Below are positions 1 to 43,256 of a DNA stretch of 43,256 nucleotides, in pieces. Positions within the stretch are counted from its first letter, which is position 1; each line of letters starts with the position of its first letter. The position numbers and the translations under genes are program-made. Under the pieces are notes generated by a model. It had not been told where the DNA came from, searched no databases, and saw nothing but the letters and a program-made list of their open reading frames with translations. Origin of the DNA: Rhodobacteraceae bacterium PARR1 (GTDB lineage Bacteria > Pseudomonadota > Alphaproteobacteria > Rhodobacterales > Rhodobacteraceae); the NCBI GenBank assembly GCA_002256185.1, contig NKIT01000014.1:1-43256 (forward strand), written 5' to 3'.

Positions 1-1186
1 TGACGGAATCATAGATCATCTCATCACTCGCCGGGGCACGGGCCATCAGGGCGGAGGGAAGGACGGCGCAGTGATAGACCCGCAGCCCCGTCCCCAAGGC
101 CCGTGCCCGGTCAAAGCTGGTCATAAACCGTTCCGGCGTATCCCCCGGCAGGCCCATGATGATTTCCGTGGTGACAGACGCGATGGACCTGAGCGCCCCC
201 AACAGCCCACCCAACCGACCCGGATCAAACTTGCGCTCGACATGGCGCAAGACAGCATCGTCAAAGGATTGCAGACCGATCCCGATATGTGGCGCACCGA
301 CGGCTTCCAGAAAGCGCAAATGGTCTTCGGTCAGGTTGCGGGGATAGACCTCGGCGATCAAAGCGCGATCCCGCAAAAACCCCGTCTCAGTCGCCGCATC
401 CCGCACAGCGGCAAAGCCGGAGGCGTTCAGGTTCAACCCGGCATCAGCCAAGAGCACCGCCCCCAGACCCAGCCGCGCCATTGCGTCAAATTCACCCGCG
501 ATACGGTCGGCGGATAGGACGTTGCGGGGCGCTTCCATCACGCCCCATTCGCAGAAGGAACAGGTAAAGGGACAACCCCGATACGTCTCCAGCAGCCCGA
601 TCCCCCCCGCCGGGATCAGCCCTTGGCGGTAGGGAGAGGCAAGATCATCCATCACCGCCCGCGCACCGGGGGCCGTTTGCCGCCAAGCGCCATCGCGGCG
701 CAGCGTGACGCCGGGAATGCGCGCCAAGGCGGCGGTGCTGCGGTCTGTGGCTGCGACGAGGGCGGGAAAGACGGACTCTCCCTCGCCCTCAACCAGCACA
801 TCGCAGGCTGTATTTAGTGTAGTAAAGGGCGCGTGGCCCAACATGTTGGGGCGTGCTGATGGGCCACCCATCACGATCAGGCGCGTGGGATCATCCTGCG
901 CCACCAAGGCCATCACCTGCGCCAGTTGCGGCAAGGACCACAGAAACGCCGACCCCGCCACGATGTCGGGATCATAAGCGGCAACCTCGGCCGCCACCAC
1001 ATCAGGACCGCGGTCGCGTTCGTCCCAGATGCGCAGTTCCAGCCCGTCCAGACCTGCGGCCTGCACGGCAGCGGCCACCATATACATCCCCATGTTCGGG
1101 ATGAACGGCGGCAGCGCCGGATTGTCCGCCGGATACCACGCCAAAAGCGCGACGCGGCGACCCGAGCGCTTGGCCGGAGAGGTCAT
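1..1186 (-). CDS. Radical SAM protein with B12-binding-like N-terminus (3' end cut by window edge)
   Basis: About 395 residues are visible and the frame is still open at base 1. A Rossmann-like N-terminal part (about residues 10-140, containing MGGPSARP) precedes the radical-SAM cluster motif CPFTCSFC (C204, C208, C211), then the barrel with ADAGLNLN and GIGLQSFDDAVL. The cysteines should bind a 4Fe-4S cluster that cleaves S-adenosylmethionine; the substrate cannot be read from the sequence. The N-terminal part lacks an obvious DxHxxG cobalamin motif, so B12 binding is unproven. The start ATG at 1186 overlaps the stop of the gene at 1183-2490 (ATGA), so the two are translationally coupled. 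The two proteins are clear paralogs, matching around the cysteine motif and again at IIMGLP, so this is a tandem duplication. Confidence 0.85.
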   Translation of the reverse strand, partial: MTSPAKRSGRRVALLAWYPADNPALPPFIPNMGMYMVAAAVQAAGLDGLELRIWDERDRGPDVVAAEVAAYDPDIVAGSAFLWSLPQLAQVMALVAQDDPTRLIVMGGPSARPNMLGHAPFTTLNTACDVLVEGEGESVFPALVAATDRSTAALARIPGVTLRRDGAWRQTAPGARAVMDDLASPYRQGLIPAGGIGLLETYRGCPFTCSFCEWGVMEAPRNVLSADRIAGEFDAMARLGLGAVLLADAGLNLNASGFAAVRDAATETGFLRDRALIAEVYPRNLTEDHLRFLEAVGAPHIGIGLQSFDDAVLRHVERKFDPGRLGGLLGALRSIASVTTEIIMGLPGDTPERFMTSFDRARALGTGLRVYHCAVLPSALMARAPASDEMIYDSV

Positions 1187-2490
1187 TTCCAGAAGGACCA
1201 CCAGTATTCGCCGCCTTCGCCGCCGCGCTTGGCGACACGCTCGTTCAACTCGGCCCGCATCGCGGTCAGGTCATGCTCTGACCATGTCCGGTTGGAGATC
1301 ATCGACATGTTCACCGGGTCAAAGTTCAAGTCCCATGTCGGGTCTGACCGGCTGAGCAAGGCATCGGGCAGCACAAGGCAATGATAGACCCGGACCGAGG
1401 TGATCGGCAGCGACAGCGCAAAATCCAGCGTCTTGCGGAAGCCTTCGGGCGTGTCTTCGGGCAGGCCCATGATGATTTGGATTTCCAGACCCGCGACCTT
1501 GGACAAAGCCTCAACCGCGGGGGCAAAGCGGCGCATGTCAAAGGGGCGGCTGTGCGCTTTCAGCACGCGTTCATCCATGCTTTGCAGACCCACGCCCAGA
1601 TAGGCGGTCCCGACCGAGGACAGGAATTCCAGATGTTCGGGCTTTGCCATCGTCGGGTAAATCTCGGCCCAGAACAGCGCCTCGGACAGAATACCCGTCC
1701 GGGATTGCGCCTCGGACAGGTTGCGGAAGGCCTTGCCGTTCAGGTTCAACCCGGCATCCAGCAGGAACACCGCCGGGGCTTTCAGCGCCTTGAAGGCGTG
1801 CAACTCTGCCTCGATATAATCGGCAGAGAACACGTCGCGCGCAGGGCGGGTGACGCCCCAAGCGCAGAAATTGCACGACAAGGGACAGCCGCGATAGGTT
1901 TCCAGATAGGCCACATGTTCGGGCTGCATCAGCCCCATCTGATAGGGCGACGGGATGTCGGCCATGTCGAACCCGCCCAAGACCCCGCTGACCTGCCAGC
2001 CTGATCCGTCCAGCTTGCGGGTGTAAAGGCCCGGTGTTTCGGCCAGCGTCTGGCGGTCGAGCCGGGGCAGGGACATCAGTTGCTGGATCACCGCCTCGCC
2101 GTCGCCTTCGCAAATCGCGTCCACCACCGTGGCGGCGGGGCGGAAATGCCAATGGTCAAAGGCATCGCGCCGCGCCGATGGCCCGCCGAACAAGAACAAG
2201 GCCTGTGGCTGTTGGGCGCGGATATCGGCCGCGAGTTGCAGCAGCGCCGTCATCGACCAGACATAGACCGAAAATCCCACCAAATCGGGGCCGTATTCGA
2301 GGATATCCTTCAGCCCGGCTTCGGCCCCTGTCAGGCCGATGTCGAAAAACCGCACTTCGGTGTCATGCGGGTATTGGCCCGACTTGGCCGCCGCATGCAC
2401 GCGGTGGATGCCATAGGATGGCATCGGCAAGGGCATTTCATTGCCATCAAAGGGCGGAGAAGAACACACCAGCGCCAGTTTCCGCATCAT
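1183..2490 (-). CDS. Radical SAM protein, B12-binding-like N-terminus (435 aa)
   Basis: This is the upstream member of a tandem paralog pair. Residues 3-135 form a B12-binding-like domain (FGGPSARRD near 101-109). The cluster motif is CPLSCNFC (C202, C206, C209) within YRGCPLSCNFCAWGV. The barrel continues with LDAGLNLNG, GVGLQSMDERVL and IIMGLPEDTPEGF. The start was set at 2490 (MMRKLALV) because a G-rich Shine-Dalgarno (CAGGGGG) lies just upstream; ATG 2487 is almost equally good. The same frame stays open to 3009, but that extension runs antisense through apbE and is not coding. The family includes BchE-like and methyltransferase-like enzymes; no specific reaction can be assigned. Confidence 0.87.
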   Translation of the reverse strand: MMRKLALVCSSPPFDGNEMPLPMPSYGIHRVHAAAKSGQYPHDTEVRFFDIGLTGAEAGLKDILEYGPDLVGFSVYVWSMTALLQLAADIRAQQPQALFLFGGPSARRDAFDHWHFRPAATVVDAICEGDGEAVIQQLMSLPRLDRQTLAETPGLYTRKLDGSGWQVSGVLGGFDMADIPSPYQMGLMQPEHVAYLETYRGCPLSCNFCAWGVTRPARDVFSADYIEAELHAFKALKAPAVFLLDAGLNLNGKAFRNLSEAQSRTGILSEALFWAEIYPTMAKPEHLEFLSSVGTAYLGVGLQSMDERVLKAHSRPFDMRRFAPAVEALSKVAGLEIQIIMGLPEDTPEGFRKTLDFALSLPITSVRVYHCLVLPDALLSRSDPTWDLNFDPVNMSMISNRTWSEHDLTAMRAELNERVAKRGGEGGEYWWSFWK

Positions 2491-2678
2491 ACCCCCTGCC
2501 CAAGACGCGCCGGGGATGACTGTCCCGACCGTCTGGAATTGCCGCATTTCCGACATGCGATTTAAGGGCCGATGCCACAGTGTGCCACCAACCCCATCCG
2601 ATCGCGCGGGGCACCCATTCGGATGCCTGCGCCCACCCACCCAAGGGCAAGAGCCGTGCCGTGTGGGGGGAGTTGGCG

Positions 2679-3578
2679 TCAGATCGTGCGGGTTTGTGGC
2701 TGGGCTGCGCGTTTCAGGACCAGCGCCTGAATGCCATGCGTTGTGGCAAAGGTGGCGGCCTGTGGTCCCATCACCATCAGCGCGGTCGCCATGGCATCGG
2801 CCATGATGCAGGTCGGTGCCAAGACAGAGACCGAGGCCGGGGCATCCACCAGCGGCGCGCCGCGCTTTGGGTCCATGGTATGGGACAGCCGCGTGCTGCG
2901 CAGGGTGACGAAGTGGCGGTAATCGCCAGAGGTGGCGATGGCCCCATCCGTCAGGGCAAAGACGGAATGGGCGGCGTCGGTGTTCGGGTCTTGGACGGCC
3001 ACCGACCACGGGCTGCCATCGCGGCGCGGGCCGGTGGCGCGCAGTTCGCCGTCAATCTCAACCAGCGCATGGGGCAGATGCCAGGCGGCCAGAAGATCGG
3101 CCAGACGGTCCACGGCATAGCCCTTGGCGATGCCGGACAGGTCCAAGGCCAAGGGGGCCCGCGCGCGGGCGCGGCCTTCGCCCAGTTCCAGCGCCTGTGT
3201 TGCCGGGATGCGGGGGGCGGTGCTGGCGGCGCGGATGGCGGCAAGGCTGGGGGCGGTGTCAAGGAACCCCCAAGCGCGCACCGCATCGCCAAGGTTCATC
3301 TCGAACGCGCCGTCGGTCAGGTGGCTGACCTGCAACCCGGTTTGCAGGACGAACAGCAGTTCGGGCGGCAGGGCGACCCATTCGCCCACCGGGGCGGCGT
3401 TCAGGCGCATCAGGTCACTGTCGCGGTTCCATGTGGACATTTGCAGGTCCACCAGATCGACCGTCGCCTGACACTCGGCTTGCAGACGGGCAGGGTCTTG
3501 GAGCGGCCCGTCAATGGTGACCTGCCAGCGGGTGCCCATCGATCGGCCCTCTAGCCGTTCAGTAGCTGTCTTCGGCAT
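2679..3578 (-). CDS. apbE: FAD:protein FMN transferase
   Basis: ApbE moves FMN from FAD onto a Ser/Thr of exported proteins through a phosphoester bond. Family motifs are all present: SMGTRWQ near residues 13-19, DLSGIAKGYAVD, ATSGDYRHF, and the C-terminal ADAMATALMVMG metal/flavin-site stretch. Length (299 aa) is normal. No lipobox or signal peptide is visible, unlike many ApbE lipoproteins; this may mean cytoplasmic action or an internal start near MGTRW (3539). The start at 3578 has a good Shine-Dalgarno (GAGGGA) and overlaps the 3' end of the PepSY-reductase gene by 20 bases, so it is the last gene of the leftward operon. Its likely target is the DUF2271 protein encoded at 5738-6217, which carries a DGITGAS motif. 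Confidence 0.93.
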   Translation of the reverse strand: MPKTATERLEGRSMGTRWQVTIDGPLQDPARLQAECQATVDLVDLQMSTWNRDSDLMRLNAAPVGEWVALPPELLFVLQTGLQVSHLTDGAFEMNLGDAVRAWGFLDTAPSLAAIRAASTAPRIPATQALELGEGRARARAPLALDLSGIAKGYAVDRLADLLAAWHLPHALVEIDGELRATGPRRDGSPWSVAVQDPNTDAAHSVFALTDGAIATSGDYRHFVTLRSTRLSHTMDPKRGAPLVDAPASVSVLAPTCIMADAMATALMVMGPQAATFATTHGIQALVLKRAAQPQTRTI

Positions 3579-5727
3579 AGCGTCCCTCTGCCTTCAGGCT
3601 GCGCGGGGAAAGGCCCAAGGGGGCAAGGATTTCGGCCAGTGCGGCATGCACGCCTTGGGCCATGTCACGCCCGCCGCAGACCATGATCCGCGCGCCATGG
3701 GTGACGAGGGCGCGCAACGCCTCGGCATCGTCGCGCAGGGCGTCTTGCACATGGCGGCGGGGGGCGGTGCTGCGGGAAAAGGCGAAGGTGAGGTGGTTGA
3801 GGCGGCCGTCCTTTTGCCATTCCGTCAGTTCTTCGGCGTAGAGGAGATCAGTTTCGGCACTGCGCGCGCCGAACCAAAGATGGACCGGGCGGCGGGTGCC
3901 CTCGGCCCGGACGAAACCTGCAAGGGGGCCGATGCCGGTGCCTGCGCCGATCAGGATCAGCGGCGCGGCGCTGCGGTCGGGCTGAAAGCCGGGGTTGGGG
4001 CGCAGGAAGGCGTTGACCTGCGCGCCGATGGGCAAGGAAAGCAGTTGGTTGGAGCACAGGCCATTCGGGTGCTGGCGCACGGCGATTTCGATGAACCGGT
4101 CGCTCTGGCCAGAGGCGAGGGAGTAGAACCGGGGCAGCGTTGATCCTTCGGGCAGGATGCCGAGCAGGTCGCCGGGGGCGAAGCGGGAAAAACCTTGGCC
4201 GGTGATGCGCTGCCACAGGGTCGCGGGTGGCAGGGCAAAGCGCAGGATGGCCAGGGTCCGCGCCTGGGTGCGGGGGGCGTGGGGTTGGTGGTTCAGGGTC
4301 AACTCCACCCCCAGATGCGCGCCCAGACTGCGGCCCCAGCGGGCGAAATCCTGTGCCGATTGGCGGTCGATCCGGCCCAGCGGCAGGGGCAGAGCCCAGC
4401 CTTTGGCCTGTGCGGTGTCTTGGAGGGTTGAGGCATAGCCGCAATAGACCGGGAAACTGCTGCCGCCGAAGCCGAGGAGGATAAGCTCTATCCCCTTGGG
4501 CGGGGTGGCGGTGCGCAACCGCTCCACCGCGCCCTTGGCGGATGATGGGGCGTCGCCGTCGCCCCATGTGGCGGCCAGCACGATCAGCCGTTTGGCGCTG
4601 CGATAGCGGTCGGGGGACAGGGTGGACAGGGGGGCCAGATGCACGCCCTGACCGGCGGTTTGCAGGGCTTGGCCAAGGGTGGTGGCAAAGCCCCATGTCG
4701 TCCCGCCCTCACTGGCGACAAGGATCACGGTCTGCGCCTTGTCGGCTGCGACCATACCCGCCAGACGCGGCCGGGATTGCCATGCGCGCCACCAGATCAA
4801 GATGCCGGTTACGGCCAGCGCGGGCACGGTCAGCACCATCAGGCCAAGGATCAGGCCCCAGAGCGCCGCGCCGTCGCCGGTGTGCAGAAGATAGGCCCAC
4901 TCCCACGCCGCCTGCCACGGGCCATTGTCGGCCCAGACCAGCAGCGCGCCAGTGCCCGGATCGACATAGCCGCTGCCAGTGGCGGTGGTCACGGCATAGG
5001 CGTCGGTCGGGTCGCCTGCCACAGGAAAGGTCAGGTCGCGCAGATCGGCCACAGGAATGGCTTGCAGCGCGGGCAGGTCTTGCGGCGGCAGAGGGGACAG
5101 GCCGCTGACTGTGGCCGGAAAGGCGGGGTTTGCGGCATCATCGGGGGTCAGCGAAAACGTGGCCGCGACCATGAACAGCCCCGTGAGGGAGGAGATCAAC
5201 AGCCCCGCCACCGCCACCCGCGCCAGCATCGTGTGCCAGCGTCCGGCAACTCCGCGCCGTTGGGGGGCGAACCAGTGCCGCCAACCGCCCATGCGCCGCG
5301 CGACCAGCATCGCGCCAGACAGCGCCATCAGCAGCATCACGGCTGCGCCTGCGGCGACGGTCAGACGACCGGCATCCTCTAGCAACAAGGCGCGGTGCAG
5401 GGATTTCAGCCACCCCTCAACCGCGCCTGCATCGGCGCTGCCCCTCTCCGCCCCGGTCAAGGGGTCAATCACCGCCGCACCGGGGGTATCGCCATCGAAC
5501 CAATAGGCGGTGATCCGGCCTGATGGCGCGCGGCGGATTTGTTCCACTGCCGGATGGGCGGCCTGCACCACGGCGGCAAGGTCCGCCACGCTTTGCCCTG
5601 CCACCACCGCAGGCCGGGTCAACCGATCCAGCGCCGGAAACACCGACAAGGCCGCACCGCCAAGGGCGATGACGATCAGCAGGACGGCGGCCAACAGGCC
5701 CGGCCAACGGTGGAGGGAGCGAAGCAT
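3559..5727 (-). CDS. PepSY membrane domain - flavodoxin - FAD/NAD(P)H reductase fusion (722 aa)
   Basis: This is a single-chain transmembrane electron carrier. Residues 1-315 form a PepSY-associated membrane module: helix 1 at about 8-31 beginning LHRWPG, helices near 125-143, 168-190 and 285-312, and two PepSY-like segments (about 75-93 and 244-263). His6, His111, His165 and His282 lie near membrane segments and could ligate haem b. Residues 332-470 form a flavodoxin domain (phosphate loop ASEGGTTWGFA). Residues 485-722 form a ferredoxin-reductase-like domain with RFYS (533-536) for FAD and GAGTGIGPL (594-602) for NAD(P)H. This layout moves electrons from cytoplasmic NAD(P)H to periplasmic flavin acceptors. 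It begins 10 bases after the DUF2271 gene and overlaps apbE. The domain order is seen; the direction of electron flow is inferred. Confidence 0.9.
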   Translation of the reverse strand: MLRSLHRWPGLLAAVLLIVIALGGAALSVFPALDRLTRPAVVAGQSVADLAAVVQAAHPAVEQIRRAPSGRITAYWFDGDTPGAAVIDPLTGAERGSADAGAVEGWLKSLHRALLLEDAGRLTVAAGAAVMLLMALSGAMLVARRMGGWRHWFAPQRRGVAGRWHTMLARVAVAGLLISSLTGLFMVAATFSLTPDDAANPAFPATVSGLSPLPPQDLPALQAIPVADLRDLTFPVAGDPTDAYAVTTATGSGYVDPGTGALLVWADNGPWQAAWEWAYLLHTGDGAALWGLILGLMVLTVPALAVTGILIWWRAWQSRPRLAGMVAADKAQTVILVASEGGTTWGFATTLGQALQTAGQGVHLAPLSTLSPDRYRSAKRLIVLAATWGDGDAPSSAKGAVERLRTATPPKGIELILLGFGGSSFPVYCGYASTLQDTAQAKGWALPLPLGRIDRQSAQDFARWGRSLGAHLGVELTLNHQPHAPRTQARTLAILRFALPPATLWQRITGQGFSRFAPGDLLGILPEGSTLPRFYSLASGQSDRFIEIAVRQHPNGLCSNQLLSLPIGAQVNAFLRPNPGFQPDRSAAPLILIGAGTGIGPLAGFVRAEGTRRPVHLWFGARSAETDLLYAEELTEWQKDGRLNHLTFAFSRSTAPRRHVQDALRDDAEALRALVTHGARIMVCGGRDMAQGVHAALAEILAPLGLSPRSLKAEGRYAEDSY

Positions 5728-5737
5728 GGGCGTATCC

Positions 5738-6217
5738 TCAGAAACCGTAGGTGAAATCGGCGATGTAGCGCCCGCCCGTCACGGCCTGACCTGCGCCAGC
5801 GGCGGTCAGCGGGACCGACACCTCAGACGGGCTGTCGCGCATATCTTCGACCGCGGCGTCGATGTGCAGGGTATAGCCTGCATCAAACAGCGCATCGGCA
5901 AGGTCCATGTCCAAGGTCAGCGACTGGCCCGCGCCGACACTCGCGCCGGTGATGCCATCGACCTGCGCCGGATCGCTGCCGGTAAAGCGCGCCCAGTCGG
6001 ACAGGTGGCGGTAATACTTGGCCTTGCCGCCCGCCATCCACAGGCTGCCCGCATAGGCCCCGGCAGGATCGGTGACATAGACGGCAAGGTAAGCCCCCCG
6101 CCCGCCATAGCTGTTCATGTTGACCGTCAGGGTGACGGGTTTGGCAAAGGCGAGGCCCGGCAGGACCAGCGCGGTCGTCAGGGCAAGGGCGGCGAAAAGC
6201 GGTTTCATCGGTTTCAT
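5738..6217 (-). CDS. DUF2271 periplasmic protein with ApbE flavinylation motif (159 aa)
   Basis: A clear signal peptide (KPLFAALALTTALVLPGLAFA, predicted cleavage after residue 25) sends this to the periplasm. The mature domain has the DUF2271 look: YGGRGAYLAVYV, WMAGGKAKYYRHLSDW, and DGITGASVGAGQ. The stretch D87-G-I-T90-G-A-S fits the ApbE consensus Dxx[ST]GA[ST], making Thr90 the probable FMN attachment site. ApbE and the PepSY-reductase follow in the same operon, so this is very likely the flavin-carrying electron acceptor of that pair. The start at 6217 (MKPMKP) follows an AGGAG Shine-Dalgarno at 6-base spacing. DUF2271 is known in connection with ApbE; its terminal electron acceptor here is not known. 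Confidence 0.85.
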   Translation of the reverse strand: MKPMKPLFAALALTTALVLPGLAFAKPVTLTVNMNSYGGRGAYLAVYVTDPAGAYAGSLWMAGGKAKYYRHLSDWARFTGSDPAQVDGITGASVGAGQSLTLDMDLADALFDAGYTLHIDAAVEDMRDSPSEVSVPLTAAGAGQAVTGGRYIADFTYGF

Positions 6218-6230
6218 GGGATTCTCCTGT

Positions 6231-6557
6231 TCAGTTTGTACTGGCGGTGGGCGCTTTTCCGTCGCCGAACAGCCCATTTGCGGGGGGCGCGACCGTGCCA
6301 GCGGGGGCGGCATTGCCACGGCCTGCGGTCGGGCAATCCTCTTCATCCTCGTCGCAGTCATCCTCGTCCGAACCGTCGCCGCCAAAGGACAGCCAACCGC
6401 CGTCTTCGTCGTCGTCCTCGTCGGAGACTTGCACCAAGGGCGCACCAACATCCGTGATGGCGCGGGCATGGACGGCGGGCGGGTTAAGGGGCATCGGCGT
6501 TTGCGCCGAGGCCGCCATGGCACTGCCCAGAAGGATCAAGGTCAGGGGAAGTTTCAT
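6231..6557 (-). CDS. Secreted acidic protein of unknown function (108 aa)
   Basis: A signal peptide (MKLPLTLILLGSAMAASA) is followed by a short proline-rich linker and then a very acidic block (DEDDDEDGG ... DEDDCDEDEEDC) with two cysteines, ending in an Ala/Pro/Gly-rich tail. I do not recognise a family. The acidic block could bind cationic metal, and the two cysteines could form a disulfide; both are inferences from composition. The start at 6557 has a strong AAAGGAG Shine-Dalgarno. The gene lies 13 bases before the DUF2271 gene in the same leftward operon. Confidence 0.75.
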   Translation of the reverse strand: MKLPLTLILLGSAMAASAQTPMPLNPPAVHARAITDVGAPLVQVSDEDDDEDGGWLSFGGDGSDEDDCDEDEEDCPTAGRGNAAPAGTVAPPANGLFGDGKAPTASTN

Positions 6558-6636
6558 CGGTGTGCTCCTTTGGAACATGCACTGCCGCCCGCTGTGATGC
6601 GCGGCGGTGGCGCGGGAGGGGAAATCTGTCGGGACG

Positions 6637-6984
6637 TCAGTCGTCACCGCCATCTTGGATGCCGTCATGACCATCGCCGTGGCTGTCCTGATGGTCGCCG
6701 TCGTGACCGCTGTCTTCATCCTCGAACTCGATCTCTTGGATGGCCAGCGTGCCGGGGTTCAGCTTGGCCTCAATCGCGCGGCCTTGGGCGTCGGTGCCGA
6801 TCACCTCGTAGCAGCCGTCGTCGATGCGGATGCGGCGGATGGTCCAGCCTTGGGCCTGTGCCACGGCTGCGACGGCGCTGCGCGGTTGCCAGTCGCGCAT
6901 CGGCACGGCGCAATCATCGCCCGCCCATGCCGCCGGGGCGGCAAGCAGGGTGGCAAGGCCAAAGACCGTCAGGAACCTGTTCAT
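6637..6984 (-). CDS. Small secreted PepSY-domain protein with His/Asp-rich tail (115 aa)
   Basis: First gene of the leftward operon. Residues 1-21 are a signal peptide (MNRFLTVFGLATLLAAPAAWA). The core has the small-PepSY pattern: a helix ending AQGWTIRRIRIDDGCYEVIGTDAQGR, then AIEAKLNPGTLAIQEIE. The C-terminal 27 residues are almost only Asp, Glu, His and Gly (DEDSGHDGDHQDSHGDGHDG), a composition typical of metal-binding tails. Cys26 and the Cys in DDGCYEV may pair. The start at 6984 lies 50 bases from the minus-strand PmrA-like box, so the response regulator encoded at 7145-7804 probably controls it. Confidence 0.82.
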   Translation of the reverse strand: MNRFLTVFGLATLLAAPAAWAGDDCAVPMRDWQPRSAVAAVAQAQGWTIRRIRIDDGCYEVIGTDAQGRAIEAKLNPGTLAIQEIEFEDEDSGHDGDHQDSHGDGHDGIQDGGDD

Positions 6985-7033
6985 CGGCCACACTCCGTTT
7001 GCGGACGCTTCATGGTGCCTTGTTTGCGCGCTG

Positions 7034-7088
7034 AACCTGACGGCTTCCTGAAGCACTGGGAAAAACCGCTTCAGGTTGGCGTCAGGTT
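7034..7088. promoter_or_regulatory. Mirrored pair of PmrA-like direct-repeat boxes (divergent operator)
   Basis: On the plus strand 7069-7088 reads CTTCAGGTTGGCGTCAGGTT, two TCAGGTT half-sites 11 bases apart. On the minus strand 7053-7034 reads CTTCAGGAAGCCGTCAGGTT, 17 of 20 bases identical. The two are exactly symmetric about base 7061, so the whole is also a nested inverted repeat (AACCTGACG/CGTCAGGTT outside, CCTGAAGC/GCTTCAGG inside). OmpR-family regulators bind tandem half-sites with 11-bp phasing, and PmrA/QseB boxes have this form. One box faces the response-regulator gene (57 bases away), the other the PepSY operon (50 bases away). Autoregulation plus control of the operon is inferred. 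Confidence 0.75.
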
Positions 7089-7144
7089 GATCCTGCATGA
7101 GGAAGGGGACAGGATGGGCCGGCAACGGGGCAAGCAGAGGCAGA

Positions 7145-7804
7145 ATGCGGATACTTCTGATCGAGGATGACCGGGTGATCGGCAGCGCGATCCGCGATCA
7201 GGTGGACAGCGAGGGCCACTCTGTCGATTGGGTGCAGCGGCTGGATGCGGCGGGCGATGCGCTGGCGGGGGCGCATTTCGACCTGATCCTGCTGGATCTG
7301 ATGCTGCCCGATGGTCTGGGGATTGTGTTCCTCAAGGCGTTGCGCGCCAAGGGGCAGGTGGTTCCGGTCATTATCCTGACCGCGCTGGACCAGATTTCAG
7401 ACCGTATCGCGGGGCTGAAGGCGGGGGCGGATGACTATCTGGTCAAACCCTTTGATCTGGATGAGCTTTCCGCCCGGATCGGGGCCGTGGCGCGGCGCTA
7501 TGGCGGCAATCCGAACCCGGTGCTGACCTTGGGCGATCTGGAGATTGACAGCGCCGCCCGCCGCATCACGCGCAAGGGCCGCGCCATCCCGCTGACCGCG
7601 CGGGAATGGGTGCTGTTCGAGACGTTCTTGCAGCATCCCGGCCAGCTTTATTCCAAGCCGCAATTGGAAGAGCGCCTTTATTCCTTTGATGCCGAGGTGG
7701 AAAGCAACACGATCGAGGTGCACATCAGCCGGTTGCGCAAAAAGCTGGGCGCGGGGGTGATCGTCACCGAACGCGGCCTTGGCTACCGTTTGGGCGCGGC
7801 ATGA
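7145..7804 (+). CDS. OmpR/PmrA-type response regulator (219 aa)
   Basis: The receiver domain (residues 1-115) has the acidic pocket EDD (7-9), the phosphoacceptor Asp51 in LLDLMLPDG, T78 of ILTA and K100 of VKPF. A winged-helix DNA-binding domain follows (about 125-217; LTAREWVLFETFLQHPGQLYSK, NTIEVHISRLRKKL, ERGLGYRL). It resembles the QseB/PmrA/TctD branch. The start at 7145 (MRILLIEDD) fits the family; a longer in-frame ATG at 7097 would add residues unlike any receiver. The stop overlaps the kinase start (ATGA). The mirrored boxes at 7034-7088 are its probable binding sites. Confidence 0.93.
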   Translation: MRILLIEDDRVIGSAIRDQVDSEGHSVDWVQRLDAAGDALAGAHFDLILLDLMLPDGLGIVFLKALRAKGQVVPVIILTALDQISDRIAGLKAGADDYLVKPFDLDELSARIGAVARRYGGNPNPVLTLGDLEIDSAARRITRKGRAIPLTAREWVLFETFLQHPGQLYSKPQLEERLYSFDAEVESNTIEVHISRLRKKLGAGVIVTERGLGYRLGAA

Positions 7805-9159
7805 GGGGGCCTGCCTCGATCCGCCTGCGCACGGCCTTGGCGCTGTCGCTGCTGGTCACCGCGATCTGGCTGGGGGCAGCAATGGCCACCTTTCGGCTGC
7901 TGACCGATGAGATGGATGAGGTGTTCGATTCCGCCTTGCAGGAAACCGGGCAGCGGATTCTGCAACTGGCCGTGGTGGATATTCTGGGGCGCGACGATGA
8001 TGTTGCGGCGCAGCATCTGGCGGCGCTGGGCCCGCATGAGGAATACTTCACCTATGTCGTGCGGGATGCGGGGGGCCGGGTGCTTCTGGCATCCCATCGC
8101 GCGGCGGCGGCAGATTTTCCGCTGCTGGACGGGCCGGGGTTTCACCAGACCGGGGCGCATCGCTATTACCAAGAGGCGGCGGTGCGCGGATCGGTGGTGC
8201 TGACCATCGCCGAACCCGTGGCCCATCGGCGCGAGGTGGCGCGTGAAGTGGCGCTCGCCTTGGGTCTGCCGCTGTTGCTGGTGCTGCCCCTGTCGATCAT
8301 CGGGATATTCTGGGGTCTGCGCTACGGGTTGAAGCCGTTGGATATGTTGCGCCGTCAGGTGGCGGCGCGCGGGGCGGATGATCTGTCGCCCTTGCCGGAC
8401 GCGGGGTTGCCACAGGAACTGCGCCCCATCGCGGCGGGGATGAGCGCGCTTTTGGCGCGGTTGGAGCAATCCTTTCAGGCGGAACGCAGCTTTGCCGCCC
8501 ATGCCGCGCATGAATTGCGCACGCCCTTGGCCGGGGCGGTGATGCAGGTGCAGCGCCTGCGCAAGGCCACCGCCGAGCCATCGACCGCCGCCAAGGCCGC
8601 CGAGGTGGAGGCCGCGCTGAAACGGCTGTCGCATCTGTCGGAACGGCTGTTGCAACTGGCACGGGCCGAGGGCGCGCGATTGACGCTGGCCGAGGCGGGC
8701 GATCTGCGCCCGGTGCTGGCGTTGGTGGCGGGGGATTTCACCCGCGCGGGGGCCGATCTGCGCCTGACCCTGCCCGATGAACCGATCCTTAGCCTGATGG
8801 ACCCGGATGCCGCCGCGATCATCGCGCGCAACCTGTTTGAAAACGCGCTGCGCCATGGCACCGGGGCGGTCATGGCGGCGTTGGCCCCGGATGGCTGGCT
8901 GGTGGTGGACAATGACGCGCCCGCACTCTCGCCCGATCTGTTGGCGCAGGTGGCGCGCCCCTTTGCGCGCGGGGCAGACGGGGCAGAGGGCGCAGACGGG
9001 GCAGAGGGCGCAGGGCTTGGCCTTGCCATCGTGTCCCGTATTGCCGAACGTGCGGGGACCGTCCTGCGCCTGACATCGCCTTTCCCCGGCCAGACCCGCG
9101 GCTTTCGCGCGGCGGTGCGGCTGATCCCCTTTCACAGTGACGAACGGAACACCCCATGA
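7801..9159 (+). CDS. Sensor histidine kinase (452 aa)
   Basis: Helix 1 is at about residues 10-31, the periplasmic sensor about 32-148 and helix 2 about 150-174. The H-box is AAHAAHELRTPLAG (His237), the N-box IARNLFENALRHG (Asn348) and the G-box EGAGLGLAIVSRIAERAG. The sensor begins with DEMDEVFD; E37-x-x-E40 is the ExxE form used for ferric iron by PmrB, but one copy is weak evidence. The ATP-lid region contains a duplicated 18-base unit giving GADGAEGADGAEGAG. It is ATGA-coupled at both ends, to the response regulator and to the VIT1-family gene, so the signal is plausibly a transition metal. Confidence 0.93.
   Translation: MRGPASIRLRTALALSLLVTAIWLGAAMATFRLLTDEMDEVFDSALQETGQRILQLAVVDILGRDDDVAAQHLAALGPHEEYFTYVVRDAGGRVLLASHRAAAADFPLLDGPGFHQTGAHRYYQEAAVRGSVVLTIAEPVAHRREVAREVALALGLPLLLVLPLSIIGIFWGLRYGLKPLDMLRRQVAARGADDLSPLPDAGLPQELRPIAAGMSALLARLEQSFQAERSFAAHAAHELRTPLAGAVMQVQRLRKATAEPSTAAKAAEVEAALKRLSHLSERLLQLARAEGARLTLAEAGDLRPVLALVAGDFTRAGADLRLTLPDEPILSLMDPDAAAIIARNLFENALRHGTGAVMAALAPDGWLVVDNDAPALSPDLLAQVARPFARGADGAEGADGAEGAGLGLAIVSRIAERAGTVLRLTSPFPGQTRGFRAAVRLIPFHSDERNTP
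8974..9009 (+). repeat. Two perfect tandem copies of an 18-bp unit inside the kinase gene
   Basis: GCAGACGGGGCAGAGGGC occurs at 8974-8991 and again at 8992-9009. In frame this adds six residues per copy (Ala/Asp/Gly/Glu) to the ATP lid just before the G-box GAGLGLA. Such in-frame repeats can change copy number by slippage. Confidence 0.9.
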
Positions 9160-9863
9160 CCCTGTCCTATCAATCCGCGCATGAAGAAGTGCATTTCATC
9201 AACCGCTCTGGCTGGCTGCGGGCGGCTGTGCTGGGGGCGAATGACGGGATCGTGTCGGTGTCGTCCCTGATCGTCGGGGTGGCGGCGGCGGACCCGTCGC
9301 CCGGCACGGTGCTGGTCGCCGGGATGGCAGGCTTGGCCGCCGGGGCCATGTCGATGGCGGCGGGGGAGTATGTGTCGGTCAGTTCGCAATCCGACATCGA
9401 ACGCGCTGACATCGCCCGCGAAAAACAGGCGCTGATCGACACGCCCGAGGCGGAAGAGGCGGAATTGGCCTCGATCTACGAATCCCGGGGGCTGTCCAAG
9501 GGAACAGCGGCGCTGGTGGCGCGGGAGTTGACCGCAAGGGACGCCTTGGCCGCGCATGTGCGGGACGAATTGGGCCTGTCCGAAATCCATGCCGCCAATC
9601 CGCTGCAGGCGGCGGCGGCCTCTGGCCTGACCTTCACCGTGGCTGCCGCACTGCCCGTGGCCGCCGCCGTGCTGGCGCCCGAGGGCCAGATCATCCCGAC
9701 CGTGGTGGTGGCCACGCTGGTCTGTCTGGCCGGTCTGGGCGCGCTTGGTGCCAAAGCGGGCGGTGCTCCCCTCGCGCCCGCCACGATGCGCGTGCTGTTC
9801 TGGGGGGCAGCGGCCATGGCGATCACGGCTGGGGTGGGGCGGATTTTCGGGGTGAGTGTGTGA
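9156..9863 (+). CDS. VIT1/CCC1-family iron/manganese transporter (235 aa)
   Basis: Family signatures are LGANDGIVSVSSLIVGVA (about residues 26-43) and GMAGLAAGAMSMAAGEYVSVSSQ (about 55-77), with the conserved Glu and Met on the metal path. A charged cytoplasmic loop (about 80-150, rich in Glu) lies between helices 2 and 3, and three more helices follow. Members move Fe2+ or Mn2+ out of the cytoplasm. The start codon overlaps the kinase stop (ATGA). The linkage to a two-component system and to acidic secreted proteins suggests metal-regulated expression; the metal itself is not shown. Confidence 0.9.
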   Translation: MTLSYQSAHEEVHFINRSGWLRAAVLGANDGIVSVSSLIVGVAAADPSPGTVLVAGMAGLAAGAMSMAAGEYVSVSSQSDIERADIAREKQALIDTPEAEEAELASIYESRGLSKGTAALVARELTARDALAAHVRDELGLSEIHAANPLQAAAASGLTFTVAAALPVAAAVLAPEGQIIPTVVVATLVCLAGLGALGAKAGGAPLAPATMRVLFWGAAAMAITAGVGRIFGVSV

Positions 9864-9916
9864 GGGCGTCGGTCCGACAGATGACAGCCGAGATTTTGCA
9901 GTCTTCGCGGGGCAGA

Positions 9917-9928
9917 CCCAAATTTGGG
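9917..9928. repeat. Perfect 12-bp palindrome downstream of the VIT1-family gene
   Basis: CCCAAATTTGGG lies 54 bases after the stop of the transporter gene. It could be a small hairpin or a protein site; there is no T-tract to call it a terminator. The rest of 9864-10129 shows no gene. Confidence 0.4.
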
Positions 9929-10043
9929 CTGGATGATACGTAGATTTCACTGGAAAAGGATCGGCTGAGAGCGTGCGCCTGTCAGCCCTTCGATAATCCG
10001 CGATTTGGCCTGTTGTGCAAAAGGCGATGCGGCGAAGTTTTGC

Positions 10044-10094
10044 ACTGGTTCATGTCCTTTGCGTTGCGGCAAATATGTCCCGACGTGAACCAGT
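10044..10094. repeat. Inverted repeat, 13-bp arms with one mismatch
   Basis: ACTGGTTCATGTC (10044-10056) and GACGTGAACCAGT (10082-10094) are inverted with a 25-base loop. It lies 35 bases past the 3' end of the lipoprotein gene, where a transcription end would be expected, but no T-run follows. A remnant of an older mobile element is another possibility. Confidence 0.45.
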
Positions 10095-10129
10095 ACCCGC
10101 CTTTTTCTAGGAAAGCTTAAAGCCGACCT

Positions 10130-10879
10130 TTATCGGATCACTGCCCCCGGTGATGTGCAGAGGAACGAGCCTGTCGGGACCAATCCGCACGAATTTCCCG
10201 CGCATTGGCAGGCCTGCAATTCGCCTTCATTTGAGCAGATGAACTGCCCTTCGCCGGCCGCGCTGCCGCCAAAAGGGTTCGAGCAGTTGGTGTTTGATGC
10301 TGAGGAGGCGCGGGAAGGCGCAGTACGCGGTTGCGATGACTCATTTTGATTTACCAGGTTCCACGCTGTCTGGTCTGCCAAGTAATTCCCGTAGTTAAGC
10401 GCATTCGCGTTTTGGGTCTGGTCCGCCAATTCATGGCGAGCATTTACCCTAGGAGGTAAGTCCCCGTCTTTTCCATAAATCGCTTCGATGCGGTTCATGT
10501 ATGCGTAGCAAGCTTCATGGGCGGCATTCAGACTGAGCTTGGCAGCCTCAACAGCGGCCCGTTCGGCAATCCCGTCCACGAAGGCGGGAAATGGCACTTT
10601 GCGGCATTGCGATGGGAACGGGATGGCCATGGCCTGCGCTTCGCTGTTTTGACGTGCAGGACTGTTTCCACCCTTGTCGTCGATCAGGCAGGAATCATTT
10701 TCGTTCGATTTGACTTCACAATTGGCGAGGTCACCACTGCGCGGTCGTGGCGCTTCGGTCGTGCCCGCCGCGCTGCCCAAACTTTTTATTTCGCGGGACA
10801 TTTTATCGACCGGTGTCACGCAAGCTGATAACATAAGCGCAACAAAGCAAAACAGTGTGCATGATCGCTTCAAATGCAT
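10130..10879 (-). CDS. Putative lipoprotein of unknown function (249 aa)
   Basis: The N-terminus MHLKRSCTLFCFVALMLSAC has a lipobox (LSAC, acylated Cys20), so the mature protein is membrane-anchored. The body has no family I recognise. A central helix-like part (about 100-185, AERAAVEAAKLSLNAAHEACYAYM) is followed by a Ser/Asn-rich linker and a cysteine-rich C-terminus (NTNCSN, FICSN, CQCAGNSCG, FLCTS) that may be disulfide-bonded. The start was placed at 10879 because it gives a proper lipoprotein signal; a longer frame to 10933 would bury it. Base composition is less GC-rich than the genes to its left. It lies just outside the integrated element, 176 bases from the left attachment site. Confidence 0.7.
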   Translation of the reverse strand: MHLKRSCTLFCFVALMLSACVTPVDKMSREIKSLGSAAGTTEAPRPRSGDLANCEVKSNENDSCLIDDKGGNSPARQNSEAQAMAIPFPSQCRKVPFPAFVDGIAERAAVEAAKLSLNAAHEACYAYMNRIEAIYGKDGDLPPRVNARHELADQTQNANALNYGNYLADQTAWNLVNQNESSQPRTAPSRASSASNTNCSNPFGGSAAGEGQFICSNEGELQACQCAGNSCGLVPTGSFLCTSPGAVIR

Positions 10880-11054
10880 CTGTTGTAACTCCACACCGTC
10901 ACGCGAACGAACCATTGCATGCGCAATGCGCATGACGACAAACCATCATCTGGTGGGGCAGTTCGGTCAAGGTTTTCTTCGTCTGAAGCACGAAGTGATC
11001 CAAACCGTTTGATCACCAAGCCTGCTTGTGTCGTAACCGACGACGTTCTGTAAG

Positions 11055-11069
11055 GGTGAGAGGCTGGAC
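11055..11069. repeat. Left attachment site (attL core)
   Basis: GGTGAGAGGCTGGAC is identical to 23764-23778, the 3' end of ffs. Including the three bases before it (AAG here, AAA there), 17 of 18 bases match. No SRP RNA sequence flanks this copy, so it is the displaced copy made by integration. Confidence 0.85.
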
Positions 11070-11132
11070 TTCTCAGCGTTTCTAAGAAAATTATACTTTT
11101 CAAATGCTTGTGACGCTTCGCGCCAGTGTTTT

Positions 11133-11162
11133 GTAGCAGAGCTTGTCGTGCGCCTTGTAGCA
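11133..11162 (+). promoter_or_regulatory. Left-end integrase arm-type repeats
   Basis: GTAGCA occurs at 11133-11138 (context TTTTGTAGCAGA) and 11157-11162 (CCTTGTAGCAGA), 24 bases apart. The same hexamer, with the same TTTTGTAGCAG context, occurs three times at 12-base spacing near the right end. Equal phasing at both ends of the element and absence from coding sequence suggest Int arm sites. Confidence 0.6.
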
Positions 11163-11276
11163 GATATGCCACGCGTAGTCGTTGTTTATAGCGTAGCCGG
11201 TGACTGCACCCTGCACAAGCCACACGGGGCTTTTGCAGGGTTACTGTCCGAGCTGCGATGGGAAATGGATGGCGAC

Positions 11277-11462
11277 TCAACTGCCGTCGCCGCGTCCCGC
11301 GTCAGGAGCTCCCCGTGCGGCCCTGACACGGGTCGGGGTGATCCTGGGGTCGCTGCCGTTCGAGATGACGCGGATGAACTCGATCCACGCGCGCTCGTTC
11401 GGGGTCAGGTCCTCCCATGTGCCTGACGGTGCGGTGGGAACGATGAAGATATCAACACTCAT
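11277..11462 (-). CDS. Small protein repeating the C-terminal motif of the upstream XRE regulator (61 aa)
   Basis: No known family. The segment NERAWIEFIRVISNGSDPRITPTRVRAARG matches NERGWLTELREVSDNTDPRLTARSRAALRG at the end of the protein from 11459-11857: shared positions include NER-W, the S before DPR, DPR itself, and R--A-RG. The start ATG at 11462 overlaps the stop of the XRE gene (ATGA), so the two are coupled. It may be a partial duplication kept as an interaction partner or antagonist of the regulator; that role is a guess. It is the last gene before the left attachment site. Confidence 0.6.
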   Translation of the reverse strand: MSVDIFIVPTAPSGTWEDLTPNERAWIEFIRVISNGSDPRITPTRVRAARGAPDAGRGDGS

Positions 11463-11857
11463 TTGCCAAAGACCCCTCGCAGCGCTGCACGTGATCGTGC
11501 GGTCAGACGTGGGTCAGTGTTGTCAGAGACCTCACGCAGTTCTGTCAGCCAGCCACGCTCGTTCTCGGTCACAGGAGAACCGAAGATGTCGGTGATCGCC
11601 TTCGCCGCCGTCACGCCTACCGCTTGATCAAGCGCGATGCGCATCAGGAGCGCAGGGTCCATCTCGAGTGCCTTGGCCAGTGACGGCACGCGGTCTAGGG
11701 GCACCTTGTTCTTGCCCGATTTCAGCAGGCTCATCATGTTGGCGTTGGTGAAGCCCGCTTCAGCGGCGATCTCAGCTTGGGTCTTTCGGTGGGACAGGTC
11801 GCGCACACGATCGGCAATCAGACGCGCAGCAGGGGTATTCTGGAAGGGGTTACTCAT
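11459..11857 (-). CDS. XRE-family helix-turn-helix regulator (132 aa)
   Basis: Residues 20-70 contain a Cro/CI-type helix-turn-helix (KTQAEIAAEAGFTNANMMSLLKSGKNKVPLDRVPSLAKALEMDP). After this comes a helical C-terminal part ending in the motif NERGWLTELREVSDNTDPR. The start at 11857 (MSNPFQN) was preferred over 11869 because a GAGATGG sequence precedes it. It is followed by a coupled 61-aa gene sharing its C-terminal motif. As the likely repressor of the element it may bind the repeats just upstream at 11911-12017. Confidence 0.85.
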   Translation of the reverse strand: MSNPFQNTPAARLIADRVRDLSHRKTQAEIAAEAGFTNANMMSLLKSGKNKVPLDRVPSLAKALEMDPALLMRIALDQAVGVTAAKAITDIFGSPVTENERGWLTELREVSDNTDPRLTARSRAALRGVFGK

Positions 11858-11910
11858 GGTCCATCTCATGCGTGGTTGGTGATGAGATAACCGTATCTTG
11901 CCGGTCAGAA

Positions 11911-12017
11911 AGCGTCGGGTGGGAACTCTGACCGGGTGGTTGGGATATGCGAAGTCCTAGGAAAAGGGTGCCTGGTCAATGGGACAGCGTCGGGTGCTAG
12001 CTAAGAAATCTAGCTAA
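11911..12017. promoter_or_regulatory. Repeats upstream of the XRE gene (candidate operator)
   Basis: AGCGTCGGGTG is repeated exactly at 11911-11921 and 11986-11996. Directly after the second copy, CTAGCTAA occurs twice (11997-12004 and 12010-12017) separated by GAAAT; each contains the palindrome TAGCTA or CTAG. They lie in the 183-base gap between the XRE gene and the 70-aa gene, where an autoregulated promoter would be expected. Confidence 0.5.
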
Positions 12018-12040
12018 ACCCTCCGCTCCCGGTGTGTTTC

Positions 12041-12253
12041 TCAAGACCTCGGCAGACCGTTAGAAGCCAGACGCGCTTCACCTAGCACCGGCAAGCCCAC
12101 ATATTTCTCGATCGGGACGACGTAAGCTTGTGGCCGGACCTCCGAAAACAGATCTGCCAGTTTCTCGGCATCGGCAAGGGCGCCCTGAAGCGAATGCGTA
12201 TCGGTATTGGGTGCCCGATCCAATGCTTCCTTCAGTGCAACAAGTATGCTCAT
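12041..12253 (-). CDS. Small protein downstream of the SDH_sah-type protease (70 aa)
   Basis: MSILVALKEALDRAPNTDTH... has a helical, charged N-terminal half and the C-terminal stretch VVPIEKYVGLPVLGEARLASNGL. I do not recognise the family. It begins 11 bases after the protease stop with a GAGGGG Shine-Dalgarno, so the two form an operon; it could be a substrate, adaptor or inhibitor of the protease. An overlapping frame at 12078-12260 is less likely because it lacks the better ribosome site. Confidence 0.6.
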   Translation of the reverse strand: MSILVALKEALDRAPNTDTHSLQGALADAEKLADLFSEVRPQAYVVPIEKYVGLPVLGEARLASNGLPRS

Positions 12254-12264
12254 GGCTCATCCCC

Positions 12265-13137
12265 TCAGTTTAGCGGTGTGTGAATACTGTGCATAACGAA
12301 GTCAACTCTCATTCGATCGATGCATCCGGTTAACAGATCGTTGTAGCTACGGATGGTAGTGCTTAGGTCTGGTATGTCAGAGTAATCGTCGATCTCAATC
12401 TTCAGTTCCTTCAACTTGGCGACATCTAGGCTGCGACCGTGCGACCGCCAGCGCTTGTGGTCCGCGAGGTCTTTGGCGATCTGCTCAGCGCGATCAGCCT
12501 TCTCTTGCTCTGTGACCGGTGTGCCTGGGTTGGTCGTCCGATGCTGGGTCCAGTTCCGGAACTTGTATTGAACGAGCCACTTCTTCAGCAGGTCAACGGA
12601 AAGATCACGGGCCTGCTCGAAAAGAGCTAGCTTCGCTAGGTCGAGGCTTTTCAACATCACGACATCGGCCGGGGCAAGTTGCCCCTTGTTCGTAATTTCA
12701 AGAACTTTGTCGATGTATCCCAGCGCTGGGACATAGTCACCCGTGTCAGGCGTCGGAACCTGCGGGTCAATCGGACCGAGCGTTGACGCGTAGTCCATGT
12801 AGATCCGATCGCCTGACATGCAGAGGATCGTTCCTGCTGACATTGCCACGTCTGGAACTATAAAGTTCACCTGCCCGTAGTGCTTCCTGAGAACGCCGAC
12901 CATCCGCTCAGTCGTCTCTGCAGACCCGCCGCCTGTCCTCAGAACGAGGCTGATGGTATCCTCCGTCCTCTGGCTCTTGCTTTTCACGTCCTCGATGAAG
13001 TCTCGAAAGCTGCGGAAGTAGTGCGGGTAAATGCTCCCGTGGTAGAAGACCACATCACTCTTCAACTTATCTTCAAGTTCACGGCATTTTTCGTCGATCA
13101 CACTGAAGATCTGGCGATCAAAAGGATCCGGCTGCAA
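12265..13137 (-). CDS. SDH_sah-type serine protease, ClpP fold (290 aa)
   Basis: The fold is that of the ClpP/SppA superfamily, closest to the serine-dehydrogenase-proteinase family. The signs are SLVLRTGGGSAE (about 63-74, oxyanion loop), NFIVPDVAMSAGTILCMSGD (about 91-110) with the nucleophile Ser100 in MSAGT, and MDYASTLGPIDPQ (about 114-126). There is no signal peptide, so it acts in the cytoplasm. A charged C-terminal helical part (about 200-260) is typical of the family. The start has a CGGAGAG ribosome site. It is paired with a 70-aa gene. Members are common on mobile islands but their role is unclear; defence or element maintenance are possible. Confidence 0.8.
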   Translation of the reverse strand: MQPDPFDRQIFSVIDEKCRELEDKLKSDVVFYHGSIYPHYFRSFRDFIEDVKSKSQRTEDTISLVLRTGGGSAETTERMVGVLRKHYGQVNFIVPDVAMSAGTILCMSGDRIYMDYASTLGPIDPQVPTPDTGDYVPALGYIDKVLEITNKGQLAPADVVMLKSLDLAKLALFEQARDLSVDLLKKWLVQYKFRNWTQHRTTNPGTPVTEQEKADRAEQIAKDLADHKRWRSHGRSLDVAKLKELKIEIDDYSDIPDLSTTIRSYNDLLTGCIDRMRVDFVMHSIHTPLN

Positions 13138-13486
13138 CTCGTCTCTCCGATCAACTACCTTACGCGAATCATTGTCGCATAGTCAGGGAATCATGTCACC
13201 TCAAAGTAGAATGGGGTCATGATTTTGTCCCTTATTTGCCTGCAGTCGGATCCACTTCTGGCCCCTTTCAGTTCCGTCCTGGGCGGATACGAAATGAATG
13301 TGAGAGCGTCGGTATGGTAGCGATGCGCGACTTCAGGCAGGCGCAGTTCCTGATTAATTGCAGTCAGTTAAGGGTAGGTAATGGCAACGGGGGAAGCGGC
13401 AGTGGGCGTAAAGAATTTCTTTATCCCAAGCAACGGTCGCCGGGGGCGGACGTATAGAGAAGAGAGACCCTGACGGAGCGACCCCT
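13138..13486. other. 349-bp divergent intergenic region
   Basis: Separates the leftward protease gene from the rightward HNH gene, so both promoters should lie here. A 13-base palindrome AAAGAATTTCTTT is at 13410-13422, 64 bases before the HNH start, and could be an operator. A 73-codon frame at 13236-13457 has no convincing start or composition. Otherwise nothing recognisable. Confidence 0.5.
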
Positions 13487-13975
13487 ATGCTGACCCAGAG
13501 ACGCCTGCGCGAGATCATGACCTATAACACCGAGACCGGTGCCTTCCTTTGGATCGCCGGTCGCAGGAAGGATCAGCCCGCAGGCACGGCCCATGATGCG
13601 CGCGGGTTCATGAAGGTGAAGATCAAGGGGGTGACCTATCCACTCCAGCGTCTCGCGTGGTTGTGGATGACAGGCTTCCTGCCTCCGCATGACGTAGAAC
13701 ACATCGACGGTGATCGAGGGAACAACGCATGGAGCAACCTGCGGGCAGGCACCCGGACGCAGGGTGACGTCTACAGTAGGGGCCTCGTCCCGCAGCCTAC
13801 CGGGGTGGAGGGGGTCTGGCTCTACGCCGGTCGCTTCCACGTGCTGGTCGACACCGACGTCATGCGCCTGAACATCGGAGACTTCGCGACGCTCGAGGAG
13901 GCGGCCAGCGCGCGGGCCCATGCGATCCGGAAGGCGCGCCAGAAGCAGCGGGAGCGCTTCGAGCTCGCTGCGTGA
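13487..13975 (+). CDS. HNH endonuclease with AP2-like C-terminal DNA-binding domain (162 aa)
   Basis: Residues 50-90 carry the phage-type HNH core: LQRLAWLWMTGFLPPHDVEHIDGDRGNNAWSNLR, with His72, Asp74/76 and Asn80. In this family the residue before RLAW is usually His; here it is Gln54, which may weaken metal binding. The C-terminal half (about 100-150, GVEGVWLYAGRFHVLVDTDVMRLNIGDFATLEEA) is the AP2-like beta fold that often follows such HNH domains in homing nucleases. The start has a GACGGAG ribosome site. It is the only plus-strand gene of the element and directly abuts the iteron array. Confidence 0.85.
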   Translation: MLTQRRLREIMTYNTETGAFLWIAGRRKDQPAGTAHDARGFMKVKIKGVTYPLQRLAWLWMTGFLPPHDVEHIDGDRGNNAWSNLRAGTRTQGDVYSRGLVPQPTGVEGVWLYAGRFHVLVDTDVMRLNIGDFATLEEAASARAHAIRKARQKQRERFELAA

Positions 13976-13987
13976 ATGTTGACGGCT

Positions 13988-14176
13988 GACAACATTACAG
14001 GTCCACACGTCAACCTTATGGGTCCACAGGTCAACATTCTGACCGCGAAATTCGCGGTTTCGACAACATCCGGCTCAGTAAAGCGCAACATCAGAGCGGT
14101 GTTCCGACCGGTCTGACAACATCCGGACTCAACAAAACAAGGGATATTCTCTTTGTATATTGTCGGAAGTTGTCGG
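13988..14176. repeat. Iteron and palindrome array, candidate replication origin
   Basis: Three units on a 21-bp period start at 13988 (GACAACATTACAGGTCCACAC), 14009 (GTCAACCTTATGGGTCCACAG) and 14030 (GTCAACATTC..., partial). Then comes the near-perfect palindrome CCGCGAAATTCGCGG (14043-14057). GACAACATCCGG occurs at 14062-14073 and 14115-14126. An AT-rich stretch (about 14127-14160) ends in two TGTCGG copies (14161-14166, 14171-14176) in the opposite orientation. Iterons, palindrome and AT-rich segment are the usual parts of a plasmid or phage-satellite origin, and a Rep-like gene lies about 1 kb away. Origin function is inferred. Confidence 0.6.
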
Positions 14177-15096
14177 ATCGAGCCCCAAAACGCGTTTTCT
14201 CCGAAGAGACGGACTAGGACGCCGCTTGTCGTGACCGCACGCGAGGATCGAAATCCGCCTGTCACCGGTCAGAACCGATAAAGCGGGCTTCGATCGTGGA
14301 TGACGCGAGGACGATTCCAGCACTGTGCATCCACCCGATGAGGATCTGCAAGCGGGAGGGCCCTTAGGTCCGAACCGGTCCTATCAGTCGTTGACGCGCT
14401 GTCCTGCACTGGTGGAGGACCTTGCCAGACCAAGCATGAACCGCATCGAGTGCGAGAACTGAGGTCACGATCATCCCCAAGTTCGCCATCGTCAAGGGAA
14501 GCGCGTAGGGCGCGTCCTATGCAGAAGCGCACCATCACCACCTGACGAGACACGGATGCGCGGCAAATCGCGCCCCAGCCAGCCTGTGAGCGTGCTGGTA
14601 TATGATGGTGTATCAGTCAGACCGGCGTGTCGACAAAGAGCGAGAGGACGGTCGCGACGGTCATGCTGACGGAGCGGAAGGACGGCACGCGCGGCGGTGT
14701 CTTTCCTCGTGCTCAGATCCGGCCAAGTCCTCCAGTGCAGCTCAAGGACACACTGCGGACTGGGCCATCACCGGATACAACATGTCGGGGGCAATGTCGG
14801 GATGATGCTTGCGGGGCAGACCATGAGTTTAATCCTCACGGCGGCCAACGCAGCATCATCTCGACATGACGGTATCGCCATCGGCCTTGGACCGGGACTC
14901 CGTGACTTGAGGTCGGGCCGGATGTCGCTCGTCGGAAAGCTGCCCACGCAAGTTTTTTTCACCGTGCGCACTGATCGGTCATGCGCGCTTTCACCAGTAT
15001 CTGAAGGACGGAGCGGCGGATGCGGTCATGACGTCCTAATAACTGGTAAGTAAGCACATATGACACCCTCACTCCCACATCCCACATCCCACATCC
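14177..15096. other. Gene-poor 0.9-kb segment between the iterons and the Rep-like gene
   Basis: No convincing coding region. A plus frame from a GTG at 14627 (80 codons) begins plausibly but becomes Cys/Gly/His-rich without homology. Three tandem CCCACAT copies (15074-15094) lie immediately 3' of the Rep-like gene. It may hold origin or packaging functions, small RNA, or decayed genes; nothing more can be supported. Confidence 0.4.
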
Positions 15097-16308
15097 TCAC
15101 ACCTTCACACCCTCCCGCTGACGCCACGCACTCGCTTCCCTCTCGTCGAGCTTCTGGAGGGCGACATTCACTTTCCTGTTTATCTCAGCCCAGGAAATCG
15201 CGGGCGCGGCCAGCCGATCGTCACCAGGTCGCTTCGGCATCGGTCGACTGAGTTTCGCGATCCGTCGCGCGTGCTTCTTCCACAGCTTCATTTGTCGAAG
15301 ATCCATCGTCCGGTCGAATAGACCGAGCGCGAGGATGCCTGACGTCAGGTATGTCTGGGCGCGCATCGCTTCCAGATGATTCATACCAGCCTGTCGTGCG
15401 GTCGGGTTCTTGGTCAACGCAAAGGTCGGCAGCTTGAACTGGAAGAACCTCTTCTGGAGCGACGTGAAGCGGAAGGTGCGCAGCGATGCGACGTCGGTGA
15501 TCCCGACCTGCTCCAGTTCCCAGTCTGCCAAGCACACCTCGATCCGCACGCGCTTCTCCGCGTCGGTCAGTTTGTAATGGTGGCCAGTCGGGTGCTGCCG
15601 GTCGATGACCTTGTCCATGATGCGGTGGAAGATGACGGCGTGTTCGGCGCCGACATACATCGTGCTGTCCAGCGGAGGGGCATAGTGCATCTCAGGGTTA
15701 CAGGCCGACCTCTCGTCTTTCTTCTTGTCCGGCTCAGGCGAAAGGAACCGCACCCGTCGATGTGCGGGGTCGATCCTCGGTCGGTCCCGTTTGTCGCTCC
15801 AGATGTCTCGGTCGGTCCAGAATGTGCGCTGCACCGCTCCGAGCATCAGTGCCCGTGTCGCATCCTTCTGGTCACGCGGGTAGGCATCGACGCTGATCTC
15901 GATCTGCTTCACCACCGGGGCCGTGACTTGCCCGTAGCGATCCGCCAGCGCGTCGCAGACCGTCGCGACAAGCGCCAGGCTGACCGGTTCCTGAATTCTG
16001 ATCTTGCACTTGCTGAAGGTAAGGCCGTCTCCGCACTGCAAAGGCGTGATGGCGCTATTCCGGTCTAGATGCCCGCGCAGGACGGTCTGAACATGCCGGT
16101 GCTGGGTGACGGATGCGAAGTGGCACTCGATCTCGATCCAGTCGACGACAGCCCGAAACCGGTAGGCATCGAGGTCGATCGCTGGTTTCAGCACCGAGCG
16201 CCCTACCAGCCGCGCCTGTGTGTTGGTCAGCGGCGTGAGTTGGTGGGGCAGGGTGTAGCGCGTGGTGCTCTGCCTCAGGGGCAGGATCGCGGTCGTGGGG
16301 AAGGGCAT
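15097..16308 (-). CDS. Putative replication initiation protein, Rep_trans-like (403 aa)
   Basis: The pattern matches replication initiation factors of the Rep_trans/RstA type. FRAVVDWIEIECHF (about 51-64) is the first beta strand block, IEISVDAYP is in the middle, then STMYVGAEHAVIFHRIMDKVIDRQ (about 215-238) and KRVRIEVCLADWELEQ (252-267), which parallel the family's T-x-Y-x-G ... RIYDK ... RxE blocks. No unambiguous nicking tyrosine can be named. The start at 16308 (MPFPTTA) has an AGAGGAT ribosome site; the frame extends to a GTG at 16335. It probably acts on the iteron array at 13988-14176. A phage DNA-binding protein is the main alternative. Confidence 0.55.
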   Translation of the reverse strand: MPFPTTAILPLRQSTTRYTLPHQLTPLTNTQARLVGRSVLKPAIDLDAYRFRAVVDWIEIECHFASVTQHRHVQTVLRGHLDRNSAITPLQCGDGLTFSKCKIRIQEPVSLALVATVCDALADRYGQVTAPVVKQIEISVDAYPRDQKDATRALMLGAVQRTFWTDRDIWSDKRDRPRIDPAHRRVRFLSPEPDKKKDERSACNPEMHYAPPLDSTMYVGAEHAVIFHRIMDKVIDRQHPTGHHYKLTDAEKRVRIEVCLADWELEQVGITDVASLRTFRFTSLQKRFFQFKLPTFALTKNPTARQAGMNHLEAMRAQTYLTSGILALGLFDRTMDLRQMKLWKKHARRIAKLSRPMPKRPGDDRLAAPAISWAEINRKVNVALQKLDEREASAWRQREGVKV

Positions 16309-16404
16309 GGCATCCTCTGTTTTGGGTCTCCTCACGGTTCATACGTTCGCGTGTGGATGCTTGCGGGTGGGAAAGGAAAGAAAGCGCGAGGTGCGTCCGG
16401 CCCC

Positions 16405-16416
16405 GTAGAATTCTAC
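16405..16416. repeat. Palindrome GTAGAATTCTAC, copy 1
   Basis: A perfect 12-bp palindrome, also present at 16831-16842. In both places it supplies the TAG stop codon of a minus-strand frame (67-aa and 165-aa frames). A second shared block lies close to each copy: GGGAACGGCAGCAGAG followed by C or T and GGGA, at 16451-16471 and 16767-16787. Confidence 0.7.
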
Positions 16417-16616
16417 GCGTGCGGTGCGGATGGACGAGGCAGCGGAAATCGGGAACGGCAGCAGAGCGGGATCGACTGTTGAAACAGCTTGGATGGCGTG
16501 ACACCGGTCTCGGTGTGGAGGCGGTTGACGTCGTCATGCACCAGATCGATCGACCAGCTCGTGCCTCGGTCCCCTATGCGTGTCGCGATCACCTTCTCCA
16601 CTAGCCTCGCCTTCAA
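16413..16616 (-). CDS. Possible small protein (67 aa)
   Basis: MKARLVEKVIATRIGDRGTSWSIDLVHDDVNRLHTETGVTPSKLFQQ... has a plausible helical N-terminal two-thirds. The last 20 residues come from the GGGAACGGCAGCAGAG repeat and look non-native. No family is recognised and no strong ribosome site is visible. It occupies most of the otherwise empty 530-bp gap between the Rep-like gene and the 165-aa gene (16309-16838). It ends in the same palindrome that ends the upstream gene, which is the main reason to list it. Confidence 0.3.
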   Translation of the reverse strand: MKARLVEKVIATRIGDRGTSWSIDLVHDDVNRLHTETGVTPSKLFQQSIPLCCRSRFPLPRPSAPHA

Positions 16617-16830
16617 CGACCCTTACAGCGCGCAGGAGAGCCGCTTCCAGCGCGCTTCACTGTTCCGGCACTCTCTTGCTGCACCCCAGAACGAAGCGAC
16701 GTCCAGCACGCGTCTGACGCGGTCCTAGACCGATCCGCGACGAGCATCATGACCGGTTGTGGGGCGGGGAACGGCAGCAGAGTGGGAGCGGTGGGTGGTT
16801 CTGTCTCTACGTGGTTGATGGCGACCGCGC

Positions 16831-16842
16831 GTAGAATTCTAC
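16831..16842. repeat. Palindrome GTAGAATTCTAC, copy 2
   Basis: Identical to 16405-16416 and overlapping the stop codon (TAG) of the 165-aa gene. The 426-base spacing and the two copies of GGGAACGGCAGCAGAG between or beside them suggest a duplicated regulatory or recombination site. Confidence 0.7.
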
Positions 16843-17336
16843 ACGGCCTGTTTCGCCAACCACTTCTCCAGCGCATCGAGAAGATGCTGATCATGGATGA
16901 GGCTGCCTCGTGCCAGCGCCAAACCGATGCTGGCATTTCGAGTAGAGTATCCAAGCTCGAACATCACCTGACCTAGCCTGAGACCGCGCGCGGCCATGAC
17001 CGCCTTGAGCTTCTGCCCGGTCGCTGGCGTAAGGTAACCGCCAACGTGGATCTGGTTCACCCCTACCGCTGCGGTCGTCGAGGCGCTCACAGGCCCTATC
17101 GCTGCGGTCGGAGTCAGAGGCATGCACCCTATGTCAGCGCGGAACGTCGCCCGCTCGGCGGCCGATGCCTCCGACCACGCCTTTTTGAGCGTGTCCAGCG
17201 GCGACGGCACTTTCTTCAACCCCGCCGCCCGGATCGCTGCGGAGGCGTTCTTGAACTTGCCTGCTTGGTAGTCGGCGTAGATGGCGGGATGCTCATCCCG
17301 CAGTCGGGCGAGGTAGTAGGCGTTGCTTCGGTTCAT
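16839..17336 (-). CDS. Phage/island-type small protein (165 aa)
   Basis: The N-terminal segment NAYYLARLRDEHPAIYADYQAGKFKNASAAIRAAGLKK resembles a short domain, common in phage and island genes, that follows a YLLARL...AI-AGI pattern. The C-terminal half (about 95-165) is helical and resembles a small DNA-binding fold (TGQKLKAVMAARGLRLGQVMFELGYSTRNASIGLALARGSL). Its exact function is unknown; regulation or replication of the element is possible because it sits beside the Rep-like gene. Its TAG stop lies within the palindrome at 16831-16842. Confidence 0.65.
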   Translation of the reverse strand: MNRSNAYYLARLRDEHPAIYADYQAGKFKNASAAIRAAGLKKVPSPLDTLKKAWSEASAAERATFRADIGCMPLTPTAAIGPVSASTTAAVGVNQIHVGGYLTPATGQKLKAVMAARGLRLGQVMFELGYSTRNASIGLALARGSLIHDQHLLDALEKWLAKQAV

Positions 17337-17366
17337 ATGTGAGCGTTTGCCAGATCGGAGGACGTT

Positions 17367-17939
17367 TCATTTCGTCGAATTGAACCTGTTTTGCATGACC
17401 TTTTCACTCTTTTCGATTAAGTCTTTGAACGAGTCCGGCTTCGATCTGATGATAAAATACGCCATCGTAAACCGATCATAACTCCCAGAAGTTACTTGAG
17501 GGCCTATCATTGCTCCTGCAGTGTCGATTTCGACTCTACAAACATCTGATGCAACTGACAACAATGAGTGGTTTACATCAGAGCAGACCCGATACGCTCG
17601 AGTTAGTTCGACCGTATGGTCTGTCACAAAGCTTGCTGCCACCCTTTCAGTCACGCCAGTCATTCGACCTACCGCCTCAATGAATTCAGGTATGCGCTCG
17701 ATGAACTGAGAAAATTCAGCGATCTCGCCTTTGTCTGTTTTAAGGTGAGATTCATCTTCGCGATAGGCGAAGTATAGCAGAGCCCATATCGGAACATAAA
17801 TCAGCGTGAGCCAGCCAAATTGCTGCTGAAAATGCGCAGTAGCGGCACACAAGAACATAACAGCTGTAATGATATACTTGGCAGGAATACCAGTTAGTGT
17901 CGCAGTCTTAATGATCAGAAAGTCAAGAAATCGGCGCAT
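17367..17939 (-). CDS. Unknown membrane protein, AT-rich (190 aa)
   Basis: Two adjacent hydrophobic segments (about residues 20-60, IITAVMFLCAATAHF and FGWLTLIYVPIWALLYFAY) are followed by a soluble domain rich in Glu and Ser. I recognise no family. The start was set at ATG 17939 (MRRFLDF); a TTG at 17987 would add 16 residues but has no ribosome site. Base composition is clearly more AT-rich than the element average, as is that of its neighbour at 18021-18383. The two genes may have been acquired together. Confidence 0.6.
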   Translation of the reverse strand: MRRFLDFLIIKTATLTGIPAKYIITAVMFLCAATAHFQQQFGWLTLIYVPIWALLYFAYREDESHLKTDKGEIAEFSQFIERIPEFIEAVGRMTGVTERVAASFVTDHTVELTRAYRVCSDVNHSLLSVASDVCRVEIDTAGAMIGPQVTSGSYDRFTMAYFIIRSKPDSFKDLIEKSEKVMQNRFNSTK

Positions 17940-18020
17940 TTTTCTCTTATGGACCTTTGCAAATCTATATATGAACCGTTGATTCAAGGCAGAAAGACAA
18001 TTTGCGCAGTTGCATTCGAC

Positions 18021-18383
18021 TTACTCTTCTGCGACTTTCTTCCATGTTCCTTGCCGGAAAATCTCCAATATATGCTTTGGATCGAAAGTGCCTTCTCGCC
18101 ACCCTTCTTCGGTAGTGAACTTAAAAAATAGCCTCCTACTCTCCACGGTTACAACTAGTTCATCGCAGTCACTTGGAAGATAGTAAAAGTCGAAAGCATT
18201 TCCTGCTTTGAGCGCATCCAATATCTGCTCTTGAAGAGGATGAGTATCTATTTCTTGTGATGATCGCAGGAATAGTCCGACCACCATATGGTTATGAGTG
18301 CCCCGATAAAGTTGCCAGATTGAAGTAGAGTCTCTGAGTTCTGCGCAAGTGCAGAACTTAATATGTCCGTCAGATATGCACAT
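18021..18383 (-). CDS. Unknown soluble protein, AT-rich (120 aa)
   Basis: A small mixed alpha/beta protein without signal peptide or known motif. The N-terminus MCISDGHIKFCTCAELRD has three cysteines; later segments include DFYYLPSDCDELVVTVESRRLFFKF and ILEIFRQGTWKKV. It lies between the restriction-methylase and the 190-aa membrane protein, all leftward. With the membrane protein it could be a two-gene cargo module; function unknown. Confidence 0.6.
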   Translation of the reverse strand: MCISDGHIKFCTCAELRDSTSIWQLYRGTHNHMVVGLFLRSSQEIDTHPLQEQILDALKAGNAFDFYYLPSDCDELVVTVESRRLFFKFTTEEGWREGTFDPKHILEIFRQGTWKKVAEE

Positions 18384-18439
18384 AGTGTTTTCTCAGCATG
18401 AATTCAAAACTCTTGATCTGATCGCATTCGACACTTCGC

Positions 18440-21400
18440 TCACATCGCATACCGTCCGTCATCGGTCTTCTGCGCGTAGCCCAGCATGCTGAGGCTTTCG
18501 AGCAGCGGCGTGACGGAGGCGGTGCGGGCGCGGGCGAAGTGGCGGGCGACTTGTTCGGGTGAGGCTTCGCGCAGTTCGGACAGGGCTTCGCGCACGGCGG
18601 CCATCTGTTCGGGCAGCGTCTTCGGCCAAGGCGAGCGGGTGGCGCTGTCGGGGGTGATGATGTCCATCGCGGTCTGTTCGCCCTTGACGGTCGTCGTCTG
18701 ACCGGCGGGGTTCTGGTAGTCGGGGCGCAGCCAGCGGACGATGCCGCGCGCCTCTTCCACAGCGCGTTCGCGGTTCAGCGCGACGAGACGGAGAAGGATG
18801 TCATCGTCGGACAGCGACAGGGGCCAGCCATAGGCAGCGGCGACGGCGGCGTCGATGCGGTCGTGGATGTCCTTCAGCAGACCGATCAGACCCTGATCAT
18901 AGACCTCCTTGTCCTTCCCCTCGATCCGCTCACCCGCCCGCAGCTTTTCCAGCACGTTATACATGGCGGTCAGGGTCAGCTTCGGATGCGCCTTCTGGCG
19001 ATCCTTGCGATGGGCGTCGAGTTCCTCACCCAAGGCGCGGAGGGTGGCCTTTTGCGCCTCGCTCGCGTCAGGGAAAGGGAAGGGGTTGAAGCATTGAGCA
19101 TGGTTGTAGTTCGAGTCGTTCCCGACACCCAACCAACCACCCGCAGCGTCAGACCACGTTACGTGAAAACGGGACGACAGGACCGAAAGGGCTGCAGCGT
19201 CGTCAAGACCGATAGCAATCAGCTTTGCATCCGGCAGGATATCGACGTCTAGGAAACCGAACAGGCGATGCTTCGCTGTTCGACAGGTCACGATATATCG
19301 GTCCAAGCCATCGAACATCGGACGCATCGTCACGTTCGGTTCCGAGTATATCCACCAGCGTTCCCTGCGTGTCTGGCGCTTCACTGCGTCCCGGACGGGT
19401 TTCACGGTGTCTAGCACTCGCTGAAAAAGCGCAGGTGAGAAGTCCCGCACTTCTTCGAGCGTCATGCCGGTGAAGTCGATGATGAACCGTGGCGGAGCAC
19501 CTTCGATGAACTCGCGTCCGTTGAGGTAACGTCGGATCACCTTCGCTTCGATTTCGCGGCGATACAGGTCGTGCGCTTCAAGGTAAGTGACATAGAACCC
19601 GTCACCACCGGGAATGACACCCTGATAAGCAATTCTCCGGTTCGATCTCAGCGGCAGGGTAGACGCGACTGCCGCCCCGACAGTCAGGTCGGACTGAATG
19701 GTGCCCTGCGTTTCCGTCAGGTTCACGGCTCGACCCTCGGCACCTTCCAGAAACTTCGATTCATCATTCACAGTGAGCAGCCGCCCGGTGATCCGGCCCT
19801 TCTCTGCCACCGTCATCGCGATACGCACCGCAGCACCATCGCCGCTGTCGACCCAAGGGTGGTCCGGAATGGCAAAGACCAGACCGAGTGGGGTCTTCGG
19901 ATCGTTCAGATGCGTCTCCAGCACTCGACGGTTGAAGGTCTGTCGCAGCGAGTTGGTCGTGATGAAGCCGAAGCGACGGCAGCCCTTGCCGCCCTTGTAG
20001 GCGCGGGCGGCGAGGGCGGCTTTTTCCCACCAGAACATGACGAAGTCCGCGCTGTCCGGCACCTTGGGATAGGCTTTGCGGATCGCCTCGGTATAGCCGT
20101 CGCCCAGCGTGTCCCGCATGCGCTTGTTGCCGATGAAGGGCGGGTTACCGACGATGAACTCTGCGTCTGGCCATTTCGCGGGGCGCGGTTTCAGATAGTC
20201 CCAGACCTGCACGCGCGCCTGCGGATCGGGAACGGCCTCCCCCGTCACGGGATGGGTGATCGTCGTGATCCCGTCCCAGCGGGTCACGGGGTTGCCGTGT
20301 TCATCCTTGCGCGGGCGGCGGTCATCCCAGTCCAGCACGGCATCGCGGTTTTCGATGTTGTGGAAGTCGCGCAGCACCGGCTCTGCGGGACTGGCGGTGC
20401 CGTGGGTGCGGAAGTGCCATTGTAGGTAGCCGATCCACAGCACCAGCTCTGCCACGGCGGCAGCCCAAGGGTTGACCTCGATCCCAAGGAACTGGTGCGG
20501 GTCGACGGTGTGACCCGCCAATGCGAGCGCTGCCTGATCGTCGCGCAGATCGCGGAGGAGGGCGATGATCTCCCCCTCCAACCGCTTCATCAGTTCTAGC
20601 GCGACGTAGAGGAAGTTTCCGGAACCACATGCGGGATCGAGCACGCGCACCTCGCACAGGCGACGGTGGAAGGCGCGCACTGTGTCTTTCGCGGCGTCCT
20701 CTTGTCCCAGCTTGGCTTGCGTCAGGGCGGTGGCCTGCACCGTCTCCCACTCCGTCCGCAGGGGTTGGATGACGGTGGGGTTCACCAGCCGTTCGACATA
20801 GGCGCGCGGCGTGTAATGCGCCCCCAGCTTGTGACGCTGTCTGACGTCGAGGGCGCGTTCCAGAAGGGTGCCGAAGATCGCGGGTTCCACCTCGCGCCAG
20901 TCATGACCAGCGGCGTTGATGAGGAGGGAAAGCTGGACCTCATTCACCGGCAGGGCGGTCGCGTTCGCGAAGAGGCCACCGTTAAAGCGCGGGATGCGTT
21001 TGCGCAGCACATGCGACATGCCGCCTGCGTCCATCTCTCGGAAGAGACCCTCCAGCATGTCTTTCGCGTCTTGCGGGCGACCGCGAAGCTCCTGGAGCAG
21101 GTCCTTGAACGAGTGTTCAGGGATGAGACGGACATCCTCGGCGAACATGGTGAACAGGCAGCGCATCAGGAACTTCGCGACGGCCTCTGGCGCGTGACCC
21201 TGACCTTCGAAGGACTTGCCAAGTTCGGCGAGGTGGCTGGCGACCTTCCGCGTGACCTGCGCGCTGACCTTCGACGGGTCAAGGCTGAGCGGGTTAGTCC
21301 AGATCGCCCGCAGCAGGGTGCGCTTGCCCTCCTCCCGCAGGTCGTCCAGCGTGATGCGGTAGCGGTTGCCGTCTGGAAACTGGGTGTAGCCCTGTCCTTG

Positions 21401-21886
21401 CCCGGAAAAGTCGGCATGCACCTCGATGACGTGACCGACATCGACGACCAGCAGGAAGGGCGGCCAGCCATCGGCACGCGACACGGCACGCGCGTAGCTG
21501 TCCGCCTGATTGCGCGCGCGCAGCATGGTGTCATCCCATTTGCGCGATCCGCGCTGACCGTGGCCCTGACGGCTGGCAGCGGGCAGGTCGGAAAGGAACG
21601 ACGGCTGATCCGGGTTCTCAACCGGGGCATCAACGCCCTGCTTCGCTTCCATCACGAAGCAGCCGCGCCGGTAGAGGTCGATGAACCCGCGCGTCTGGCT
21701 GGAGGTGTGGATGAAGGTGACGGGTCGTTCGAACCGGTAATGGTCGTTCTGCGCGTCGCTGGTCGCGGGCTTCGGTGCGTCGACGCCAAGGACCTGGGTC
21801 AGTTCGATGGCGAACTGCTGGAAATTCGCACGCTCGCTGCCACTTGAGGCACGCCACCGTGAAATAAAGTCATCCACCGAACCCAT
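18440..21886 (-). CDS. MmeI-like type IIL restriction-methyltransferase (1148 aa)
   Basis: A single chain holding both nuclease and adenine methylase. The N-terminal nuclease has D70, E80 and K82 (FIDLYRRGCFVMEAKQG), the same numbering as the D-X9-EXK site of MmeI, after the family start WRASSGSERANFQQF. A helical linker (about 190-350) leads to the gamma-class N6-adenine methylase with motif I DPACGSGNF (417-425) and motif IV NPPF (581-584). The target-recognition region follows (about 650-960), then a C-terminal helical domain. Length is at the long end of the family. DISARM methylases (DrmMI) share parts of this layout, but no drm genes are nearby, so a stand-alone system is favoured. It should methylate host sites and cut unmethylated invading DNA. 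Confidence 0.85.
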   Translation of the reverse strand: MGSVDDFISRWRASSGSERANFQQFAIELTQVLGVDAPKPATSDAQNDHYRFERPVTFIHTSSQTRGFIDLYRRGCFVMEAKQGVDAPVENPDQPSFLSDLPAASRQGHGQRGSRKWDDTMLRARNQADSYARAVSRADGWPPFLLVVDVGHVIEVHADFSGQGQGYTQFPDGNRYRITLDDLREEGKRTLLRAIWTNPLSLDPSKVSAQVTRKVASHLAELGKSFEGQGHAPEAVAKFLMRCLFTMFAEDVRLIPEHSFKDLLQELRGRPQDAKDMLEGLFREMDAGGMSHVLRKRIPRFNGGLFANATALPVNEVQLSLLINAAGHDWREVEPAIFGTLLERALDVRQRHKLGAHYTPRAYVERLVNPTVIQPLRTEWETVQATALTQAKLGQEDAAKDTVRAFHRRLCEVRVLDPACGSGNFLYVALELMKRLEGEIIALLRDLRDDQAALALAGHTVDPHQFLGIEVNPWAAAVAELVLWIGYLQWHFRTHGTASPAEPVLRDFHNIENRDAVLDWDDRRPRKDEHGNPVTRWDGITTITHPVTGEAVPDPQARVQVWDYLKPRPAKWPDAEFIVGNPPFIGNKRMRDTLGDGYTEAIRKAYPKVPDSADFVMFWWEKAALAARAYKGGKGCRRFGFITTNSLRQTFNRRVLETHLNDPKTPLGLVFAIPDHPWVDSGDGAAVRIAMTVAEKGRITGRLLTVNDESKFLEGAEGRAVNLTETQGTIQSDLTVGAAVASTLPLRSNRRIAYQGVIPGGDGFYVTYLEAHDLYRREIEAKVIRRYLNGREFIEGAPPRFIIDFTGMTLEEVRDFSPALFQRVLDTVKPVRDAVKRQTRRERWWIYSEPNVTMRPMFDGLDRYIVTCRTAKHRLFGFLDVDILPDAKLIAIGLDDAAALSVLSSRFHVTWSDAAGGWLGVGNDSNYNHAQCFNPFPFPDASEAQKATLRALGEELDAHRKDRQKAHPKLTLTAMYNVLEKLRAGERIEGKDKEVYDQGLIGLLKDIHDRIDAAVAAAYGWPLSLSDDDILLRLVALNRERAVEEARGIVRWLRPDYQNPAGQTTTVKGEQTAMDIITPDSATRSPWPKTLPEQMAAVREALSELREASPEQVARHFARARTASVTPLLESLSMLGYAQKTDDGRYAM

Positions 21887-21987
21887 CGCAACCCAACCGA
21901 AACGCGCAAACCACCATGCCGTTCGCTACACTAGGTTGCGTCTGAATGCGAAGGCAATGGAATAGTGCCGTGGGTCAGGGGGTTACT

Positions 21988-23658
21988 TCACGGTTGTTCG
22001 GCGCCATCAGGTGCAGCGCGGCGAAGGGCCGGGATTGGCAAGTCGAACCGAACGCGGTTCAGCGCTTCCGCCATTAGGATTACCGGCGTCGCCTGGATGT
22101 AGACGGATGCAACTTCTTGCGGCGCGTGACCAGAGATCATCTTCGATATCTCACGCGGGACGCCACAGCGGGCGAGTTCGGTCTGGAGGGTGTGCCGGAA
22201 GCTATAGAATACCTTCTGCTTGCTCTTGATGCATAACGAGACGAGGTAGCCGTTGTTGAACCAGTCATTGACCTTGTCCGGTCGCGCGGCCCATTCGGGG
22301 AACAGCAGTTCTTGGCCCTTTTGCTTCAGGCTCGTAACGTGATCGAGAAATCCGAGCTTCACGAGGTCGTCGTGGATCGGGACCAGACGCTTGCTTCGTT
22401 GGTTCTTCGAGGCCTCGGCCAGATCGAAGACCGGGACACCCTGTTCGCTGTAGATGTTCGTCAGTGTCATCCGTGCCATCTCGGACGAATTGCGCACACC
22501 GGTGAACAGCATGATCAGGAGCGCCCACTGGTTTAGCTCATAGGTCGACGGGTCGTGAAAGAGATCTGTGCCGAAGATCAGTTTCAGCTCATTTCTCGTG
22601 AAGGGCAGGTATGACGGTTCCTTGTGCACCTTGCTCCCAGTATCGACCTTGATCCCTTGCGCCGGGTTGGTTTCGATGTAGCCGTTGTTCGAGGCCCACT
22701 GCAGGATGCTCGACAGGTGCGACAGCCACTTCATGTTGATTGTCTTCGGTGCCAGCGTGGCGAAGGGTTCAGCCAGCTTCTTGTTCGCCTTGATCGCCTG
22801 GGGCAGCGTCAGGCCGGAAAAGCGCATCGTGTAGCGGTTCGGGGTCTCAAGCAGCGTCTGCTTGTATGCGATGACTTGCTTCTTGGTGATCGACTGCACG
22901 GCGGTCTCGCCGCCCATGAACTCATTGAACATGCGGGTTGCGTTGCGGTGCTCCTCCATCGTCTTGGCAGCCAGCGTGCTACCCCCTGCGGTCCGTTCCG
23001 CGTGAAACGCCTTCAAAGCATCGGTCAACGTCATTCCGATGGTCTTCGGTGCGCTGGCCGCTGGCATGGTCTTCGGGATCGGGTCCGGTTCGGTCAGCAG
23101 CGGATGAGACGGTGACGTAAGCTTGACCTTCCCCGCGTCACGCTCTTCGAAGGCCTCCAAGGCCTGGAGCTGGATCTCGGCGAGGGTGCGAAGAAGCGTC
23201 GGACGGTCGACCTGTGGCGCACGACCGTTGCGCTTCAGATCATTTGCAGCATGCCCGATCAGTGCCTCTGCCTCCTCGCTGTCCAACTGCCCAGCGACCA
23301 GAAGACGTAACTTGGTCGCATAGAAAGTCCTGCTGAAGGCCAAGGGTTCAGTGTAGATCGGATCGAGGATCGTCGCACGCGCGCGGTCGTCGAGTTCAAG
23401 TGCCAACCGATAGTGTTCTTTTGCCGCGCTCGACAGCGTCGGTTTGCTGGCCTCGCCCAGCGACTCCCAGACCTCGCGCGCTTCGTCGAGCTTCGCATGA
23501 AATGCGTTGATGATCGCGACGGCCTTCTTCTCGCGCGACTTCGTGTCGCTGGGGAGACCGATTTCGACCAACTCACGCTGCCCGATGATCGCCCGTAACT
23601 CCTCCGGAACGATCATCCGGACGACCCACCGACCACGCACGTTCTGAACGTATTTCAT
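21988..23658 (-). CDS. int: Tyrosine recombinase / integrase (556 aa)
   Basis: Residues 210-320 form the core-binding SAM-like domain (TLTDALKAFHAERTAGGS ... EHRNATRMFNEFM); the catalytic domain spans about 350-535. Catalytic positions: Arg389 in LFTGVRNSSEM, Lys near 423 in KNQRSKRLVPIH, Arg488 in YSFRHT, His511 in SGHAP and nucleophile Tyr520 in SVYIQ. The first residue of the usual HxxR box is Tyr485 instead of His. The N-terminal 200 residues are long, like integrases of genomic islands in alphaproteobacteria. The start at 23658 has an AGGGGTGAG ribosome site; the longer frame to 24042 runs through ffs. It sits beside the right attachment site, as expected for an integrase cutting there. 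Confidence 0.93.
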   Translation of the reverse strand: MKYVQNVRGRWVVRMIVPEELRAIIGQRELVEIGLPSDTKSREKKAVAIINAFHAKLDEAREVWESLGEASKPTLSSAAKEHYRLALELDDRARATILDPIYTEPLAFSRTFYATKLRLLVAGQLDSEEAEALIGHAANDLKRNGRAPQVDRPTLLRTLAEIQLQALEAFEERDAGKVKLTSPSHPLLTEPDPIPKTMPAASAPKTIGMTLTDALKAFHAERTAGGSTLAAKTMEEHRNATRMFNEFMGGETAVQSITKKQVIAYKQTLLETPNRYTMRFSGLTLPQAIKANKKLAEPFATLAPKTINMKWLSHLSSILQWASNNGYIETNPAQGIKVDTGSKVHKEPSYLPFTRNELKLIFGTDLFHDPSTYELNQWALLIMLFTGVRNSSEMARMTLTNIYSEQGVPVFDLAEASKNQRSKRLVPIHDDLVKLGFLDHVTSLKQKGQELLFPEWAARPDKVNDWFNNGYLVSLCIKSKQKVFYSFRHTLQTELARCGVPREISKMISGHAPQEVASVYIQATPVILMAEALNRVRFDLPIPALRRAAPDGAEQP

Positions 23659-23679
23659 ACTCACCCCTGAACACCATTT

Positions 23680-23709
23680 GTAGCACCTTTTGTAGCAGGA
23701 TAAGTAGCA
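23680..23709 (+). promoter_or_regulatory. Right-end integrase arm-type repeats
   Basis: GTAGCA occurs at 23680-23685, 23692-23697 and 23704-23709, exactly 12 bases apart, between the integrase start and the attachment core. The best contexts read TTTTGTAGCAG, as at the left end. They may also lie in the integrase promoter, allowing Int to control its own gene. Confidence 0.65.
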
Positions 23710-23712
23710 AAG

Positions 23713-23730
23713 CCCCTTCAGATGAAGGGG
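23713..23730. terminator. Hairpin between integrase and ffs
   Basis: CCCCTTC-AGAT-GAAGGGG forms a 7-bp stem. On the minus strand, the direction of ffs transcription, a CCTTTTTTTG tract (around 23737-23745) precedes it, so ffs RNA may end at the T-tract and the hairpin may protect the integrase gene from read-through. Confidence 0.5.
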
Positions 23731-23763
23731 TTTCAACAAAAAAAGGTGTCTGAAGGGGGAAAA

Positions 23764-23778
23764 GGTGAGAGGCTGGAC
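23764..23778. repeat. Right attachment site (attR core) = 3' end of ffs
   Basis: GGTGAGAGGCTGGAC; on the minus strand GTCCAGCCTCTCACC, the closing strand of the SRP RNA stem. Identical to 11055-11069. The integrase gene begins 105 bases away. Confidence 0.85.
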
Positions 23779-23862
23779 AACGACCCAAGCGGGGCTCGTT
23801 ACGGCTGCTTCCTTCCGGACCTGACCGGGTTGGCGAGGCGCTCGCCCGCGCCAACCTCTCGG
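23764..23862 (-). ncRNA. ffs: Signal recognition particle RNA (4.5S, small bacterial type)
   Basis: The minus strand carries the conserved domain IV core GGTCAGGTCCGGAAGGAAGC followed by AGCC, which binds Ffh with its GGAA tetraloop. The ends pair: GAGAGGTTGG at the 5' side with CCAGCCTCTC at the 3' side, ten pairs including one G-U. This gives an RNA of about 99 nt. With Ffh and FtsY it delivers membrane proteins to SecYEG. The gene remains intact because the integrated element restores its 3' end. Exact ends are estimated to within a few bases. Confidence 0.95.
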
Positions 23863-23915
23863 GGGTCGATATAGGGGGGCGGGGGCGGATTCGCAAGTGG
23901 ATAGCGTGGCGTGGT

Positions 23916-23935
23916 CACAGGGCCTTTGGCCTGTG
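23916..23935. terminator. Hairpin after the HAD gene
   Basis: CACAGGGCC-TTT-GGCCTGTG forms a stem with one bulged base, directly after the HAD stop (23937-23939). It lies between the HAD gene and the ffs promoter region. No long T-run is present, so efficiency is uncertain. Confidence 0.5.
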
Positions 23936-23936
23936 G

Positions 23937-24563
23937 TCAGAGCAACCCGGCCAGACGTGCGCCGGTCCACAAGTCGGCGGCCAGATGGCGGGCGAAACGG
24001 CCATCGGTGCGCTGCACGTCGGGCACCTGCACCACGACACATCCGGCGCGATGGGCGGCTTCGGCCCCCACGTCGCTGTCTTCAAACACCAGACAGCGGG
24101 CGGGATCGACGCCCAACCGCTCGGCCGCCAGAAGATAGGGGTCGGGCGCGGGTTTGGCGGCGGTGACATCGTCAAAGGTGATGATGGTGCGGAAATGCGG
24201 GGTCAGTCCGGCGCGGTCCAGCTTCCAATGCGCGCCTGTGCGCCCGGTGGAGGTGACCAGCGCCATCGGCTGGCGGATCGCGCGCAGCAGGTCATGCGCG
24301 CCGGATTTCATCGGAACGCCAGCCTCAAGCCCCGCTTGAAAGCCGCGTTTCCATGCGGCGGAAAAGCCCGCCTCATCCAATCCGGGATAGGCGGCGCGGA
24401 TGATTTCAACGCCTGCGGGTTCGGCCTTGCCCACCAGTTGGTGCATGAAACTTTCGTCCACCGCATGGCCGAATTCGGCAAAGGCCTGCACGCCCGCCGT
24501 CATGGCGACGCTTTCGGTGTCGATCAGGGTGCCGTCGAGATCGAAGAATACCGCGTCGAACAT
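23937..24563 (-). CDS. HAD-superfamily hydrolase, subfamily IA (208 aa)
   Basis: The four HAD motifs are visible: DLDGT (residues 8-12, nucleophile Asp8 and acid Asp10), VTSTGR in motif II, K in TAAKPAPDP for motif III, and EDSDVGAEAA in motif IV. The cap (about 15-90) is helical, like beta-phosphoglucomutase and phosphoglycolate phosphatase relatives. The substrate is not clear; sugar phosphates are likely. The next gene upstream starts 50 bases away. Confidence 0.88.
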   Translation of the reverse strand: MFDAVFFDLDGTLIDTESVAMTAGVQAFAEFGHAVDESFMHQLVGKAEPAGVEIIRAAYPGLDEAGFSAAWKRGFQAGLEAGVPMKSGAHDLLRAIRQPMALVTSTGRTGAHWKLDRAGLTPHFRTIITFDDVTAAKPAPDPYLLAAERLGVDPARCLVFEDSDVGAEAAHRAGCVVVQVPDVQRTDGRFARHLAADLWTGARLAGLL

Positions 24564-24612
24564 GTCGCCCCGTTCTTGTTTGCGTGGGATGGATGGGCCA
24601 GCCCTTAGCGCA

Positions 24613-26508
24613 TCACAGCCGCAGGCGAAAGCGCAGGAATCCGTCGGGCGTCAGGTCCAGCGGTTCTGGGGCGGATGGGGATAACAGGTGGTCCCGTGCT
24701 GCGGGCGACGACAGAAAGGTGACAGAGGTGCCGGGCATCGGCGCAAAGCCCCAACCGCTGGCGGCGGGGGGCAGGCGTGATCCGCGGTCGCGCAGGTGCT
24801 GGACCACCACATCGCGGACGGGGATGCCGTCATCCAGCACCAGATTGCCGCGTTCCGTCCCCGCAAAGCCCGATCCGCCGTTGGAGCGGTAGCAGTTCGT
24901 CGCCACGATGAAGGATTGCGCCGGGTTCAGCGGTGCGCCGCGCCATGTCAGATGGGTGATGCGCTGTGCGTCGGGCGCGATCAGCCTGCCGCGCGTGTCA
25001 AAGCGTGAGGGTTGCGACAGGTCGATGCGGAATTCCAGACCATGGATCAGGTCGAAGTTGAAGGCGGGAAAGTCGGGGTTGATCAGCGGTTGATCCACCA
25101 CGCCGGGGGTGATGCGGTGGAACAGACCCGCCGCGCGTTCCAGCCATTGCGCGATCTCTGCCCCGGTCAGGCGCAGGGCGGTCAGGGTGTTGGGATGGGG
25201 ATAAAGGTCCAGCACATGGCGCAGCAGCAGATCACCCGGCGGGATGTTCACATAAAACCCCGGCCCGCCGCGCCCCCCGGCCTTGAACGGGGCCACTGCG
25301 GACAGGACGGGCAGATGGCCCATCGGGCTGTCGCGCAGCGCTTCGGCCACATGGCGGCCTTGGGCGAGGGCGAGAAGGCGCAGCGCATCACTGGGGGCGA
25401 TCAGGGCGAAATGGGTGGTCATTGGCTGATCCACCCGCCCCAAGCGCGTGCGCACCCAATCCAGCGTGCGGAGATGGGCGGCCAGAACCGGCGGCGCGGG
25501 ATCGGGGGCGATGGCGGCGGCGGGGCGGGTTTCGACGCGGTGGGACAGCACACGCCACGCCGCCGTGTCGCCGCGTTCCAGCAGCAGGTCGATCACGCCC
25601 AACCGTGCGCCATAGGCCCCGGCCATGACGGCGGGCTTGCCTGCAAGGGTGCCACGTCGCGGGTCGACGCCGTCCTGATCCGGCTGGCCGGGTTGGGGAA
25701 AGATCAGATGCGTGTGGCCCATCACCACGGCATCCACCCCCGGCAGGGCGGCGAGGGCGAGGGCGGCGTTTTCCATCCCCGGTTCGGGGATGCTGGAACC
25801 GATGCCGGAATGGGCCAGCACCACCACAATGTCCGCCCCTTCGGCCCGCAGGCGCGGCAGGGTGCGGCGGGCGGCGGTCAGGATGTCTTCAATCTTCACG
25901 CGGCCTTCAAGGTGGCCGCGTTCCCAGAGGGCGGTCTGGGGCGGCAGAAAGCCGGTCACGCCGATGCGCAGACGGTGGCGTTGGCCGGATTCATCGGTCA
26001 GCACCCGGTCAAGCATGGCCCAGGGTGCGACAAGGCTCAGCGCTTCGGGGCGGTGGTCGGACAGGTTGCGCGGGGGGGCGGCGATGGCATTGGCGCAGAC
26101 CACGGGATAGCCCGCGTCATCCACGGCGCGGATCAGATGCGGCAGGCCGTGGCTGAAATCATGGTTGCCCAGCGTGCCTGCGTCATAGCCGAGTGCATTC
26201 ATCGCATGCACCACGGGGTTGACCGGGCTTTGCCCTGCCGCGCCTTCTGTTGCCGCGAGATCGCCAAGCGCGCTGCCTTGCAGGAAATCGCCATTGTCCA
26301 ACAGCAGGGAATTGGGAAATTCGGCCCGTGCAGCGGCAATCACCGTGGACAGCGCGGCAATCCCGGTGCCCGGAGCGGGTCGGTCGGAGGCATAGTCCCA
26401 CGGCAGGACTTGGGCGTGCAGGTCGGTGGTGGACAGGATACGCAGGCGAAGCAGGGCAGAGGCCCCCGAGCGGGCCGCGCCGTGTTGATCCAAAGCACGT
26501 TCCGGCAT
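24613..26508 (-). CDS. CpdB-like 2',3'-cyclic phosphodiesterase / 3'-nucleotidase (631 aa)
   Basis: The metallophosphoesterase half (about residues 22-330) has RILSTTDLHAQVLPW, LLLDNGDFLQGS, GTLGNHDFSHG and VVMGHTHLIFP, the two-metal ligands of the 5'-nucleotidase family. The C-terminal substrate-binding half includes KAGGRGGPGFYVNIPPGDLLLRHVLDLYPHPN and YRSNGGSGF. This matches CpdB, which in enterobacteria is periplasmic and degrades extracellular nucleotides. The visible N-terminus (MPERALDQHGAARSGASALL) has no signal peptide, so the protein may be cytoplasmic here or the start is mis-set. The start at 26508 has an AAAGG ribosome site. The gene is divergent from nudC. Confidence 0.88.
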   Translation of the reverse strand: MPERALDQHGAARSGASALLRLRILSTTDLHAQVLPWDYASDRPAPGTGIAALSTVIAAARAEFPNSLLLDNGDFLQGSALGDLAATEGAAGQSPVNPVVHAMNALGYDAGTLGNHDFSHGLPHLIRAVDDAGYPVVCANAIAAPPRNLSDHRPEALSLVAPWAMLDRVLTDESGQRHRLRIGVTGFLPPQTALWERGHLEGRVKIEDILTAARRTLPRLRAEGADIVVVLAHSGIGSSIPEPGMENAALALAALPGVDAVVMGHTHLIFPQPGQPDQDGVDPRRGTLAGKPAVMAGAYGARLGVIDLLLERGDTAAWRVLSHRVETRPAAAIAPDPAPPVLAAHLRTLDWVRTRLGRVDQPMTTHFALIAPSDALRLLALAQGRHVAEALRDSPMGHLPVLSAVAPFKAGGRGGPGFYVNIPPGDLLLRHVLDLYPHPNTLTALRLTGAEIAQWLERAAGLFHRITPGVVDQPLINPDFPAFNFDLIHGLEFRIDLSQPSRFDTRGRLIAPDAQRITHLTWRGAPLNPAQSFIVATNCYRSNGGSGFAGTERGNLVLDDGIPVRDVVVQHLRDRGSRLPPAASGWGFAPMPGTSVTFLSSPAARDHLLSPSAPEPLDLTPDGFLRFRLRL

Positions 26509-26737
26509 TCACCAACCTTTTTTCGGGGCCGATGTCCGCAGGGTGCCAAGCGGTCCTTGCGTTTGCCTGACGTTGGGCATGGGGTCTCGGCCCCCTTTGG
26601 CTTTGGCTATCAGGTCGCACCATGCCTTGCAACCTGTGCTTGCATCGCGCCGCCATGGGGCTTTGCAGCGCTGCCGCGACATGTCACAAGGTCGCCGTCC
26701 GGGGCAGGGGCCTTGGCGCAGCAGGGGGCAGCGGGTC

Positions 26738-27697
26738 ATGCGTATCGCCGAGACGGTCACTTTTGGCGGGTCTGGTCTGGACCGGGCAGCGCAGGTGCGC
26801 GGCGATGCGGCGGCCTTGGCGGGCTTTTTGGCGGCGGGGCAAGTGTTGCCCTTGTGGCAGGGCAAGCCCTTGATGCGCGGCAGCGATGATCTGGGCTGGC
26901 TGGCGGCGGGGCATCCGGTCTTGGCCGATGCCGTGGCCGCGCCGGTGTTTCTGGGCCTCGATGACGGCGGGGTGGGTCTTTTCACGCAAGACATCTCGAA
27001 CTGGCAACCCGGCGCGGGGGTCGAGCCGGTGCAGCCCGGTTTTCTGGACCCCACGGCGCAGCGGCATCCTGCGCTGTCCGACGACTTCAGCTTTCAGGAA
27101 CTGCGCGCGGTGATGGCGGCGCTGACGCCACGCGCGGCAGAACTGGCGGCCACGGCGCGGGCGATCACAGGCTGGCACCGCAGCCACGGGTTTTGCGCGG
27201 CTTGCGGGGCGGCCAGTGTGGTGGCCAAGGCCGGATGGCAGCGCGATTGTGCGGCCTGCGGCACCTCGCACTTCCCGCGCACCGATCCGGTGGTGATCAT
27301 GCTGATCACGCGGGGCAATCGGGTGCTGTTGGGGCGCAACGCGGCATGGCCGCAGGGGATGTATTCGCTGCTCGCCGGTTTCATCGAACCCGGTGAGACG
27401 ATGGAGGCCGCCGTCCGCCGCGAGGTGTTCGAAGAGGCGGGCATCCGCGTCGGGCCGGTGCGCTATCTGGCCAGCCAGCCATGGCCGTTCCCGGCGTCCT
27501 TGATGTTTGGCTGCGCGGGTGAGGCGCTGGATGACACCATCACGATTGACCCCGAGGAAATCGAGGATGCCCGCTGGATCAGCCGCGAAGAGATGCTGAC
27601 CGTGTCGGCGGGTCTGCACCCAGAGATAAAACCTGCCCGCAAAGGGGCGATTGCGCATTTCCTGATTGCCAATTGGCTTGCCGACAGGCTGGAATGA
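26738..27697 (+). CDS. nudC: NAD+ diphosphatase / RNA deNADding Nudix hydrolase
   Basis: A zinc ribbon uses Cys153, Cys156, Cys171 and Cys174. The Nudix box is GFIEPGETMEAAVRREVFEEAGI (214-236), and SQPWPFPASLMFG (246-258) is the array that marks NADH pyrophosphatases. It splits NAD(H) into NMN(H) and AMP and can remove NAD caps from RNA. Length (319 aa) is normal. The start at 26738 gives the usual N-terminus; the frame continues upstream without a ribosome site. Confidence 0.93.
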   Translation: MRIAETVTFGGSGLDRAAQVRGDAAALAGFLAAGQVLPLWQGKPLMRGSDDLGWLAAGHPVLADAVAAPVFLGLDDGGVGLFTQDISNWQPGAGVEPVQPGFLDPTAQRHPALSDDFSFQELRAVMAALTPRAAELAATARAITGWHRSHGFCAACGAASVVAKAGWQRDCAACGTSHFPRTDPVVIMLITRGNRVLLGRNAAWPQGMYSLLAGFIEPGETMEAAVRREVFEEAGIRVGPVRYLASQPWPFPASLMFGCAGEALDDTITIDPEEIEDARWISREEMLTVSAGLHPEIKPARKGAIAHFLIANWLADRLE

Positions 27698-27755
27698 CCC
27701 CAGATAAAAGCGTAAAGCAAAAAGTCGGATCGGTAGTCGTGTTGAAGGCAGGCAT

Positions 27756-28229
27756 ATGAAACTCAGCGGCAGGACCGATGTTCAGGCCCCCGTGGAATTC
27801 GTCTTCGATGCGATTTCCGATTTTGATTTCTGGGAACGTGCCGCGCTGCGGCGCGGGGCAGAGGTCACGCGCACGGACAAGCTGCGCCAACCCGCCCCCG
27901 GCATGAGCTGGATGATCCGCTTTGGCTGGCGCGGGCGTGAACGGCAGATGCATGTCGTGCTGAAACAGATGGACCGCCCCCACGCATTGGTCGTTGATGG
28001 CGACAGCCCATCCGTCGAAGGCGGGGCCGTGCTTGAATTGGTGGCGCTGTCGGCGACGCGGGTGCGAATCCTTGTGCAGACCACGATCAAGCCGCGCACC
28101 CTTGCGGCACGGCTGTTCGTGCAGTCGATGCGGCTGGCACGCGGCAAGGTCGCGGCGCGCTATGACAAGAAGCTGCGCCAGATGGCCACGATCATCGAGC
28201 AGCGCTACGAAGACTCGCGCCGCGGCTAA
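27756..28229 (+). CDS. SRPBCC-fold protein (157 aa)
   Basis: The opening MKLSGRTDVQAPVEFVFDAISDFDFWERAA is the typical first strand and helix of the START/polyketide-cyclase-like fold, and the C-terminal long helix (ARLFVQSMRLARGKVAARYDKKLRQMATIIEQRY) closes the hydrophobic pocket. Such proteins bind lipids or other hydrophobic ligands; the ligand is not evident. It lies 58 bases after nudC and converges with pheA, with 3 bases between the stop codons. Confidence 0.8.
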   Translation: MKLSGRTDVQAPVEFVFDAISDFDFWERAALRRGAEVTRTDKLRQPAPGMSWMIRFGWRGRERQMHVVLKQMDRPHALVVDGDSPSVEGGAVLELVALSATRVRILVQTTIKPRTLAARLFVQSMRLARGKVAARYDKKLRQMATIIEQRYEDSRRG

Positions 28230-28232
28230 GGC

Positions 28233-29087
28233 TTAGCGGCGGCGGTCCGACGGGTAGACGCCCAGAATGTTCAATTCGGTCGTGAAATAGCGCAGTTCTT
28301 CCAGCGCGCGGGCGACATGCGGGTCTTCGGGGTGGCCTTCGATGTCGGCATAAAACTCGGTCGCCGTGAAGCTGCCGCCCACCATGTAGCTTTCCAGCTT
28401 GGTCATGTTGACGCCATTGGTGGCAAAGCCCCCCAGCGCCTTGTAAAGCGCCGCCGGGATGTTGCGGACGCGGAAGGTAAAGGTGGTGATCATCTCACCC
28501 GCGCCGCGACGGGACTGGTCAGCGTCCCGGCTCATGACCAGAAAGCGGGTGGTGTTGTTCTTGTGGTCTTCGATGTGGCGGGCGACGACGTCCAGCCCGT
28601 AAATCTGCGCTGCCAGTTCGCTGGCCAGTGCGGCGCGGGTCTTGTCCCCGGCCTCGGCCACCTCACGCGCGGCGCGGGCGTTGTCGGTGCTGACGCGGCC
28701 CTTGATTCCATGCGCTTTCAGGAACCCCGCGCATTGCGGCAGGATCACCACATGTCCATGCGCCTCGTGGATGTCGTCAAGCCGGGTGCCGGGGACGCCC
28801 AAAAGATTGACATGCACCCGCACGAAGGCCTCATCCACGATGTGCAGACCGGCCTTGGGCAACAGGCTGTGCACATCCGCCACGCGACCGTAGGTCGAGT
28901 TTTCGACGGCCAACATGCCAAGATCGACCTCACCTGAGCGGGTCATTTCGACAACGTCTTCAAAGGTTTGGCAGGGGACCGCCTCAAACTCCGGGCGGGC
29001 TTGGGCGCAAGCCTGATGCGAATAGGCGCCAAGCTCTCCTTGAAATGCGATCCGCCCGATGGTTTGTCCTGTGGTCCGCCCCGTCAT
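28233..29087 (-). CDS. pheA: Prephenate dehydratase
   Basis: Converts prephenate to phenylpyruvate in phenylalanine synthesis. The catalytic domain (about 10-190) starts IAFQGELGAYSHQA, includes GMLAVENSTYGRVADVHSLL and ends at NNTTRFLVM, the conserved TRF motif. A C-terminal ACT domain (about 200-275, TFTFRVRNIPAALYKALGGFATNGVNMTKLES) should give feedback control by phenylalanine. The family's usual ESRP reads ESYM here. There is no chorismate mutase domain, as usual in alphaproteobacteria. The start at 29087 was preferred over 29129. Divergent from the cytochrome c gene, an arrangement known from Paracoccus and Bradyrhizobium. Confidence 0.93.
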   Translation of the reverse strand: MTGRTTGQTIGRIAFQGELGAYSHQACAQARPEFEAVPCQTFEDVVEMTRSGEVDLGMLAVENSTYGRVADVHSLLPKAGLHIVDEAFVRVHVNLLGVPGTRLDDIHEAHGHVVILPQCAGFLKAHGIKGRVSTDNARAAREVAEAGDKTRAALASELAAQIYGLDVVARHIEDHKNNTTRFLVMSRDADQSRRGAGEMITTFTFRVRNIPAALYKALGGFATNGVNMTKLESYMVGGSFTATEFYADIEGHPEDPHVARALEELRYFTTELNILGVYPSDRRR

Positions 29088-29211
29088 GCTGCGCCCCCGA
29101 ATTCCCGACAAAATGCCCCTGCGGGGCAATCGGTCGCGCTACTACACCTTGAAACAGGTGGGGGGAAGCAGATAGATACCGCGCCAAAGGACGGCCAAAG
29201 GAAGGCGCGAC

Positions 29212-29736
29212 ATGTTCGACACGATGACCATGACCAAGACGATGGGGGCGGTCTGCGGCTCGCTTCTGGTGTTCATGCTGGGCGGCTGGGTGGCAAGCTC
29301 GCTCTATCACGTCGGGGCGGAAGGCCACGGCGAAGAAGGTGAACTGACGCAGGCCTATTCCATCGACACCGGCGCGGAAGAAGCCCCCGCCGCTGCCGAA
29401 GAAGGCCCGGATTTCGCAACCGTTCTGGCATCGGCTGATGTGGGCGCAGGCGAAAAGGTGTTCGCCAAGTGCAAATCCTGCCACCATCTGGATGGCAAGG
29501 ATGCGACCGGCCCGCACCTGAACGGTGTGGTTGACCGTCAAAAAGGCTCTGCCGCAGGCTATGCCTATTCCGAAGCGCTGGCCGCCATGTCCGCAGACGC
29601 CTGGACTCCGGAAAACCTGAACGGTTTCCTGACCAGCCCGAAGAACTACATGCCCGGCACCAAGATGTCCTTCGCCGGTCTGCCCAAGGTCGAAGACCGC
29701 GCCAATGTGATCGCCTATCTGGCGACCGTGAAATAA
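29212..29736 (+). CDS. cycM: Membrane-anchored c-type cytochrome (CycM / cy type, 174 aa)
   Basis: An uncleaved N-terminal anchor (about residues 11-33, [21 protein letters not shown]) is followed by an acidic Ala/Glu linker (about 37-66) and one class I cytochrome c domain. The haem site is C87-K-S-C90-H91, with Met152 in GTKMSF as the sixth ligand. Such cytochromes carry electrons from the bc1 complex to oxidases (aa3 or cbb3) while tethered to the membrane. A strong AAGGAAGG ribosome site precedes it, and a terminator follows. Confidence 0.92.
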
Positions 29737-29760
29737 GCGGCAGCGGCAGATTTTTACGGA

Positions 29761-29787
29761 CGCCCGGCCCGCAAGGCCGGGCGTTTT
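29761..29787 (+). terminator. Rho-independent terminator after the cytochrome gene
   Basis: CGCCCGGCC-CGCAA-GGCCGGGCG-TTTT: a perfect 9-bp GC stem, 5-base loop and T-run, 24 bases after the stop codon. Confidence 0.9.
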
Positions 29788-29962
29788 GCATTTGCGGCAG
29801 GGTTTCACGCAATCGCAACTTGCCCTTGCCGGTGCGGCGGCTAGCATGTGCGTTCAGGCGATGGCGGTGCGGGGCGAACCGCGCCCGAAGCGACGGGGGA
29901 AGAGTGGCATGGCACGACAGGGTAACGCTTTGCGGCGCGGGGCTGTGGCAGGGGTGCAGGAT

Positions 29963-31834
29963 ATGCGCCCGGTGTTGCGCTGGATCGGGGCGGCGGCCTT
30001 TGGGCTGGCGCTGGCCGGATTTGCCACCGGCGCGCGCGCGCAAGAGGTCACTGTCAGCCACGCCATCACCACCTTTGGCGATCCGCCCAAGTATCCCGCC
30101 GATTTTCCGCATCTGGATTACGTCAACCCCGACGCCCCCAAGGGCGGTGAGATTTCGCAATGGACCTTTGGCGGCTTTGACAGCCTGAACCCCTATTCCG
30201 TCGAAGGGCGCTCTGCCGCGCTGGCCTCGGCCCCGCTGGAATCGATCCTGACCAGCACGGCGGATGAGATCGGGACGTCTTATTGCCTGCTGTGCGAAAC
30301 GATGGAATATCCGGCGGACCGGTCTTGGGTGATCTTCAACCTGCGGCCGGATGTCAAATTCTCGGACGGGACACCGCTGACGGCGGATGACGTGCTGTTT
30401 TCCTATGAGACCTTTCTTGCCAAGGGTCTGACCGACTTCCGCACCATCCTTGCCGATCAGGTCGACACCGCCGAAGTGCTGGACCCGCTGAAGATCAAGT
30501 TCACCTTCAAGACCGGCATCCCGACACGTGACCTGCCCGAGGCGGTGGGGGGCCTGCCGGTTCTGTCCAAGGCGGATTACACCGCCAAGAACATGGACCT
30601 TGAGAAATCATCGACCACGCCGTTCCTTGGCTCTGGCCCCTATGTGTTTGACAGCATGGATATGGGCCGGTCGGTCACATGGAAGCGCAATCCCGACTAT
30701 TGGGGCGAAGACCTGCCGATCAATCGCGGGCGCGGCAATTTCGACAAGATCACCTACGAATATTACGGCGATTACGATGCCGCGTTTGAGGGCTTCAAGG
30801 GTGGGGATTATACCCTGCGCCAAGAGGCATCCTCGATCACCTGGGCCACGCGCTATGATTTTCCGGCGCTGTCGAATGGTTGGGTGAAGAAAGAAGAAAT
30901 CGCCAACGGGGCCAAGGCCAACGGGCAAGCCTTCCTGTTCAACCTGCGGCGCGAGAAGTTTCAGGACATCCGCGTGCGGCAGGCCATCGGGCTGATGTTC
31001 AACTTTGAATGGTCGAACACGACGCTGTTCTATGGGCTGTACAGCCGGATCAACTCGGTCTGGGAAAACTCGTGGCTGGCCGCCGAAGGTGCACCTTCGC
31101 CCGAAGAAGTGGCAATCCTGAAGCCGCTGGTGGACGAAGGTTTGCTGGATGCGTCGATCCTGACCGATCCAGTGGTGATGGCCCCATCATCGGGCGATCG
31201 GCAGTTGGACCGCAACAATCTGCGCGCGGCGTCTGCCCTGCTGGATGCGGCGGGCTGGGCCGTGGGCGATGACGGGCTGCGTCGCAATGCGGCGGGCGAG
31301 ACGCTGCGGGTGGAATTCCTGAACGACAGCCCGACCTTTGACCGCGTGATCCTGCCCTTTATCGAAAACCTGAAAGCGTTGGGTGTCGATGCGATCCTGA
31401 CCGGGGTGGACAATGCCCAGATGGAAAGCCGCACCCGCCCGCCAAGCTATGATTTCGACATCATCGTCGGCAATGCGCGGTCCAGCTATATTTCCGGGTC
31501 CGAGTTGATGCAGTTCTACGGATCGGACACTGCTGATGTGTCGGCGTTCAACCTGATGGGCCTGAAATCCCCGGCGGCGGATAAGGTGATCCAGACGGTG
31601 ATGGCGGCGAAGTCCAAGGATGAATTGACCGTGGCCACCAAGGCGTTGGACCGTGTGTTGCGGGCGCAGTATTTCTGGGTGCCGCAATGGTTCAAGGCGT
31701 CAAGCTGGGTCGCTTATCTGGACATGTATGCTTACCCCCAAAACCTGCCGCCCTATGCGCTGGGGGAGTTGGATTTCTGGTGGTATGACGCGGCCAAGGC
31801 GGAAGCGCTGAAAGCGGCGGGCGCGATCAAGTGA
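29963..31834 (+). CDS. yejA: Peptide ABC transporter substrate-binding protein (YejA type, 623 aa)
   Basis: The signal peptide is about residues 1-26 (WIGAAAFGLALAGFATGARA). The mature protein is an SBP family 5 binding protein: HAITTFGDPPKYPADFPHLDYVNPDAPKGG is the YejA start, then FNLRPDVKFSDGTPLTADDVLFSYE and GSGPYVFDSMDMGRSVTWKRNPDYWGEDLP. It captures oligopeptides, including microcin C in enterobacteria, and hands them to YejBEF. The start at 29963 has AGGGG 9 bases upstream; an ATG at 29909 would lengthen the signal peptide by 18 residues and cannot be excluded. It is the first gene of yejABEF. Confidence 0.92.
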   Translation: MRPVLRWIGAAAFGLALAGFATGARAQEVTVSHAITTFGDPPKYPADFPHLDYVNPDAPKGGEISQWTFGGFDSLNPYSVEGRSAALASAPLESILTSTADEIGTSYCLLCETMEYPADRSWVIFNLRPDVKFSDGTPLTADDVLFSYETFLAKGLTDFRTILADQVDTAEVLDPLKIKFTFKTGIPTRDLPEAVGGLPVLSKADYTAKNMDLEKSSTTPFLGSGPYVFDSMDMGRSVTWKRNPDYWGEDLPINRGRGNFDKITYEYYGDYDAAFEGFKGGDYTLRQEASSITWATRYDFPALSNGWVKKEEIANGAKANGQAFLFNLRREKFQDIRVRQAIGLMFNFEWSNTTLFYGLYSRINSVWENSWLAAEGAPSPEEVAILKPLVDEGLLDASILTDPVVMAPSSGDRQLDRNNLRAASALLDAAGWAVGDDGLRRNAAGETLRVEFLNDSPTFDRVILPFIENLKALGVDAILTGVDNAQMESRTRPPSYDFDIIVGNARSSYISGSELMQFYGSDTADVSAFNLMGLKSPAADKVIQTVMAAKSKDELTVATKALDRVLRAQYFWVPQWFKASSWVAYLDMYAYPQNLPPYALGELDFWWYDAAKAEALKAAGAIK

Positions 31835-31865
31835 CGTTTACCTCGTCTGAACGGGGCGCCGCCTG

Positions 31866-33017
31866 ATGGGTGCCTATATCCTGCGCCGTCTCTTGCTGAT
31901 TATCCCGACATTGTTCGGGATCATGGTGCTGAACTTTTTCCTGACCCAATTCGTGCCGGGCGGCCCCATCGAACAGGTGGCCGCGCGGCTGGAAGGTGAC
32001 GGGGATTCCCTGCAATCCATCGCGGGCAGCGGCGATGCGGCGGCGTCGGGCCAACAGGAACAGGATCAGGGCTACATCGGCGCGCGTGGCCTGCCGCCAG
32101 AGTTTCTGGCGAAGTTGGAGGTGCAGTTCGGCTTTGCCCGGATCGTTTGCACTGAGGGTTTTACCGGCACGCCGGACCTGAAAGACCCCGACTGCACCAA
32201 GGAAACGATCCCGACGGTGGAGCGGTTCTTTATCATGATGGGCAACTACCTGACCTTTGATTTCGGCCAAAGCTATTTCCGGTCCATCTCGGTTCTTGAT
32301 CTGGTGCTGGAAAAGATGCCGGTTTCGATCACGCTGGGCCTATGGTCCACGCTGATCGCCTATCTGATTTCCATCCCGCTGGGCATCCGCAAGGCGGTGC
32401 GCGACGGCACGCCGTTTGATACGTGGACATCAGGTGCCATCATCATCGGCTATGCCATTCCCGGTTTCCTGTTCGCCATCCTGCTGCTGGTGCTGTTTGC
32501 GGGTGGGTCTTACTGGAAAATCTTCCCCCTGCGCGGTCTGACCTCTGAAAACTGGGAGGAGCTCAGCCTTTGGGGTAAGGCGGTGGATTACCTGTGGCAC
32601 ATCACGCTGCCGGTGATCGCCTCAACCATTTCCAGCTTTGCGACGCTGACATTGCTGACCAAGAACAGCTTTCTGGATGAGATCAAAAAGCAATACGTCA
32701 CCACCGCCCGCGCCAAGGGGCTGTCGGAATCCCGCGTGCTGTATGGTCATGTGTTCCGCAATGCGATGCTGATCGTGATCGCGGGCTTTCCGGCGCTGTT
32801 CGTGTCGGTGTTCTTTGGCGGATCGGTGATTATTGAGACGGTGTTCTCATTGGACGGTCTGGGGCAGTTGGGTTTCCGCGCGGCAGTTGAGCGGGACTAT
32901 CCGGTGATCTTTGGCACGCTGTTCTTCTTTGGGATGATCGGGCTGGTGATGCAGTTGATCTCTGACCTGATGTATGTCTGGATCGACCCCCGCATCGACT
33001 TTGAGCGGAGGGGTTAA
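31866..33017 (+). CDS. yejB: Peptide ABC transporter permease YejB (383 aa)
   Basis: The N-terminus [37 protein letters not shown] is that of YejB/DppB permeases. A soluble insert (about 40-125) precedes the core membrane segments. The permease signature near the ATPase contact reads [24 protein letters not shown]. It pairs with YejE in the inner membrane. The gap after yejA is 31 bases. Confidence 0.93.
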
Positions 33018-33020
33018 GTG

Positions 33021-34130
33021 ATGGCCCTGTCCCCGCTGAACCAACGCCGCTGGCGCAACTTCAAGGCCAACCGCCGCGCCTATTGGTCACTGGTGTTGTT
33101 TTCCATCCTCTACGGTCTGTCGCTGTGCGCGGAACTGGTCGCGAATGACAAGCCGCTGCTCGCATCCTACAAGGGAGAGCTTCACGCGCCCTTCATGTTC
33201 TTTTACCCCGAAACGGCATTCGGCGGTGATTTCAAGACCGAGGCCGATTATCGCCAGCCAGAGGTGCAGTGCCTGATCGTCGCGGCAGGGTCCGAGGCCT
33301 GCTGGGATGATCCCGAAGGCGTGCTGCTAGAGGCCGAAACCAAGGCGACGGCGGGCGGTGAGGCGATCCAGCAGGGCTGGATTCTGTGGGCGCCGATCCC
33401 ATTTGCCTATAACACCATCGTCGACAAGGGCGGTGCTGCCCCCGGTGCGCCGGATCAGATGAACTATCTGGGCACCGACGATACCTCGCGCGATGTCTTG
33501 GCGCGGATCATCTATGGCTTCCGGCTGTCGGTGAGTTTTGCGCTGATCACCACGCTTCTGACATCCGTCATCGGGATCGCGGCAGGGGCGGTGCAGGGGT
33601 ATTTCGGCGGGCTGGTGGACCTTGTGTTCCAGCGGATCATCGAGTTGTGGGGCGCGACCCCGACGCTTTACGTCATCATCATCGTCGCGGCGATCTTCCA
33701 GATGAACTTCTGGCTGTTGGTGATCCTGTCGGTGTTGTTCGGCTGGACCTCACTGGTCGGGGTGGTCAGGGCGGAATTCCTGCGGGCGCGGAATTTTGAA
33801 TATGTCCGCGCGGCGCGGGCTTTGGGTGTGCCGGATCGGGTCATCATGTATCGCCACGTGCTGCCCAATGCGATGGTGGCGACGCTGACATTCCTGCCCT
33901 TCCTGATCACCGGGGCCATCGCGTCACTGGCGACGCTGGATTATCTGGGCTTTGGTCTGCCTGCATCGGCCCCGTCGCTGGGGGAACTTACGCAACAGGC
34001 CAAGCAGAACATTCAGGCCCCGTGGCTGGCGTTTTCGGCCTTTTTCACCTTTGCCATCATGCTGTCACTGCTCGTTTTCATCTTTGAAGGCGTGCGCGAT
34101 GCCTTTGACCCGCGAAAGACCTTCAGATGA
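33021..34130 (+). CDS. yejE: Peptide ABC transporter permease YejE (369 aa)
   Basis: The start LNQRRWRNFKANRRAYWSLVLFSILYGLSL and the periplasmic insert with YPETAFGGDFKTEADYR are typical of YejE. The permease core contains YLGTDDTSRDVLARIIYGFRLS and the contact loop YVRAARALGVPDRVIMYRHVLPNAM. The start was placed at ATG 33021, which follows GGAGGGG; a GTG at 33018 is adjacent. The stop overlaps yejF (ATGA). Confidence 0.93.
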   Translation: MALSPLNQRRWRNFKANRRAYWSLVLFSILYGLSLCAELVANDKPLLASYKGELHAPFMFFYPETAFGGDFKTEADYRQPEVQCLIVAAGSEACWDDPEGVLLEAETKATAGGEAIQQGWILWAPIPFAYNTIVDKGGAAPGAPDQMNYLGTDDTSRDVLARIIYGFRLSVSFALITTLLTSVIGIAAGAVQGYFGGLVDLVFQRIIELWGATPTLYVIIIVAAIFQMNFWLLVILSVLFGWTSLVGVVRAEFLRARNFEYVRAARALGVPDRVIMYRHVLPNAMVATLTFLPFLITGAIASLATLDYLGFGLPASAPSLGELTQQAKQNIQAPWLAFSAFFTFAIMLSLLVFIFEGVRDAFDPRKTFR

Positions 34131-35725
34131 CCGACGCGGTTCTAAAGGTTGAAAACCTGTCCATCGCGTTCCGCCAAGACGGGGCCAGCCGCCCCGCCGT
34201 GCGCGGGGTGTCCTTTACCGTGGGGCGCGGGGAAACGGTGGCCTTGGTGGGGGAATCCGGGTCGGGGAAATCCGTCACGGCCCTGTCCACGGTCGGCCTC
34301 TTGCCCGACAGCGCCGAAGTGTCGGGGTCGATCCGCTATGGCACGACGCAGATGGTGGGGGCGGCGGAACCCACGCTGCGGGGCATTCGGGGCAATGACA
34401 TCAGTTTCATCTTTCAGGAACCGATGACCAGCCTGAACCCGCTGCACACGATTGAGCGGCAGTTGGGCGAAAGCCTTGCCCTGCATCAGGGGCTAAGCGG
34501 GGCTGCGGCGCGGGCGCGGATCATCGAGCTGTTGGGCAAGGTCGGCATCCGCGATGCCGAAAGCCGTCTGACCGCCTATCCGCATCAACTGTCGGGCGGG
34601 CAGCGCCAGCGGGTGATGATCGCCATGGCGTTGGCCAATGGGCCGGATCTGTTGATCGCCGATGAACCAACAACCGCATTGGACGTGACGATTCAGGCGC
34701 AAATCCTTGACCTTTTGGCCGAGTTGAAGGCGCGCGAGAACCTGAGCCTTCTGTTCATCACCCATGACCTTGGCATCGTGCGCCGCATCGCGGACCGGGT
34801 TTGCGTGATGAAGGATGGTGAGATCGTCGAACAAGGGCCTGCCGCCGAAGTGTTCGCCAACCCGCGGCACCCCTATACGCAAAAACTGCTGGCGGCAGAG
34901 GCGAAGGGATTGCCCGACCCGGTGGCCCAAAATGCCCCCGTGGTGGCGGAAACCCAAAACCTGCGCGTCTGGTTTCCCATCCATGCCGGGCTGTTGCGGC
35001 GGGTCGTGGGCCATGTGAAGGCGGTGAATGATGCCACCCTGACCGTGCACGCGGGCGAAACGCTGGGGATCGTGGGGGAGTCCGGGTCGGGCAAGACCAC
35101 GCTGGCGCTGGCCATCCTGCGGCTGATCCCGTCCGAGGGGCGGGTGGTGTTCCTTGGCCAGAACCTTGCCGAACGGCAGGGCCGCGCGATGCGGGATCTG
35201 CGCCGTGACATGCAGGTGGTGTTTCAAGACCCCTTCGGCAGCCTCTCGCCGCGCATGACGGCGGCGGAAATCATCGCCGAAGGTCTGGGCGTGCATGGGG
35301 TGGAACCCGGACGCAATCGCCGCGACATGGTGGCCGAGATCATGGCAGAGGTGGGGTTAGACCCCGTGATGATGGACCGTTATCCGCATGAATTCTCGGG
35401 CGGGCAGCGCCAACGCATCGCCATCGCGCGGGCGATGATCCTGCGGCCCAAACTGGTGGTGCTGGATGAGCCGACCTCGGCCCTCGACATGACCGTGCAG
35501 GTGCAGATTGTCGAACTGCTGCGCGCCTTGCAGCGCAAATGGGGGCTGGCCTATGTCTTCATCAGCCACGATTTGCGGGTGGTGCGGGCTTTGTCGCATA
35601 AGGTGATGGTGATGCGGAACGGGGATGTGGTTGAATCCGGCGCGGCAGAGGCGGTCTTTGCCAACCCTCAAAGCGACTACACCCGCACGCTGATGGCGGC
35701 AGCCTTTGGCGGGCAGGTGGCATGA
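34127..35725 (+). CDS. yejF: Peptide ABC transporter ATPase YejF, two nucleotide-binding domains (532 aa)
   Basis: Two fused ATPases. The first has Walker [12 protein letters not shown], signature [15 protein letters not shown] and Walker B LLIADEPT. The second has [26 protein letters not shown] and [12 protein letters not shown]. Both carry the H-loop (FITHDLG, FISHDLR). The inter-domain segment includes the oligopeptide-transporter helper pattern [11 protein letters not shown]. It drives YejBE-mediated peptide uptake. The start codon overlaps yejE, and the stop overlaps the glycosyltransferase gene. Confidence 0.94.
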
Positions 35726-36945
35726 AGATCCTGCTGATCCACCAGAACTTTCCCGGCCAGTTCCTGCACCTTGCCCCGGCCCTTGCCGCGCGCGGGCATG
35801 AGGTTCTGGCGCTGACCGACAAGAACAACTCTCGCACCGCCCCGGTGCCGGTGATGCGCTATGACCACAAGGCGCAGGTTGTGGACCCCGGCCAATGCCG
35901 CTTGGGGCGGAATTACACCCAGATGTCGGATCGCGGCGTCACCGTCGCCCGTGCCTGCCTGCGCTGGCGCGAGGACAAGGGCTATATCCCCGACGTGATC
36001 TTTGGCCATTCCGGCTGGGGAGAGACCTTGTTCCTGAAGGAGGTCTGGCCCGAAGCAAAGCTGTTGGTCTATGCCGAGTTCTACTACAAGGGGCGTGGTG
36101 CGGATGTGGGGTTTGACCCCGAATTCTCGCCCCGGACCTTTGATCAGGTGCTGATCGCGCAGGGCCGCACGGCGCATCTGGGGCAATCGCTCTTGCACGC
36201 CGATGCCGGGCTGTCGCCCACAGAATGGCAGGCCAGCACCTATCCGCCCGCCTTGCGGCGGAATATCGAGGTGATCTTTGACGGCGTGGAAACGGACCGT
36301 CTGAAGCCCGATCCCACGGCCGCAGTCACCCTGCCCAATGGCCGGGTGATCCGCGCGGGGGATGAGGTGCTGACCTTTGTGAACCGCAATCTTGAACCGT
36401 ATCGCGGCTATCACACCTTCATGCGCGCGCTGCCCGATGTGATGGCAGCCCGGCCAGAGGCGCAGGTGGTGATCGTCGGCGGCGATGACGTGAGCTATGG
36501 ACAGCCGCCGAAAGAGGGCAAGTGGAAAGAGATTTTCCTTTCCGAAGTGCGGGACCGGCTGGACATGTCCCGTGTGCATTTCATGGGCAAGGTGCCCTAT
36601 CCGACCTTTGTCAGCCTGATGCAGGTCAGCCGGGCGCATGCCTATCTGACCTATCCCTTCGTGCTGTCATGGTCGATGATGGAGTCGATGGGCGCAGGCG
36701 CGTTGGTGGTGGGTTCAGATACTGCGCCTGTGCGTGAGGTGATCCGGCATGGTGAAAACGGCCTTTTGGTGGATTTCTTTGACGTGGCCGCATGGTCGCG
36801 GACCTTGACCGAGGCGCTGGCCCATCCCGAACGCTTCACCGCCCTGCGGCAAGCGGCACGCCAAACGGTGCTTGACCGCTATGACCTGAAATCGGTCTGC
36901 CTGCCGCGAACGGTGGATTGGGTGGAAAGCTTCGGTCCGAAATAG
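35722..36945 (+). CDS. GT4-like glycosyltransferase (407 aa)
   Basis: A GT-B fold protein. The N-terminal Rossmann half starts [32 protein letters not shown]; the C-terminal half has FVNRNLEPYRGYHTFMRALPDV, VVIVGGDD, VHFMGKVPYPTFVSLMQVSRAHAYLTYPFVLSWSMMESMGAGALVVGSDTAPVREVI, a typical GT4 nucleotide-sugar site with E in SMMESMG. Donor and acceptor are unknown. The start overlaps the yejF stop (ATGA), so it is co-translated with the transporter, which is not a usual yej partner. It converges with hemN, with 9 bases between. Confidence 0.87.
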   Translation: MKILLIHQNFPGQFLHLAPALAARGHEVLALTDKNNSRTAPVPVMRYDHKAQVVDPGQCRLGRNYTQMSDRGVTVARACLRWREDKGYIPDVIFGHSGWGETLFLKEVWPEAKLLVYAEFYYKGRGADVGFDPEFSPRTFDQVLIAQGRTAHLGQSLLHADAGLSPTEWQASTYPPALRRNIEVIFDGVETDRLKPDPTAAVTLPNGRVIRAGDEVLTFVNRNLEPYRGYHTFMRALPDVMAARPEAQVVIVGGDDVSYGQPPKEGKWKEIFLSEVRDRLDMSRVHFMGKVPYPTFVSLMQVSRAHAYLTYPFVLSWSMMESMGAGALVVGSDTAPVREVIRHGENGLLVDFFDVAAWSRTLTEALAHPERFTALRQAARQTVLDRYDLKSVCLPRTVDWVESFGPK

Positions 36946-36954
36946 ATCGGCCCG

Positions 36955-38310
36955 CTACACCGCCGCCGAATGCTGCGCCTTGGTCTGGTCATAGGCATCG
37001 AAAGCCCGCGCCACCATCCGTGCCAAGGGGCGGCCTTGGGGCAGGATCAGGAATGCCTCTGACGTGACCGCGACCATCCCCGGAAAAGCCGCCGCCGCAG
37101 TGGCGAACAGGTGATCCAGCCGCGCCTTGGTCACGCGGAAGTCGCGCAGCAGTTCGGCCCGGGCGACGCGGAAGTCGCACATCAAAGCCTCGATGATGCG
37201 GGCGCGCAGCAGGTCTTCGCCCGCAAAGACATGGCCGCGATGGGTGGAAAACCCCCCCGCCCGGATCGCCTTGGTGTGATCCGACGTGCCGCTGGCATTC
37301 TGTGCAAACCCTTGCGGAAAGCGCGAGATGGACGAAGCCCCCAGCCCCACCAAAACGGGGGCGGTGTCATCGGTGTAGCCTTGGAAATTGCGGCGAAGCG
37401 TGCCGTTGCGGGCGGCGATGGCCATGCCATCTTCGGGCCGGGCGAAATGGTCGATGCCGATGTCCTGATAGCCATCCCAAGCGAACAGATCGCGCGCGGT
37501 TTCGAACAGGCGCAGGCGTTCTTCGGGGGTGGGCATGGCGTCAGACGGGATCATCTGCTGGCGGCGGCTCATCCACGGCACATGGGCATAGCCGTAAAGC
37601 GCCACCCGGTCGGGCGACAGGGTCAAGAGTTTCTGCACCGAATCCGCGATGCGCGCGCGGGTCTGATGCGGCAGACCATACAGGATATCCGCATTCAGAC
37701 TGCGCACCCCCCGGTCCCGGATCATGTCGGCGACGCGCTTTGTCAGCTCGTAGCTTTGTTCGCGCCCGATGGTTTTCTGGATGTCGGGATCGAAATCCTG
37801 CACTCCGATCGAGGCGCGGTTCATCCCTGCCGCCGCCAGCGCGTCCAGACGGGCGGCGTCGATCTCATTGGGGTCGATCTCGACCGAAAATTCGGCCCCC
37901 GCGCCCATCGGCACGGCGTCAAAGATCGTCTCAGCCAGATCGCGCATCATGTCGGCGGGCAAAAGCGTCGGCGTGCCACCGCCCCAATGCAGCCGTGACA
38001 GCGTGACGCCCGGTTGCAGCCGCGCCTTCAAGAGCGCGATTTCTGCTTTCAGTGTCTGGGCATAGGCGCGGACAGGCTCGTCCGAGGATGTGCCCTGCGT
38101 CCGACAGGCGCAAAACCAGCACAATCGGCGGCAAAACGGCACATGCAGGTAAAGCGAGATGGAGGAACCCGCCGGGATCGCGCTGATCCAGTCGGAGAAA
38201 AGCCCGCTGTCCACTGACGCGCCGAACTGCGGGGCCGTGGGGTACGAAGTGTACCGAGGCACCCGCGCGTCAAAAAGACCGAGCCGCATGAGTTGCGATT
38301 CTTGTGTCAT
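36955..38310 (-). CDS. hemN: Oxygen-independent coproporphyrinogen III dehydrogenase (451 aa)
   Basis: A radical SAM enzyme of haem synthesis under low oxygen (named hemZ in Rhodobacter). The N-terminus has VPRYTSYPTAPQFG, then the cluster motif LHVPFCRRLCWFCACR with C60, C64, C67 and the extra C69 of HemN. LHWGGGTPTLL, EFSVEIDPNEID and SIGVQDFDPDIQKTIGR follow, and a C-terminal HemN domain. It decarboxylates two propionates of coproporphyrinogen. The ATG at 38310 follows AAGG. An FNR box lies 34 bases upstream, so anaerobic induction by FnrL is expected. Confidence 0.95.
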   Translation of the reverse strand: MTQESQLMRLGLFDARVPRYTSYPTAPQFGASVDSGLFSDWISAIPAGSSISLYLHVPFCRRLCWFCACRTQGTSSDEPVRAYAQTLKAEIALLKARLQPGVTLSRLHWGGGTPTLLPADMMRDLAETIFDAVPMGAGAEFSVEIDPNEIDAARLDALAAAGMNRASIGVQDFDPDIQKTIGREQSYELTKRVADMIRDRGVRSLNADILYGLPHQTRARIADSVQKLLTLSPDRVALYGYAHVPWMSRRQQMIPSDAMPTPEERLRLFETARDLFAWDGYQDIGIDHFARPEDGMAIAARNGTLRRNFQGYTDDTAPVLVGLGASSISRFPQGFAQNASGTSDHTKAIRAGGFSTHRGHVFAGEDLLRARIIEALMCDFRVARAELLRDFRVTKARLDHLFATAAAAFPGMVAVTSEAFLILPQGRPLARMVARAFDAYDQTKAQHSAAV

Positions 38311-38343
38311 GCCTATACCTTAGGCAGAATAGGCATCGGCGCT

Positions 38344-38357
38344 TTGACCTAAATCAA
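38344..38357. promoter_or_regulatory. FNR/FnrL box between hemN and fnrL
   Basis: TTGACCTAAATCAA matches TTGAT-N4-ATCAA with one change. Its centre is 40.5 bases from the hemN ATG and 21.5 bases from the fnrL ATG. It may therefore activate hemN and, being so close to fnrL, repress or autoregulate fnrL. Confidence 0.88.
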
Positions 38358-38371
38358 ACTGAAAGTGCATT

Positions 38372-39118
38372 ATGACAGCTCCCGATATTCTGAATGTCGG
38401 TCACGATTGCGGTGCTTGCCCCATCCGTCACAGGGCAGTCTGCGCCAGGTGTGAGGCGGATGAACTTCAGACGCTGGAACAGATCAAATATTACCGCAGC
38501 TATCAGGCGGGGCAGACGGTGATCTGGTCGGGTGACAGGATGGACTTTGTCGCGTCGGTCGTGACGGGCATCGCCACGCTGACCCAGACGATGGAGGATG
38601 GGCGGCGGCAGATGGTGGGGCTTTTGCTGCCATCGGATTTCGTCGGGCGTCCGGGGCGGCAGACAGCGGCCTATGATGTCACGGCGACGACCGATCTGGT
38701 GATGTGCTGTTTCCGCAAGAAACCGTTCGAAGAGATGATGTCCAAGACGCCGCATGTGGCGCAGCGGCTGCTTGAGATGACCTTGGACGAATTGGACGCC
38801 GCGCGGGAATGGATGCTGCTTTTGGGGCGCAAGACGGCGCGGGAAAAGATCGCCTCGCTTCTGGCGATCATTGCGCGGCGGGACGCCCATCTGAAGCTGA
38901 AAAACGCCAAGGGCAGCACTGTGTTTGACCTGCCGCTGACGCGCGAGGAGATGGCCGATTATCTGGGCCTGACGCTGGAAACGGTCAGCCGTCAGGTGTC
39001 GGCCCTGAAGCGTGACGGGGTGATCGTGCTGGAAGGCAAGCGCCACATCGTCGTGCCGAATTTCGACCGGCTGATGGAAGAGACGGGCGACGATTCTGAC
39101 GGCGGGATGCTGGTCTGA
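38372..39118 (+). CDS. fnrL: FNR-type oxygen-sensing transcriptional regulator (248 aa)
   Basis: A CRP/FNR-family protein with an N-terminal cluster region containing Cys13, Cys16, Cys24 and Cys27; three of these plus a later cysteine (MCCF segment) can bind the oxygen-labile 4Fe-4S cluster. The cyclic-nucleotide-like domain covers about 30-150. The helix-turn-helix is EEMADYLGLTLETVSRQVSALKRDGVI, with the E-xx-SR residues that read TTGAT/ATCAA. It should activate hemN, ccoNOQP and related genes when oxygen falls. Ribosome site is weak (GAAAG). Confidence 0.95.
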   Translation: MTAPDILNVGHDCGACPIRHRAVCARCEADELQTLEQIKYYRSYQAGQTVIWSGDRMDFVASVVTGIATLTQTMEDGRRQMVGLLLPSDFVGRPGRQTAAYDVTATTDLVMCCFRKKPFEEMMSKTPHVAQRLLEMTLDELDAAREWMLLLGRKTAREKIASLLAIIARRDAHLKLKNAKGSTVFDLPLTREEMADYLGLTLETVSRQVSALKRDGVIVLEGKRHIVVPNFDRLMEETGDDSDGGMLV

Positions 39119-39160
39119 GTCTGTCTTGAAAATCGGCGGCGTGCAGGGTATTCGGCGCGA

Positions 39161-39520
39161 ATGACCGCCGTTTTACGCCTGATCTCTCGCATTGCCCTGA
39201 CATTGGCGCTGCTTTTTGCGCTGGTGGCTGTTGGCTTTGCCCATCGTGTGCCGCAACCGGACGATGCCGCAAAGCTGGCGTTTCTGATGGCGGGTGGCAC
39301 GCTGGCGGATGTTTGCCAGGATGGTGGCGATGATGGCATGGCGGGCGGCGATTGTCCGGCCTGTCACTTGCCGGCAGTGGTCATGATCCCGGCGCTGGAT
39401 ATGCCGGTGCTGGTGGCGGAGCTGGCCTTTGTCGCCAAGGTGGTCGCCCCGCGCGAAAACCGTGCCGCGCGGGTGGTGCGCGACCCCGGCCATGGATTGC
39501 GCGCGCCGCCCTTGGTGTGA
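39161..39520 (+). CDS. DUF2946-like small exported protein (119 aa)
   Basis: A hydrophobic N-terminal segment (about residues 8-28, ISRIALTLALLFALVAVGFAH) acts as signal or anchor. A central motif DVCQDGGDDGMAGGDCPACHLPA has the Cys...CPxCH spacing seen in DUF2946-like proteins, which are often linked to copper or TonB systems. A second hydrophobic stretch (MIPALDMPVLVAELAFVAKVV) follows. It sits 42 bases after fnrL and 116 bases before a PepSY membrane protein gene, so it may be a partner of the latter. Confidence 0.7.
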   Translation: MTAVLRLISRIALTLALLFALVAVGFAHRVPQPDDAAKLAFLMAGGTLADVCQDGGDDGMAGGDCPACHLPAVVMIPALDMPVLVAELAFVAKVVAPRENRAARVVRDPGHGLRAPPLV

Positions 39521-39636
39521 CCTGATGCCGTGGCGGGGTGTGCCCCGTCGCGGTTCCGTGTCGCATCAACCGGCAGGCGCAGTATGGGCCGCTGCCTGAC
39601 CGGGCAAATCCTTGGCCCTTGTCCCAAGAGAACACC

Positions 39637-41034
39637 ATGACGGACACCACCCTTGCCGCCCCTGCGGCGGGCCGGATTAACCGGCTGTATTTCGCTGTTT
39701 GGCGCTGGCATTTTTATGCTGGGCTTTATGTCATTCCCTTCTTGCTGATGCTGGCGGTGACAGGGTTTGTGATGATGCTGTTGACCACGGTGCTGCCGGA
39801 ATACGGCGACCGTCTGGTTATTCCCGCCACAGGCCAAGTGCTGCCCTTGGCCGATCAACAGGCCGCCGCCTTGGCCGCTGTGCCGGGGGCGAGCGGGATC
39901 ACCGAATACATCGCGCCCTATTCCGCCACCAACCCGGCGCTGTTCAATGTGGCCGCTGATCCGGCGATGATCGTCGCGCTGAACCCCTATAGCGGCGAGG
40001 TGCTGCGACAGACCCCCGATGGCGGCACGTGGTATGCGTGGCTGGAGCGGATTCACGGCTCGCTCTTGATCGGTGATCTGGGGGATCGGCTGATCGAGAT
40101 TGCGGCCTCGCTGGGGCTGTTGATGGTGGCGACAGGGCTTTATCTGGTTTGGCCGCGTGAGACGGGCGGCTTGCGCGCGATGTTCGTGCCGCGTCTGGCG
40201 TCCAAGGGGCGGGCGTTGTGGAAGTCGTTGCATCAGGTGGTGGGCACGTGGATGTCGGTCGTTCTGGTGTTTTTCCTGATCACCGGACTGGCTTGGGCGG
40301 GCATCTGGGGCGGCTGGTTCGTGCAGGCTTGGAACACGTTTCCGGCGGAAAAATGGGGTGCGCCGCTGTCTGATCGCACACATCAAAGCCTGAATGGCGC
40401 GGGCGAGAAAGAGGTGCCTTGGGGGTTGGAACTGACGCCCTTGCCCGAGTCGGGCTCTGCCGCCGGGGTGGCAGTTTTGCCGTCTGGTACGGTGCTGGAC
40501 CTGACCGCGATGGCGGGATTGGCGCAGGCCTTGGGGATGGAGGGGCGTTTCCGCGTGGCCTTTCCGGATGGGGAGGCCGGGGTCTGGACGCTGGGCCAGA
40601 ATTCCATGAGCTATGACAGCCCCGACCCGACCGCGGATCGCACTGTGCATGTCGATCAGTACAGCGGGCGGGTGTTGGCCGATGTGCAATATGCCGACTA
40701 TGCCATGGGGGCCAAGGCGATGGCTGTGGGCATTGCGCTGCATGAGGGCCAGATGGGCCTGTGGAATCTGCTGGTGAACGCGGTGTTCTGCCTTGCGGTG
40801 GTGTTCACCTGTGTGTCGGGCGTGGTCTTGTGGTGGAAGCGGCGGCCTGCGGGTGCGTTCCGTCTGGCCGCGCCGCCCGCGCCTGCCGACGTGCCACTGG
40901 CGCGGGGGGTGGTCTTGATCGCGCTGGCCCTGTCGATGCTGTTCCCGATGTTGGGGCTGACGCTGCTGGTGGTGTTGGTGGTGGATTTGGTGCTGATCTC
41001 TGCCGTGCCGTCGTTGAAGCGGTTGGTGGGGTAA
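39637..41034 (+). CDS. PepSY-associated membrane protein (465 aa)
   Basis: PepSY-TM architecture: helix 1 with YFAVWRWHFYAGLYVIPFLLMLAVTGFVMML, helices near 155-178, 210-230 and 375-400, and PepSY segments around 100-120 and 320-340 (VDQYSGRVLADV). Conserved His residues near the membrane (WHFYAGL, RIHGSLL, LHQVVGT, LHEGQMG) suggest b-haem binding. Such proteins serve as ferric or siderophore reductases. Unlike the fusion encoded at 3559-5727 it lacks flavodoxin and reductase domains. The start at 39637 follows AAGAGAA. Confidence 0.85.
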   Translation: MTDTTLAAPAAGRINRLYFAVWRWHFYAGLYVIPFLLMLAVTGFVMMLLTTVLPEYGDRLVIPATGQVLPLADQQAAALAAVPGASGITEYIAPYSATNPALFNVAADPAMIVALNPYSGEVLRQTPDGGTWYAWLERIHGSLLIGDLGDRLIEIAASLGLLMVATGLYLVWPRETGGLRAMFVPRLASKGRALWKSLHQVVGTWMSVVLVFFLITGLAWAGIWGGWFVQAWNTFPAEKWGAPLSDRTHQSLNGAGEKEVPWGLELTPLPESGSAAGVAVLPSGTVLDLTAMAGLAQALGMEGRFRVAFPDGEAGVWTLGQNSMSYDSPDPTADRTVHVDQYSGRVLADVQYADYAMGAKAMAVGIALHEGQMGLWNLLVNAVFCLAVVFTCVSGVVLWWKRRPAGAFRLAAPPAPADVPLARGVVLIALALSMLFPMLGLTLLVVLVVDLVLISAVPSLKRLVG

Positions 41035-41050
41035 GCCCCCTTACCCTAGC

Positions 41051-41071
41051 CCTCTCCCCCGAGGGGAGAGG
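41051..41071. repeat. REP-like palindromic element
   Basis: CCTCTCCCC-CGA-GGGGAGAGG, a perfect 9-bp stem preceded by TTACCCTAGC. This matches the widespread dispersed palindrome of the form ACCCTAxCCCTCTCCCCxxxGGGGAGAGGG found in many proteobacteria. It lies 16 bases after the PepSY gene and may also stop transcription. Confidence 0.7.
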
Positions 41072-41116
41072 GGAGGCCCGGTTCTTAAGGCGTGCCAGTG
41101 TTTTGACGGACAGGAT

Positions 41117-41143
41117 TGCCCCGATGCCCAAGGCGTCGGGGCA
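41117..41143 (-). terminator. Hairpin 3' of the universal stress protein gene
   Basis: TGCCCCGATGCC-CAA-GGCGTCGGGGCA forms a 12-bp stem with one T-G position, 26 bases past the stop of the leftward gene. No clear T-run follows, so it could be a terminator or an mRNA-stabilising hairpin. Confidence 0.55.
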
Positions 41144-41149
41144 TGCCGC

Positions 41150-41179
41150 CCGGATCAATGCGCCCCGGATCAATGCGCC
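41150..41179. repeat. 15-bp tandem duplication over the stop codon of the stress-protein gene
   Basis: CCGGATCAATGCGCC occurs at 41150-41164 and 41165-41179. On the minus strand this repeats GCGCATTGA, so the last codons and TGA stop are present twice in a row. Confidence 0.85.
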
Positions 41180-42015
41180 AGAAACACCGGCACTTCGGCC
41201 TGTTCCAGCAAGTCGCGCGTGGCCCCGCCAAGGATCGCCTCGCGGAAGCGGGAATGGCCGTAGGCCCCCATCACCAAGAGATCGGCATCGAGATCGCGCA
41301 CTTGGCGGGCGAGGACATCCGACACGCGGGGCAGGGTCTTGGCCAGCACCGACACCTCTGCCTTGACGCCGTGGCGCACCAGCATCTGACAGAGCAAACC
41401 GCCGGGGTCTGACCGTTCCGGGCCAAAGCTGGGCGGGTCGATCACCGTGATGACCACAGCATCGGCTTGTTTCAGCAAGGGCAGGGCGCGGCGGGTGGCG
41501 GTCATCGCCTCGGCGCTTTGGTTCCATGCCAGAACGATGCGGCGCGGTCTGTCGGAGGGAACTGCGCCGCCTTGGGGCACCACCACCACGGGCGCGTGGC
41601 CATCGAACAGGGCGGCTTCGATCACGGCTTCAGCCTCGGTCCCCTGACCCTTGCCATAGGGGCGGGGCAGAACCACCAGATCGGCAAAGCGCGCGCGCTG
41701 CGCCACAAGTTCTGTCAGGCCGCCCAATTGGGATACCACAGCCTCCATCGACCAGCGCAGGGTCGGGTCTTGTTCGCCCAAGGCGGTCTTGCAGGCGGTC
41801 TCGATCTCTCGCGCCTCTTGTTCGGTGCGGTCCAGTGTGGCCTGAAGCACGACCGCCCCGGTTCCCAGATAGGAATAGCCAAGCTGCGTGCGGTCCACCC
41901 CCAGCGCGAGGATGTCCAGATGCGCGTCATGCGCCAAGGCAAGGCGGCTGGCGGCGGTGAGGGTGGCCTCGGCCTGCGCGGCATCGGTCACCACGGTTAA
42001 CAGGGTCTTGAACAT
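41170..42015 (-). CDS. uspA: Universal stress protein, tandem UspA domains (281 aa)
   Basis: Two UspA folds: MFKTLLTVVTDAAQAEATLTAASRLALAHDAHLDILAL opens the first and RRIVLAWNQSAEAMTATRRALPLL the second. The second keeps the ATP-loop pattern GAYGHSRFREAILGGATRDLL. The start was placed at 42015 (MFKT) with GAAAGGA as ribosome site; the frame runs further upstream without support. It is divergent from ccoN, and an FNR box lies 58 bases upstream. This neighbour position matches Rhodobacter. It probably serves low-oxygen or stress survival. Confidence 0.9.
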   Translation of the reverse strand: MFKTLLTVVTDAAQAEATLTAASRLALAHDAHLDILALGVDRTQLGYSYLGTGAVVLQATLDRTEQEAREIETACKTALGEQDPTLRWSMEAVVSQLGGLTELVAQRARFADLVVLPRPYGKGQGTEAEAVIEAALFDGHAPVVVVPQGGAVPSDRPRRIVLAWNQSAEAMTATRRALPLLKQADAVVITVIDPPSFGPERSDPGGLLCQMLVRHGVKAEVSVLAKTLPRVSDVLARQVRDLDADLLVMGAYGHSRFREAILGGATRDLLEQAEVPVFLAH

Positions 42016-42073
42016 GGCAGCGTCCTTTCGGCTGTGCATGCAACGCATCATCGGCCGATTTCGCACCATTGCA

Positions 42074-42087
42074 TTGACCTTGATCAA
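42074..42087. promoter_or_regulatory. FNR/FnrL box proximal to uspA
   Basis: TTGACCTTGATCAA. Its centre (42080.5) would place a class II start about 41.5 bases away, near 42039, leaving a 24-base leader before the uspA ATG. That geometry fits activation of uspA. Confidence 0.85.
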
Positions 42088-42127
42088 ACCGGGCGTTTGC
42101 GGTCCCTGCACGGTTCCGTGACCGAGG

Positions 42128-42141
42128 TTGACATGGATCAA
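42128..42141. promoter_or_regulatory. FNR/FnrL box proximal to ccoN
   Basis: TTGACATGGATCAA, 98 bases before the ccoN start. A class II start would fall near 42176. Anaerobic activation of cbb3 oxidase by FnrL is known in Rhodobacter. Confidence 0.85.
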
Positions 42142-42239
42142 GGCGGCGTGACCGCCCCTGTCGCACAAGCGGATCAGTCGCAAAGCGCCCTGCGTCCCCC
42201 TCGATTCCCGGGGGCCTGCGGGCCAAGAGACGAAGGGAC

Positions 42240-43256
42240 ATGAAGACGATGTGGGATTATTTGAAACTGGTAGTACTGGGGGTGGTCGCCCTTTTCGGCG
42301 CCATCGCAGCCAACTACGCGCATGATGTGGCCTATGAGGTCAACGCGATCGTGGTGATGCTGGCCGCCGGTGTGACGTTCCTCTGGACCCTCCGCACGAT
42401 GGGGGAGTCGGGGGGGGAACCAAGGACCGTCAACGCCAATGAATACATGGATGGCGTCGTGCGCGCCGGGGTGATCGCAACCTCTTTCTGGGGGGTTGTC
42501 GGCTTCCTTGTCGGGGTGGTGATCGCGTTCCAGTTGGCGTTTCCGTCGCTTAATCTGGGCAACGTGACCGAGGGCGTGCTGAATTTCGGGCGGCTGCGCC
42601 CGCTGCACACCAGTGCGGTGATCTTTGCCTTTGGCGGCAACGCGCTGATCATGAGCGCGTTCTACATCGTGCAGCGCACCTGCGCGACGCGGCTGTGGGG
42701 CGGCAATCTTGCGTGGTTCGTGTTCTGGGGCTGGCAGGTGATGATCGTGCTGGCGGCGACATCCTATGTTCTGGGCGGCACCCAAGGCAAGGAATACGCC
42801 GAGACGGTCTGGTACATTGACTGGTGGATCGCCATCGTCTGGGTTGCGTTTCTGTTCGTGTTCATGGGCACCCTGATCAAGCGCAAGGAACCGCACATCT
42901 ACGTGGCGAACTGGTTCTTGCTGTCGATGATCCTGACCGTGGCGATGCTGCATATCGGGAACAATCTGCAAATCCCGGTGTCGATCTGGGGATCGCTGTC
43001 GGTGCCGCTGTTTTCGGGTGTGCAGGATGCCATGGTGCAATGGTGGTATGGCCACAATGCCGTGGGCTTCTTCCTGACCGCCGGTTTCCTTGGCATGATG
43101 TATTATTTCGTGCCGAAACAGGCGGAACGCCCGATCTATAGCTACAAGCTGTCGATCATCCACTTCTGGGCGCTGATCTTCCTGTATATCTGGGCTGGTC
43201 CGCACCATTTGCATTACACCGCGCTGCCGGATTGGGCTGCGACGCTGGGCATGGTG
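42240..43256 (+). CDS. ccoN: cbb3-type cytochrome c oxidase subunit I (3' end beyond window)
   Basis: The catalytic haem-copper subunit of the high-affinity oxidase; about 336 residues from MWDY are visible. Counting from MWDY (ATG 42249), His120 in [10 protein letters not shown] is a low-spin haem b ligand, His269 in [10 protein letters not shown] a CuB ligand, and His319-His320 in [13 protein letters not shown] the other CuB ligands. Helices pass with the usual spacing. Two in-frame ATGs compete: 42240, just after GAAGGGA, and 42249, which gives the usual MWDY start; I list the longer. Conserved Tyr in [11 protein letters not shown] fits the C-family active-site tyrosine. ccoOQP should follow outside the window. 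Confidence 0.95.

Follow-up and report, generated by a model that had tools for sequence, protein, structure and literature searches.

A probable site-specifically integrated genomic island at the 3' end of the SRP RNA gene in a Rhodobacteraceae bacterium

Integration of mobile elements at the 3' end of an SRP RNA gene has been described in pneumococci, in which prophages and CIPhR elements use attBscr, the 3' end of scr. Insertion there creates a 22-bp duplication and leaves the RNA gene working, as mutants demonstrated (PMC12637031). The locus analyzed here resembles attBscr in that the 3' end of the SRP RNA gene (ffs) is targeted, a short sequence is duplicated, and the gene end is restored. 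It differs in host (Alphaproteobacteria, as opposed to Firmicutes), in the length of the duplication (15 rather than 22 bp), and in the elements themselves, which are small islands with defense-like cargo instead of phages or 6.2-kb remnants; the two are likened by target, not by integrase homology (PMC12637031). Islander/TIGER-class islands have a comparable layout, in which a tyrosine integrase gene adjoins an RNA gene with a restored 3' end and a displaced fragment of that gene lies at the far end; their targets are tRNA and tmRNA genes, whereas here the target is the SRP RNA gene (PMC4383910, PMC12424338). The initial annotation called ffs a less often described target, which is a fair statement, yet the pneumococcal precedent means that the habit is not undescribed (PMC12637031). 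Within the open-licence literature, the pneumococcal case was the only SRP-RNA integration found, although ffs targets may have been listed earlier elsewhere. Given the published attBscr precedent, the island described here belongs to an already known kind.

The probable ffs attachment site and island borders

The window, that is, the whole 43,256-nucleotide stretch analyzed, contains an exact 15-bp direct repeat, with both copies read on the plus strand, bounding a segment of 12.7 kb as initially annotated (Table 1). The match lengthens to 18 nt with one mismatch. When up to two mismatches were allowed, the 15-mer had three matches in the window, the third at 38531 with two mismatches, compared with a mean of 0.20 in shuffled sequences; three matches were reached in none of 100 shuffles. 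An Rfam scan of the window at gathering thresholds identified a single RNA gene, the bacterial small SRP RNA, and ARAGORN found no tRNA or tmRNA gene in the window. Because the Rfam boundary lies at 23764, the right-hand copy coincides exactly with the terminal 15 nt of ffs, which form the 3' strand of the closing stem, as had been proposed. The block of identity is therefore the 3' end of an RNA gene, present as one intact and one displaced copy, and the integrase gene adjoins the RNA-gene-side junction, starting 105 bp from ffs and being transcribed away from it. The ffs gene is short, highly expressed, and essential or nearly so; an integrase acting on its 3' end has to rebuild that end. 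Rebuilding of the RNA end by the element, another element of the initial annotation, agrees with the full-length ffs of the window, which scores 56.6 bits, as does that of the island-free relative G016.

Together, these features and the comparisons below indicate that 11055-23763 is, with little doubt, a genomic island that entered by site-specific integration and has the ffs 3' end as its attachment site; the initial proposal to this effect fits all of the comparative evidence. G+C content is 0.665 in 1-9866, 0.588 in the segment bounded by the repeats, and 0.635 in 23764-43256. The lowest value (0.543) belongs to 9867-11054, the 1.2 kb that adjoins the left copy on its outer side, so the left border cannot be placed from base composition by itself.

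Table 1. Features of the island and its attachment sites
Feature	Position	Strand	Basis or remark
Far-end attachment core, displaced copy of the ffs 3'-terminal 15 nt	11055..11069	-	repeat; arrangement as at displaced cores of G329, G330, G233, G331, and G046
IHF-like site CAAGCATTTGAAA	11098..11110	-	41 nt from core; 8/9 consensus letters
Left-arm repeat GCTACAA (TTGTAGC on +)	11131..11137	-	68 nt from core
Left-arm repeat GCTACAA (TTGTAGC on +)	11155..11161	-	92 nt from core
Cro/C1-type HTH protein, 136 aa	11459..11869	-	phrog_8 E=9.7e-7; HTH_26 E=0.0046, below Pfam cut-off
ClpP-like SDH-type serine protease, cargo	12265..13137	-	PF01972 E=1e-17; phrog_11747 E=4.2e-54
HNH endonuclease, cargo	13487..13975	+	PF13392 E=9.2e-11; phrog_99 E=1.1e-31
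412-aa protein, start possibly at internal ATG	15097..16335	-	no Pfam, PHROGs, NCBIfam, or PADLOC match
165-aa protein	16839..17336	-	no match above curated cut-off (Pfam, PHROGs, NCBIfam, PADLOC)
206-aa protein	17367..17987	-	no match (Pfam, PHROGs, NCBIfam, PADLOC)
120-aa protein	18021..18383	-	no match (Pfam, PHROGs, NCBIfam, PADLOC)
Type IIG (MmeI-like) restriction-modification enzyme, 1148 aa	18440..21886	-	PADLOC PDLC03627, 1616 bits over 3-1147
Tyrosine integrase, 556 aa	21988..23658	-	PF00589 E=5e-9; phrog_1 E=5.8e-31
Right-arm repeat GCTACAA	23678..23684	-	26 nt before integrase ATG
Right-arm repeat GCTACAA	23690..23696	-	38 nt before integrase ATG
Degenerate third right-arm repeat GCTACTT	23702-23708		
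Hairpin-rich stretch between ffs and integrase	23711..23758	-	fold
ffs, SRP RNA gene, intact	23764..23860	-	RF00169, 56.6 bits, model 1-97 (full length)
Attachment core inside ffs 3' end, ffs-side junction	23764..23778	-	repeat and Rfam

Islands at ffs in related genomes

The closest relative, G016, lacks the entire 12.7-kb segment and has one copy of the repeat; its ffs is separated from the last base shared with the window (9866) by 3.2 kb of different sequence. Since 9867-11054 is missing there too, G016 is not an exact empty site of the window's species. An empty site joining the left flank to ffs through a single repeat copy, as the initial annotation envisaged, was thus recovered in part: the segment is absent and the repeat single, but the adjoining 1.2 kb has also been replaced. 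No clean empty site was found in 19 genomes of the genus, sought with left-flank protein and DNA, most of which have ffs followed by unrelated DNA. The only ORF longer than 200 aa in 9867-11054 (10130-10933) has homologues in 2 of the 18 other genus genomes (G008 and G011), located elsewhere in those genomes, and so it offers no anchor for an empty site. The usual downstream neighbor of ffs is dnaX, found 49-909 bp after it in 11 of 29 ffs neighborhoods without an integrase. Neither the window nor the corresponding stretch of G016 contains dnaX, which indicates that this locus was rearranged earlier.

In six other genomes, a relative of the integrase follows an intact ffs at a distance of 95-107 bp, with the same orientation and repeats; one of these relatives is a remnant and one is broken. 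Four of the genomes (G328, G329, G330, and G331) were among six returned by one search for integrase relatives, and G233 and G046 were additional. Cultured carriers with an intact integrase include Pseudotabrizicola sediminis DRYC-M-16 and a Sinirhodobacter strain. A second 15-bp core lies on the same strand at a distance of 17.3 kb in G329, 15.1 kb in G330, and 9.7 kb in G046. The displaced core of G330 stands 68 bp before the dnaX ATG, a layout that shows, at the family level, what appears to be an island inserted between ffs and dnaX. The far end of G329 matches that of the window, with arm repeats at -92/-68 and an HTH gene just inside the core. Two ffs islands stand in tandem in G332. Counting against the island reading, the G328 genome as a whole contains one core copy and no second, so its far end is unseen; G046 has no arm repeats at its displaced end and retains an integrase remnant only; and in Mangrovicoccus (G333) an integrase lies beside a one-mismatch core that does not adjoin ffs. 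A search pattern combining ffs and the arm matched 4 of 394 family genomes, each time at ffs, and the backward control matched none of the 394. The same integrase lineage is thus found at ffs in independent genomes. Because related bacteria carry similar islands there, the window provides a solid example of a little-described, not a wholly new, habit.

Integrase, attachment-site arms, and cargo

The ATG at 23658 was taken as the integrase start because an MKYVQ start is common to its relatives. The conserved catalytic residues R, K, R, H, and Y are present, and the box II His is replaced by Tyr, which counts against the island reading. This Tyr occurs in all eight lineage-A integrases that have the segment and also in L084, L090, L101, and L169, and it was rejected as a mark of the ffs clade for the latter reason. 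The integrase reading frame is intact in the window.

Lambda-type attachment sites have a core flanked on both sides by arm-type repeats, together with an IHF site. The present locus is similar in having arm-type repeats around the core, two TTGTAGC repeats lying just inside each 15-bp copy, and an IHF-like candidate site at a fixed place; it differs in the sequence and spacing of the arm repeats and in that no excisionase was recognized in the island. The left arms at -92/-68 recur exactly in G329 and with one mismatch at -92 in G233, and G330 has one arm at -69. Scored against the IHF consensus, the best match lay at -41 in six of seven left ends and at +11 in 9 of 11 right ends. Single-site shuffle controls gave 0.002-0.57 for left ends and 0.004-0.93 for right ends, mostly not significant, and the sequences are related by descent; for the window alone, the values were 0.042 (left) and 0.93 (right), and no convincing IHF-like site was found in its right arm. 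The constant position of these putative IHF sites hints at a lambda-type arrangement. The region 23690-23778, folded as the minus strand, reached -17.4 kcal/mol (z -2.49), a value equalled in 3 of 200 shuffles, and the hairpin-rich stretch within it is possibly the ffs terminator or a protein-binding site.

The islands at ffs have the integrase in common and usually also the small HTH protein, while their cargo varies and is often defense-like. The HTH protein is the second conserved gene of the family, with homologues in 8 of the 10 ffs islands examined, and may be a regulator of the integration module. The MmeI-like enzyme has four MmeI Pfam domains and 69% identity to Paracoccus plasmid proteins and is predicted to be anti-phage cargo. 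Plasmid and phage searches with the 412-aa protein returned distant homologues on two Sagittula plasmids only (27% identity to one hypothetical protein); it was not called a replication protein because the Sagittula plasmid inspected has another gene annotated as its replication initiator. Family scans with Pfam, PHROGs, NCBIfam, and PADLOC identified no relaxase or conjugation genes among the matches of 10 ORFs and thus do not support a conjugative element. Similarly, the PHROGs scan of the nine larger ORFs between the repeats revealed no portal, capsid, tail, or terminase families. The scans do not support a prophage, the one virion signal being a weak PHROGs similarity of the ClpP-like protein to head-maturation proteases.

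Nature of the element and integrase lineages at ffs

Integration probably started from a circle with an attP that included 15 nt identical to the end of ffs, which the tyrosine integrase recombined with the 3' end of the chromosomal gene. As a result, the integrase-side ffs retains its complete 3' end, and the far end is marked by the second copy of the 15 nt. By analogy with lambda-type recombinases, the integrase may assemble the recombination complex on arms and core together with a DNA-bending protein, for instance IHF. In the circle, the HTH gene would lie next to the integrase gene across attP, and its product may regulate integration and excision or the expression of the integrase. What the host gains is presumably the defense cargo, here the type IIG enzyme. 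As conjugation and virion genes were not recognized, the island would depend on a helper or on transformation for its transfer.

A decayed prophage or phage satellite, as opposed to an autonomous island, is a rather unlikely alternative that draws on the nearest relative with another target, L110, an IMG/VR HK97-type prophage or capsid-forming satellite. Its integrase is 52% identical over 1-551 and is preceded by the same arm repeats at the same spacing; its contig carries portal, head protease, major head, and terminase genes, and the ClpP-like cargo protein adds its weak resemblance to head proteases. L110 differs from the island in targeting tRNA-Ser(GGA), in having head genes, and in that no HTH partner was found in the stretch of it examined. 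The lack of virion families among the larger ORFs and the intact integrase argue against a decayed prophage or satellite, as do two large unrelated cargo sets at ffs that carry defense genes instead.

Somewhat less probable still is a larger mobile unit with its true far end near 9867, the copy at 11055 being an internal or older junction of a tandem or decayed island. All of 9867-23763 is absent from G016, the leftmost 1.2 kb combines the lowest G+C with an ORF rarely found in the genus, and tandem islands exist, as in G332. The arms and HTH gene just inside 11055 nevertheless reproduce the far end of G329 exactly, no GCTACAA repeat or second core occurs within 9867-11054, and the missing dnaX points to an earlier rearrangement of the locus. 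A coincidental repeat in ordinary chromosomal DNA near an unrelated integrase is scarcely credible: 15 bp is short and the arrangements in G046 and G333 are imperfect, but the shuffles, the backward-pattern control, and the recurrence of arm spacing and architecture in other genera all speak against it.

These islands extend the published use of the SRP RNA gene as a target to another bacterial phylum, the second so far, and point to a testable family of ffs-specific integrases in Alphaproteobacteria, with two lineages, a shared HTH protein, conserved arm spacing, tandem arrays, and defense cargo. The ffs locus could be searched systematically for defense genes, and, as a target present in most bacteria, it might yield new site-specific integration tools. 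More speculatively, and with considerable doubt, ffs in Rhodobacterales might be a dedicated docking hub to which two or more distantly related integrase lineages, one with GCTACAA arms and one with GTTACAA arms, came independently; they would have a single HTH partner in common and carry anti-phage systems that can be exchanged for one another, with hairpin-gated read-through from the strong ffs promoter coupling integrase expression to the integrated state. Such coupling is proposed because ffs is followed directly, on its own strand, by the integrase gene.

Besides the lineage of the window's integrase, another that is only distantly related also uses ffs. In a tree of 33 rows, from which ORF pieces shorter than 230 aa, L095_6775 (a 1085-aa ORF), shorter duplicate loci of included genomes, L098, and L093 were left out, the ffs label needs three changes; the deep joins are unsure because long branches meet. 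The lineage-A clade has 100/100 support, with no settled internal order, and its nine rows comprise seven labelled ffs, one near-copy, and one tRNA-Ser. Among those labelled ffs, L131_16278 sits at a 25-nt ffs fragment.

Repeat, ffs and integrase in the window

The initial annotation described a 15-bp direct repeat bounding the island, with one copy inside ffs (the SRP RNA gene) and an integrase gene beside it. Both repeat positions were borne out with no mismatch, and the right copy does form the final 15 nt of a minus-strand SRP RNA gene of full length; ffs is restored. The 15-mer had three matches in the window at up to two mismatches; the mean was 0.20 in shuffled sequences, and none of 100 shuffles had three. 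The integrase ORF starts 105 bp past the 3' end of the RNA, with transcription leading away from ffs, and its start is placed at the ATG at 23658 because relatives share the MKYVQ beginning. All integrase catalytic residues are present except the box II His, which is Tyr. This Tyr occurs in all eight proteins covering that stretch from lineage A (the window's integrase and its close relatives) and is also found in other lineages.

Features of the window
Feature	Position	Remark
Stretch outside left core	9867-11054	1.2 kb; G+C 0.543 (low)
Lipoprotein-like ORF	10130-10933	
Left core	11055-11069	15 bp, far end
Far-end arm repeats, GCTACAA	92 and 68 nt from far core	inside; same orientation as ffs-side pair
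HTH gene	11459-11869 (-)	136 aa
Inverted repeat around GTAGAATTCTAC	16399-16419 and 16828-16848	21 nt (90%), 408 nt apart
Tyrosine integrase gene	21988-23658 (-)	
ffs-side arm repeats, GCTACAA	38 and 26 nt before integrase start	inside ffs-side core
Right core	23764-23778	15 bp, ffs side
ffs	23764-23860 (-)	

Two spaced arm repeats lie inside each core. GCTACAA occurs six times in the window on either strand (the four arms, one site elsewhere in the island, and one at 43141); since base composition predicts about 1.6 per strand, it is the placing of the arm repeats that counts, not their number. A DNA search for the ffs end followed by two spaced arm repeats matched 4 of 394 family genomes, one site each, at ffs (G360 from this search matches G331 in contig number and place, and the two are probably one assembly); a backward version of the pattern, used as a control, had no match among the 394. 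We infer that the island may form a circular intermediate, with putative roles for its arms and IHF-like sites, and that it may be mobile and of benefit. The inverted repeat within the island is a possible regulator or integration site. Several members of the genus in which no integrase stands at ffs (loci L034, L036, L039, L042, L043, and L044) carry a hairpin-like AACCCCTT..AAGGGG stretch ~30-50 nt after ffs that is similar to the islands' right arm; these stretches are possible scars of lost islands.

Recurrence at ffs and a second integrase lineage

Searching the window's integrase against genome contigs gave seven loci in six genomes. In four of the six, 105-107 bp separate the end of a full ffs from the integrase: a Gemmobacter MAG (G328), Pseudotabrizicola sediminis (G329), Sinirhodobacter (G330), and a Defluviimonas MAG (G331). 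A Roseobacter MAG (G332) has a lineage-A integrase behind a 25-nt ffs fragment, and Mangrovicoccus (G333) has one behind a one-mismatch core that is not beside ffs. Some integrase match was present in 89 of 295 family genomes scanned, and ffs adjacency among the 50 loci then examined was found for the window genome, G233 (integrase broken into pieces), and G046 (N-terminal remnant only).

The Roseobacter fragment belongs to a tandem arrangement. In this genome, a full ffs is followed by an integrase that has GTTACAA arms and ~22% identity to the window's, and the fragment with its lineage-A integrase lies 16.0 kb further on. G311 has an integrase 66% identical to this first one behind ffs, and other relatives lie behind tRNA-Thr (G002) and tRNA-Val (G315); ffs has therefore been taken up by at least two integrase lineages. 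The nearest lineage-A relative with a different target is on L110, an IMG/VR viral contig, at tRNA-Ser, followed by portal, head protease, major head, and terminase genes, and this contig may represent a prophage or a capsid-forming satellite. The L110 integrase grouped with lineage A (support 100/100); the tree did not separate which of them branched first.

Island borders and occupied and empty sites

The nearest genome in the first relatives search (41 genomes) was G016, at 90% over the ffs-side flank. It is collinear with the window over 1-9866 (89%) and from 23764 on, and between these blocks has 3.2 kb of its own, with ORFs for two HTH regulators and a repeat protein and no integrase in this stretch after ffs. 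An empty site in relatives had been proposed as a check: G016 lacks the whole 12.7 kb and has a single 15-mer, but 9867-11054 is missing there too. That stretch had no DNA match at the same place in 18 other genus genomes, so the left border is based on sequence features and other islands rather than on an empty site. The stretch is probably separate foreign DNA. On the other side of ffs, ~42 kb separate the gene (91364-91497 of G006:C10) from its usual 5'-side neighbor, a phosphatase gene (48549-49189), and the gap is smaller, 1.7-3.2 kb, in G002, G009, and G010; these gaps point to insertion 5' of ffs.

At family level, the Sinirhodobacter island between ffs and dnaX offers the clearest contrast of an occupied with empty sites. 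Among 29 genomes with no integrase in the ffs neighborhood, 11 have dnaX on the same strand, starting 49-909 bp past the 3' end of ffs; it lies 1.7-11.5 kb from ffs in 7 and is outside the stretch covered in 11. In Sinirhodobacter, it starts 15.2 kb past ffs, and the displaced core is 68 bp before its ATG.

G329, G330, and G046 have a second core on the same strand, at distances of 17.3, 15.1, and 9.7 kb, respectively. The left arms of G329 stand exactly at the window's -92/-68 positions; in G330, a single arm matches exactly, at -69, and no arms were found at the displaced G046 core. The far core of G233 has one arm at -68 and another, with one mismatch, at -92; it lies 3.16 Mb away, inverted, which suggests a large rearrangement, one of whose breaks fell within the island (ends at 918626 and 4080247 of G233:C1; L136 and L137). 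In G331, a core on a different contig has no arm matches and is followed by an apparent integrase remnant; G328 has a single core in its whole genome.

Cargo, precedent and the recurring HTH gene

The chief cargo in the window is a type IIG MmeI-like enzyme of 1148 aa (PADLOC model, 1616 bits). PADLOC matches, which denote similarity to a model rather than assayed function, were found in six of seven islands when the larger proteins (3 to 10 per island) were scanned: the enzyme just named in the window, Mza components in the first G332 island and G328, GmrSD-type and trypsin-like proteins in G330, a HEC-01A ATPase in G331, and HsdR-like and AAA proteins in G233, in DNA that may belong to its island. 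The four G329 proteins scanned had no PADLOC match; Pfam identified HipA, a transposase, and unknown proteins. The G046 cargo (Pfam scan only) resembles a sugar ABC transporter set.

Integration at the SRP RNA 3' end is itself already published for pneumococcal phages (PMC12637031), which, like the window's island, use this target and restore the gene. No further report of SRP RNA integration was found in the open-licence literature, where most subscription papers are missing. Within that scope, an alphaproteobacterial family of ffs islands with defence-like cargo has not been described.

Besides the integrase, the one recurring gene encodes the HTH protein, whose function is putative. It is present in 8 of 10 ffs islands examined, the exceptions being G328 (far end unseen) and G046 (remnant). 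Relatives lie at the far ends of G329 (82% identity) and G330 (70%) and, at 55-62% identity, directly after the integrase genes of the two G332 islands and of G331, G233, and G311. Relatives occur in 37 of 295 family genomes. An integrase match lay inside the 1.5-kb flank at 4 of 20 HTH loci retrieved (L143, weak; L149; L150; L157), and at none for the window; the protein is thus also found apart from recognizable integrases. G071 has five near-identical copies (78-79%) on five contigs (L141, L167, and L168 among them), two of them within ~1 kb of a tRNA gene; this genome perhaps holds several islands of one kind.
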